A DNA stretch of 48,827 bases, from positions 1 through 48,827 of the forward strand of contig JACQCE010000021.1 of NCBI GenBank assembly GCA_016201765.1, read 5' to 3'. Each line of letters opens with the position of its first letter. Within the stretch, counting starts at the first letter, position 1. The DNA is from Nitrospirota bacterium (GTDB taxonomy: Bacteria; Nitrospirota; Nitrospiria; JACQCE01). The notes under the pieces were generated by a model, which saw only the letters and a list, made by a program, of their open reading frames with translations, did no database searches and was not told the DNA's origin. A program made the position numbers and the translations under genes. Positions 1-48,827 of the stretch are shown one piece after another.

Positions 1-1
1 T

Positions 2-157
2 ATGGGTGTGATGCCTGCCGTGGCGCCGCCCGCCTTGAAGGTGGTGGAGGCGGGACATCAACCGATGGGCAAGTCGCGTCAACCGGGCGGATCGTCACGA
101 CCATTGGACCTTCCCGCCTCCGGAGGTCCGCAGACCGTGGCCATGAGGATGGAATGA
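2..157 (+). CDS. ftsI: C-terminal end of a probable division penicillin-binding protein (FtsI/PBP3), partial
   Basis: An open frame enters from the left edge and ends in TGA at 155-157; 51 codons are visible. The stop overlaps the murE start by 4 bp (ATGA), the same coupling seen through the rest of the cluster. The visible tail is rich in Pro, Gly and Ser with no catalytic motif, as expected for the far C-terminus of a transpeptidase. The name rests on position: ftsI directly precedes murE in most dcw clusters. The residues alone do not identify it. Confidence 0.5.
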   Translation: MGVMPAVAPPALKVVEAGHQPMGKSRQPGGSSRPLDLPASGGPQTVAMRME

Positions 158-1665
158 CGTTGCGTGAAATCGCCCATTTGCTCGACCAGCCCAGGGTCCA
201 GGGCGATCTGTCCGCGGAGGTGACGGCCGTGGAGGACGACTCGACCGCGGTCGGCCGGGGCGCGTTGTTCGTCGCGGTAAAGGGATTGCGCCGGGACGGC
301 CACGCGTTTGTGGGCGAGGCGTTCCGACGCGGCGCCGTGGGGGCGGTCATCGATGATCCCCGCCTCTTGTCCGATTTGCCTGATGCCCCCTGCCTGCTCT
401 GTGTGGCCGACAGCCGGCTGGCGTTGCGCCGGATTGCGACGGCCTTTTACGGCGAGCCGGCCCGCCGGCTGCGGATGGTCGGCATTACGGGGACGAACGG
501 CAAGACCACCACGTCCTATCTCATTCAGGCGATCCTCGCGGCCGCCGGCGCGCCGACGGGGCTGATCGGCACGGTGAGCTATCGGATCGGCGCCGCGCAG
601 ATGGCCGCGTCGCACACGACGCCGGGGCTGCTCGCGCTGCAGCAACTGCTGGCGCGGATGGTCAAGGAGGGGATGCAATCCGTCGTCATGGAGGTCTCCT
701 CGCATGCGCTGGCGCAGGGGCGCGTGGACGGCTGTCTCTTCGACGCCGCCGTCTTCACCAATCTGACGCAGGACCACCTCGATTTCCACGGCACGATGGA
801 GGACTACTTTGCCGCCAAGCGGATTCTGTTCGCGGGGCTGGCCGATGGGCGGTACGGCAAGCCCGGCGCCTGGGCCGTGGTCAACGCCGACGACCCGTGG
901 GGACGCCGGCTGGTCGAGATTCATCCGAAGCAGACATTAACCTACGGCCTGGAGCCGGGCGCCGACGTGACGGCCGGTGATCTGGTCGTCGACTGGACCG
1001 GGATTCGGGCGACGATTCGGGGAACGCGGGGCGCCTTTCCCATCGAGTCGCCGTTGGTCGGCCGCTACAACGTGCCCAATCTGTTGGCGGCGGTCGGCGC
1101 CGGCCTGGTGTTGGGCTGTCCGCCGTCGGCCATTCAGGCCGGCATCCGGCAGATGCCGCAGGTGCCGGGCCGGTTCGAGAAAGTGGAAGAGCCGGGACAG
1201 CCGTTTCCGGTCATCGTCGATTACGCCCATACGGACGACGCCCTTCAGCGGCTGCTCATGGCCGTGCGCGAGTTGCAGCGCGGCCGCGTGATTGTGGTGT
1301 TCGGCTGCGGGGGGGATCGCGACCGGGGCAAACGGCCCAAAATGGGGCGCGTGGCCGCCGAACTGGCCGATCTGGCCGTGCTGACCTCGGACAATCCCCG
1401 CTCCGAGGAGCCCTCGGCGATCCTTCGGGAGGTTGAGGCCGGCGTCAAGGCGGCGCCGCCGTCGCGCCGGCTGCGCGACTATCGGATTATGGAGGATCGA
1501 CGGGCCGCCATTGCGTGGGCGATTGCGACCGCCGAAGCGGGCGACGCGGTGGTCATCGCCGGAAAGGGGCATGAAGATTATCAGATCATTGGCACGGCCC
1601 GCCTGCCGTTTGATGATCGCATCGTCGCTCGAGAGGCGCTTCGTGCGCGGTTCGTTGCGGCATGA
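154..1665 (+). CDS. murE: UDP-MurNAc-L-Ala-D-Glu:meso-diaminopimelate ligase MurE
   Basis: MurE is a cytoplasmic ATP-dependent ligase that adds the third stem-peptide residue to UDP-MurNAc-L-Ala-D-Glu. The 503-residue length is normal. The Mur-ligase P-loop GITGTNGKTTT lies at about residues 110-120. DNPR at residues 413-416 is the signature of enzymes specific for meso-diaminopimelate, so the wall should be A1-gamma type. The N-terminal substrate domain, central ATPase domain and C-terminal domain are all present. The ATG start overlaps the upstream stop, and its own TGA overlaps the murF ATG by 4 bp, indicating translational coupling. Confidence 0.97.
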   Translation: MTLREIAHLLDQPRVQGDLSAEVTAVEDDSTAVGRGALFVAVKGLRRDGHAFVGEAFRRGAVGAVIDDPRLLSDLPDAPCLLCVADSRLALRRIATAFYGEPARRLRMVGITGTNGKTTTSYLIQAILAAAGAPTGLIGTVSYRIGAAQMAASHTTPGLLALQQLLARMVKEGMQSVVMEVSSHALAQGRVDGCLFDAAVFTNLTQDHLDFHGTMEDYFAAKRILFAGLADGRYGKPGAWAVVNADDPWGRRLVEIHPKQTLTYGLEPGADVTAGDLVVDWTGIRATIRGTRGAFPIESPLVGRYNVPNLLAAVGAGLVLGCPPSAIQAGIRQMPQVPGRFEKVEEPGQPFPVIVDYAHTDDALQRLLMAVRELQRGRVIVVFGCGGDRDRGKRPKMGRVAAELADLAVLTSDNPRSEEPSAILREVEAGVKAAPPSRRLRDYRIMEDRRAAIAWAIATAEAGDAVVIAGKGHEDYQIIGTARLPFDDRIVAREALRARFVAA

Positions 1666-3185
1666 TCGGCGTGGCACAGCCGCCGGAGTGGCGTGTGGCT
1701 GAGGCGGCGTTGACCGTCATGCGGACAGCCGTCCGGCCGGGTTTTGCCCTGTCCGAGCTGATCGCGCTGCTGGGGGCGGAACGACTGGCCGGCCCAGTCG
1801 TTCCGGATGACGCCGGCCGCCTGGAGGCGCTGTCGACCGATACACGCACGCTGCAGCCGGGCGATTATTTTCTGGCGCTCAAGGGTGAGCGGTTTGACGC
1901 CCATGCCTTTGTGGCGGACGCGTTCGCGCGGGGGGCGGGCGGAGCGATTGTCGAGTGCGAAGCGGGCCGGCGGTTGCTGGCCGGGCATTTGACGAGTCGG
2001 GGGATCACCCGGCCGCTGCTCGGCGTGGCCGATCCCCTGCGGGCGCTGCAACAATTGGCGACGGCGCACCGGCGGCGGTTCACGCTGCCCGTGATCGGCA
2101 TCACCGGCAGCAACGGCAAGACGACGACAAAGGAGATGACGGCGTCGATTCTCTCGCGCCGCCGTGCGGTGCTCAAGACACGGGGCAATCTGAACAGCCA
2201 GATCGGTCTGCCGATGATGCTGCTCGGTCTGACCCCGGAGCATGAGGCGGCCGTGCTTGAACTCGGGATCAGCCGGGCCGGCGAATTGACACGGCTGTGC
2301 GAACAGGCCCGTCCGACGATCGGCATCATCACCAACATCGCTCCCGCGCATTTGGAGACGCTGGGCGATTTGGACGGCGTGCGGGCCGCCAAGTCGGAAT
2401 TGCTGGCCGGTCTGCCGGCCGACGGCCTGGCGGTGTTGAATCGGGACGATCCGTCGTACGGCTGGCTGCGGCAACGCTGCCGCTGCAGGGTCGTCGGTTT
2501 CGGCGGCTCGCCGGAGGCGGATGTGCGAGGCGTCGTGCTGCGGATCGAACAGGGGGAGCCGCCCCGACAACGGATCACGGTGCAATGGGCGGAAGGGTCG
2601 GTGGAGGCGTCATTGCCGGTGATCGGCCCTCATTTTGCCCTCAATGCGGCGGCGGCGGTCGCCGCGGCGCTGGAGGCGGGGGCCACACCGGCCGAGCTCA
2701 TCGAGGGGTTGGAGCGCGTCCAGCTTCCCGCCCTGCGGTCGGAAGTGAAGACGCTGCCGGGCGGCGGACGGCTGTTGCTGGACGCCTACAATGCCAATCC
2801 CTTCTCGGTCCGGCGCGCGCTCGAGGCCGCCGCGCAACTGGCCGGCGACGGCGCGGTGATCGCCGTGCTGGGCGACATGCTGGAGCTGGGGCCGGAGGCG
2901 GAGCGCTGGCATGAGGAGATCGGCCGGTATGCGGCCGGCCTGCCCGTCAGCCGGTTGGTCACGGTCGGCGCGCTGGCGGGCCGGATGGCCGACGGCGCCG
3001 GTGCGGCGGGGTTGGCGGCCGACGCCATCCGGCGCTGCGCCGATGTGGCGGATGCGCGGGCGGTGGTGCGGCGCTGGCTTGACGCGGGGGAGATCCGGCC
3101 GGGGGACGTGGTGCTGGTGAAGGGCTCGCGGGGGATGCGGATGGAACGGCTGGTTGATGGATTGGCGGCGGGGCCTGGTGACTGA
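1662..3185 (+). CDS. murF: UDP-MurNAc-tripeptide:D-alanyl-D-alanine ligase MurF
   Basis: MurF joins the D-Ala-D-Ala dipeptide made by Ddl (encoded downstream) to the UDP-MurNAc-tripeptide, finishing the cytoplasmic pentapeptide. The P-loop [11 protein letters not shown] lies at residues 146-156. 'LLDAYNANP' in the C-terminal third is a MurF-typical motif. At 507 residues it is slightly longer than the roughly 450 of the E. coli enzyme, mostly through an N-terminal extension of about 25 residues; a later start is possible. The ATG at 1662 overlaps the murE stop by 4 bp. The TGA shares one base with the mraY ATG. Confidence 0.96.
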
Positions 3186-4261
3186 TGCTCTATCATCTGT
3201 TCTATTCGCTCCATACCGATTTTGCCGTCTTCAACGTCTTTCGTTATATTACGTTTCGAACGATCTACGCGATTGTGACGGCGCTGGCGATCAGTTTCCT
3301 CTGCGGTCCGCCGCTGATCCGGCTGCTGCAGCGGTATCAAATCGGCCAGCAGATCAGGCAGGAAGGGCCCAAGAGCCATCAGCGCAAGGCGGGCACGCCG
3401 ACAATGGGCGGCCTGCTGATGGTGGCGTCCCTGCTCATTGCGACCCTGTTGTGGGCCGATCTGCGCAACGGGTACGTGTGGCTCGCGATGGCGACCGTGG
3501 TCGGGTTCGGCGCCATCGGGTTTGCGGACGATTATTTGAAATTCATCCGGCGCCGGTCCGAAGGGCTCATGCCCCGCTACAAACTCGGGCTGCAGGTGGT
3601 GGTGGCCCTGGCGATGGGCGTGCTGCTGATGACGGTGATGCACGCCTCCACGCAATTGAATCTGCCCTTTTTCAAATCGATTCAGCCGAATCTGGGCTGG
3701 TGGTATCTCTTCTTCATTCTGCTGGTGGTGGTGGGCGCGTCCAACGCGGTGAATCTGACCGACGGCCTGGACGGGCTGGCCATCGGGCCGCTGGCGGTCA
3801 CGACGGTTGCGTTCACGATCGTCACCTATGTCGTGGGGAACAAAAAGTTCGCCGACTATCTGCTCATTCCCTACGTCGAGGGTTCGGGGGAACTGGCGAT
3901 CTTTTGCGGCGCGATGTTGGGCGCCTGCATCGGTTTTCTCTGGTACAACACCTACCCGGCGTCGGTCTTCATGGGCGACGTGGGGTCCCTGCCGCTCGGC
4001 GGCGCGCTGGGCGCGGTGGCCGTGATGACCAAGCAGGAATTCCTGCTCGTGCTGGTCGGCGGCATTTTTGTGGCGGAGGCGCTGTCGGTCATCTTCCAGG
4101 TGGCCTCGTTCAAATCACGGGGCAAGCGGATTTTCCTGATGGCGCCGCTGCACCATCATTTCGAACTGAAGGGATGGGCGGAGCCGCAGATCGTGGTGCG
4201 GTTCTGGATCATTGCGGTGGTGCTGGCGTTGATGAGTTTGAGCACGTTGAAACTGCGGTGA
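3185..4261 (+). CDS. mraY: Phospho-MurNAc-pentapeptide translocase MraY
   Basis: MraY is an integral membrane enzyme that transfers phospho-MurNAc-pentapeptide to undecaprenyl phosphate, giving lipid I. At 358 residues it matches the family (E. coli 360). Conserved loops are clear: 'KAGTPTMGG' near the N-terminus, the Asp-rich '[10 protein letters not shown]' and the C-terminal '[11 protein letters not shown]' with the HHH catalytic loop. About ten hydrophobic membrane segments are visible. The start shares one base with the murF stop (TGATG), so the start is well supported. Confidence 0.98.
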
Positions 4262-4268
4262 GGCGGGC

Positions 4269-5711
4269 ATGGCGGCGTCGAAACGGCGGAACGGTTCGGG
4301 GGCGGCGGAGATGAGCGACCTTGGCGCATGGCCGCACGGACAGGCGGCGCCCAAGCGGGCGCTGGTCGTGGGCGCGGGCCGCAGCGGGGTCGCCGCGGCC
4401 AAGGCGCTGGTGGCGCTGGGGGCGTCGGTGGCGGTGACCGACCGGAAGCGCGAAGGGGACCTCGGCGCCGAGATGGAGGAATTGCGGCGGCTGGGAGTGG
4501 AACTGGCGCTGGGCGCGCATGCGACGGAACTGCTCGCGGGGGTCGATCTGGTCGTGGTCAGTCCGGGTGTGCCGTCGGACCTTCCGTTGTTGCAGGCCGC
4601 CCGGCAGCGGCCGATCCCGGATCAGCCCGGCCGGATGGTGGAGGTCATCGGCGAGATGGAATTCGCCGCGCGCCTGATCAACGCGCCCTGCGCGGCGATC
4701 AGCGGGACGAACGGGAAGAGCACGACCACGCTGCTGCTCGGGGCGATGGCGGCCGCGGCCGGCCGGCGGGTGTTCGTCGGCGGCAATCTCGGCCAGCCGT
4801 TGTCCGCGGCGTTGTTCCCGCCCGTCCCCTGGGAGTTGCTGGTGGTGGAGGTGAGCAGTTTCCAGTTGGAGACGATCCGGACGTTTCATCCCTCGTGCGC
4901 CGCGCTGCTCAACATCACGGCCGATCATCTGGACCGGTATCCGAGTTTTGACGATTATGTCGCCGCCAAGCGGCGGTTGTTTCTCAACGCTTCGTCGGAT
5001 GACACGGCGGTGTTGAACGCGGCGGATCCGATCGTCCGGGCCATCGGACGGGAACTGCCCTGCCGGGTGATCTGGTTTGCGGAGGGGCCAACGGAGGGCG
5101 ACGCCGTCTGGTGCGCCGGCGGCGTGGTGCGAATGCGCGTCGGCGGACGGGAAGAGATGCTCTGGCCGGTCGGTTCACTCCGGCTGCCCGGGCGTCATCT
5201 GCTGCAGAACGCCCTGGCGGCGACGGCGATGGCACGTACGCTGGGCGTGCCTGCCGAGGCGATCGAACTGGCGGTCAGGGAATTTCAGGGGCAGGAACAT
5301 TGCCTGGAAACAGTCGCCGAACGGGCGGGCGTCCTGTATATCAATGACTCCAAGGGCACGAACGTCGATGCGGTCGTCAATGCGCTCAACAGTTTCGACC
5401 GGCCGACCATCTGGATCGGCGGCGGCCTGGACAAGGGGGGCCGGTTCGAGCTTCTGCGGCCGGCGATTGCGCCACAGACCAAGCGGGCGATCCTCTTCGG
5501 CGCCGCCCGACGGACGATCGCCCGGGCGCTCGAGGGGACGACCGCCATTGAAGAGGTGGAGACGCTGGAGGAGGCGGTCCAGGCGGCCGCCACATCAGCC
5601 GCGGCGGGCGACGTGGTGCTGTTTTCCCCCGCCTGCGCGAGCTTCGATCAATTCCGGGATTATCGCGAACGGGGGGAACAGTTCCGGGCGTGCGTGCGGG
5701 CGTTGGGATGA
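4269..5711 (+). CDS. murD: UDP-MurNAc-L-alanine:D-glutamate ligase MurD
   Basis: MurD adds D-glutamate to UDP-MurNAc-L-Ala in the cytoplasm. The N-terminal Rossmann motif 'VVGAGRSGVAAAKAL' binds the uridine nucleotide. The Mur-ligase P-loop SGTNGKSTT lies at residues 145-153. 'INDSKGTN' in the C-terminal half is typical of MurD. The 480 residues include an N-terminal tail; an alternative ATG at 4311 would give 466 residues. I keep 4269 because GAGGCGGG sits at ribosome-binding distance and it follows mraY by only 7 bp. The start is uncertain, the identity is not. Confidence 0.95.
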   Translation: MAASKRRNGSGAAEMSDLGAWPHGQAAPKRALVVGAGRSGVAAAKALVALGASVAVTDRKREGDLGAEMEELRRLGVELALGAHATELLAGVDLVVVSPGVPSDLPLLQAARQRPIPDQPGRMVEVIGEMEFAARLINAPCAAISGTNGKSTTTLLLGAMAAAAGRRVFVGGNLGQPLSAALFPPVPWELLVVEVSSFQLETIRTFHPSCAALLNITADHLDRYPSFDDYVAAKRRLFLNASSDDTAVLNAADPIVRAIGRELPCRVIWFAEGPTEGDAVWCAGGVVRMRVGGREEMLWPVGSLRLPGRHLLQNALAATAMARTLGVPAEAIELAVREFQGQEHCLETVAERAGVLYINDSKGTNVDAVVNALNSFDRPTIWIGGGLDKGGRFELLRPAIAPQTKRAILFGAARRTIARALEGTTAIEEVETLEEAVQAAATSAAAGDVVLFSPACASFDQFRDYRERGEQFRACVRALG

Positions 5712-5726
5712 GGAGACGGAGACGGC

Positions 5727-6857
5727 ATGGCGCGGCGTGATCGCGTGTCCGATTGGCTGGCCACCATTGAAGCGGTCGACCGGCCGCTGGTGATCGTGGT
5801 GGCGTTGTTGCTGGTGGGCAGCGTGGTGATGGTCTACAGCGCCAGCTCCGCCGTGGCGATGGAGCGGTATGACGACGCCGGCTATTTTCTGAAACGGCAG
5901 CTGTTGTGGGTGGGCGTCGGCGTCCTGGCGATGGCGGTCACGGCGCAGATGAACGTGTGGGGGTGGCAGCGGCTGGCGCTGCCGTTGCTCCTGCTCTCGG
6001 CTGCGCTCCTGGCGCTGGTGTTGCTGCCGTCGATCGGTACGACGGTCAACGGCGCGAGGCGCTGGCTGCGGCTGAGCGGCTGGTCGGTCCAGCCGTCGGA
6101 GCTGGCCAAGCTGGCGGTCATCTGTTATCTGGCCCGGTATCTGGCCGCCCACGCCGACCGCATCGCCGAGTTCCGCCGGGGCGTGTTGCCGCCGTTGATC
6201 ATTTGTGGAGCGCTGGTCATGCTGGTGCTGGCGGAGCCCGATTTCGGGACGGCATCGGTCATCGCCATCCTGACGCTGCTCCTGCTCTTTGTCGGGCAGG
6301 TCCGGTTGTCGCATCTGGGCGCCCTCGCGCTGGCCGCGGCGCCCGCGGCGGCGCTGCTCATCGCGTCGTCTCCCTATCGGCGCCAGCGGTTCCTGGCCTT
6401 TTTGAATCCGTGGGAGAATGCCCAGACGTCGGGCTTTCAGATCGTCCAATCATTGCTGGCGATGGGCCGGGGAGGCGTCGGGGGACTGGGACTGGGCGAG
6501 AGCCGGCAGAAACTTTTTTTTCTCCCGGAGCCGCATACGGACTTCATCTTTTCGGTCATCGGCGAGGAACTGGGATTGATCGGCACGGTGGTGGTGCTGG
6601 CCTTGTTCCTGGTTTTTTTCTGGCGCGGTCTGGTCATCGCGCAACGGGCCGAGGAGCCGTTTCTGCGGTATCTGGCCGTGGGGATCACGGCGATGATCGG
6701 GGTGCAGGCCCTCCTGCACATGGCGGTGGTGATCGGGTTGCTGCCCACCAAGGGATTGACGCTGCCGTTGCTCAGCTACGGCGGATCGTCGCTCGTGGTG
6801 GATCTGGCGGCCGTCGGCATTTTGCTGGCGATCTGCCGCCAACGGGCGGCGGGATGA
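5727..6857 (+). CDS. ftsW: Division-specific SEDS glycosyltransferase FtsW
   Basis: FtsW is a polytopic membrane protein of the SEDS family. It polymerises lipid II at the septum together with its cognate transpeptidase (FtsI). Length is 376 residues with about ten membrane helices. Family landmarks are 'PSELAKLAVICYLARYL', 'FLNPWENAQTSGFQIVQSL' and, near the C-terminus, 'LPTKGLTLPLLSYGGSS'. Position between murD and murG favours FtsW over its paralogue RodA. GGAG lies about 6 nt before the ATG. The TGA overlaps the murG ATG by 4 bp. Confidence 0.96.
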   Translation: MARRDRVSDWLATIEAVDRPLVIVVALLLVGSVVMVYSASSAVAMERYDDAGYFLKRQLLWVGVGVLAMAVTAQMNVWGWQRLALPLLLLSAALLALVLLPSIGTTVNGARRWLRLSGWSVQPSELAKLAVICYLARYLAAHADRIAEFRRGVLPPLIICGALVMLVLAEPDFGTASVIAILTLLLLFVGQVRLSHLGALALAAAPAAALLIASSPYRRQRFLAFLNPWENAQTSGFQIVQSLLAMGRGGVGGLGLGESRQKLFFLPEPHTDFIFSVIGEELGLIGTVVVLALFLVFFWRGLVIAQRAEEPFLRYLAVGITAMIGVQALLHMAVVIGLLPTKGLTLPLLSYGGSSLVVDLAAVGILLAICRQRAAG

Positions 6858-7972
6858 GGGTGTTGATCGCCGCGGGCGGCACGGGGGGCCATCTCTTTCC
6901 GGGGCTGGCCATTGCGCAGGAATGGCAGCGCCGTCGGGCCGTCGACGTCGTCTTCGCCGGCACGGCGAAGGGGTTGGAAAGCAGGCTGTTGCCGACGATC
7001 GGCTACCGGTTGGTGTTGATGCGCGTGGAGGGGTGGATCGGCCGGGGGAAAAAGACGTTCGGCGCGATCGTGCAGTTGCCGAGAAGTTTGTGGGAGGCCT
7101 GGCGGCTGCTGCGCGACGTGCGGCCGGACATGGTGATCGGCACGGGGGGCTATGCCAGCGGGCCGCTGCTGTTCATGGCGGCGTTGACCCGGTATCCGAG
7201 CGTGGTGGTCGAGCCCAACGTCCTGCCGGGATTGACCAACCGGCTGCTGGCGCCGCTGGTCGACGTGGTGATCAGCGCGTTCGAACGGTCCAACCGCCAT
7301 CTCTGGGCCCGGAAGGTGCTGGTGCTGGGCAATCCGATTCGACGGGACGTCGTGCAGGCGGCCGGGCGGCCGGCGACGGCCGCTTCACCCGCGGCCGCGT
7401 CTCCCAGGACGGTGCTGGTGTTGGGGGGCAGTCAGGGCGCGCATGCGATCAATCAACTGGTGGTGGAGGCGCTCGATGAACTGGGGCCGCTGCGCGAGAC
7501 GGTCTGGTTCATCCATCAAACGGGCGAGGCGGATGCCGCCTGGGTGCGGCAGGCCTACGATCGCCGGGGCATGGGCGGCCGCGTCGAGCCCTTCATTCAT
7601 GCGATGGGGGAAGTCTACGGGCAGGCCGACCTGGTCATCAGCCGGGCCGGCGCGACGACGATCGCCGAGCTGACCGCCTGCGGCAAGCCGTCGATCCTGA
7701 TTCCACTGCCGCACGCGGCCCACCAGCATCAACACGCAAACGCGCGGCTGCTGGAACAGGCGGGCGCGGCCGTGATGTGCGAGCAGGGGGAGCTGTCGGG
7801 CCGCCGGCTGGCGGCGTTGCTCTCGGAGCTGTTTGATTCTCCGGTGCGTTTACAGGGGATGGCCGAGGCCAGTCGCCGGCTGGGAAAACCCGACGCGGCC
7901 GGCACGATCGTGGAAGCGTGCGAGGCGCTGTTGAAAATGAACCAGGGTGGGCGGACGGAGCGGGCGACATGA
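6854..7972 (+). CDS. murG: Lipid II synthase: UDP-GlcNAc:lipid I GlcNAc-transferase MurG
   Basis: MurG is a peripheral membrane GT-B glycosyltransferase that adds GlcNAc to lipid I to give lipid II. The N-terminal glycine-rich loop '[16 protein letters not shown]' follows directly after the start. The C-terminal domain has 'VLGGSQGA' and '[11 protein letters not shown]' for UDP-GlcNAc binding. The start at 6854 is fixed by an ATGA overlap with ftsW and gives 372 residues, the normal size. The same frame stays open far upstream across ftsW; that extension is meaningless. The stop overlaps murC by 4 bp. Confidence 0.97.
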
Positions 7973-9399
7973 GCCGAAGCCTCTTTCGAAAAATCAGACA
8001 GATTCATTTTGTCGGCATCGGCGGCGCCGGGATGAGCGGGATCGCCGAGGTGCTGCTCAACCTCGGCTACCGGGTGACCGGCTCCGACCAGGGGGGCTCC
8101 GAGACCACCAAACGGCTCGATGCGCTCGGCGGCACGGTCTTCATCGGCCACGCGGCGGCCAATATCGCCGGCGCCGAGGTGGTGGTGGTTTCCTCGGCCG
8201 TCCGGCGGGACAATGTGGAAGTGGTCGAGGCGCGCCGGCAGCAGATCCCCGTGATTCCCCGGGCGGAGATGCTGGCGGAACTGATGCGGCTCAAATACGG
8301 CGTGGCGATTGCCGGTTCACATGGCAAGACGACCACGACGTCGATCGTGGCGACGCTGCTGGCGGCCGGCGGCCTGGATCCGACCGCCGTCATCGGCGGC
8401 AAGCTCAACAGCTTCGCCAGCCACGCCAAGCTCGGCCAGGGCGAATTTCTGGTGGCGGAGGCGGACGAAAGCGACGGCAGTTTCCTGCGGCTGAGCCCGA
8501 CGATCGTCGTGGTGACGAACATCGACCGGGAGCATCTCGACTATTATCACACGATGGAGGAGTTGAAACTGGCGTTTTTGACCTTCATCAACAAAGTACC
8601 CTTCTATGGGCTGTCGATCGTCTGCCTGGATCATCCCGTCATCCAGGAGCTGCTCCCGGCCATCGAGCGGCGCCACGTCACCTATGGGATTGCGGCGCAG
8701 GCGGATGTCACGGCGCACGAGATCGAGTTGAAGGGCTTCCGGTCGACGTTCCAGGTGACCGCCGCGGACGGGCCCCGCGGCCAGACGCGCCGGTCGCTCG
8801 GCGGGTTCGAACTGACGGTGCCGGGGTTGCACAATGTGTCGAACGCCCTGGCCGCCGTGGCGGTCGGCCTGGAGCTGGAGCTGCCCGTGGAGACGATCCG
8901 CCAGGCGCTGCGGGAGTTCAGCGGGGTCGAGCGGCGGTTCCAGTTGATCGGCGAAGCGGGCGGCGTGATGGTGGTCGATGATTACGGCCACCACCCGGCC
9001 GAAATCAAGGCGACGCTGGCCGCGGCCAAGAACGGCTGGCCCCGCCGCCGGATCGTCTTGTTCCAGCCCCACCGCTACAGCCGGACGCGGGACCTGATGG
9101 AAGAATTCGCCACGGCCTTCTATGACGCTGATCTGCTGGTGTTGACGGAGATCTATCCGGCGGGCGAGCCGCCGATCGAAGGGGTGACGGCCGAGCGGCT
9201 GGCGGCCCGGCTCAGGGAACACGGCCACAAACAGGTGCTCTATCTGCCCGACCGCGCCGGGATGGCCGAGGCGGTGCGTCCGCTGCTCCGGGAGGGCGAC
9301 CTGGTTCTGACGCTGGGCGCCGGCGATATCTGGAAGGTCGGCCGGCAGTTGCTCGAACAATTGGGCGGGGGGACGGCCGGGAAACGGACGGGCCGATGA
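7969..9399 (+). CDS. murC: UDP-N-acetylmuramate:L-alanine ligase MurC
   Basis: MurC starts stem-peptide synthesis by adding L-Ala to UDP-MurNAc. '[17 protein letters not shown]' near the N-terminus is the family uridine-nucleotide motif. The P-loop AGSHGKTTT lies at residues 115-123. '[10 protein letters not shown]' and 'FQPHRYSRT' are MurC signatures in the C-terminal half. I chose the ATG at 7969, which overlaps the murG stop by 4 bp, over an in-frame start 51 bp upstream inside murG. The protein is 476 residues. The TGA overlaps the murB ATG by 4 bp. Confidence 0.97.
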
Positions 9400-10436
9400 C
9401 GGTCAAGAGCAAAGTGCAGCGGTTTCTCGTTGAACTGGGCGGCGCGCGCGCCTTGGGACCCGCCGGCGTCGAAATCCGTCAGCACGAGCCGATGAGCCGG
9501 CACACGACGATGAAGGCGGGCGGTGAGGCGGACCTGCTGGTGGTGCCGCAGGATGTGGAGGGATTGCGGCGCGTCATGGTCGCCGCGCAGCGGGCCGGTC
9601 TGCCGGTGATGATCCTGGGCGGCAGCAACGTGATCGTGCAGGACGGCGGCATTCCGGGCGTGGTCGTGAAGTTGAGCCGGCTCAACCACATCCGGCCGGC
9701 CGGCGCCGACCGCATCGAGGCCGAGGCGGGCGTGCTGCTGCCCCGCCTGGCCCGGGCGGCCGCCAAAGCCGGGTTGTCGGGACTGGAATTCGCCATCGGC
9801 ATTCCGGGGACCGTCGGCGGCTCGATCGTCATGAACGCCGGCACGCGGGAAGGGGAACTGGCGCCCCGGATCGAATCGGTGACGCTTATGCGCCCCGACG
9901 GCGACGTGGTGACGCTGGGACGGGAGGAACTGCGGTTCCGCTATCGGCACGCGGACCTGCCGCACGGCTGTGTGGTGAGCGCGCGGTTTACGCTGCAGCC
10001 GGCGCCGCCGGCCGGGATCGACGCGACCATGACGCGGATGCTCGGCGAGCGGAACGCGACGCAGCCGCTGCACTCGCCCAGCGCCGGCTGCGTCTTTAAA
10101 AATCCTCCGGGGGATTCCGCCGGACGCCTGATCGAGGCCGCGGGACTGAAGGGCCACCGGATCGGCGATGCGCAGGTGTCGGAACGGCATGCCAACTTCA
10201 TCATCAACCGGGGTCACGCGCAGGCCGGCGACATTCTGACGCTGATCCGGCACGTCGGCCGGCAGGTGGAGCAGCGATTCGGCGTGACGCTGGAGCTGGA
10301 GGTGAAAATCGTCGGCCGCGCGGCCCGATCGAGACCCGCGCCGCGATCGTCGCATCGCGGAGCCGGTGGTTCGGGCGGCGGCCGGGGCACGGCCGCCCAT
10401 CACGGGGCGCTCACGACGCGGGTTGTGGAAGTGTGA
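9396..10436 (+). CDS. murB: UDP-N-acetylenolpyruvoylglucosamine reductase MurB
   Basis: MurB is an FAD- and NADPH-dependent enzyme that reduces UDP-GlcNAc-enolpyruvate to UDP-MurNAc. The FAD-binding half has '[11 protein letters not shown]' and '[15 protein letters not shown]'. The substrate half has 'SAGCVFKNP', where Cys232 occupies the position of the proton-donating serine of the E. coli enzyme. The total is 346 residues. About the last 35 residues are a low-complexity Arg/Gly/Ser tail beyond the usual family end. The start overlaps the murC stop by 4 bp. Confidence 0.95.
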
Positions 10437-11389
10437 TGACCCGACCGTGTGCAGGCAAACGGATCGGCGTGCTCCGGGGCGGACGCTCCATGGAACGGGA
10501 GGTGTCGCTGCGGAGCGGAGCGGCCGTGGCGGCGGCCTTGAAGCGCCAGGGGTATGACGTGCTCGAATTGGAGCCGGACCGGGCGCTGCTGGCGCATATC
10601 ACGGGGGCGATCGAACCGGATCGCAGGATTGACGTGGCATTTATCGTCCTGCACGGCCGGGGCGGCGAGGACGGGCAGATGCAGAGTGTGCTCGAGTGGG
10701 CGGGGATTCCTTATACCGGCTCCGGCGTCCTGGCGAGCGCAATGGGGATGAACAAGGCCGTGACCAAGCAACTGATGCAGGCGGCGGGCATTCCCACGCC
10801 GCGGTGGCTTCGCTGGCAACGCACTGCATCGACGGCGCTGCCGGCCGTGGAGCGGTTTCCCGTGGTCGTCAAGCCGACCTGCGAAGGCTCCACGGTGGGC
10901 GTGTCGATTGTCAGCAAGCCCGGCGATCTCGGCGCCGCCGTCGAAGAGGCGGGCCGGTATGACGGCGATGTGTTGATTGAGGATTATGTGGAAGGCCATG
11001 AGTTGACCGTCGCGGTCCTGGACGGGGAACCGCTGCCGCCGATCGAGGTGGTGCCGCGCGAAGCGTTCTACAACTACGAGGCGAAGTACACGCCGGGACG
11101 GACCGAATACCGGCTGCCGCCCACGAGCGTGGCGGAGCCGGTCTGGCGTGAGGCGCAAACCCTCGCCTCGCGGCTCGACCGGGTGCTGGGCTGCGCCGGC
11201 GCGACGCGGGTCGATTTTCGTATCGATCGGAACGGCCGGCCCTGGGTCCTGGAAATCAACACCGTGCCCGGCATGACCGAAACGAGCCTGTTGCCGAAGG
11301 CCGCGGCCGCCGCGGGACTTGAGTATGACGCGCTCGTCCTTCGCATTCTGGCGTCGGCGCAGGGGCGGGTCGTGCAAAAGGGGATCTGA
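10436..11389 (+). CDS. ddl: D-alanine:D-alanine ligase Ddl
   Basis: Ddl is an ATP-grasp ligase that makes the D-Ala-D-Ala dipeptide used by MurF. 'GGRSMEREVSLRSG' near the N-terminus, 'GRGGEDGQMQS', the Lys/Glu-rich ATP-grasp core and 'WVLEINTVPGMTETSL' (Mg-binding Glu/Asn) are all visible. The length is 317 residues from the ATG at 10436, which shares one base with the murB stop (TGATG). A GTG three bases earlier is an alternative. ftsQ begins 3 bp after the stop. Confidence 0.96.
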   Translation: MTRPCAGKRIGVLRGGRSMEREVSLRSGAAVAAALKRQGYDVLELEPDRALLAHITGAIEPDRRIDVAFIVLHGRGGEDGQMQSVLEWAGIPYTGSGVLASAMGMNKAVTKQLMQAAGIPTPRWLRWQRTASTALPAVERFPVVVKPTCEGSTVGVSIVSKPGDLGAAVEEAGRYDGDVLIEDYVEGHELTVAVLDGEPLPPIEVVPREAFYNYEAKYTPGRTEYRLPPTSVAEPVWREAQTLASRLDRVLGCAGATRVDFRIDRNGRPWVLEINTVPGMTETSLLPKAAAAAGLEYDALVLRILASAQGRVVQKGI

Positions 11390-11392
11390 GCG

Positions 11393-12226
11393 ATGGCGAT
11401 GCGACGTGCATCCGGTCGGCGGACGAACACCAAGGGCTGGTTCCGTCGGTGGGCGACCATGACGGGGCGCACACCCCGCGCGTCCCGCCGTCGAAAGGCC
11501 CGCGGGCCCGCGGTGATGGGCGGAATCGCGCTGCTGGTTGCGGCCGTGGTGACCGGTGTCTGGGGCGTCGGGCGGATCAACGCGTGGCGGCTGCACTGGC
11601 AGGCGCCGGGGCCTGTGATTCACTCGGTCCAATTGCGCGGCCTGTCGCGGTTGTCGGCCGACGAGGTGCGCGCGGTGCTGCCCATTCATGAAGGGGATCG
11701 CTGCCCGGTGGGCGCGCTGCAGGCCGCGGCCGACCGGTTGTCGGCCCATCCCTGGATTGCCGAGGCCACGCTCTCCTGGGTGATGCCCGATCTGCTGATC
11801 GTCCAGGTGCGGGAGCGGCAACCCGTGGCGGTCGTCCGGGAAAATGGCGTGCCCTGGTACGTCGATCGGGACGGGATGGTGTTGGGACCGGCGGGGGCCA
11901 AACCGGGTCCGGTGGGCGTGGAGTTGGGCGGGGTGTCGGTGACACAACTGCGGGCCGGTTCGTCCGAAGAACGGCGGCGGGTGCTGGGGGGTGTTGCGCT
12001 GCTGGAGCTGATGCGACGGGACGGCGTGCAGACGGCCCAGGTGACGATCGGGAATGACGGCGCCGCCCTGGCGGCGTTCGACGGATGGCGGCTTCGCTTC
12101 CGGACCGGCCGCGTCGAAGAGCAGTGGCGGCGTTTCTGGCAGGTTGCCGCGAGGATTCCGACCGATGCGCGCCATCCGAAAGAGGTCGATCTGCGGTTTG
12201 CCAATTCGGTGGTGGTGAAGTTGTGA
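11393..12226 (+). CDS. ftsQ: Cell division protein FtsQ
   Basis: FtsQ is a bitopic inner-membrane divisome protein that links cytoplasmic and periplasmic division components. Length is 277 residues. A basic cytoplasmic tail of about 40 residues is rich in Arg and Lys. One membrane helix follows, 'GIALLVAAVVTGVWGVG'. A periplasmic POTRA domain begins 'VIHSVQLRGLSRLSADEV', then 'HPWIAEATLSWVMPDLLIVQVRERQPVAV', the usual FtsQ pattern. Sequence conservation in FtsQ is low, so the call combines topology, POTRA pattern and position between ddl and ftsA. Confidence 0.93.
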   Translation: MAMRRASGRRTNTKGWFRRWATMTGRTPRASRRRKARGPAVMGGIALLVAAVVTGVWGVGRINAWRLHWQAPGPVIHSVQLRGLSRLSADEVRAVLPIHEGDRCPVGALQAAADRLSAHPWIAEATLSWVMPDLLIVQVRERQPVAVVRENGVPWYVDRDGMVLGPAGAKPGPVGVELGGVSVTQLRAGSSEERRRVLGGVALLELMRRDGVQTAQVTIGNDGAALAAFDGWRLRFRTGRVEEQWRRFWQVAARIPTDARHPKEVDLRFANSVVVKL

Positions 12227-12430
12227 AGGGTCAAGCGGATTAGGGATGAGTAAAGAAAGAGCGGATTAGAGAAGCAACGGCGGATTAATAAAGAAAAAGC
12301 GGATTAAGGGTTAGAAGGGCAAGGCGGATTAATAAGGAAGAAGCGGATTAAGGATTAAGGGATAAAGCGACAGGGCAGAGGCGCACGGGATGTTGAGCGA
12401 GCGCCAGCACGAGCGGATAAAGGAGGTGGG
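12227..12430 (+). repeat. Degenerate GCGGATTA direct-repeat array between ftsQ and ftsA
   Basis: Six exact GCGGATTA copies start at 12235, 12261, 12280, 12299, 12324 and 12343. Spacings are 26, 19, 19, 25 and 19 bp, and a partial copy (GCGGATAAA) lies at 12413. The units between copies are purine-rich (A/G, with TAATAAGGAAG-like text) and only partly alike. The tract is AT-richer than the flanking genes, contains stops and encodes nothing convincing. It is not a CRISPR: the repeats are too short and the intervals too small. It could be expanded slippage DNA or an array of regulator sites. Confidence 0.75.
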
Positions 12431-12440
12431 ATGACCCGTG
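12421..12440 (+). promoter_or_regulatory. Ribosome-binding site and ambiguous start of ftsA
   Basis: AGGAGGTGGG at 12421-12430 is a near-perfect Shine-Dalgarno sequence. It is ideally spaced for an ATG at 12431, but that frame closes after six sense codons (stop at 12449-12451). The ftsA frame begins at the GTG at 12438, about 11 nt from the AGGAGG. Either ftsA uses a wide spacing or ribosomes load on an overlapping mini-frame. Confidence 0.5.
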
Positions 12441-13670
12441 AAGCATACTGAAGAGATCATCGTGGGGCTGGACATCGGCACGACGAAGATCTGCGCCATC
12501 GTCGCCGTGCGGCGCGAGGAGGGGCCGATCGAAATCATCGGATTGGGCACCCACCCGTCCCGCGGCTTGCGCAAAGGAGTGGTGGTCAACATCGAAAGCA
12601 CGGTGGAGTCGGTCAAGCAGGCGATCGAAGAAGCCGAGCTGATGGCCGGCGTGGAGATCCATGCGGTCTACACGGGCATCGCCGGCGGTCATATCAAGGG
12701 GTTCAACAGCCGCGGCGTGATCGCGGTGCGCGATGATGAGGTGACCCGCCACGACGTGCAACGGGTGATCGACGCGGCCAAGGCGGTGGCGATTCCGATG
12801 GACCGTGAAATCCTCCATGTCATTCCACAGGAGTTCATCCTGGACGGCCAGGAGGGAATCAAGGATCCGCTGGGCATGTCCGGCGTCCGGCTGGAGGCGG
12901 ATGTGCATATCATCACCAGCGCGGCCACGACGATGCAGAACATCGTCAAATGCGTGAACCGGGCCGGGCTGGACGTGGCCGGCGTGATCCTGCAACCGCT
13001 GGCCTCCAGCGAGGCGGTGCTGCGGTCCGATGAAAAAGAGCAGGGCGTGGCCATGATCGACATCGGCGGCGGGACGACCGACCTGGCGATCTTTCTCGAC
13101 AACAGCCTGTGGCACACCGCGGTGCTGGGGATCGGCGGCAATCATCTGACGAACGACATCGCCGTGGGCTTGCGCACGCCGGCGGTCGAGGCGGAGCGGA
13201 TCAAGCTCCGGCACGGCTGCGCGATGACCGCGCTCGTGCGCGGCGATGAAATGGTCGAGGTGCCCAGCGTCGGCGGCCGGCAGCCGCGGGTGCTGCCCCG
13301 GCAATTGCTGGCGGAAATCATCGAGCCTCGGGTGGAGGAGATTTTCACGCTGGTGGCCCAGGAAATCCGCCGGACCGGTCACGAGGAGCAGATCGTCTCC
13401 GGCGCGGTGCTGACCGGCGGCGCGGCCCTGACCGAGGGGATCATCGAAGTGGCCGAACGGGTGCTGGGGATGCCGGTGCGTCGGGGCGCGCCGGTCAATG
13501 TCGGAGGGCTGACCGATATTGTGACGACGCCGGTGTATTCGACCGGCGTGGGATTGATTCTCTATGTGCTGCAGCAGCAGGCGGAAGGCGAGCTGCAGCA
13601 CGCGGGGCATGGGGGATTGCTGGCGAAGACGTCCAGTCGCGTCCGGGGCTGGATCAAGGAGTGGTTTTAA
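12438..13670 (+). CDS. ftsA: Cell division protein FtsA
   Basis: FtsA is an actin-like ATPase that anchors FtsZ filaments to the membrane and recruits late divisome proteins. Phosphate-binding motif 1 'GLDIGTTKICAIVA' follows the start. 'DIGGGTTDLAIF' is phosphate 2, and 'LTGGAALTEGI' is the adenosine motif. The C-terminus 'SSRVRGWIKEWF' is an amphipathic membrane-targeting helix as in other FtsA proteins. The length of 410 residues is typical. The start is a GTG. ftsZ follows after 59 bp. Confidence 0.97.
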   Translation: MKHTEEIIVGLDIGTTKICAIVAVRREEGPIEIIGLGTHPSRGLRKGVVVNIESTVESVKQAIEEAELMAGVEIHAVYTGIAGGHIKGFNSRGVIAVRDDEVTRHDVQRVIDAAKAVAIPMDREILHVIPQEFILDGQEGIKDPLGMSGVRLEADVHIITSAATTMQNIVKCVNRAGLDVAGVILQPLASSEAVLRSDEKEQGVAMIDIGGGTTDLAIFLDNSLWHTAVLGIGGNHLTNDIAVGLRTPAVEAERIKLRHGCAMTALVRGDEMVEVPSVGGRQPRVLPRQLLAEIIEPRVEEIFTLVAQEIRRTGHEEQIVSGAVLTGGAALTEGIIEVAERVLGMPVRRGAPVNVGGLTDIVTTPVYSTGVGLILYVLQQQAEGELQHAGHGGLLAKTSSRVRGWIKEWF

Positions 13671-13729
13671 GCAACCAATCGGCCCGGCCGGGACGACCGG
13701 CACGGGGCGGGGAAGGGGGAGCGTAGACG

Positions 13730-14875
13730 ATGTTTATTTTTGATGAAGAACCGGTTCGATCGGCCAAAATCGCCGTCCTCGGCGTCGGCGGGGGCGGCTG
13801 CAACGCGGTCAATACAATGATCAATTGCCGCCTGTCTGGCGTGGAGTTCATCTCCGCCAACACCGATGCCCAGGCGTTGAGTCTGTCGTTGGCCGCCAAG
13901 CGCATCCAACTGGGGGAACAACTGACCCGCGGCTTGGGCGCCGGAGCCAACCCCTCGGTGGGTCGGGACGCGGCATTGGAAACGGTCGAACACCTCCGCG
14001 AACTGCTGACGGGGCAGGACATGGTCTTCGTCACGGCCGGCATGGGCGGGGGAACGGGGACCGGCGGCGCGCCGGTGGTGGCCGGTGTGGCGCGGGATCT
14101 GGGCATTCTGACCGTCGGGGTGGTGACCAAGCCCTTCATGTTTGAGGGGGCCAAGCGACTCCAGCGGGCGGAAGAGGGGATCAAGGAGTTGAAAAAGGCG
14201 TGCGACACCGTCGTGGTGATCCCCAATCAGCGTTTGCTGAGCCTGGTCGACAAGGCGACGCCCCTGACGGAGGCGTTCAAGATCGCCGACGACATTCTCC
14301 GGCAGGCGGTGCAGGGCATCGCCGATCTGATCACGGTGCCGGGATTGATCAACGTCGACTTTGCCGACGTCCGGGCGGTGATGTCCCACATGGGGCGCGC
14401 GGTGATGGGCATGGGGAGTTCCAAGGGCTCCAACCGGGCGGTGGAAGCCGCGCAAAAGGCGATTTCCAGTCCGTTGCTGGAGGACGGCTCGGTCGAGGGC
14501 GCGCGGGGCGTGCTGATCAACATCTCGGGCGGCAGTTCGCTGTCGTTGCACGAGGTGACCGACGCGGCGTCGATCATTCAGGAACTGGCCGATCCGTCGG
14601 CCAATATCATCTTCGGCTCGGTGATCGACGACCGGTTCGGCGAGGACGTGGTGGTGACCGTGATTGCCACGGGGTTCGAGAGCGAGTTGGCGATGGAGGA
14701 ACCGACCATGCTGCCGGCGCCGGCGAAAGCGGAGCCGGTGAGGGGACTGGAGCGGGTGTCGTTCGTGCGCAAGACGGCGGGGCCCGAACGGCGCGACCTT
14801 CGGTTGCTTGTCGACGAGTTGCATGCCGAGGAGGAATGGGATGTGCCCACCTTCCTCCGCAAGCAGGCGGATTGA
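13730..14875 (+). CDS. ftsZ: Cell division GTPase FtsZ
   Basis: FtsZ is a tubulin-like GTPase that forms the division ring. '[14 protein letters not shown]' near the N-terminus and the tubulin signature [10 protein letters not shown] (from residue 106) bind GTP. The T7 catalytic loop region '[14 protein letters not shown]' is intact. The protein ends in the conserved C-terminal peptide '[12 protein letters not shown]', which binds FtsA. The linker before it is short, giving 381 residues overall. A purine-rich stretch (GGGGAAGGGGGAG) precedes the ATG. Confidence 0.98.
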
Positions 14876-14878
14876 CCC

Positions 14879-15625
14879 ATGGCGGTGTTGACGGCTGCCG
14901 CCCATCGGATCGACACGCAGGGCCAGTTGAGCCGGATCGTGGTGCCGGCGTTCGAGGCCGCCGGTCTCTTTCATGGGTTCGGGCTGCGCGGCGGATTGCG
15001 ACCGGAGAACTGGCCGGCCGCCGCCGGCGCCCCTTCAGCCCGGCTGGTGACCACGACGCAGATTCACAGCGACCGTGTGCTGGTCGTGTCGAACGGGTCG
15101 CCGGTGGAACCGGCGGACGGGTTGATCACCGACCGATCGAACCATTTGATCGGCGTGTTCACCGCTGATTGTCTCCCCGTGCTGCTGGCCGACCCCGGCC
15201 GCGGCGTGGTGGCCGCCGTGCATGCCGGCTGGCGGGGTTTAGCCCAGCGGATTCTCGACAAAGCCGTGGCGATGATGACGGCCCGATGGTCGATTCCAGC
15301 GCACAGCGTGACGGCGGCTCTGGGGCCCTGCATCGGGGCCTGTTGTTTCGAAGTCGGGGAGCAGGTGCTGGCGCCGCTCAGACAGCAGATGACGAATGAC
15401 GAGGGGGTCATCCTGCCGCATCCCGAGGGTCAGGCCGGCGGAAAAGCGATGGTCGATTTGCAGGCGTGGGCCGTTCAGCAACTGGTGCACGCCGGCGTGC
15501 CCGCCGAGCAGATCATGGCCGTGCCGCTCTGCACCCGCTGTCATCCGGCGCTGTTTTCCTCGTTTCGGCGGGACGGTCGTCGCAAACAGGAGATGTTCAG
15601 TGGCGTTCTCCGGACGACGGGATAA
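14879..15625 (+). CDS. pgeF: Multicopper-oxidase-like laccase-domain protein PgeF (YfiH family)
   Basis: The YfiH/PgeF family corrects misincorporated L-Ser in the peptidoglycan precursor UDP-MurNAc-tripeptide and has purine nucleoside activity in some members. The zinc-binding pattern is visible: 'TTQIHSD', 'GVFTADCLPVLLAD', 'AAVHAGWRGL' and 'LGPCIGACCFEVG'. Length is 248 residues. It begins 3 bp after ftsZ, so it is co-transcribed with the division genes, which fits a role in wall precursor quality control. Confidence 0.93.
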   Translation: MAVLTAAAHRIDTQGQLSRIVVPAFEAAGLFHGFGLRGGLRPENWPAAAGAPSARLVTTTQIHSDRVLVVSNGSPVEPADGLITDRSNHLIGVFTADCLPVLLADPGRGVVAAVHAGWRGLAQRILDKAVAMMTARWSIPAHSVTAALGPCIGACCFEVGEQVLAPLRQQMTNDEGVILPHPEGQAGGKAMVDLQAWAVQQLVHAGVPAEQIMAVPLCTRCHPALFSSFRRDGRRKQEMFSGVLRTTG

Positions 15626-15680
15626 GCGTCGGGCGGTGTGTGACGCCGGCATCCGGCCGGGCCGGTCGGGCTGACACGCG

Positions 15681-16424
15681 GTGGGAGGAGTGGAACCCGC
15701 CGGTATCGCGGAACGGGTCCGGTGGGTGCGGGAGCGGATGCTGGCCGCCCGCGACCGGTCGCCGTTCGGTCCTCGTCAACGCCCCGTTCTCCTGGTGGCG
15801 GCGACCAAGGGGGCGTCCTCGGCCCGGGTGGATGAAGCGATCAATGCCGGCGTGGATGCGATTGGGGAGAACCGGCTCCAGGAATTGGTGGAGAAGTTCG
15901 CCGCCCGGCGGCCGGCCGTGCCGTGTCATTTTATCGGACGGTTGCAGCGAAACAAGGTGCGGCTTGCGCTGCACTGGTGCGACATGATTCAATCGGTGGA
16001 CTCGCTGCCGCTCGCGGAAGCGATTCATACGCGCCAGATGGAATTGAGCGCGGCGGCCGAGCCATCGATCCGTGGGACCCGGGGCCGTCCGGTCTTGGTG
16101 CAGGTCAACGTGGGCGGCGAGGCGACGAAGGGGGGCTTTGCCCCGGAGGCGCTCGAAGGAGCGATGGAGCAGATGGCGCAATGGCCGGGATTGGCGATCG
16201 AAGGGTTGATGACGATTCCGCCCTACGCGCCCGATCCGGAGGCGGCCCGGCCCCATTTCCGGCGCCTGCGCGGGCTGGCGGAGCAGGTCGCCGCCCGGCG
16301 GTTTCCCGGTGTGTCGATGGCGATACTGTCCATGGGCATGTCGCATGATTTTGAGGTGGCGATCGAGGAAGGATCGACGATGGTCCGGATCGGGACGGCG
16401 TTATTTGGGCCGAGACTAGGCTGA
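15681..16424 (+). CDS. YggS-type pyridoxal-phosphate homeostasis protein
   Basis: This is a single-domain PLP-binding protein of the YggS/PROSC (YlmE) family that controls free PLP levels. The PLP lysine lies in 'VAATKGASS' near the N-terminus. 'GENRLQEL', 'HFIGRLQRNK' and 'LSMGMSHDFEVAIEEGSTMVRIGTA' are family hallmarks. The start is a GTG at 15681 (247 residues) with an alternative GTG at 15690; no clear ribosome-binding site decides between them. Family members often sit between ftsZ and divIVA, followed by yggT, as here. Confidence 0.93.
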   Translation: MGGVEPAGIAERVRWVRERMLAARDRSPFGPRQRPVLLVAATKGASSARVDEAINAGVDAIGENRLQELVEKFAARRPAVPCHFIGRLQRNKVRLALHWCDMIQSVDSLPLAEAIHTRQMELSAAAEPSIRGTRGRPVLVQVNVGGEATKGGFAPEALEGAMEQMAQWPGLAIEGLMTIPPYAPDPEAARPHFRRLRGLAEQVAARRFPGVSMAILSMGMSHDFEVAIEEGSTMVRIGTALFGPRLG

Positions 16425-16450
16425 TTTTCGAATGTCGATGAGAGTCACGA

Positions 16451-16510
16451 TGAGAATGGAAAGTGGAAAGTGGAAAATAGAGAAGGGCGCATGTCGTATG
16501 AATGCCCTTC
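16451..16510 (+). repeat. Dispersed purine-rich repeat copy 1, with adjacent hairpin
   Basis: TGAGAATGGAAAGTGGAAAG starts at 16451 and continues as further GGAAA units to about 16487. Copies lie at 32350, 42541 (opposite strand) and 48262. Directly after it is an inverted repeat, GAAGGGC (16482-16488) and GCCCTTC (16504-16510), with a 15-nt loop. The segment lies between the yggS-type gene and proC and contains no better candidate gene. Confidence 0.7.
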
Positions 16511-16544
16511 CTGGACCATTGACCCTGCGAATGGCGAGTGTCGA

Positions 16545-17369
16545 ATGACTAAAAAGAGTATGCGATTGGGCATCATCGGCTGCGGCCAGATGGGCGAGGC
16601 GCTGCTGCGCGGGATGCTGACGGCGAAGCTGGTGACGCCCGACCGGGTCCTGGCGACGGATCTGGCTGAGGAACGGATGAAGACGATCGTCCAGCGGTAC
16701 GGCATTCATGGGATGAGGGACGGCCGGGCCGTGGCCAAGGGCGCGGATGTGTTGCTGCTGGCGGTCAAGCCGCAGGGGGTCAACGAGCTGTTCGCGCAAT
16801 TGCGGGGCGCGGTGTCCGACCGGATGCTGGTGATCTCCGTGATCACGGGTGTGCAACTCATCCGGTTGGAGGCGGAGCTGGGCGGAAAAGCCCATGTCGT
16901 TCGGGCCGTGCCCAACACGCCGACGCTGGTCGGCTGCGGGATGACGGCCGTTGCCGGCGGCGCCCATGCGTCGGCCGATGATCTCCGAACGGCGGTCGAT
17001 CTGTTCAATGCGGTGGGCGCAACCCTGGTGGTTGAGGAACGACATCTGGACGCGGTGACCGGGCTGAGCGGCAGCGGTCCGGCCTATGCCTTTGTGATGA
17101 TCGAGGCGTTGGCGGACGGCGGTGTGAAGGCGGGGTTGTCCCGCGAGGTGGCGTTGCAACTGGCCGCCCGCACGTTGCTGGGCGCGGCGCAGTTGCTGTT
17201 GCAGACCGGCGAGCACCCGGGCCAATTGAAGGATCGGGTGGCCTCGCCGGGCGGCACGACCATTGCCGGCCTGCGCGAACTGGAGGCCGGCGGCGTGCGC
17301 GCCGCGCTGATCAATGCCGTCGAGGCGGCGACCCGGCGGGCGGCGGAGTTGGGGCAGGGGAGGAAATAA
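16545..17369 (+). CDS. proC: Pyrroline-5-carboxylate reductase ProC
   Basis: ProC catalyses the last step of proline synthesis, reducing pyrroline-5-carboxylate with NAD(P)H. 'LGIIGCGQMGEALLRGM' is the N-terminal dinucleotide motif. 'VRAVPNTPTLVGCGMTAV' and 'GLSGSGPAYAFVMIEALAD' are family signatures, and 'ASPGGTTIAGL' lies near the C-terminus. I chose the ATG at 16545 (274 residues, close to the E. coli 269). A longer frame from 16470 would translate the upstream repeat-like DNA and adds no conserved residues. Confidence 0.95.
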   Translation: MTKKSMRLGIIGCGQMGEALLRGMLTAKLVTPDRVLATDLAEERMKTIVQRYGIHGMRDGRAVAKGADVLLLAVKPQGVNELFAQLRGAVSDRMLVISVITGVQLIRLEAELGGKAHVVRAVPNTPTLVGCGMTAVAGGAHASADDLRTAVDLFNAVGATLVVEERHLDAVTGLSGSGPAYAFVMIEALADGGVKAGLSREVALQLAARTLLGAAQLLLQTGEHPGQLKDRVASPGGTTIAGLRELEAGGVRAALINAVEAATRRAAELGQGRK

Positions 17370-17372
17370 CAG

Positions 17373-17669
17373 GTGATCATCGCCAATTTTCTTGACGCCC
17401 TCGCCTCCGTGATCGATCTGGTTCTCTGGGCCTACGTCTGGGTGCTGGTGGCGAGGGCGCTGGTGTCGTGGGTCAATCCCGACCCCTACAATCCGATCGT
17501 GCAGGCCTTGTACAAGCTGACGGAACCGGTCCTGTTTCCCGTCCGCCGGCTGTTGGGCGGCCACGGTCTCGGGATCGATTTTTCCCCCCTGATCGTGATC
17601 CTTGTCATTTATTTTTTGCAGAAGTTTTTGGTCCGGACGCTGTATGAGATCGCCATCCAATTGCGGTAG
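17373..17669 (+). CDS. yggT: YggT-family small membrane protein
   Basis: The product is 98 residues with two strongly hydrophobic segments, 'VIDLVLWAYVWVLVARALV' and 'FSPLIVILVIYFLQKFL'. Between them is the family motif region 'WVNPDPYNPIVQALYKLTEP' followed by 'LFPVRRLL'. YggT proteins are found beside the PLP protein, proC or divIVA, and their exact role is unclear (osmotic tolerance or division has been proposed). The start is GTG at 17373 with GGGGAGG about 8 nt upstream. Confidence 0.9.
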   Translation: MIIANFLDALASVIDLVLWAYVWVLVARALVSWVNPDPYNPIVQALYKLTEPVLFPVRRLLGGHGLGIDFSPLIVILVIYFLQKFLVRTLYEIAIQLR

Positions 17670-17801
17670 GCGGGTATTGAAGGTGCCTGATAAATCCAGG
17701 CAGTGGGGACTGCAGAGAAGGGCATTCTATGTTATGGTGTAAGGTACTAAAATCGGACATGACCCCTCGCAGAAAACGCTCGGGGTGAAGGAGATGACGA
17801 T
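17670..17801 (+). other. Intergenic region before divIVA
   Basis: This 132-bp region contains a small inverted repeat, TGCCTG (17684-17689) and CAGGCA (17697-17702), just after yggT, possibly a weak transcription end. ACCCC...GGGGT flanks a 15-nt loop at about 17762-17786. GAAGGAG precedes the divIVA ATG. AT-rich text near 17731-17752 could hold a -10 box, but I could not pair it with a convincing -35. Confidence 0.4.
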
Positions 17802-18326
17802 ATGAACGGCAAATTGACGCCCATCGACATTCAGCAAATCAAATTCGGCCTGGCGTTTCGCGGCTACAGCCGGCAGGAGGTGGATGCGTTTCTCGACAAG
17901 GCGGCCTCGGCGCTGGAGGTGCAGCTGGCGGAGACCCAGGTGATGCGGGAACAGGCCGCGGCGCTGGAGGTGCAGTTGCTGGAGTTGCGGAAAAAAGAGT
18001 CGGCGTTGAACAATACGCTCATCGCGGCGCAGCAGGTGGTCGAAGAGATGAAGCGCAACGCCCAGAAGGAAGTCGATCTGCGGCTGAAGGAGGCCGAATT
18101 GCAGGCCGAACGGCTGATCCAGGATGCCTGGGCCCAACTTCGGCAGGTGACGCAGGAATTGGAAGAGGCGCGACGGGAAAAGCAGCTGTTTCTTGACCGG
18201 TGGAAATCGTCGTTAAAAACGATTGAGCAGGCGCTGACCATGGCGGGTGAGCATGATACGGCGCCGGGCGCGCCATCGGCGCTGGAACGAACCGGAGAGC
18301 GGTCCGGGGGGCACCACCGGTCATAA
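17802..18326 (+). CDS. divIVA: DivIVA-domain protein
   Basis: DivIVA proteins bind curved membrane and help place division or envelope machinery. The N-terminal lipid-binding domain is clear: 'LTPIDIQQIKFGLAFRGYSR' followed by 'QEVDAFLD'. A long heptad-rich region (about residues 30-145, Ala/Leu/Glu/Gln/Lys) should form a coiled coil. The last 25 residues are a disordered Pro/Ser/Gly tail. At 174 residues it is typical. It ends the + strand division block and converges with the minus-strand gene at 18373. Confidence 0.92.
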   Translation: MNGKLTPIDIQQIKFGLAFRGYSRQEVDAFLDKAASALEVQLAETQVMREQAAALEVQLLELRKKESALNNTLIAAQQVVEEMKRNAQKEVDLRLKEAELQAERLIQDAWAQLRQVTQELEEARREKQLFLDRWKSSLKTIEQALTMAGEHDTAPGAPSALERTGERSGGHHRS

Positions 18327-18372
18327 GTCCTGTCCGCTCACGCGGCAGGCGCGACCGATTCTGAGACGGGTT

Positions 18373-18711
18373 TTACGGGGCCGCGGGGTGGCTGACCCAC
18401 GGCAAACGCTCCGCCAGATAGCGGTTGCCCTTGAAGTTCAGCCGCGTCCGGATGTTGGAGACGCCGCGCCGGTGCATCGCGCTGACCAGCGCCTTGAGCG
18501 CTTCCGCCGGGCGCAAGGCGGGGGCCGTCTGCAGTTCGAGCCCTTCGTATTGAAAATAGGCGACGTATCCCTGGGCCGTCCGCCAGATTTCCACATTACG
18601 ATTGAATGATTTGTCCCGACGATCAAACCCTTCGAGTTGATGGATTTCAACGCGGAGCCGGCCGCGGGTCGGTGTGGGAACTTGCGCTGGAGTGGGCGTT
18701 GCCATGGTCAT
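18373..18711 (-). CDS. Conserved-looking hypothetical protein, 112 residues
   Basis: I do not recognise a family. After a Pro/Thr-rich N-terminus of about 16 residues, the protein has alternating polar/hydrophobic strands ('RLRVEIHQLEG', 'NVEIWRTAQGYVAYFQYEGL') and a helix ('RPAEALKALVSAMHRRGV'), suggesting a small alpha/beta fold. No signal peptide, membrane helix or Cys is present. It is supported by a near-consensus promoter just upstream on the same strand and by natural composition. A second ATG at 18705 is a possible start. It converges with divIVA and is monocistronic. Confidence 0.7.
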   Translation of the reverse strand: MTMATPTPAQVPTPTRGRLRVEIHQLEGFDRRDKSFNRNVEIWRTAQGYVAYFQYEGLELQTAPALRPAEALKALVSAMHRRGVSNIRTRLNFKGNRYLAERLPWVSHPAAP

Positions 18712-18731
18712 GATGGCGATCCGAGGGGCTG

Positions 18732-18760
18732 ATTATAGCCGGGCGCTGATCAAGATGCAA
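18732..18760 (-). promoter_or_regulatory. Sigma-70 promoter for the 112-residue hypothetical gene
   Basis: On the minus strand, TTGCAT (18760-18755), a 17-bp spacer and a perfect TATAAT (18737-18732). The predicted transcription start is about 14 nt before the ATG at 18711, leaving almost no leader. Confidence 0.75.
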
Positions 18761-18774
18761 CAGGACGCCTGTGT

Positions 18775-18916
18775 GGGTAGTGGGTCAGTTTCATGGATCC
18801 ACCCGTGGCAAAAATAGGGACACGTCCCAATTTCGTTGAGCGCTGCGCGCCGCATGAGGAAATTGGGACGTGTCCCTATTTTTGAGACCGGTCACGGTGA
18901 AACTGACCCACTACCC
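18775..18916. repeat. Palindromic element, copy A (nested inverted repeats)
   Basis: The inner arms are perfect 25-bp inverted repeats, 18810-18834 and 18859-18883, with core GGGACACGTCCC/GGGACGTGTCCC and a 24-nt GC-rich loop. The outer arms are perfect 19-bp inverted repeats, GGGTAGTGGGTCAGTTTCA (18775-18793) and its complement (18898-18916). Related copies occur at 35957-36088 and 38728-38831. The arms end in A5/T5 runs, so either strand could act as a terminator. The structure resembles a REP/MITE-like mobile palindrome. Confidence 0.9.
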
Positions 18917-19231
18917 CTGTGTGAACGCGTATATATCATAATATTTATGATGGTGCGCTCCCATGACCGATGATGGATATTCACAACATCTTGTATGCGG
19001 ATCAAAATTATGATCGATTGCAGGAGCCATCCGGTCCTTCTGAAACGGAGAAAAGCATCGATGCAGAGGAAAAACTTGATGATTCGTTGCCTAAATTTTG
19101 GGCAATTTGGTCTGAGCCCGCATGGGATGGTCATTGGCACGGCTCATGCGCCGGGGTTATCCACAGTGTTTCCACATAAACTGTGAACAACGCCGTCTTG
19201 GCATGTGGTTTGGCGATGGTGCGCCGTTCTA
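18917..19231 (+). other. AT-rich intergenic region with DnaA-box-like 9-mers
   Basis: This stretch is markedly AT-richer than its surroundings. It contains a perfect inverted repeat ATCATAA/TTATGAT (18935-18951). A perfect DnaA box TTATCCACA lies at 19157-19165, with one-mismatch boxes at 18977-18985 (ATATTCACA) and 19182-19190 (TGTGAACAA, reverse) and a two-mismatch box at 19168-19176. Overlapping short frames on both strands lack ribosome-binding sites and I do not call them genes. Confidence 0.55.
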
Positions 19232-19260
19232 TTGACTCTGAGACATGTGCTTCTTATAAT
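19232..19260 (+). promoter_or_regulatory. Sigma-70 promoter for aroE
   Basis: TTGACT (19232-19237), a 17-bp spacer and TATAAT (19255-19260), nearly consensus. Transcription should begin at about 19267, only about 13 nt before the ATG at 19280. The promoter lies inside the longest open frame and so rules out an earlier aroE start. Confidence 0.8.
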
Positions 19261-19279
19261 CGCACCGGTTCTTGCTCTC

Positions 19280-20200
19280 ATGCCGTCGCCTCCTCTCACC
19301 GCGCATGAATCGGACGCGACTCCGCGTGGAGCCGGCGGGGCGAGGAGACGGTCATCCCTTCCCGCGCTGGTCGGCATTTTCGGCGATCCGGTGGCGCATT
19401 CCCGCTCGCCGGCCATGCACAACGCCGCGTTTCGGGCGTTGAAGCTCAACTATGTGTATCTGCCGTTTGCGGTCACACCGGCCGGGTTGCCCGGTGCCGT
19501 CAACGCGATCCGGGCCCTGGGCATGGCCGGCGTCAATCTGACCATTCCACACAAGGAACGGGTGTTACCGTATCTGGATGGACTGTCCGCCGAGGCTCGA
19601 CGAATCGGCGCCGTCAACACGGTGGTCAATCATCGCGGACGGTTGATCGGCCATAATACCGACGGCCGGGGATTGTTGATGGCCCTGCGGTCGGCATGGG
19701 GTCTCTCTATGCGGGGGCGCGTTGTCTGTCTGATGGGCGCCGGGGGGGCTGCGCGGGCGGTGGCCGCGGCGCTGATGGGCGCCGGAGTCAAACGGTTGAT
19801 CATTGCCAACCGGCACCGTGACCGTGCAAGACGGCTGGCGCGTGCGATTGCCGGGCGCAGTGCGCGCGTCCGGGTGATTGCGCTGTCCGATCTCTCGCTG
19901 GGCCGGATTGCGGTTGATTGCGACTGTTTGATCAATGCGACGTCCATCGGCCTCCAGGCCGGCGATCCGCGCCTGATCAGTCCGACGGTTGTGGGGCGGT
20001 TCCCCTATGTGTGTGATCTGATCTACCGGCCTGCGATGACGCCCCTCCTCCGCGACGCCAGGGCCGCCGGGTGCCGGACCATGAACGGGTTGGGCATGCT
20101 GGTCTATCAAGGCGCGCTGTCGTTTCAGCTCTGGACCGGCCGCAAGCCGCCGATTGCCGTGATGAAGCGCGCCGCCGAAGCGTTCAATACGTCAATCTGA
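19280..20200 (+). CDS. aroE: Shikimate dehydrogenase (NADP+) AroE
   Basis: AroE reduces 3-dehydroshikimate in the aromatic amino-acid pathway. 'GDPVAHSRSPAMHNAAF' binds shikimate, 'NLTIPHKE' holds the catalytic Lys and 'GHNTDGRG' the catalytic Asp. 'MGAGGAARAVAAALMGAG' is the NADP-binding loop, followed by 'IANRHRDRA'. The ATG at 19280 gives 306 residues with about 25 extra N-terminal residues (Pro/Ala/Arg-rich). It is the first in-frame start after the promoter, and no clear Shine-Dalgarno is present on the very short leader. Confidence 0.93.
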   Translation: MPSPPLTAHESDATPRGAGGARRRSSLPALVGIFGDPVAHSRSPAMHNAAFRALKLNYVYLPFAVTPAGLPGAVNAIRALGMAGVNLTIPHKERVLPYLDGLSAEARRIGAVNTVVNHRGRLIGHNTDGRGLLMALRSAWGLSMRGRVVCLMGAGGAARAVAAALMGAGVKRLIIANRHRDRARRLARAIAGRSARVRVIALSDLSLGRIAVDCDCLINATSIGLQAGDPRLISPTVVGRFPYVCDLIYRPAMTPLLRDARAAGCRTMNGLGMLVYQGALSFQLWTGRKPPIAVMKRAAEAFNTSI

Positions 20201-20301
20201 ACCCCACGCGCCCCCTCCACGGCTCCGATCATCAGGGAGTGGAATGCTTCCCGCGGCCTGGATCGGCCGCGAACGGCCGGGCCTGTCAAAAGCCGGCAAG
20301 A

Positions 20302-20330
20302 TTGACAAAAATTGGAACCTCGACTAAACT
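20302..20330 (+). promoter_or_regulatory. Sigma-70 promoter for the pil operon
   Basis: TTGACA (20302-20307), a 17-bp spacer and TAAACT (20325-20330). It gives a leader of about 95 nt before pilB. Upstream, GCGGCC (20253-20258) and GGCCGC (20265-20270) form a small hairpin after aroE without a T-tract. Nothing else is evident in the 232-bp gap. Confidence 0.65.
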
Positions 20331-20432
20331 TTTTTCGACAATCATGAACGGTCAATCCTGATCCCCAATGCGACATACATCATTCAGATGTCAACGAGAT
20401 AAGGTGAAATTCGTTCTCCAGGGAGCGTCTCG

Positions 20433-22130
<1,698 letters not shown>

Positions 22131-22142
22131 GGGAGACGGCTG

Positions 22143-23267
22143 ATGGCGAATCTTGCGCAGTTGCTGCAGACCATGCTGGAGAAGGGGGCGTCCGACCTGC
22201 ACATCACGTCGGGCAGTCCTCCCCAGATTCGGGTGGACGGCGGGCTCGTGCCGCTCAATCATCCGCCCCTGGCGCCGGCGGAGACCAAACAACTGATCTA
22301 CAGTGTCCTGACGGACAACCAGAAACACCGGTTTGAAGAGGAGAACGAGCTGGATCTGTCGTTTGGACTGAAGGGATTGAGCCGGTTTCGGGCCAACGTG
22401 TTCCAGCAGCGCGGCGCCGTGGCTGCGGCCATCCGGGTCATTCCATTCCGGATCCTGACGTTTGAGGAATTGGGACTCCCCATGATTGTGCACGAACTGG
22501 TCAAAAAACCCCGGGGACTGGTCCTGGTGACCGGGCCGACCGGCAGCGGCAAGTCGACCACGCTGGCCTCCATGATCGACCGCATCAACACCGACCACCA
22601 CTCCCACATCATGACGATCGAGGACCCGATCGAGTACCTGCACCCGCACAAAAAATCGGTCGTCAATCAGCGGGAAGTGAACCAGGACACCAAGAGTTTC
22701 AAGACGGCGCTCAAATACATTCTCCGGCAGGATCCGGACGTCGTGCTCGTCGGCGAGATGCGGGACCTGGAAACCGTCGAGGCCGCGTTGACGATCGCGG
22801 AAACCGGCCACCTGACCTTTGCCACGCTGCACACCAACAGCGCGGCCCAGACGATCAACCGGATCATCGATGTGTTTCCTCCGCACCAGCAGTCCCAGGT
22901 GCGCGCGCAGTTGTCGTTTGTGCTGGAAGGGGTGTTGTCGCAGACGCTGCTGCCCAAAGCCAATTCCCAGGGCCGGGCGCTGGCGCTGGAGATCATGGTG
23001 CCCAATCCCGCCATTCGCAATCTGATCCGGGAGGACAAGGTGCATCAGATTTACTCCGCGATGCAGACGGGGCAGAACCAGTTCGGCATGCAAACGATGA
23101 ATCAATCGTTGTGCGAACTGTATATGAAGCGGTTTATCTCCTACGAGGAGGCCATCGGCCGGTCCAGTTACCCGGACGAGCTGATTTCGATGATTGAGCG
23201 GGGGGCGGTCCACCCCTCCGGTGCCGGTCGGCCGGGCGCGGCCAAAGCCGGCGCGCGCATGGGATAG
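22143..23267 (+). CDS. pilT: Type IV pilus retraction ATPase PilT
   Basis: PilT is a hexameric ATPase that depolymerises pili and drives twitching. The N-terminal PAS-like region includes 'GASDLHITSGSPPQIRVDG'. The Walker A GPTGSGKST starts at residue 131, with Asp-box 'TIEDPIEYLH' and Walker B 'DPDVVLVGEMRD'. 'AIRVIPFRILTFEELGLP' is a PilT landmark. At 374 residues it has a C-terminal Gly/Ala-rich tail slightly longer than usual. It lies 12 bp after pilB, with GGGAGA at ribosome-binding distance. Confidence 0.96.
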   Translation: MANLAQLLQTMLEKGASDLHITSGSPPQIRVDGGLVPLNHPPLAPAETKQLIYSVLTDNQKHRFEEENELDLSFGLKGLSRFRANVFQQRGAVAAAIRVIPFRILTFEELGLPMIVHELVKKPRGLVLVTGPTGSGKSTTLASMIDRINTDHHSHIMTIEDPIEYLHPHKKSVVNQREVNQDTKSFKTALKYILRQDPDVVLVGEMRDLETVEAALTIAETGHLTFATLHTNSAAQTINRIIDVFPPHQQSQVRAQLSFVLEGVLSQTLLPKANSQGRALALEIMVPNPAIRNLIREDKVHQIYSAMQTGQNQFGMQTMNQSLCELYMKRFISYEEAIGRSSYPDELISMIERGAVHPSGAGRPGAAKAGARMG

Positions 23268-23313
23268 GGCATGAACCGCCGCAGTCGGCGGCGGCAAGGA
23301 GGAGGTTTCAGGC

Positions 23314-24525
23314 ATGGCCACATTTGCCTACGTGGGGCGGACGCAGCAGGGCGCCATCCGAAAGGGTGAACTGTCGGCGAAAAACCGCGACGAAGTCGTC
23401 AACGTCCTCCGTAAACAGAAGATCCTGCCCACCTCCATTCGGGAAAAAGGAACGGCCGAACGGGCGCTGTCCATGCCGAAGTTCGGCTCGGGCGTCAGCG
23501 ACAAGGATCTGGTGGTGTTCACCCGCCAGTTTTCCACCATGATCGACGCCGGGCTCCCCCTGGTCCAGTGCCTCGAAATTCTGGCGGCCCAGACCGAGAA
23601 CCGGTCGCTGGCCACCGCGATTGCCCAGCTTCGGGCTGACGTGGAGGCCGGTTCGACCTACGCCGACGCGTTGAAAAAACATCCGAAGATTTTTGATGAT
23701 CTCTATCGAAGCATGGTGGCCGCCGGCGAGGCGGGCGGTATTCTGGATACCATCCTGAACCGGTTGTCCAAGCACATTGAGAAGACCATGGCCTTGAAGG
23801 GCAAAATCAAATCCGCCATGGTCTACCCTGCGGTGATCATGATCGTGGCGGTCCTGGTGGTGTCGGTGCTGTTGGTCTGGGTGATCCCGGTGTTTGCCCA
23901 GATGTTCACCGATTTCGGCGGGACGTTGCCGTACATGACCCAGATCGTGATTAATCTGAGCAGTTTCGCCCAGAAGTTTTGGTGGATGATCGGCGCGGGG
24001 TTGGTCGGGCTCGGCTATCTCATCAAGTGGTGGTATGGGACCCCGGCCGGCCGGTCGGTCATCGACGCGTTGCTGTTGAAGGCGCCGGTCGTCGGCGACC
24101 TGATCCGCAAGGCGGCGGTGGCCAAGTTCACCCGGACGCTGGGCACGTTGATCAGCAGCGGGGTGCCCATTCTGGACGGACTGGCCATCGTGTCCAAGAC
24201 CGCGGGCAACGTCGTGATCGAACGGGCGATCATGTCGGCCCGGCAGAGCATCAGCGAGGGCAAGACCGTCTCCGAACCGCTTGGCGCCTCGAAGGTGTTC
24301 CCGCCGATGGTGGTGCAGATGATCGCCGTGGGTGAAACGACCGGCGCCCTGGATGCGATGCTGGGCAAGATCGCCGATTTTTACGATGAGGAAGTGGACC
24401 AGGGCGTCTCAAAACTGACCTCCTTGATGGAGCCCGCCCTGATGGTGTTTCTGGGCGTCATCATCGGGTTTCTGGTGATCGCGATGTATCTGCCGATCTT
24501 CAAGATGGCCGCGGCCATCGGCTGA
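23314..24525 (+). CDS. pilC: Type IV pilus platform protein PilC (GspF family)
   Basis: PilC is the inner-membrane platform of the pilus machine. Two GspF repeats are visible: 'TRQFSTMIDAGLPLVQCLEIL' in the first and 'TRTLGTLISSGVPILDGLAIV' in the second. Membrane helices include 'MVYPAVIMIVAVLVVSVLLVWVI' shortened around residues 170-195 and a C-terminal one before 'MYLPIFKMAAAIG', the typical ending. The length is 403. GGAGGAGG precedes the start, and the pilS frame begins 3 bp after its stop. Confidence 0.96.
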   Translation: MATFAYVGRTQQGAIRKGELSAKNRDEVVNVLRKQKILPTSIREKGTAERALSMPKFGSGVSDKDLVVFTRQFSTMIDAGLPLVQCLEILAAQTENRSLATAIAQLRADVEAGSTYADALKKHPKIFDDLYRSMVAAGEAGGILDTILNRLSKHIEKTMALKGKIKSAMVYPAVIMIVAVLVVSVLLVWVIPVFAQMFTDFGGTLPYMTQIVINLSSFAQKFWWMIGAGLVGLGYLIKWWYGTPAGRSVIDALLLKAPVVGDLIRKAAVAKFTRTLGTLISSGVPILDGLAIVSKTAGNVVIERAIMSARQSISEGKTVSEPLGASKVFPPMVVQMIAVGETTGALDAMLGKIADFYDEEVDQGVSKLTSLMEPALMVFLGVIIGFLVIAMYLPIFKMAAAIG

Positions 24526-24528
24526 TTC

Positions 24529-26202
24529 ATGGGCGAGCCGCTCGCCGGGGAGGCCGTCCTCGAGCTTCGGCGCAAGCTGAAATGGCTCATGGGGTTCCGT
24601 GTCCTGGTGGTCACGGTGCTCCTGGGCAGTTCGATCCTGCTGGCCATCGGCTACGGGGGCCGTTCTCCGACGGTTCCCGTTCTTTTTTACCTCCTGATCG
24701 GCATCACCTATCTGCTGACCATCCTGTACAGTCTGGCGCTGTCCCACACCGCGACGCTCCGTCTGCAGGCCGGCCTGCAACTCGCCGGCGACATCCTGTT
24801 GGAGACGGCGCTGGTGCTCGGCACGGGGGGGGCCGAGAGCCCGTTTCATCTGCTCTATGTGATTTCGATCATCGCCGGAAGCATGCTCCTGGGATGGGGC
24901 GGCAGCCTGGGGGTGGCCGCCAGCGTGTCCGTGCTGTACGGCGTGGTCGTCTGGGGGGATGCGGCCGGGTGGTTCGGCCTGTCCGATCTGAGCCCGAAGC
25001 CGATGACGGCGCAACTCTACTTTTTGCTCTACAATGTCGGGGCGTTTGTCGCCGTCGCGCTGTTGAGCAGCTCCCTGACCAGCCGGTTGCGCCATCTGGG
25101 CGCGGAACTGGCACAGCGCGAGGTCGGGCTGCAGCATCTGCAGCGGTTTCACGAATACATCATTCAGAGCGTCGGCAGCGGTCTGGTGACGACCGATTTG
25201 TCCTGGCGGTTCACCTCCATCAATCGTGCCGGCTCGGAGATCACGGGCTACACGCTGGAGGCGCTGGGCGGAAAACGATGGCGGGACGTGTTTGATTCCC
25301 CCCAGATCCAGCCCTATTATGACGATCCGCTGCGCATTGTCGCCACGCAACGGTTTGACATCCACACCACGCACCGGGACGGCCGCGGGTTGCTGATCGG
25401 GTTGACGCTCTCCCTGCTTCGTGACGAGCACGGCGACGTGACCGGGACGCTGGGCATTTTTCAGGATTTGACGCAGGTCCAGCGGCTGGAGGAGGAGATG
25501 CGGCGCAACGAGCATCTGGCGGGACTGGCCGAGATGGCCGCCGGCATCGCGCACGAAATCCGCAATCCGCTCGCGTCGCTCAGCGGGGTGATGCAGGTGC
25601 TGCGCAGTGAACTGGCGCCCAAGGGCGAGCACCGCAAATTGATGGATATCGCCTTGAGGGAAATGGACCGGCTGGACACGATCATCGCCGCCTTTCTCAC
25701 GTCGACCCGGCCGGTGGAGGTCCACCTGGGGAAGTGTGATCTGGCGGCGATTCTTGAAGAGACGGTCAAGCTGCTGTACAATCACGCGGATTACCGGCCG
25801 TCGATCGCCGTGCAGCTTCACATGAGCGAGCCGAACCTGTGGTTGTGGGCCGATGCCGATCAACTTCGACAAGTCATGTGGAATCTCCTGCTCAACGCGG
25901 TGCAGGCCATGCCCGCCGGCGGCGCGCTCTCCGTGCAGGCGGCGCGTCGCCCCGCCGAAAACAGCATCGAGGTCAGGGTTCATGACACGGGGAAGGGCAT
26001 CAAGCCGGAGCATCTCCGGCAGATCTTCACCCCATTTTTCACCACGCGCCACGGCGGCTCCGGATTGGGGCTGTCGATCGTGCACCGCATTGTGGAGGCC
26101 CACCACGGGCGCATTCTGGTGGAGAGCCGCGAAGGGCAGGGCACCAAGGTGACGCTGTCGCTGCCGGTCAACATCCGGGTGGAAACCGCAGCGGTCCGAT
26201 GA
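24529..26202 (+). CDS. pilS: Sensor histidine kinase PilS (NtrB-like)
   Basis: This is a membrane kinase for PilR. The N-terminal 180 residues carry about six hydrophobic helices. A PAS-like segment follows at about 200-320 ('VTTDLSWRFTSINRAGSEITGY'). The HisKA box 'MAAGIAHEIRNPLASL' has the phospho-acceptor at His342. The ATPase domain shows 'NLLLNAVQAMPAGG' (N box), 'VHDTGKGI' (G1) and 'GGSGLGLSIVHRIVEAHHG' (G2). Length is 557. Its stop overlaps the pilR ATG by 4 bp. In known systems PilS senses inner-membrane pilin levels. Confidence 0.93.
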   Translation: MGEPLAGEAVLELRRKLKWLMGFRVLVVTVLLGSSILLAIGYGGRSPTVPVLFYLLIGITYLLTILYSLALSHTATLRLQAGLQLAGDILLETALVLGTGGAESPFHLLYVISIIAGSMLLGWGGSLGVAASVSVLYGVVVWGDAAGWFGLSDLSPKPMTAQLYFLLYNVGAFVAVALLSSSLTSRLRHLGAELAQREVGLQHLQRFHEYIIQSVGSGLVTTDLSWRFTSINRAGSEITGYTLEALGGKRWRDVFDSPQIQPYYDDPLRIVATQRFDIHTTHRDGRGLLIGLTLSLLRDEHGDVTGTLGIFQDLTQVQRLEEEMRRNEHLAGLAEMAAGIAHEIRNPLASLSGVMQVLRSELAPKGEHRKLMDIALREMDRLDTIIAAFLTSTRPVEVHLGKCDLAAILEETVKLLYNHADYRPSIAVQLHMSEPNLWLWADADQLRQVMWNLLLNAVQAMPAGGALSVQAARRPAENSIEVRVHDTGKGIKPEHLRQIFTPFFTTRHGGSGLGLSIVHRIVEAHHGRILVESREGQGTKVTLSLPVNIRVETAAVR

Positions 26203-27641
26203 AAAAACTGCTGATTGTCGACGACGAGAAAAGCATGCGCGAATTTCTGGCCATCGTGCTGCGCAAGGAGGGCTATTACGTGGCCACGGCTGCCGACGGC
26301 GAATCGGCGTTGCGCCTGCTGGAGCAGGATATTTTCGACCTGGTCATGACCGACATGAAAATGCCGGGCATGGACGGCCTGGCGCTGCTGCGGGCGATCA
26401 AACAGCTTTCCTCCCGGACGGTGGTATTGATGATCACGGCGTTTGCGTCGACCGAAAACGCGGTGGAAGCCATGAAGGCCGGCGCGTACGATTATCTGAC
26501 CAAGCCGTTTCAAATCGATGAAGTGAAACTGCTCATCACCAAGGCCCTCGACCATCGCAATCTCGAGGAGGAAAACCGCCGGCTGAAGGAGCAATTTCAC
26601 CAGCTCGAAGGGTTCGAGCAGCTCATCGGCCGGAGCGCCGGCATGCAGCGCGTGCTGGAATTGATCAACAAGGTGGCGGACAGCAACAGCAATGTGCTGA
26701 TTTTCGGCGAAAGCGGAACGGGCAAGGAGCTGGTGGCCCGCGCGCTGCACTCGCGGAGCCACCGGAAGGACAAGCCGTTTGTCACGATCAACTGCGGCGC
26801 CCTGCCGGAACCGCTGCTGGAGAGCGAGCTCTTCGGCCATATGAAGGGGTCGTTTACCGGCGCGGTGTCGAACAAGGAGGGGTTGTTCGAGGTCGCCCAC
26901 GAGGGCACGATTTTCCTCGACGAAGTCGGCGATACGCCGTCATCGATCCAGGTCAAGCTGCTGCGGGTGTTGCAGGAGAAGGAATTCCGGCGCATCGGAG
27001 GCACCAAGGACATCCGTGTCGATGTCCGGGTCATCGCGGCCACCAACAAGGACCTGGAAAAGGCCGTGGCCGACGGCGCGTTCCGCGAAGATCTGTACTA
27101 CCGGCTGGATGTGATTCCCATCCACCTGCCCCCGCTGAGGGAGCGCCGGGACGACATCCCGATGCTGGTGGACCATTTTGTGGCCAAATACGGGCGGACC
27201 GGTGCGATGCCGGTCACGGGTCTGGCTCCCGGCGCGTTACAGGTATTGGCGGCGCAGGAGTGGCGCGGCAACGTCCGCGAACTCGAGCACCTGATCGAGC
27301 GGGCGGTGACGCTGGCGACGGGCCCCCTGCTGACCCCGGATTTACTGACGGCCTGTTTGCAGCGGCCCGATTCGGCGGCCGCGCCGATCATCAGCGACCA
27401 TTTGCCGCCTGACGGCATTGACCTGGAGGCGATGGTCAGTCAGCTGGAACGAAAGCTGTTGCTGCAGGCGTTGGATCGAACCGGCGGGGTCAAAAAACGG
27501 GCGGCACAACTGCTGGGACTGAATTTCCGGTCGTTTCGTTATCGGCTGGAGAAATACGGCATCAAGCGGGGCCGGGATGACGGGGAGGCGGACGAAGAAG
27601 AATCCGCCTCCAACGGGGTGAGCGGAGGCGGGTTCCCCTGA
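26199..27641 (+). CDS. pilR: Sigma-54-dependent response regulator PilR (NtrC family)
   Basis: The domain order is receiver, AAA+ and Fis-type helix-turn-helix. The receiver has the acidic pair at Asp8-Asp9 and the phospho-acceptor at Asp52 ('VMTDMKMPG'). The Walker A GESGTGKE lies at 170-177. The sigma-54 contact loop reads GSFTGA at 217-222 instead of GAFTGA, a known substitution. The C-terminal Fis helix includes 'RTGGVKKRAAQLLGL'. Length is 480. In the family it activates pilA from a -24/-12 promoter; no pilA lies in this window. A Glu/Asp-rich tail ends the protein. Confidence 0.94.
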   Translation: MKKLLIVDDEKSMREFLAIVLRKEGYYVATAADGESALRLLEQDIFDLVMTDMKMPGMDGLALLRAIKQLSSRTVVLMITAFASTENAVEAMKAGAYDYLTKPFQIDEVKLLITKALDHRNLEEENRRLKEQFHQLEGFEQLIGRSAGMQRVLELINKVADSNSNVLIFGESGTGKELVARALHSRSHRKDKPFVTINCGALPEPLLESELFGHMKGSFTGAVSNKEGLFEVAHEGTIFLDEVGDTPSSIQVKLLRVLQEKEFRRIGGTKDIRVDVRVIAATNKDLEKAVADGAFREDLYYRLDVIPIHLPPLRERRDDIPMLVDHFVAKYGRTGAMPVTGLAPGALQVLAAQEWRGNVRELEHLIERAVTLATGPLLTPDLLTACLQRPDSAAAPIISDHLPPDGIDLEAMVSQLERKLLLQALDRTGGVKKRAAQLLGLNFRSFRYRLEKYGIKRGRDDGEADEEESASNGVSGGGFP

Positions 27642-27642
27642 C

Positions 27643-28620
27643 ATGGCGACGAGGGCGGCCGTCGCCGTTTCCGCGCCGGCGAAGGTCAATCTGTTGTTGC
27701 GGGTCGGGCCGAAAGGCGCCGACGGGTATCATGCCATTTTCTCGATCGTGCAGCAGGTGTCGCTGTCCGATCGTCTCCTGGTGTCCGCACGCCCGCGGGG
27801 CATCGAGTTCTCCAGCCGCGGTCTGACGGTCCCCCCGGGGAGGGACAACCTGGTTGTGCGGGCGGCCGAACGGCTGCGACGCGCGGCCGGGGTCTCGGCG
27901 GGAGCGACGATCCGGCTCGCCAAGCGCATCCCCATGGGCGCCGGTCTGGGCGGCGGCAGCAGCGACGCGGCCGCCGTGGCGCTGGCCCTCAACCGCCTGT
28001 GGCGGCTCGGCTGGTCCCGGCGGCGTCTGGCCGGGGTGATGGCGCCCCTCGGCAGCGATGTCGCCCTCTTTTTCTCCGCGCCGCTCTCCATTGTGGAGGG
28101 CGCCGGCGGAGTGGTGCGACCGGTGCGTGACGCCGCCGGCCGCGCCGCGCCGCATCTGCCGTGGTGGTTGGTGGTCGTCTATCCCGGTCTTGTCTCCCCA
28201 ACGGCCGAGGCCTATCACGCCCTGGACCGCTGGCGCGCGGAACATCCGCCGGCCTCCCGGTCCCGCTTTTCCCCGGGTCCTCCATTCCCATTGACACCCC
28301 GTGAACGGGAGATTATAATTTCCCGTTTCCTGCGCGGAACTCGAACCTCTGTGCGGCCCCTGCTGGATAATGACTTTGAGCCGGTGATTTATGACAGACT
28401 TCCGGCTGTGCGGGGGGCGGCTGATCGGCTTGCGCGCTCGGGGGCGAAGGGCGTGTTGCTGTCCGGGAGCGGTTCGGCGGTGTTCGGGCTGTTTGCGACC
28501 CTCCGGAGCGCCCGCACGGCGGCCGGGGCCATCCGGGCGGCGCAGCCGGCGTGGGGCGTCTGGGTTGCGCGTCCGTTGCGGCGTGTGCCGCCGGTGCGGG
28601 TCGTGCGGCTCCCCATCTGA
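27643..28620 (+). CDS. ispE: 4-diphosphocytidyl-2-C-methyl-D-erythritol kinase IspE
   Basis: IspE is a GHMP kinase of the non-mevalonate isoprenoid pathway, which also feeds undecaprenyl phosphate synthesis. 'SAPAKVNLLLRVGPKGADGY' is the N-terminal substrate region. 'PMGAGLGGGSSDAAA' is the ATP-binding GHMP motif. 'VLLSGSGSAVFGLF' is the C-terminal GHMP motif. The length of 325 is slightly above average because of an inserted Pro/Ser-rich stretch near residue 205. It starts 1 bp after the pilR stop and precedes tRNA-Gln and prs, a conserved neighbourhood in many bacteria. Confidence 0.95.
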   Translation: MATRAAVAVSAPAKVNLLLRVGPKGADGYHAIFSIVQQVSLSDRLLVSARPRGIEFSSRGLTVPPGRDNLVVRAAERLRRAAGVSAGATIRLAKRIPMGAGLGGGSSDAAAVALALNRLWRLGWSRRRLAGVMAPLGSDVALFFSAPLSIVEGAGGVVRPVRDAAGRAAPHLPWWLVVVYPGLVSPTAEAYHALDRWRAEHPPASRSRFSPGPPFPLTPREREIIISRFLRGTRTSVRPLLDNDFEPVIYDRLPAVRGAADRLARSGAKGVLLSGSGSAVFGLFATLRSARTAAGAIRAAQPAWGVWVARPLRRVPPVRVVRLPI

Positions 28621-28652
28621 GTTGCGGCGGGGGCCCGGCGTGGACGCCTGAT

Positions 28653-28727
28653 TCGGAGGTCGTCCAATCGGCAGGACGTCAGCCTTTGGAGCTGAAGATC
28701 GGGGTTCGAGACCCTGCCTCCGAACCA
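28653..28727 (+). tRNA. tRNA-Gln (anticodon UUG)
   Basis: A full cloverleaf can be drawn. The acceptor stem is TCGGAGG (28653-28659) with CCTCCGA (28717-28723). The D stem is GTCC/GGAC. The anticodon stem is TCAGC/GCTGA with loop CTTTGGA (28084-equivalent positions 28684-28690), giving anticodon TTG at 28686-28688. The variable loop is 4 nt. The T stem is CGGGG/CCCTG with loop TTCGAGA. The discriminator is A, and CCA is encoded (28725-28727). It lies between ispE and prs. Confidence 0.96.
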
Positions 28728-28811
28728 TTGAGCCGATGGGCCCGATGAGCCAGTGAGATCCGTCGCGAAGAGGCAAGACCGCTGTTGCAGGTGAGAGGGG
28801 ACGCCACGTCG

Positions 28812-29753
<942 letters not shown>

Positions 29754-29821
29754 CGGCGGGGCCCCTCGGGGTCCGGCGCGATCGCACACACGACACACGA
29801 CACGACAGGAGAAGGGACGCT

Positions 29822-30568
29822 ATGCGACGGGTTGAACTGGAAGCGGATGTCAGACGGGAAGCGGGCAAGGGCGTGGCCAGGACGTTGCGCCGTGAGGGGC
29901 GGTTGCCGGCGGTGCTCTATCACGCGGGCGCGTCGGTCTTGTTGAGTCTCTCGGACAAAACGGTCGAGCAGTTGTTCCATACCGGGGCCGGCGAGCACGT
30001 GCTGATCACCCTGAAGGTCAACGACGGCGGAAAGCAACGGAGCTGCATGGCGGTGGTGCGGGATTCCCAGCACGATCCGATCACCGACCGCATTCTGCAC
30101 CTGGACCTGTTCGAGATTTCGCTCGACAAGCCGCTCCGCGTGGCCGTGCCCGTCCATGTCGTCGGCGACGTGCCGGCCGGCGTGAAGGAGGGCGGCGTGC
30201 TGCATCACCACCTGCGCCAGGTGGACGTGGAGTGTCTGCCGCTGGCGGTGCCCGATGAGCTGCAAATCGACGCCTCCGCGTTGTTGATCAATCAGTCGTT
30301 GCACGTCAGGGACCTGGCGGCCGATCCGGCCGTGCGGATTCTCACGCCCGCCGACCAGGCGGTCGTCTCCGTGGCGGCGCCGATCTCCGAGGCCAAGCTG
30401 GAGCAGTTGCTGACCGCCACGGCCAAGGAGACCAAGGAACCGGAATTGCTCAAGAAGGAGAAGAAGGAAGAGGAAGTGGCCGCTGAGGGAGCCGCCAAGC
30501 CGGCCGCCGCGGCCGGGAAGGAAGAGAAGGAAGTCAAGGAGGAGAAGAAGGAATCGAAAGCCAAGTAA
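29822..30568 (+). CDS. rplY: Ribosomal protein bL25 (long Ctc/TL5 form)
   Basis: bL25 binds 5S rRNA in the large subunit. The N-terminal domain begins 'RRVELEADVRREAGKGVART', and the C-terminal TL5 domain includes 'VPVHVVGDVPAGVKEGGVL'. The last 45 residues are a low-complexity Lys/Glu/Ala tail, giving 248 residues. AGGAGAAGG precedes the ATG. The 68-bp leader contains short ACACGAC repeats and a GC-rich hairpin after prs. The TAA stop (30566-30568) overlaps the probable pth start. Confidence 0.93.
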   Translation: MRRVELEADVRREAGKGVARTLRREGRLPAVLYHAGASVLLSLSDKTVEQLFHTGAGEHVLITLKVNDGGKQRSCMAVVRDSQHDPITDRILHLDLFEISLDKPLRVAVPVHVVGDVPAGVKEGGVLHHHLRQVDVECLPLAVPDELQIDASALLINQSLHVRDLAADPAVRILTPADQAVVSVAAPISEAKLEQLLTATAKETKEPELLKKEKKEEEVAAEGAAKPAAAAGKEEKEVKEEKKESKAK

Positions 30569-31161
30569 CGGGCCCGCTCTTTGTCGGCCTCGGCAATCCG
30601 GGCGACCGCTATCAGGACACCCGGCACAATCTCGGGGCCCGGGTGATCGAGCTGTTTGCCGAAGAGCGGAAGATCCCTTTGAAGAAATCCCGCGATCTGT
30701 TCTTTGGTGCGGCCCGGTTCGATCATCATGCCATCCGCGTCGCCATCCCCGACACCTACATGAATGAAAGCGGCCGGGCGATCTCCGCCTTGCGGGACAC
30801 GTCCCCGTTCGAGCCGGAGGAATTGGTGGTCGTCCACGACGACATGGACCTCCCGGCGGGCCAGCTTCGATTCAAGAAGGGCGGGCGGGACGGCGGGCAC
30901 AAGGGCGTCCGGTCGGTCATCGGCGCCATGCGGACCGATGCGTTCTGGCGGCTGAAGCTGGGCATCGGCCGGCCGCCGGCCCCGACGGATGACGTCGGGT
31001 ACGTTCTGGAGAAGATTCCTGCGAACGAACGGCGTGACCTGGCGGAGATGGTTGAACGGGCGGTCCAGGCGATCGACTGTTTTGTGGTGCAAGGCCCGGA
31101 GGCGGCGATGAACCGCTATCATCAGCGTCCGGCGGCGCCCGGCACGGACCCCCTCACGTGA
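30568..31161 (+). CDS. pth: Peptidyl-tRNA hydrolase Pth, apparent ACG start
   Basis: Pth frees tRNA from prematurely released peptidyl-tRNAs. The N-terminal 'LFVGLGNPGDRYQDTRHNLG' carries the conserved GNPG and the catalytic His of TRHN. 'DTYMNESGRAI', 'VVHDDMDLPAGQ' and 'GHKGVRSVI' complete the family pattern. No in-frame ATG, GTG or TTG lies between the upstream stop at 30484-30486 and these motifs. The first such codon, GTG at 30643, would delete them. The ACG at 30568 overlaps the rplY TAA as TAACG and would give 197 residues (E. coli 194). The stop overlaps the ychF GTG by 4 bp. Confidence 0.85.
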   Translation, partial: TGPLFVGLGNPGDRYQDTRHNLGARVIELFAEERKIPLKKSRDLFFGAARFDHHAIRVAIPDTYMNESGRAISALRDTSPFEPEELVVVHDDMDLPAGQLRFKKGGRDGGHKGVRSVIGAMRTDAFWRLKLGIGRPPAPTDDVGYVLEKIPANERRDLAEMVERAVQAIDCFVVQGPEAAMNRYHQRPAAPGTDPLT

Positions 31162-32303
31162 CGCTTCGTTGCGGTCTGGTCGGGTTGCCGAACAGCGGCA
31201 AGTCGACCCTGTTCAACGCGCTCGTCAGCGGCACGGCCGCCGTGGCCAGCTACCCCTTTTGCACGATCGATCCCAACGTCGGGATCGCGGCCGTTCCCGA
31301 TCCGCGGCTGACCCGGTTGCACGCGCTGTTCCCCACGGCCGGGGTCGTCCCGGCCACATTGGAAGTCGTCGATATCGCGGGATTGGTCAAGGGCGCGAGC
31401 CAGGGCGAGGGACTCGGCAACACCTTTCTGAGCCACATTCGGAACGTGGACGCCATCCTGCACGTGGTGCGGGGATTCGTCAACGCCGACATCCCCCACA
31501 TGTACGGCGACCCCGATCCGTTGCGGGATATCGAGTTGATCGAAGCCGAATTGCTCCTGTCCGATCTGGAGGTGCTCCGGAAGGCGGTCGACCGGACGGC
31601 CAAGCGGACCAGGGGAGCCGATGCGGCGGCGCAGCAGGAGCTGGCGCAACTCCAGCAATGGCTGGCGGCCGCGGAACGGGGCGACGTCGCCGCCCTGGTG
31701 TCATTGAATGTGGGGGCCCGTGCGGAAAAGGGCGAGAAGAGTCCTCCGACGCCCCCACGCCCCGAGCCTCCGGCGGTCATACGCGAATTGCAGTTGTTGT
31801 CAATCCTGCCGGTGCTCTATCTCTTGAACGTCGGGGAGAAACCGGCGCCGGGCCAGCCGGAATGGGAAGCGGGGCTCGCGCAACTGGCCCAACGACGGCA
31901 TGCCCGATGGCTGCGCTTTCAGGGCCAGTTGGAGGCGGAGTTGACGGCGTTGCCGTCCGACGAGCGGGCGCCGTTTCTGGCCGAACTGGGGTTGTCGGAG
32001 CCGGGGCTGGCCGCCGTGGTCAGGGAAGCCTACGCGTTGTTGGGATTGATCAGTTTCTTTACCGCCGGCGACAAGGAGGTCCGGGCCTGGCCGTTGCCGG
32101 CCGGCTCCACCGCCCTGGACGCGGCCGGGAAGATTCATTCCGATCTGCAGCGGGGTTTCATCCGGGCTGAAGTGGTCGATTTTTCAACCTTCGTGGGGTG
32201 CGGGTCGATGGCGGCGGTCCGGGAGAAGGGGCTGCTCCGGTCGGAGGGGCGGGACTACGTCATCAAGGATGGCGATGTGCTCGTAATCCGGTTCAACGTA
32301 TAA
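31158..32303 (+). CDS. ychF: Obg-family ATPase YchF (OLA1)
   Basis: YchF is a ribosome-associated P-loop protein that prefers ATP to GTP. The P-loop GLPNSGKST lies at residues 9-17 and G3 is 'DIAGLVKGAS'. The base-specificity motif reads 'LLNVGE', the NxxE form that explains ATP preference. A coiled-coil region and an inserted Pro-rich stretch ('SPPTPPRPEPP') precede it. The C-terminal TGS domain includes 'LISFFTAGDKEVRAWPL'. The length is 381 against about 363 in E. coli. The start is a GTG overlapping the pth stop, a common gene pair. Confidence 0.95.
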   Translation: MTLRCGLVGLPNSGKSTLFNALVSGTAAVASYPFCTIDPNVGIAAVPDPRLTRLHALFPTAGVVPATLEVVDIAGLVKGASQGEGLGNTFLSHIRNVDAILHVVRGFVNADIPHMYGDPDPLRDIELIEAELLLSDLEVLRKAVDRTAKRTRGADAAAQQELAQLQQWLAAAERGDVAALVSLNVGARAEKGEKSPPTPPRPEPPAVIRELQLLSILPVLYLLNVGEKPAPGQPEWEAGLAQLAQRRHARWLRFQGQLEAELTALPSDERAPFLAELGLSEPGLAAVVREAYALLGLISFFTAGDKEVRAWPLPAGSTALDAAGKIHSDLQRGFIRAEVVDFSTFVGCGSMAAVREKGLLRSEGRDYVIKDGDVLVIRFNV

Positions 32304-32349
32304 CAAGGCGGATGACGGGGGGAATGCATGCAGAACAAAGGGCAAGGCG

Positions 32350-32375
32350 TGAGAGTGGAAAGTAGAGAGTGGATG
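32350..32375 (+). repeat. Dispersed purine-rich repeat copy 2
   Basis: TGAGAGTGGAAAGTAGAGAG and following bases match the unit at 16451. The surrounding text repeats CAAGGCG three times (near 32306, 32343 and 32378), echoing the AAGGCGGATTA unit between ftsQ and ftsA. It lies in the ychF-rpsF gap with no better gene candidate. Confidence 0.6.
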
Positions 32376-32430
32376 AACAAGGCGCGAGATTGGCGGTGGA
32401 CGGGCGACGGAGGGTCGTCTGAAATAGCCC

Positions 32431-32459
32431 TTGAACCCGCCCCGGGGGTGTGGTAGATA
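32431..32459 (+). promoter_or_regulatory. Probable sigma-70 promoter for rpsF-ssb-rpsR
   Basis: TTGAAC (32431-32436), a 17-bp spacer and TAGATA (32454-32459). The -35 is good and the -10 is weak. It would place transcription start about 35 nt before the rpsF ATG. Confidence 0.5.
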
Positions 32460-32501
32460 AACGGTGCCCGATACGCACGCTGGAGAGGAGTGTTTGACGC
32501 A

Positions 32502-32858
32502 ATGGCGCATTATGAATCGATGGTGTTGTTGAAGTCATCCCTGACCGATGAAGAGGTCAACGGGATGACGGAGAAGCTCAACGGCCTGATCACGCGGTTG
32601 GGCGGCAAGGTGACCCAGGTGGCCTCCTGGGGGAAGAAGAAGCTGGCCTACGAGATCGACAAGGAAAAAAAAGCGGTCTATCTGATTTTCCGGTTTGACG
32701 GCGGCGGCACGCTGGTCAGGGAATTGGAGCGGGCCTGCCGGTTGGATGAGCAGGTGATGCGCGTCATGACCGTGGCCGTCGATCCGCAGCACGGCCTTCC
32801 ATCGACGGTCGCCCCGGCTGCGGCCGGCGCGGCGGCTCCAGCGGAGTCGCATGACTAG
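32502..32858 (+). CDS. rpsF: Ribosomal protein bS6
   Basis: bS6 is a small-subunit protein that pairs with bS18 (encoded downstream) on the platform. 'MAHYESMVLLKSSLTDEEV' is the standard start, and 'GKKKLAYEIDKEKKAVYLIFRF' is the family core. The ATG at 32502 (118 residues) matches family N-termini better than the GTG 12 bp upstream. GAGGAG lies 11 nt before it. The last 20 residues are an Ala-rich tail. The stop overlaps ssb by 8 bp. Confidence 0.95.
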   Translation: MAHYESMVLLKSSLTDEEVNGMTEKLNGLITRLGGKVTQVASWGKKKLAYEIDKEKKAVYLIFRFDGGGTLVRELERACRLDEQVMRVMTVAVDPQHGLPSTVAPAAAGAAAPAESHD

Positions 32859-33264
32859 TTTCAACAAGGTGATCCTGATGGGCAATCTGACCCGCGATCC
32901 CGAGGTGCGGTTCACGCCCAGCGGGACGCCGGTGGCCAATTTCCGCATCGCGGTCAATCATCGCTACAAGCAGGGCGCCGAGGCCAAGGATGACGTCTGC
33001 TACATCGATGTCGTGGTCTTCGGCAAACAGGCCGAAACCTGCGGGCAATACCTGAGCAAGGGCAACGGCGTCATTGTGGACGGCCGGTTGCAGGAACGGC
33101 GCTGGGAAACGGAAGAGGGCCAGAAGCGCAGCAAGCATGAAGTGGTGGCCCAGCAGGTGCGGTTCATGCCGAAGCGGCAGGGCGCGGGCGGCGGCGTCAG
33201 TGAAGAGGCGGGGGGAGCGGCGGCGCCGGAAGAGGCGCCCGTGGAGGATGACGTTCCCTTTTAA
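32851..33264 (+). CDS. ssb: Single-stranded DNA-binding protein SSB
   Basis: SSB is an OB-fold tetramer that coats ssDNA in replication and repair. 'FNKVILMGNLTRDPEVRFTP' and 'VANFRIAVNHRYK' form the OB fold. 'YIDVVVFGKQAETCGQYLSKG' follows. The C-terminal tip reads DDVPF, the acidic partner-binding peptide. The length is 137 residues, with a short Gly/Ala/Glu linker. It is embedded between rpsF and rpsR, the widely conserved order, and overlaps rpsF by 8 bp. Confidence 0.97.
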   Translation: MTSFNKVILMGNLTRDPEVRFTPSGTPVANFRIAVNHRYKQGAEAKDDVCYIDVVVFGKQAETCGQYLSKGNGVIVDGRLQERRWETEEGQKRSKHEVVAQQVRFMPKRQGAGGGVSEEAGGAAAPEEAPVEDDVPF

Positions 33265-33321
33265 TCGCGCCGATCGTATGACGGCGCGTCGGCATTACAT
33301 CGAGAACGAATTGGGGTGAGC

Positions 33322-33618
33322 ATGGCGGTGCGAGAGCGGGAACGGGAACGGGAGCATGACACGGCGCGGGGCGGCCGGGAGGGCCGGGACGGCGGGGAAT
33401 CCCGCTTTCTCCGGCGGAAGGTGTGCCGGTTTTGTGTGGACAAAACCCCCTATATTGATTACAAGGATTCGTCCATGTTGCGCAACTATTTGTCGGAACG
33501 GGGCAAGATCGTGCCCCGGCGCGTCTCCGGCACCTGCGCCAGGCATCAGCGCAGCGTGACGCTGGCCATCAAGCGGGCGCGCGTCGCCGCCCTGTTGCCG
33601 TTCATCGATGAGCGGTAA
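33322..33618 (+). CDS. rpsR: Ribosomal protein bS18
   Basis: bS18 pairs with bS6. The core '[20 protein letters not shown]' leads into '[20 protein letters not shown]', with the two CxxC-type positions partly kept (CRFC) and the RNA-binding basic C-terminus. The length is 98 residues from the ATG at 33322, about 20 more than usual. The extra N-terminus is a charged Arg/Glu/Gly run ([10 protein letters not shown]). The frame could also start at the GTG at 33316. It overlaps the PilZ gene by 11 bp. Confidence 0.95.
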
Positions 33619-34051
33619 ACGCCCGTCCGCGCGTCGGCCGTCGGCCAAACGGGCCCCGACGGCGGCCCCGGTGGCGGCGGGGCGGAAAGCCCGCCGATTT
33701 GTCTCACGGGATCGCCGGTACTGGCTGCCTTCGCCCCTGCTGGTGCTGGAGGTGAAGGGAAAGGGGTATGACCGGATTTTCCTCGGCTACGCCGAGAATC
33801 TGAGCCTCGGCGGCCTGATGCTGTCGACCCCCAAGCAGCTCAAGCCCGGCGATCAATTCCCGGTGGAGTTTGTCCTGCCCGACCGGAAAACCACGGTCAG
33901 TTGCACCTGCGAGGTGGTCTGGAAGCGGAGCAACAAGCCCGGCGCCCCTCCGGCCGGCGTGGGGCTTCGATTTGTGGGGGTCGGTCCTGATGCCCGGAAA
34001 GTATTGGATCAATGGGTGCGTCGGGAGGGCAAGCAGCTCGTCTCGTTGTGA
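33608..34051 (+). CDS. PilZ-domain c-di-GMP receptor protein
   Basis: This single-domain protein of 147 residues has a basic, disordered N-terminus. The PilZ ligand motifs are visible: an Arg-rich '[14 protein letters not shown]' that supplies RxxxR, and '[11 protein letters not shown]' that supplies (D/N)xSxxG. It should bind c-di-GMP. The partner is unknown, but PilB in this window carries an MshEN c-di-GMP motif, so pilus control is a reasonable guess. It overlaps rpsR by 11 bp and the next gene by 4 bp. Confidence 0.85.
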
Positions 34052-34644
34052 GTCGTTCCATCGTCCGCCCGATCATCCGCCCAACCATCCGGATGACCCG
34101 AAGCCGCCGGGTCCGGATCGGCGGCGGCGTGGGTGCGCTTCTGGCCGTTCTGTGGCTGATTCTTTCCTCGGCTCTTCCCGCCCGTCAGGAGACCGCGTGC
34201 GCGCCCGTCAGCGGCATGGCCGTGGTGCAGGAGGTCATCGATGGGGATACCGTTCAACTGACCTCGGGGGAGCGGATTCGTTACCTCGGCATCGATACGC
34301 CGGAAGTGCGCACGAAGCGTGACGGCCGCTGGGTCTATGCGCCGGAACCCTTCGCCGAGGACGCGTCGGCGCTGAACCGCCGGTTGGTGGAGGGGCGCCG
34401 GGTCAGACTGGAGGCCGACCGCGAGCCGTGCGACCGGTACCGGCGCCATCTGGCCTACCTGTTTGTGGATGATCTGTTTGTCAACGCAGAATTGGTCCGT
34501 CAGGGACTCGCCGTGGTGAAAATTTATCCGCCGAACGACAAATATCGGCAGCGATTGCAGGACGCCCAGACGGGCGCTCAAGCGCGCCGGACGGGTTTGT
34601 GGGCGGCGGATCATCCAGTTCAACGGGCCGATCCGGGATCATGA
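34048..34644 (+). CDS. Membrane-anchored or secreted thermonuclease (SNase family)
   Basis: This is a staphylococcal-nuclease-fold protein of 198 residues. A hydrophobic segment 'GVGALLAVLWLILSSALP' follows a very basic N-terminus, suggesting export or a membrane anchor. The catalytic pattern is present: 'RIRYLGIDTPEV' (Arg, Asp, Thr, Glu of the active site) and the later Arg in 'DRYRRHLAYLFVDD'. The start is placed at the GTG at 34048, which overlaps the PilZ stop (GTGA). The ATG at 34093 is the main alternative and also retains the hydrophobic segment. Confidence 0.85.
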   Translation: MSRSIVRPIIRPTIRMTRSRRVRIGGGVGALLAVLWLILSSALPARQETACAPVSGMAVVQEVIDGDTVQLTSGERIRYLGIDTPEVRTKRDGRWVYAPEPFAEDASALNRRLVEGRRVRLEADREPCDRYRRHLAYLFVDDLFVNAELVRQGLAVVKIYPPNDKYRQRLQDAQTGAQARRTGLWAADHPVQRADPGS

Positions 34645-34856
34645 CCGGGCCGCCCTCTTCCCGGCGGCGCCGGACCGATCGACGCCGGACGACGCCCGAG
34701 CGGCGGCGGACTGATCGACGGGCGGGCGAGCGCCGGCGCGGCGATCGACGGGCCGTCGAACGGAGAACGATGTGGTGCGCCATTTGTCAGACCCAGTTGA
34801 CGCCCAGCGGCTATTGTCCGACCTGCCAGGTCCGCGTGGTCCGGCTTCGGTTGTAG
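34641..34856 (+). CDS. Arg-rich repeat / zinc-ribbon microprotein, 71 residues
   Basis: I do not recognise a family. The ATG overlaps the nuclease stop by 4 bp, the same coupling as its neighbours. Residues 8-42 are an Arg-dominated repeat built on RRxxDRR/xxERR units, clearest as RTDRRAGERR then RGDRRAVERR. Residues 46-62 form a short zinc ribbon (CAIC ... CPTC, spacing C-x2-C-x9-C-x2-C). The protein should be very basic and may bind nucleic acid or polyanions. The Arg repeat could also be a by-product of GC-rich repetitive DNA; the intact Cys pairs argue for a real gene. Confidence 0.55.
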   Translation: MTGPPSSRRRRTDRRRTTPERRRTDRRAGERRRGDRRAVERRTMWCAICQTQLTPSGYCPTCQVRVVRLRL

Positions 34857-34891
34857 TGAGCAACGTGATGATGGAGGGGAGAGGACTTGGG

Positions 34892-35533
34892 GTGTGGGGG
34901 CGTGGCTGGGGACTGGCGGCCGGCTTGCTGCTGGTGACCGCCTGCGCGACGGTGACGCCGGTCTTGCGCGATCAGGAGACGGGCGTCGCGTCGTGGTACG
35001 GGGAACCCTTTCACGGCCGGCTGACGGCCAACGGCGAACGCTACGACATGCACGCCTATACGGCGGCGCACCGGCTCTATCCGTTTGGAACCCGCCTGCG
35101 GGTGACGAATCTGGACAACGGCCGGTCCGTCATGGTGCGAATCAACGATCGCGGGCCCTTCGTCAAGGGCCGGATCATTGATCTGTCCTATTCGGCGGCC
35201 ACCGACCTCGGCATGGTCCCCAACGGCACGACGCGGGTCAGGCTGGAGCGGGTGTCCGTCCCGGTGTCCGAGGCGGCGGAGGAGTCGGCGTATACGGTGC
35301 AAATCGGCGCGTTCATCGATGAGGCATCCGCCGGCGCCCTGAAGCGGCGGTTGATCGACCGGTACACGGATGTGTCCGTCTCACCGGTCCGGTTGAATGG
35401 CGCGATCTATCACCGCGTCCGGGTCGGCCGCGTGGCCACGATCGCCGAGGCGGAAGCCGTGGCCCGCCGGCTGGAACGCGAGGGGTTCACCGCCTTCGTG
35501 ACTCGACAGGACCCGGAGCCGATGGTACGATGA
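34892..35533 (+). CDS. rlpA: RlpA-like septal-ring lytic transglycosylase lipoprotein with SPOR domain
   Basis: RlpA is an outer-membrane lipoprotein that cleaves denuded glycan at division sites. A signal sequence ends in the lipobox-like 'LLLVTAC'. The DPBB domain contains 'ASWYGEPFHGRLTANGERYD', the catalytic-region His in 'AAHRLYPFG' and Asp in 'RINDRGPF'. A C-terminal SPOR domain begins 'YTVQIGAFIDEASAGALKRR'. I chose the GTG at 34892 (213 residues) because GGAGGGGAGAGG lies about 8 nt upstream. ATGs at 34868 and 34871 would overlap that site. The stop overlaps the next gene by 4 bp. Confidence 0.9.
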   Translation: MWGRGWGLAAGLLLVTACATVTPVLRDQETGVASWYGEPFHGRLTANGERYDMHAYTAAHRLYPFGTRLRVTNLDNGRSVMVRINDRGPFVKGRIIDLSYSAATDLGMVPNGTTRVRLERVSVPVSEAAEESAYTVQIGAFIDEASAGALKRRLIDRYTDVSVSPVRLNGAIYHRVRVGRVATIAEAEAVARRLEREGFTAFVTRQDPEPMVR

Positions 35534-35952
35534 AACGCATGAAGCGACGCCCGCGCCCGACGCGCTCCTCCCGCCTGTCAACCGCGTCCGGATTCACCCT
35601 GCTGGAATTGATGGTGGTGGTGAGCATCGTGGGAATTCTGGCCACGCTGGCGATCCCCTCCTACCGCATCTCCGTGTTAAAGGCCCGGGAAGCGGTCCTG
35701 CACCAGGACCTGTTTGTCATCCGCGATCTGCTGGACAAGTATTATGCCGATCACGGAACCTTCCCCCCGAATCTGGCGGAATTGGTCAGCAAGGAGTATC
35801 TGCGGAGTCTCCCGACGGATCCCTTCACCGGCGCCTCGGACAGTTGGGTGGAAATGTACGCCACGGGCGCGGAGGGGGACAGCGGCGTCAACGACGTCCA
35901 CAGCGGCAGCGACCGGGTGGCGCTCAACGGCACGCCCTACAACGAGTGGTAG
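35530..35952 (+). CDS. GspG-like type II pseudopilin / type IV pilin-like protein
   Basis: The product is a 140-residue prepilin. A 20-residue basic leader is followed by 'GFTLLELMVVVSIVGILATL', with cleavage after Gly and the Glu at mature position 5. The globular part shows 'KYYADHGTFPPNLAELV', 'YLRSLPTDPFTG' and 'DVHSGSD', as in the calcium-binding loop of GspG. It is the only pilin-like gene here and lies 8 kb from pilBTC. An alternative ATG lies at 35539. It is translationally coupled to rlpA (ATGA). Confidence 0.88.
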   Translation: MKRMKRRPRPTRSSRLSTASGFTLLELMVVVSIVGILATLAIPSYRISVLKAREAVLHQDLFVIRDLLDKYYADHGTFPPNLAELVSKEYLRSLPTDPFTGASDSWVEMYATGAEGDSGVNDVHSGSDRVALNGTPYNEW

Positions 35953-35956
35953 TCTG

Positions 35957-36088
35957 GCAGGCCGTCAAAAATAGGGACACGTCCCAATTTCGTTGATCGC
36001 CGCGCACAGCATGAGGAAATTGGGACGTGTCCCCATTTTTGCCCGGGTACCCGCGTAAGCGGGTGGTGGAGCTTTTTGACCGGCCTGC
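35957..36088. repeat. Palindromic element, copy B
   Basis: The inner arms are 25 bp, 35967-35991 and 36016-36040, with one mismatch, the same GGGACACGTCCC core as copy A and a similar 24-nt loop. The outer arms differ from copy A: GCAGGCCGTC (35957) against GACCGGCCTGC (ends 36088). An extra small hairpin with ACCCGCGTAAGCGGGT lies between, at about 36049-36064. The element sits between the convergent pseudopilin and znuB genes and may end both transcripts. Confidence 0.85.
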
Positions 36089-36124
36089 AACCAAAACGGA
36101 TTTTCAGCGCCCCTTGCTAAGGGA

Positions 36125-36925
36125 CTAACGTTTCGGCGAGGCCAGCACGGCGAGGAAAAAGAGCGCCGTCGCCAGCAGCGTGATCGTGGCGCCTGACGGC
36201 AGATCAAAGGCGTACGAAAGCAACAGCCCTCCGATCGTCGAAGTCAGCCCCACCCCCACCGCCCAGAGGATCATCGTCCAGAGCCGGCTGGCCAGCTGGT
36301 AGGCGGCGGCCGCGGGAATGATCAGCAGCGCGAAGACGAGCAGGGCCCCCACCGCTTTGAGCGCAATCACGATCGTCAGCCCCACCAGGTTCAGCAGCAG
36401 AAAAAAGAGGCGCGTGGCGGGGATGCCGGAGGCCGCGGCCATCTCCTGATCGAACGCGATGAAGTGAAACTCCTTGAAAAAGAGCGCCAGGCAGGTCAGC
36501 GCCACGGCGCTCAGCAGGCCGATCGTCCACAGCTCCGAGGGCGTCACGGACAGGATGCTGCCGAAGAGATAGCCGTAGACTTCGGAATTATAGGTGCGCA
36601 TCAGGCCGATGAAGACGATCGCCAGCGCCATGCTCGCCGCATAGAAGATGCCCACCGACACGTCGAACGCCGTCCGGCTCCGTTCGTTGAGCGCCTGCAC
36701 GATCCAGATTGTGCCGAGGCCGAAGACCAGCGCCATGGCCATTGGATTGATCCCGACGAGATAGCCCAGCGTCACCCCCGCAAAGGCGGAATGGGCCGTG
36801 CCCGCGCCGACGAAGGCCAGGCCGCGCAGGACCACAAAGACGCCGACGACGGCGCAGAGCGTGCCGATCATCACGCTGGCCGCCAGCGCCCGCTGCATGA
36901 AGCCGTAGGTCAGCAGGTCAGTCAT
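36125..36925 (-). CDS. znuB: Zinc (metal) ABC transporter permease ZnuB
   Basis: This is the membrane subunit of an ABC-3 family metal importer. The 266 residues are largely hydrophobic with about eight membrane helices. 'RGLAFVGAGTAHSAFAGVTLGYL' and the C-terminal 'VGALLVFALLIIPAAAAYQLA' are family motifs. It is the last gene of the minus-strand znuA-znuC-znuB operon and overlaps znuC by 8 bp. The metal could be Zn or Mn; the neighbouring binding protein favours Zn. Confidence 0.93.
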   Translation of the reverse strand: MTDLLTYGFMQRALAASVMIGTLCAVVGVFVVLRGLAFVGAGTAHSAFAGVTLGYLVGINPMAMALVFGLGTIWIVQALNERSRTAFDVSVGIFYAASMALAIVFIGLMRTYNSEVYGYLFGSILSVTPSELWTIGLLSAVALTCLALFFKEFHFIAFDQEMAAASGIPATRLFFLLLNLVGLTIVIALKAVGALLVFALLIIPAAAAYQLASRLWTMILWAVGVGLTSTIGGLLLSYAFDLPSGATITLLATALFFLAVLASPKR

Positions 36926-37733
36926 GGTGATGGTCCGCGACGATGACGTAGGAGCCGCCCCCCTGCGAGGTCACGATGACCGCCTCGCCGTAGACCGCGG
37001 CCAGCGTGGCCTTCGTCAGCACCTCGGCCGGCGTCCCGATGGCGACCAGCCGTCGGTTGAGCAGCGCGAGCCGGTCGACCACGGGGCTGACGACATTGAT
37101 GTCGTGCGTGACAAAGAGCACGGTGAGGCGGCGCTGCTGGTGCAACCGGCGGATGAGCGACAACAGGGCCGTCTGCGTCGGCGCGTCCACGCCGGTGGTC
37201 GGCTCGTCGAGCAGCAAGACTTGTGGCTGTTGCGCGAGCGCCCGGGCGATGAGCACCCGCTGCTGCTGCCCCCCGGAGAGTTGCCCCAGCGGCCGGTCCT
37301 TCAGCTCCGGCAGTCCCACGTCGTGGAGCGCGGCCTCGGCGAGTTCCCGGTCGGCGGCGGTCGGCCGGTGGAACAGGCCGAGCGCGCCGTACCGTCCCAT
37401 CAGCACGGTTTCAAAGACGGTGATGGGGAAGCGGGGGTCGAGCTGGCTGCGCTGGGGGAGATAGCCGATCTTGGCCCGGTGATGACAGCGCAGTGTGTGG
37501 CAGGTGCAATCGAAGATGGTCGCCCGGCCCGCGGTGGGCGCGATCAGCCCCAGCAGCGCTTTGAGCAGCGTGGTTTTGCCCGAGCCGTTGGGGCCGATGA
37601 TGCCCAGAAATTCACCGGGCATGATGGAAAACGTGAGCGCCTCGAGGGCCGGCGTGCCGTTGTAGGCGAAACTCGCGTCCTGAAAGGTGATGATGGGCGC
37701 GGTGCCCTCCGCCGTGACCGCCGGACTGTTCAT
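36918..37733 (-). CDS. znuC: Zinc (metal) ABC transporter ATP-binding protein ZnuC
   Basis: This is the ATPase subunit of the importer. Walker A 'GPNGSGKTTLLKALLGL', signature 'QLSGGQQQRVLIARALAQQP', Walker B 'VLLLDEPTTGVD' and the switch His in 'LFVTHDIN' are all intact. The length is 271 residues. It follows znuA by 1 bp and overlaps znuB by 8 bp, so the three are co-translated. Confidence 0.95.
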   Translation of the reverse strand: MNSPAVTAEGTAPIITFQDASFAYNGTPALEALTFSIMPGEFLGIIGPNGSGKTTLLKALLGLIAPTAGRATIFDCTCHTLRCHHRAKIGYLPQRSQLDPRFPITVFETVLMGRYGALGLFHRPTAADRELAEAALHDVGLPELKDRPLGQLSGGQQQRVLIARALAQQPQVLLLDEPTTGVDAPTQTALLSLIRRLHQQRRLTVLFVTHDINVVSPVVDRLALLNRRLVAIGTPAEVLTKATLAAVYGEAVIVTSQGGGSYVIVADHHHD

Positions 37734-37734
37734 G

Positions 37735-38673
37735 TCATTCCCGCGTCGTGGGACGGCTCAACGCCTCGACGAGCTGCCGGGCGTCATAGCTCAGCATGTC
37801 GAGGTAGCGCTCCGTGCCCGGCAGCGCGCCCGGCAGGGGGGTCAGGGTGACGAGGGCGGCGCCGGTCTCCTCCGCGAGCGTCTGGGCCACCTTGGCATTG
37901 AGCTGCGGTTCCATGACGATCACTTTGATCTTCTTCTGTCGGATCAACTTGATGAGACCGGTCAGCGCCTTGGCCGACGCTTCGCTCCCCGGCTGCTCCA
38001 GAATCACCCCTTCGATCTGAAAGCCGAACCGTCGGGCGAAATAGGGCCAGGCCGCGTGATGGGTGACGATCCGGCGGTCCTTGAGCGGTTTGACCTGTTC
38101 CTTGATGGCGGTTTCGACCGTATCGATCTCGTTCAGATACCGGGCCTGGTTCGCCAGAAACGCCGTCCGTTGGGCCGGCGCCATTTTAATGAGCGCATCG
38201 GTGATGGCGCGGATCATCATCTTGGCATTTTCCGGATCGAGCCAGATGTGCGGATTACCCGACGCATGGGCGTGGCCGTCTTCATCGGACTCTCCCGTTC
38301 CTTGTCCGCGCAGGAGCGGAATCCCCTGGCCGGTGGTCACGACCGTCAACCCGGGGTTCTTGGCCGATTCGATCATCGGCGCGACCCACACCTCGAGGCC
38401 CACCCCCACCTGCACCAGCAGGCGCGCCCGGCTGACGGCGACCAGATCGCTCGGCTTCGGCGTGTAGGTGTGCTCGCTTTCGGTGCCCTTGATCAGGCTG
38501 ACCACGCTGACGGAGGCGCCGCCGATCTGCTCGACGAACTCCTGCAGGAAGGGCAGCGTGGTGACGACCGGGATCGGTTCTTGAGCCAACGCAGACGGTG
38601 CGCGGTCCAGGCTTCCAACGAAGGCGAGAAGAACCGGCAGGATGATAAAGACGTGGCGGGGCAAGCGGGACAT
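37735..38673 (-). CDS. znuA: Periplasmic zinc-binding protein ZnuA
   Basis: This is a cluster A-I metal-binding protein. From the ATG at 38673 a signal peptide is clear: 'MSRLPRHVFIILPVLLAF' then a likely cleavage after ALA. The metal ligands appear as His in 'SEHTYTPKPSDL', 'NPHIWLDPENA' and 'THHAAWPYF', plus an acidic residue in 'VIVMEPQLNA'. A short His/Asp loop (DEDGHAHASGNPH) precedes the second ligand, as in zinc-specific members. The start is set by the promoter just upstream. Longer versions from 38706 or 38826 would cross the promoter or palindrome C. Length is 312 residues. Confidence 0.92.
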   Translation of the reverse strand: MSRLPRHVFIILPVLLAFVGSLDRAPSALAQEPIPVVTTLPFLQEFVEQIGGASVSVVSLIKGTESEHTYTPKPSDLVAVSRARLLVQVGVGLEVWVAPMIESAKNPGLTVVTTGQGIPLLRGQGTGESDEDGHAHASGNPHIWLDPENAKMMIRAITDALIKMAPAQRTAFLANQARYLNEIDTVETAIKEQVKPLKDRRIVTHHAAWPYFARRFGFQIEGVILEQPGSEASAKALTGLIKLIRQKKIKVIVMEPQLNAKVAQTLAEETGAALVTLTPLPGALPGTERYLDMLSYDARQLVEALSRPTTRE

Positions 38674-38685
38674 CAGCGGTGCGAC

Positions 38686-38715
38686 ACGATACCACTGATC
38701 TTTCATGGGTGTCAA
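38686..38715 (-). promoter_or_regulatory. Sigma-70 promoter for znuACB
   Basis: On the minus strand, TTGACA (38715-38710), an 18-bp spacer and TATCGT (38691-38686). Transcription would start about 5-8 nt before the znuA ATG, so the transcript is nearly leaderless. I saw no convincing Zur-type palindrome over it. Confidence 0.65.
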
Positions 38716-38727
38716 ATCGGGGTCGGC

Positions 38728-38831
38728 AAAAATAGGGACACGTCCCAATTTCCTCATGCGGCGCGCGGCGATCAACGAAATTGGGGTGTCCCTATTTTTG
38801 AGACAGGGCACGGTGGACTGATCCACTACCC
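38728..38831. repeat. Palindromic element, copy C (loop inverted relative to A)
   Basis: The left arm (38728-38752) is identical to that of copies A and B. The right arm (38777-38799) has lost two bases. The right flank 38800-38831 matches that of copy A (GAGAC...CACGGTG...CCACTACCC). The 24-nt loop, however, matches the reverse complement of the A loop at 22 of 24 positions. The element lies in the divergent znuA-anmK gap, 12 bp upstream of the znuA -35 box. Confidence 0.85.
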
Positions 38832-38845
38832 AAATCGGTTTTTCC

Positions 38846-38874
38846 TTGATTCAGCGGGGTAATTCGGCTAGGCT
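38846..38874 (+). promoter_or_regulatory. Possible promoter for anmK
   Basis: TTGATT (38846-38851), a 17-bp spacer and TAGGCT (38869-38874). The -10 is poor, but the position is right, between palindrome C and anmK. Confidence 0.35.
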
Positions 38875-38937
38875 GGCGCGGGAATCGGGTGTGTGGGCGT
38901 GGTCACGGACGGGACGGCGACGGGGAGAAACAGCACG

Positions 38938-40134
38938 ATGCGTGTAGTGGGGTTGATGTCCGGCACGTCGACGGACGGGATCGATGCCGCGCTCGTGGAG
39001 ATCACGGGTCGGGCTATTAAATCTGGCAGATCGGGCGGGACGACGCTCCGTCTGCTGGCGTTTCAAACCACCCCCTATCCGGCCGAATTGCGCGCGCGCC
39101 TGCTGCGGCTCGCCTCCGGCACGCCGCTGCCGGTGGCGGAAGCCTGCCGGCTCAACGCCCGGTTGGGCGAGGAGTTTGCCGCCGCCGCGCTGCGGGTGAT
39201 CCGGCGGGCCGGTGTGGCGCGCGCCGGCGTCGCGCTGATCGGCTCGCACGGCCAGACGGTCTGCCATCTGCCCGAACCGGAACGGGAGGGGCGGTGGCGG
39301 TTGCGCTCCACGCTGCAGATCGGCGAGCCGTCGATCATCGCCGAACGGACCGGCATTGCCACCATTGCCGACTTCCGGCCGCGCGATCAGGCCGCCGGCG
39401 GCCATGGCGCGCCGCTGACCCCCTTCCTGCACGACGTGCTCTTCCGCCACCCGGCGCGGGGGCGGGTGGTGGTCAACATCGGCGGGATCAGCAATCTGAC
39501 CTATCTGAAGCCGGCCCTGAAGCCTGGTGGACGGCGGGACGCCCTGTTGGCGTTCGATTCCGGCCCGGGCAACATGCTGCTCGACGCCATCGCCCACGAA
39601 CGATCACGGGGCCGCATCATTATGGACCATGGCGGCCGTCTGGCGGGCCGGGGGCGGATCTGTGCTCCGCTGCTGGCCCGGTTGCTGGCCCATCCCTATC
39701 TCCGCCAACGGCCGCCGAAGACGACCGGGCGGGAAGCCTTCGGCCTGCCCGCCATGCGGGCTAGGTTTGGACGAGACTGGACGACCCTTTCGACCGCGGA
39801 TCTGCTGGCCACGGCGACGGCGTTTACGGCCCGGTCGATCGCCGTCCATTGCGACCGGTTCATCGCGCCGAAAGGCCCGATCGACGACGTGATCGTGGGC
39901 GGGGGCGGCAGCCGCAACCCGGCCATCATGCGGGAACTGCAGGCTGCGCTGCCGGCCGCTCGGGTCAGCACCATGGAGGCCCACGGCTACGACAGCCGGG
40001 CGGTCGAGGCGATGGCCTTCGCGCTTCTGGCCTATGAAGCCTGGCACGGCCGGGCCAACAACATCCCGGCCGCCACCGGGGCGTTCAGGCCGGTCGTGAT
40101 GGGGAAGATCGTTCAAAGCCGGCCGCGCCGGTAA
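38938..40134 (+). CDS. anmK: Anhydro-N-acetylmuramic acid kinase AnmK
   Basis: AnmK phosphorylates and opens 1,6-anhydro-MurNAc, recycling wall turnover products. 'GLMSGTSTDGIDAALVEI' is the N-terminal signature. 'GSHGQTVCH', 'DFRPRDQAAGGHGAPLTP', 'NIGGISNLTYL', 'FDSGPGNMLLD' and 'DVIVGGGGSRNP' complete the kinase pattern. The ATG at 38938 gives 398 residues with GGGGAGA about 9 nt upstream. A longer frame from 38893 adds no conserved residues. Confidence 0.94.
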   Translation: MRVVGLMSGTSTDGIDAALVEITGRAIKSGRSGGTTLRLLAFQTTPYPAELRARLLRLASGTPLPVAEACRLNARLGEEFAAAALRVIRRAGVARAGVALIGSHGQTVCHLPEPEREGRWRLRSTLQIGEPSIIAERTGIATIADFRPRDQAAGGHGAPLTPFLHDVLFRHPARGRVVVNIGGISNLTYLKPALKPGGRRDALLAFDSGPGNMLLDAIAHERSRGRIIMDHGGRLAGRGRICAPLLARLLAHPYLRQRPPKTTGREAFGLPAMRARFGRDWTTLSTADLLATATAFTARSIAVHCDRFIAPKGPIDDVIVGGGGSRNPAIMRELQAALPAARVSTMEAHGYDSRAVEAMAFALLAYEAWHGRANNIPAATGAFRPVVMGKIVQSRPRR

Positions 40135-40214
40135 ATCAGAAATTCTCCAGACGAATCAAAAAGTTGGTGTAAAAATGGCCGGGACGTCGCGCTTTCCAGA
40201 TGCATCAAATCCTG

Positions 40215-42518
<2,304 letters not shown>

Positions 42519-42536
42519 GGGGGGCGCCCGCCCCCC
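42519..42536 (+). terminator. GC-rich hairpin after icd
   Basis: GGGGGGC GCCC GCCCCCC forms a 7-bp perfect GC stem directly following the TAA. No T-run follows, so it is either a factor-independent terminator of weak form or an mRNA-stabilising 3' hairpin. Confidence 0.55.
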
Positions 42537-42540
42537 AATC

Positions 42541-42570
42541 CACTCTTTACTTTCCACTTTCCATTCTCAC
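42541..42570 (-). repeat. Dispersed purine-rich repeat copy 3
   Basis: On the minus strand this reads TGAGAATGGAAAGTGGAAAG and continues AAAGAGTGGA. Its first 20 bases equal those of copy 1 at 16451. It lies just beyond the icd hairpin. Confidence 0.7.
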
Positions 42571-42716
42571 GCATTTCGTTTTTCTCATTTATTACTTGTA
42601 GTTGCCATTTAACAGGCCAATTTCCTGCCCTTAGTGGCCAGTTTCCTGTCCATTCCGTCTGATCGCGAAATCCTGCCCTCACACCCCTCGCGCCTCACGT
42701 TTTTTGCTCCATTTCC

Positions 42717-42745
42717 TTGAGATTTTGTTATCGGATCAATATACT
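42717..42745 (+). promoter_or_regulatory. Sigma-70 promoter for the helicase-nuclease gene
   Basis: TTGAGA (42717-42722), a 17-bp spacer and TATACT (42740-42745), each box one base from consensus. It leaves a 5' leader of about 165 nt that includes the inverted repeat at 42802-42842. Confidence 0.7.
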
Positions 42746-42801
42746 TGGGCGGGGTGATTCCGGCCTGCGAGCAGCCAGGCTCACCGCACATATCATTAGT
42801 G

Positions 42802-42842
42802 TTTCCTCTCCACCTGACGGGAGAGGGAAGGTGAGGAGGAAA
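42802..42842. repeat. Layered inverted repeat in the helicase leader
   Basis: TTTCCTCTCCACCT pairs with AGGTGAGGAGGAAA with two mismatches, and CCTCTCC (42805-42811) can alternatively pair with GGAGAGG (42820-42826). The text resembles a widespread REP-like GGGAGAGGG/GGTGAGG palindrome. It could fold in the mRNA leader. Confidence 0.5.
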
Positions 42843-42916
42843 AGGTTGTACTGGAAATCGTATGATCCTCTTATCTGCAGTTGGGAATCCAGCTTAATAC
42901 CAATAGGCGAAGCCTC

Positions 42917-45900
42917 ATGAGCATCGAACGAGATCGGCTTCTTTCCCTTGTCGAGTTCGCTCAGCAAACCGCGCGGATACGGAGCAAGCCTGCAGCGAAC
43001 GTTACTGAACACGGGCTCTTCGCTCTATACGAGCACCAGATGCAAGGACTGCCAGGCATCCGTGTGAATGTTAACGATCCCGAGAGCGAAGATGAAATTT
43101 GGCTTGTTGTTAAGCGACTCCACGAAACGAAGCCGCCGGACATCACTAGCGCGGTGCTTCGGCCGTGGGTGCAGATGACACAAAGCCCGAACGAAGAGCT
43201 GAAGCTACGGGAAGCCATCGACGGCGCAAGCCTCATTGCAGCGGGCACGCATTGCTCTTCGGAATTTCCACTGGAGCAAGGCAAGCCAGCCATCGACCCC
43301 AAGGCGACTGTTATCCTATCTGACTACAACAAGGCTGAGCAGGTCCGAGCCCAACTCGCCGTATACCTTGATACGAGGTGGCGTCCCTGGGCCGAGGAAG
43401 AGAAGCTTCGGCGCAAGACCATCCGCCTTTACTCCCAACTCTTCACGCTGAAGCAGCAGCTCGAGGGCGGTATTGTCGAAGCGCAGCTCGAGCTTGTTTG
43501 GGGTGTAGGCATTTGCATCTGGAACTGCGAGGGCAGCGTGCTGTCCTATCCAATGATAGGACGGCTGGTTGAGATGTCGCTTAACCCTGTGACGGCCGAA
43601 TTGGAAGTTCGGCCGCGAGATGTTGACGCCCGACTTGAGATTGACTGGTACGCCTCTATCGATAATCCCGGTGTTGCCGACTTGGAAAAGGCGGCAAAGG
43701 AGTTCTTCGGGAAGGCTACGACAACCTTTTCGCCGTTCGACCGCGGCACGTTCGAGCCTCTGCTTCGCACCGCGAGTACGAATCTCGACGCAAACGGCAT
43801 CTACTGGCCAAACGAAGTGACGGCAGAGGACCGCACGTTGCCAAAGCCCGATGACAAGCTCAGAATCACCGATACATGGGTATTCTTCGCACGCCCGCGC
43901 ACTAACAACCTTTTTCTGCAGGATTTGGAAAAGCTGAAGAAGCAAGCCGGAGAAGCCAAGGCCTACCCACCCGCTGTAGCCGCCGTCGTGACCGATCCTG
44001 ATACGACCAACCCGGTTGTCGATCTGCCGTCCTTTCGTGGTGTATCCGCCTCGTATCACGTTGAGAACATCACGAGCGGCAAGAAGGTGCGCGATCTCTA
44101 TTTCCCAAAGCCCTTCAACGACGAGCAGGTTCGCATCATCCAGCTATTGGATATTTCCGATGGAGTTGTCGTGCAGGGTCCACCAGGCACTGGCAAGACG
44201 CATACCATCGCTAATGTCATCTGTCACTATCTGGCCGAGGGCAAGCGGGTGCTCGTGACCTCGATGAAGGACCCCGCCCTCGCAGTTCTGCAGGAGCAGT
44301 TGCCGGTCGAAATCCGTCCGCTTGCCATTTCGCTGTTAACCAGCGAGCAGGACGGCATGAAACAGTTCGAGTACGCCATTCATAAGATTGCCTCCGAGGT
44401 TCAGAGTCTCGACCGCAGCAGCACCGCGAGAGCCCTCAGCCATCTTGCGGAATCCATTGATGCCCTCCACGGTAAACTTGCTGGCATCGACCGCAAGATT
44501 GGCGATTGGGCGAAACAGAATCTCGCCAAGGTTGCGCTGGATATGGAGGAAATCGACCCGCAGGACGCGGCGCGAGAAGTGGTTGATAGCGCAGGGCAGT
44601 TCGAGTGGATCACCGACGCGCTTGAAATCACTCCAGCGTTTGCGCCGCAGTTCTCGGACTCGGATGTCGTCCGACTGCGAGAGGCACGCCGCACTCTAGG
44701 TAAAGATATTGATTATCTCGATGCATCACTACCACAGCTTGTCGAGTTTCCTGACTCCAAGACGTTGCTCGAAGTCCACCAGGACCTATCCCAGTTTGAG
44801 AAACTGAAACAGAGAGTGGAACACGGCGACGTTCCAGCACTCGCCGACTCGAGCCAGGAGACGCTCACCTTTGCACAGCAGCTCCTCATCCGCATTGAGA
44901 TGCTGAAGCATCTACGTGACGAGGTAGCGCAGGAACATCGACCCTGGATGGTCGGCATGCGCGAACGGCTGCGCCGCGGTGGCAACGACGGCTTACCGCG
45001 GATGTTGGAAGTCCTTGGCACCGAGCTTGAGCGGGCTGTTGAGCGGCGCAAGGTGTTTTTTAAGCGGCCAGTTACCACGCCGGAAGGCATTGAGCTTGAT
45101 ACCGAGCTTGTGGAGGCCGTGGGCAATCTCACCGAGGGGAAGAGCCCTTTTGGGCTGAAAGGCCTATTCGGTAAGTCCGAGCAGAAAAGACAGCTAGACC
45201 GTATTCGCGTTCTCGGCAATCCACCAGCTGATGCTGAGGGATGGAAGCATGTTGCCGAGCATCTGGCCTTGTTGAAATGCCTGCGCGAACTAGCCTTGCG
45301 CTGGAATGCACTTGCCCACGAGCTTCATCTCGAAGCCGTGCTGGGTGACAAGCCGGGAGACGGCCTGGCTGCTGCCCATGGCTACACTCTTTACCTCAAA
45401 GTGAAAGTCGTGGTGAGCGCGGAAGGCGAACTCTGCACCGCGGCCGCCCACGTTTTCCCTAACTGGCCTCACGCCCGCGAGGTGGCGGATAACGCGCAGT
45501 GCCTATCTGAGCTGGAGCAGGCGCTTCGGCATCACCTCACGAAAAACCGCCTGGCCAACGTATGGGCCAACAAGGAACGCTGCCAAAAGGTGCTGGAAGG
45601 CCGGACCGGCCGCATCATCGATGACCTACGCCACTTCCTCAGTGAGGCGCTGGGTAACCCCACGGTTACGGATTCAGGGATGCAGGCTAAGTGGTCAGCG
45701 CTGATGGCTGAACTCTCACGCGTGCTGAATTTGGGAGCGCATCTCGTTACCGTGCGCGAGGTCTGTGACAAAATAGAAGCCTCCGGAGCGTCGAAGTACG
45801 CCGTAGCACTCAAGCAACCAATTGCGGGCACCGTGGATAGCCTGCTTCCAGACAGTTGGCGCAAAGCTTGGCGGCTGAGACGTCTCGCCACTCACCTCGA

Positions 45901-48229
45901 GTCGATTGACGGGCACGAAGAGCTGAAGAAGTTAGCAAAAGACCGTAATGATGTCGAAAGCGACTTAACGCGCGCCTACCGCGACATTGTGGTGAAGCGT
46001 ACGTGGCTTAAGCTTGCAGAGAATGCCTCCCCCAACATCCGGGCCGCTCTGCAGGCATACCTCAACGCCATACAGAAAATCGGCAAGGACAGGGGTAAGG
46101 GGAAGCGTGCTGTACGCTACCGGCAAGATGCGCGCATGGCGGCATCCCAGGCGAACCCCGCTGTGCCGTGCTGGATAATGCCTCATTACCGCGTGTCGGA
46201 ATCACTGCCTGCGGAGTTGGGCTGCTTCGACCTTGTCGTCATCGACGAAGCATCGCAATCAGACCTTACCGCTTTGCCTTCTCTCTTACGGGCCCAAAAG
46301 GTGCTTATCGTCGGCGACGACAAGCAGGTTTCTCCCGAGGGCGTAGGTCTTGAAGAGGAGAAAATTCGCAGCCTCATGAACCGCTTCCTTGGCAGCCAAG
46401 TGGAGACCTACAGGCCGCAAATGTCACCGGATCGTTCCATCTATGATCTTTTCAAGGTAGTGTTCGCCAAGAGCGCGGTGATGTTGAAAGAACATTTCCG
46501 CTGCGTAGCTCCCATCATCGAGTACTCCAAGCGCGAGTTCTACAATCACGAGCTGCGGCCACTGCGCATACCGAAAGCGTCTGAGCGCCTCGACCCGCCC
46601 CTCATCGACGTGGTAGTGGAAGACGGGTATCGCAAGGGTGATGTTAATCTGCCCGAGGCGCGTTTCATTGTCGATGAGATCAAGGCGATCGTGGAGGATC
46701 CAGCCATGGCTGGCCGCTCCATCGGGGTTGTCTCTCTGCTCGCTGACAAGCAGGCACTGTTGATATGGGATCGACTGACCGATGAGCTTGGACCAGAAAT
46801 CATGCAACGCCATCGCATCACTTGTGGCGATGCGCGTACGTTCCAGGGCAAGGAGCGTGACATCATGTTTCTCTCCATGGTGTCAGCGCCCAACGAGTTG
46901 GGGGGACCGCTCTCCGGCATTATGTATGACCAGCGTTTCAACGTGGCTGCCTCGCGTGCGCGCGATCGGATGTACCTGGTGCGCTCGGTGGAATTGGAAC
47001 ACTTGACCGGGGAGAACCTTCAGCGGCGCAGGCTCATCGGACACTTCGCGGCACCCTTCGCCCAGGATGAGGTGCGCGTGGAGGACCTGCGCAAACTTTG
47101 CGAGTCCCCTTTCGAACGCGAGATGTACGATGAACTCGCGCAGCGTGGCTACTGGGTGACGCCACAAGTGCGGGTCGGCCAGTACCGCATCGACATGGTG
47201 GTGGAGGGACACAATGACGCTCGGCTAGCGATCGAGTGCGACGGCGACAAGTACCACGGTGCGGACAAGTGGGCCGACGACATGCAGCGCCAGCGCGTTC
47301 TGGAACGTGCTGGTTGGATGTTCTGGCGGTGTTTCGCCTCCGCCTTCATCCGTCGACGAAAGGACATACTGGATGACCTCTTGAAGATGTTGACCAAGCG
47401 CGGTATTGAACCGATTGGGGCCGAAGGCGCACCAAGGAGCGTGCATACCGAGCACCGTGTCGTGTCTTCTGTGAATAAGCCGGTGAACCAGGATACCCCG
47501 ATACCTGATGAAGTTCCTGAGAACGCCCAGGCGTCGATGCCTGCTGCACCGCCGGCACAATGCAGTTCAGCAAGAGGAGACGTGCCTCCAGTAGAAGCTC
47601 GGGTGCATCTGTCGGCCGATGATGGAGACCTCCTTGACAGAGGACGAGTGCTCGTTCCTTCAGTCAGATTGGGAGATGCTAACCTACCATCAAGCGATTA
47701 TGTGGCGTATGCCGGGCCGGCCGGGAATGATCCTCGGAGCGTCAGCTTGGATGTAGTCTCCGATGGTATAGTCCGAATCATAGAGGTTGAGGGGCCAGTT
47801 GTTGCGAAGCGAGTCTATGACATCTACCTGTCGGGCTGCGGCATCAAGCGGATGGGCAAAGAACTCAAGAGGGCCATGAACAAGGCGCTCGCGCACGCTA
47901 TTCGGCAGGGACACGTTGTTTCTGAAGATGAGGCAGGCAAGGGTGGTCTACTCTTCTCTGTAGTTCGAGCGAAGGGGAGTCCGCCGATTAGATTGCGAAG
48001 CAGGGGGCCAAGATTATTAGAAGAGATTCCGCCGAGCGAACTACAAGTTATAGCAAGATACTTGGTGGAACGGCACGGTTTTGCATCAGGTAGTGAAGAA
48101 CATCTGCGTGCAGTCTTGGAGAGCTCGGATCTCAAACGACTAACCACGCAAGTCAGCACGACGTTGCTGAAGATCCTTGAGAGGAGTTTCCCATATGTGG
48201 ACGAGTTTTTGAAAGGCATACACAAATAG
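42917..48229 (+). CDS. Giant SF1 helicase fused to PD-(D/E)XK (Vsr/MTES_1575-like) nuclease; candidate defence protein
   Basis: The product is 1770 residues. Residues 1-400 contain no family I recognise. SF1 (Upf1/COG1112-like) motifs follow: Walker A GPPGTGKT at 421-428, motif II DEASQ at 1110-1114, motif III GDDKQ at 1133-1137 and motif VI NVAASRARDR at 1342-1351. About 680 helical residues are inserted between motifs I and II. A nuclease domain spans about 1390-1480, with Asp1426 and Glu1440-Cys-Asp-Gly as the likely active site. A DUF3320-like domain lies at about 1610-1690. Codon use is AT-richer than in the neighbours. The start ATG at 42917 has only a weak Shine-Dalgarno; an in-frame TTG at 42881 is an alternative. 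Confidence 0.88.
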   Translation: MSIERDRLLSLVEFAQQTARIRSKPAANVTEHGLFALYEHQMQGLPGIRVNVNDPESEDEIWLVVKRLHETKPPDITSAVLRPWVQMTQSPNEELKLREAIDGASLIAAGTHCSSEFPLEQGKPAIDPKATVILSDYNKAEQVRAQLAVYLDTRWRPWAEEEKLRRKTIRLYSQLFTLKQQLEGGIVEAQLELVWGVGICIWNCEGSVLSYPMIGRLVEMSLNPVTAELEVRPRDVDARLEIDWYASIDNPGVADLEKAAKEFFGKATTTFSPFDRGTFEPLLRTASTNLDANGIYWPNEVTAEDRTLPKPDDKLRITDTWVFFARPRTNNLFLQDLEKLKKQAGEAKAYPPAVAAVVTDPDTTNPVVDLPSFRGVSASYHVENITSGKKVRDLYFPKPFNDEQVRIIQLLDISDGVVVQGPPGTGKTHTIANVICHYLAEGKRVLVTSMKDPALAVLQEQLPVEIRPLAISLLTSEQDGMKQFEYAIHKIASEVQSLDRSSTARALSHLAESIDALHGKLAGIDRKIGDWAKQNLAKVALDMEEIDPQDAAREVVDSAGQFEWITDALEITPAFAPQFSDSDVVRLREARRTLGKDIDYLDASLPQLVEFPDSKTLLEVHQDLSQFEKLKQRVEHGDVPALADSSQETLTFAQQLLIRIEMLKHLRDEVAQEHRPWMVGMRERLRRGGNDGLPRMLEVLGTELERAVERRKVFFKRPVTTPEGIELDTELVEAVGNLTEGKSPFGLKGLFGKSEQKRQLDRIRVLGNPPADAEGWKHVAEHLALLKCLRELALRWNALAHELHLEAVLGDKPGDGLAAAHGYTLYLKVKVVVSAEGELCTAAAHVFPNWPHAREVADNAQCLSELEQALRHHLTKNRLANVWANKERCQKVLEGRTGRIIDDLRHFLSEALGNPTVTDSGMQAKWSALMAELSRVLNLGAHLVTVREVCDKIEASGASKYAVALKQPIAGTVDSLLPDSWRKAWRLRRLATHLESIDGHEELKKLAKDRNDVESDLTRAYRDIVVKRTWLKLAENASPNIRAALQAYLNAIQKIGKDRGKGKRAVRYRQDARMAASQANPAVPCWIMPHYRVSESLPAELGCFDLVVIDEASQSDLTALPSLLRAQKVLIVGDDKQVSPEGVGLEEEKIRSLMNRFLGSQVETYRPQMSPDRSIYDLFKVVFAKSAVMLKEHFRCVAPIIEYSKREFYNHELRPLRIPKASERLDPPLIDVVVEDGYRKGDVNLPEARFIVDEIKAIVEDPAMAGRSIGVVSLLADKQALLIWDRLTDELGPEIMQRHRITCGDARTFQGKERDIMFLSMVSAPNELGGPLSGIMYDQRFNVAASRARDRMYLVRSVELEHLTGENLQRRRLIGHFAAPFAQDEVRVEDLRKLCESPFEREMYDELAQRGYWVTPQVRVGQYRIDMVVEGHNDARLAIECDGDKYHGADKWADDMQRQRVLERAGWMFWRCFASAFIRRRKDILDDLLKMLTKRGIEPIGAEGAPRSVHTEHRVVSSVNKPVNQDTPIPDEVPENAQASMPAAPPAQCSSARGDVPPVEARVHLSADDGDLLDRGRVLVPSVRLGDANLPSSDYVAYAGPAGNDPRSVSLDVVSDGIVRIIEVEGPVVAKRVYDIYLSGCGIKRMGKELKRAMNKALAHAIRQGHVVSEDEAGKGGLLFSVVRAKGSPPIRLRSRGPRLLEEIPPSELQVIARYLVERHGFASGSEEHLRAVLESSDLKRLTTQVSTTLLKILERSFPYVDEFLKGIHK

Positions 48230-48261
48230 TGTGTTGTATGAGCCCAGGGTCGGACCATTTG

Positions 48262-48294
48262 GGAAATGCGGAAAATGGAAAGTAGAAAGAATAA
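48262..48294 (+). repeat. Dispersed purine-rich repeat copy 4, beside a GGTCGGACCAT direct repeat
   Basis: GCGGAAAATGGAAAGTAGAA resembles copies 1-3. GGTCGGACCAT occurs on either side (about 48249 and 48303). The 187-bp gap between the helicase and the transposase shows nothing else I can name. Confidence 0.5.
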
Positions 48295-48416
48295 CGCCGC
48301 GTGGTCGGACCATGAGAACAGCGTGATTTTGTGAGGGAAAGCGTCAAAATCGACGGCTAAATTGGCCTTAAACGGGGTGTTTTGAGCTCAGAATGGTGTG
48401 GTAATAATCCTCCAAT

Positions 48417-48827
48417 ATGGCCCGCGCGAACCGCCACTATCTACCTGACCGAGTCTGGCATCTGACCCACCGATGCCATCAGCGGGCCTTTCTGCTCAAA
48501 TTTGCCAAGGATAAGCAGCGCTGGCTGGCCTGGCTGGCGGACGCGCGCCGGCGCTTTGGGCTTCGGGTGCTCAATTACGTGGTGACGTCCAATCATATCC
48601 ATCTGCTGGTGTGGGACAGCGGCGAGGGGGCGATTCCGAACAGTCTGCAACTCGTTGCCGGCCGGACGGCGCAGGAATTCAATCAACGGAAAGGGCGCAA
48701 GGGGGCGTTTTGGGAGGATCGGTATCATGCGACGGCGGTGGAGACCGATGGGCATTTGATTCGCTGCCTGGTCTACATGGATCTGAACATGGTGCGGGCC
48801 GGGGTGGTGGCGCATCCGGCGGAGTGG
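48417..48827 (+). CDS. REP-associated tyrosine transposase (RAYT, Y1_Tnp family), 3' end outside the window
   Basis: 137 codons are visible, with no stop before the window edge. 'MARANRHYLPDRVWHLTHRC' is the usual RAYT opening ('R...Y.P...VH'). The HUH metal motif appears as 'SNHIHLLVW', and the catalytic Tyr region as 'LVYMDLNMVRAGVV', followed by 'HPAEW'. 'GAFWEDRYHATAV' is a further family block. RAYTs are single-domain, domesticated relatives of IS200/IS605 transposases that mobilise REP palindromes. The ATG at 48417 has no clear ribosome-binding site. Confidence 0.93.
   Translation, partial: MARANRHYLPDRVWHLTHRCHQRAFLLKFAKDKQRWLAWLADARRRFGLRVLNYVVTSNHIHLLVWDSGEGAIPNSLQLVAGRTAQEFNQRKGRKGAFWEDRYHATAVETDGHLIRCLVYMDLNMVRAGVVAHPAEW

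Follow-up and report, generated by a model that had tools for sequence, protein, structure and literature searches.

A predicted single-protein helicase-nuclease defence enzyme on a contig of a Nitrospirota bacterium

The stretch of DNA analysed here (the window, 48,827 nucleotides) is the entire contig JACQCE010000021.1 of a Nitrospirota bacterium. It carries on the forward strand a gene for a helicase-nuclease of 1770 amino acids (42917..48229), flanked by icd on one side and on the other by a Y1_Tnp/RAYT transposase ORF (48417..48827, forward strand; PF01797, E 7e-10), which is cut by the contig end. ORF analysis of the window gave a single uninterrupted frame from the ATG at 42917 to the stop at 48229, i.e. 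the gene is intact, and the motifs of an SF1 helicase core were found within this one frame, as the first-pass annotation had described. The start is backed by the family alignment and by the homologue L020, in which the sequence similarity begins 8 bases 5' of the ATG. L020 and the window protein are 78% identical over 1000 residues, with no disruption. No RNA families were found in the helicase-nuclease segment.

The N-terminal conserved domain (residues 1-390; 42917..44086, forward strand), defined from the AlphaFold2 model and the family alignment, has a long helix at residues 140-184 followed by a beta-rich part. The mean pLDDT of residues 1-420 was 86.8 (AlphaFold2), and the domain is kept across 40 aligned relatives. 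Its profile matches were weak (best E 0.0075), the top match in a viral library was an AAA protein (E 2e-3), and neither HEPN nor DUF4011 was detected at the N-terminus with Pfam. Foldseek found no PDB match for the domain at E<0.001; the first-pass annotation had described an unknown N-terminus of 400 residues. The helix and strands at 140-233, again with no PDB match in Foldseek, fit the topology of the 1B beta-barrel and stalk preceding motif I, and it is possible, judging from this topology, that residues 1-390 form a stalk or 1B-like element. The domain is among the less described parts of the protein.

The Q motif (N401, Q404) and the Walker A motif, or motif I (GPPGTGK, 421-427), are encoded at 44117..44200 on the forward strand and are invariant in 42 aligned sequences; K427 is kept in all 52 of 52 sequences. 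Motif I (421-428) and motif II (1108-1111) are separated by about 680 residues, as had been noted, and most of this distance is taken up by an all-helical insertion in the AlphaFold2 model (m87c66c7e06d5), covering approximately residues 478-1095 (~620 residues; 44348..46201, forward strand) with a mean pLDDT of 87.8. Motifs II-VI (VVIDEASQ, GDDKQ, EHFRC, FQGxERD and NVAASRARD) follow at residues 1102-1360 (46220..46996, forward strand; AAA_12, E 2.8e-12), and the SF1 motifs are conserved from the Q motif to motif VI in the aligned relatives. The helicase fold matches SETX, IGHMBP2, SEN1 and UPF1 with E values of about 1e-11. By sequence profile and by fold, the helicase core is a UPF1/SEN1/DNA2-like SF1 helicase.

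The nuclease domain (residues 1399-1492; 47111..47392, forward strand) belongs to the MTES_1575 family of Vsr-type PD-(D/E)XK nucleases (PF18741), which it matched in Pfam with an E value of 8.7e-31 and 106.3 bits against a cut-off of 38.2; its profile also matched the endonuclease-like structure 3hrl_A (E 2.4e-5). From the family alignment, the catalytic residues are D1426 (47192-47194), E1440 (47234-47236) and D1442 (47240-47242), all within 47192..47242 on the forward strand. They were present in 47, 47 and 46, respectively, of the 49 sequences that reach the catalytic site. The Vsr-like nuclease with D1426 and E1440 that had been proposed from the sequence is thus confirmed, the Pfam match being above the cut-off and both residues conserved.

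The C-terminal module (about residues 1590-1770) includes a DUF3320-like winged helix at residues 1611-1651 (47747..47869, forward strand; Pfam). DUF3320 has been read as a wHTH (PMC3710099). The DUF3320-like tail of the first-pass annotation is present, but the match in the window protein is below the Pfam cut-off (23.1 vs 25 bits, E 7.4e-5), while that in the relative L009 exceeds it with 30.4 bits; a similar tail occurs in L100, L009, L086 and L046. Across relatives the module varies, being a winged helix, a GreA/GreB C-terminal domain or Lsr2, and this variability is among the less described features of the family.

Within the contig, the GC content of the gene (57.1%) is below that of all other long ORFs in the window (minimum 59.4%), and its GC3 is 0.65, while icd has 0.89 and anmK 0.85; an AT-richer codon use than that of the neighbours had also been reported from the sequence alone. 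The family was found in 11 of the 98 genomes of the class and not in the other 87. No homologue adjoined icd in the class relatives checked, which included no genome of the same order and in which the surroundings of icd vary by family. In the tree, phyla are mixed and the window copy branches among sequences from other phyla. The gene was probably acquired horizontally, because it is richer in AT than its contig, occurs patchily in the class, lacks a homologue next to icd in the class relatives and branches among sequences from other phyla. In one relative, L032, icd lies 7.4 kb from the helicase-nuclease gene, which we take as coincidence.

Neither the flanking repeats nor the promoter-like site adds to the case for acquisition. 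Copies of a heptamer repeat (ACTTTCC array) occur upstream of the gene (42543..42568) and, inverted, downstream of it (48270..48290), and the RAYT ORF at 48417, one of four in the genome, is likewise present. However, the repeats belong to a genome-wide family found at 88 places, compared to 1 for the reversed-pattern control; they are therefore no mark of acquisition and were rejected as element ends. A sigma-70-like site (TTGAGA-17-TATACT; 42717..42745, forward strand), earlier regarded as a near-consensus promoter of the gene, is at chance level (1 found vs 0.4 +/- 0.6 expected) and is not conserved in L020, with which the window gene has no upstream sequence in common.

Relatives of the gene were found repeatedly, and in several lineages, next to genes of known defence systems, namely BREX, type I and type III restriction, Wadjet and AbiE. 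On Acinetobacter plasmids the relative is within BREX operons, 63 nt after brxL, and on Sphingobium plasmids it follows the type III res gene by 127 nt, with AbiE nearby in one of them. In Chromobacterium, Wadjet jetC-jetD precede the relative by about 115 nt, in Variovorax it occurs with a DUF4194 (JetB-like) block, and in Diaphorobacter brxC is about 4 kb away. Downstream of the relative L100, HsdM is at a distance of about 200 nt, and a serine recombinase lies 3 kb away on its upstream side; a phage terminase was found 6.4 kb from L102, and a Streptomyces homologue adjoins TIGR02678-80 genes. Many relatives are on plasmids, although several plasmids recorded from the same lineage do not count as independent cases; others are on chromosomes with no visible element genes. 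No conserved partner gene was seen next to family members. A conserved small upstream partner was considered and rejected, as such a gene was confined to two plasmids of Variovorax and one of Fusobacteria. The window copy has no defence neighbour between icd and the contig end, and no defence genes were seen among the examined neighbours of the close relatives L032, L021 and L035. The family as a whole, but not the window copy, is thus associated with defence islands, with no conserved partner, in a survey that relied on roughly called ORFs and a single random control rather than on a formal enrichment test.

One-gene anti-phage defence is the most likely function, because relatives are found on plasmids and mobile elements next to known anti-phage systems. 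The single-gene defence system suggested in the first-pass annotation is supported indirectly by these neighbours, by the lack of a conserved partner and by the match to the PADLOC candidate PDC-S37 (see below). We consider it quite likely that the protein is a horizontally acquired, single-protein anti-phage or anti-plasmid defence enzyme. In such an enzyme the C-terminal module would bring the protein to nucleic acid, and the N-terminal domain and helical insertion would keep the motor-nuclease inactive until the motor is engaged by foreign or aberrant DNA, such as the ssDNA/dsDNA junctions in phage DNA that is being replicated or transcribed. ATP-driven translocation would then feed the strand into the nuclease at the C-terminus, to be nicked or cut there. 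By analogy with the UPF1/DNA2 and Vsr families, translocation is expected to be 5'->3' and the substrate to be DNA instead of RNA. It is conceivable, but rather doubtful, that the clade represents a separate class of motor-nuclease defence, with the unmatched N-terminal domain as the sensor of the invader and the swappable C-terminal module setting recruitment, a winged helix to bare DNA, Lsr2 DNA-binding modules to AT-rich xenogeneic DNA and the GreA/GreB C-terminal domain to transcribing RNA polymerase. The variable C-terminus leads to a simple targeting hypothesis, and K427, E1111, D1426 and E1440 are clear residues for mutation.

A defence enzyme could also act on RNA: the UPF1-like motor would run along it, which has been proposed for CnuH of CoCoNuTs, and the Vsr-like domain would cut it. 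The top fold matches SETX, IGHMBP2, SEN1 and UPF1 are RNA helicases, the GreA/GreB C-terminal domain of some relatives suggests closeness to transcription, and UPF1-like helicases with Vsr or HEPN effectors have been argued to target RNA (PMC11090510). Nevertheless, RNA targeting seems unlikely, as Vsr/PD-(D/E)XK enzymes cut mostly DNA, winged-helix and Lsr2 modules that bind DNA are among the tails, the DNA enzyme Dna2 is comparably related, and no McrBC match was found in this genome (86% complete). A role as a weapon of mobile elements or in their maintenance, in competition among plasmids, phages and satellites and with incidental benefit to the host, would agree with the terminase of the L102 contig, the serine recombinase near L100, the many plasmids and the RAYT adjoining the gene in the window. 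We regard it as a fairly improbable alternative, since the gene is also found on chromosomes with no visible element genes and neighbours such as BREX and restriction operons are characteristic of defence islands; it overlaps with the defence function more than it excludes it. A host helicase-nuclease of the Dna2 or AddAB kind, which serves repair or recombination by acting on the cell's own ends or flaps, is consistent with the Dna2/UPF1-like core, and some Vsr relatives are repair enzymes. For a core repair gene, however, conservation and a matching composition would be expected, whereas this gene was not found in most genomes of the class nor beside icd in the relatives checked, and its relatives are often plasmid-borne and adjoin defence genes, so that such a role is very unlikely. 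That the gene is an orphan, or is decaying, and has no function, as the contig edge and the lack of defence neighbours in the window might suggest, is hardly credible for an open frame of 1770 codons with all motifs and catalytic residues intact and an undisrupted match to L020. As a defence enzyme, the protein represents a widespread candidate family with definite genomic settings: members directly follow BREX, type III restriction or Wadjet genes and occur on plasmids and on a phage contig.

Several known systems share parts of this architecture. The Mokosh proteins MkoA and MkoC align with the UPF1-like helicase core (E 1e-29 and 5e-28), and with the helicase only. Mokosh type II carries a PLD nuclease, whereas Pfam detected no PLD domain in the window protein, the nuclease of which is PF18741; it is therefore not a standard Mokosh protein, as had been recognised. 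The architecture is, however, less new than was implied: an SF-I helicase, a Vsr-type REase and a wHTH overlapping DUF3320 were described in MTES_1575 of Microbacterium testaceum, the namesake of PF18741 (Anantharaman et al. 2013, PMC3710099). These three parts are common to both proteins, but MTES_1575 has two wHTH compared to the one DUF3320 seen here, and adds HEPN and transglutaminase domains, neither of which was detected in the window protein with Pfam. In CnuH of type III-B CoCoNuTs, a UPF1-like helicase is fused directly to a Vsr nuclease (PMC11090510), and the window protein resembles it in the UPF1-like SF1 helicase, the large helical insertion after Walker A and the direct Vsr-like fusion. 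CoCoNuTs have McrB/McrC-type partners, while no such partner was found for the window protein: McrBC (PF10117) had no match in the assembly, which covers 86% of the genome and shows this locus only up to the contig end, nor was it seen beside the annotated plasmid relatives. Membership in the CoCoNuTs was therefore rejected.

Hhe (NCBIfam NF042953 / PADLOC) aligns with the second half of the helicase and the nuclease (1054-1495), but with 149 bits against a cut-off of 2000, and it carries DUF4011, absent from the window protein by Pfam. The anti-phage protein ProA (NCBIfam NF058533) shares the order of helicase, nuclease and tail in a single match (residues 412-1737 of the window protein vs profile 662-1899), but has a different, longer N-terminus; the score was 239.5 bits compared to a cut-off of 1500, and five relatives were likewise far below it. 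With the search terms used, no papers naming PDC-S37, ProA or the PF18741 label were found. By far the best PADLOC match was the single-gene candidate PDC-S37 (PDLC05009, E 4.5e-76), which was also the best match for five relatives tested. PDC-S37 is a computational candidate in PADLOC-DB, and such phage defence candidates (PDCs) have been described as mostly unvalidated (PMC12988326). The alignment runs from the insertion of the window protein through its helicase, nuclease and tail, with the best stretch at profile positions 702-1532 of 1550, and the N-terminal part matches poorly. Most likely, the protein is of a candidate defence type that has already been catalogued.

The helicase-nuclease gene (42917-48229, forward strand) encodes 1770 residues; the window is the whole of one contig in a 1.96-Mb assembly (86 % complete, 121 contigs). 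A TTG at 42881 would be an alternative start adding 12 residues, but the ATG is favoured: similarity to the closest relative, locus L020 (78 % over 1000 residues), begins 8 bases 5' of it, and further relatives start at the same position. Pfam recognised both helicase halves (AAA_11/AAA_12) and an MTES_1575 nuclease (E 8.7e-31). DUF3320 was also matched, but under the cut-off.

The SF1 core with a large insertion was borne out when residues 392-1520 were modelled with AlphaFold2 (mean pLDDT 87.8, pTM 0.67): a nearly all-helical insertion of ~620 residues is predicted to split the core. Solved structures recovered by the core profile were UPF1, SEN1, senataxin and DNA2, the nuclease columns matched 3hrl_A, an endonuclease-like protein, and Foldseek ranked senataxin, IGHMBP2, SEN1, UPF1 and Dna2 highest for the model. 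K427 is kept in all 52 aligned sequences, and D1110, E1111, Q1137, R1195, Q1310 and R1347 in every aligned sequence reaching them. D1426 and E1440, proposed earlier as residues of a PD-(D/E)XK/Vsr-like nuclease, are conserved as well, with 47 of 49 sequences keeping each of them; the three departing sequences are distant Bacillota members.

The N-terminus had been described as unknown, and residues 1-420 gave no PDB match at E < 0.001 and one marginal match, to an AAA protein, in the viral library. In the model of this region (mean pLDDT 86.8) a long helix (140-184) is followed by strands (191-233), a topology that may correspond to the stalk-1B layout before motif I of UPF1-type helicases, unconfirmed by the fold search. 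Most close relatives terminate shortly past the nuclease, near residue 1500-1540; tails resembling that of the window protein occur at L100, L009, L086 and L046. A GreA/GreB C-terminal domain was found in 4 of the 19 relatives' tails scanned, and other relatives carry an Lsr2 DNA-binding domain or tails without an assigned domain. The GreA/GreB domain is fused past the nuclease in L056 and L058, and by appearance also in L033 and L101. Since the tails differ among relatives, the C-terminus looks like an exchangeable module, which plausibly serves recruitment; the GreA/GreB fusions suggest a link to RNA polymerase.

Codon use is AT-richer than in the neighbours, as first noticed: segment GC (57 %) is below that of every other long ORF in the window, and third-position GC is 0.65 compared to 0.89 for icd and 0.85 for anmK. 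The flanking RAYT was also recovered, as a Y1_Tnp transposase ORF beginning at 48417 downstream and truncated by the contig end, one of four such ORFs in the genome. The promoter-like site upstream, once taken for a near-consensus promoter of the gene, is no better than chance. The flanking repeats lost their value as a circumstantial sign of acquisition: they are copies of a genome-wide heptamer repeat family (ACTTTCC/ACTCTCC) dispersed in both orientations at 88 sites, compared to 1 for the reversed pattern, and located in the window at 42543-42568, 48270-48290, 16453-16478 and 32352-32370.

Homologues at E <= 1e-30 occurred in 11 of the 98 genomes of the class searched. Eighty loci from several phyla were kept, and homologues were found in 5 IMG/VR contigs and in 450 plasmid records, distant helicases included; coverage was at least 80 % in 22 of the plasmid records. 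In the tree the window protein joins L020 (from an unclassified bacterium), followed by L100, L022, L102 and L032, and the own-class homologues L006, L007 and L010-L012 are placed apart. The proposed comparison of icd surroundings showed icd in 89 of 98 class genomes and no helicase-nuclease homologue next to it in the relatives inspected (15 stretches, one without an icd call). At L032 a monomeric icd gene (17256-19433) lies ~7.4 kb from the relative's gene, a likeness to the icd next to the window copy that is probably fortuitous.

Several relatives reside beside defence genes. On Acinetobacter plasmids a relative lies 63 nt past brxL of a BREX operon; in the Acinetobacter BREX operons at L138, L140, L176 and L177 it comes immediately after brxL, and in L177 a DUF262 gene precedes pglZ. 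On Sphingobium plasmids the relative follows a type III restriction gene at a distance of 127 nt, and one of these plasmids has AbiE close by. Chromobacterium piscinae has Wadjet jetC-jetD followed by the relative, and Diaphorobacter has brxC ~4 kb away. On Variovorax plasmids a DUF4194 (JetB-like) block is near one relative and AbiE accompanies another. The relative at L100 has a large serine recombinase upstream of it and is closely followed by an HsdM-type methyltransferase, and TIGR02678-80 genes stand alongside a more distant Streptomyces homologue. No defence genes were present among the neighbours examined of the Hymenobacter relatives and L032. PADLOC matched 77 families at 1e-10 in 123 neighbouring ORFs, among them type I methylases, with 3 members, as well as JetC, JetD and BrxA, compared to 37, mainly generic homologues, in 123 ORFs from random class-genome regions; with crude ORF calls, a random set from one class and many overlapping models, this difference is no more than suggestive. 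On the L102 contig the relative (9288-12904) is accompanied by the large subunit of a terminase and by a ParB-N/DNA methylase fusion, so that phages or prophages may carry the family. On two Variovorax plasmids a small ribbon-helix-helix-looking ORF (L136:9729-9986; L137:9795-9992), a possible coupled regulator, shares 4 nt with the 5' end of the gene for the relative, and on a Fusobacteria plasmid a PC4/YdbC-family ssDNA-binding protein (L179:6730-6957) is encoded 14 nt upstream of the relative.

The analysis shows which domains the protein has, that its motif and catalytic residues are intact, how widely the family is spread and in what surroundings its genes lie. Substrate, polarity, trigger and outcome are inferred, and a self-contained motor-nuclease would be the simplest reading: a UPF1/DNA2-like motor would translocate using ATP, the Vsr-type nuclease would cut, and the C-terminal module and N-terminal domain would control loading and release. 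Such an enzyme could be a second line against DNA escaping restriction, BREX and Wadjet, and co-residence with those systems fits.

The PADLOC check suggested at the outset gave the candidate PDC-S37 as the nearest catalogued family, and the protein scores clearly below the ProA and Hhe cut-offs. MTES_1575 is the architectural prototype, itself having HEPN and transglutaminase domains besides (PMC3710099). The closest mechanistic analogue is CnuH of CoCoNuT III-B (PMC11090510), whose McrBC partners were not found in the 86 %-complete genome. Mokosh has only the helicase in common, in line with the difference from Mokosh-type proteins noted in the first-pass annotation. On these comparisons the helicase-nuclease is taken as a further member of an already known, still candidate, kind of putative defence protein.
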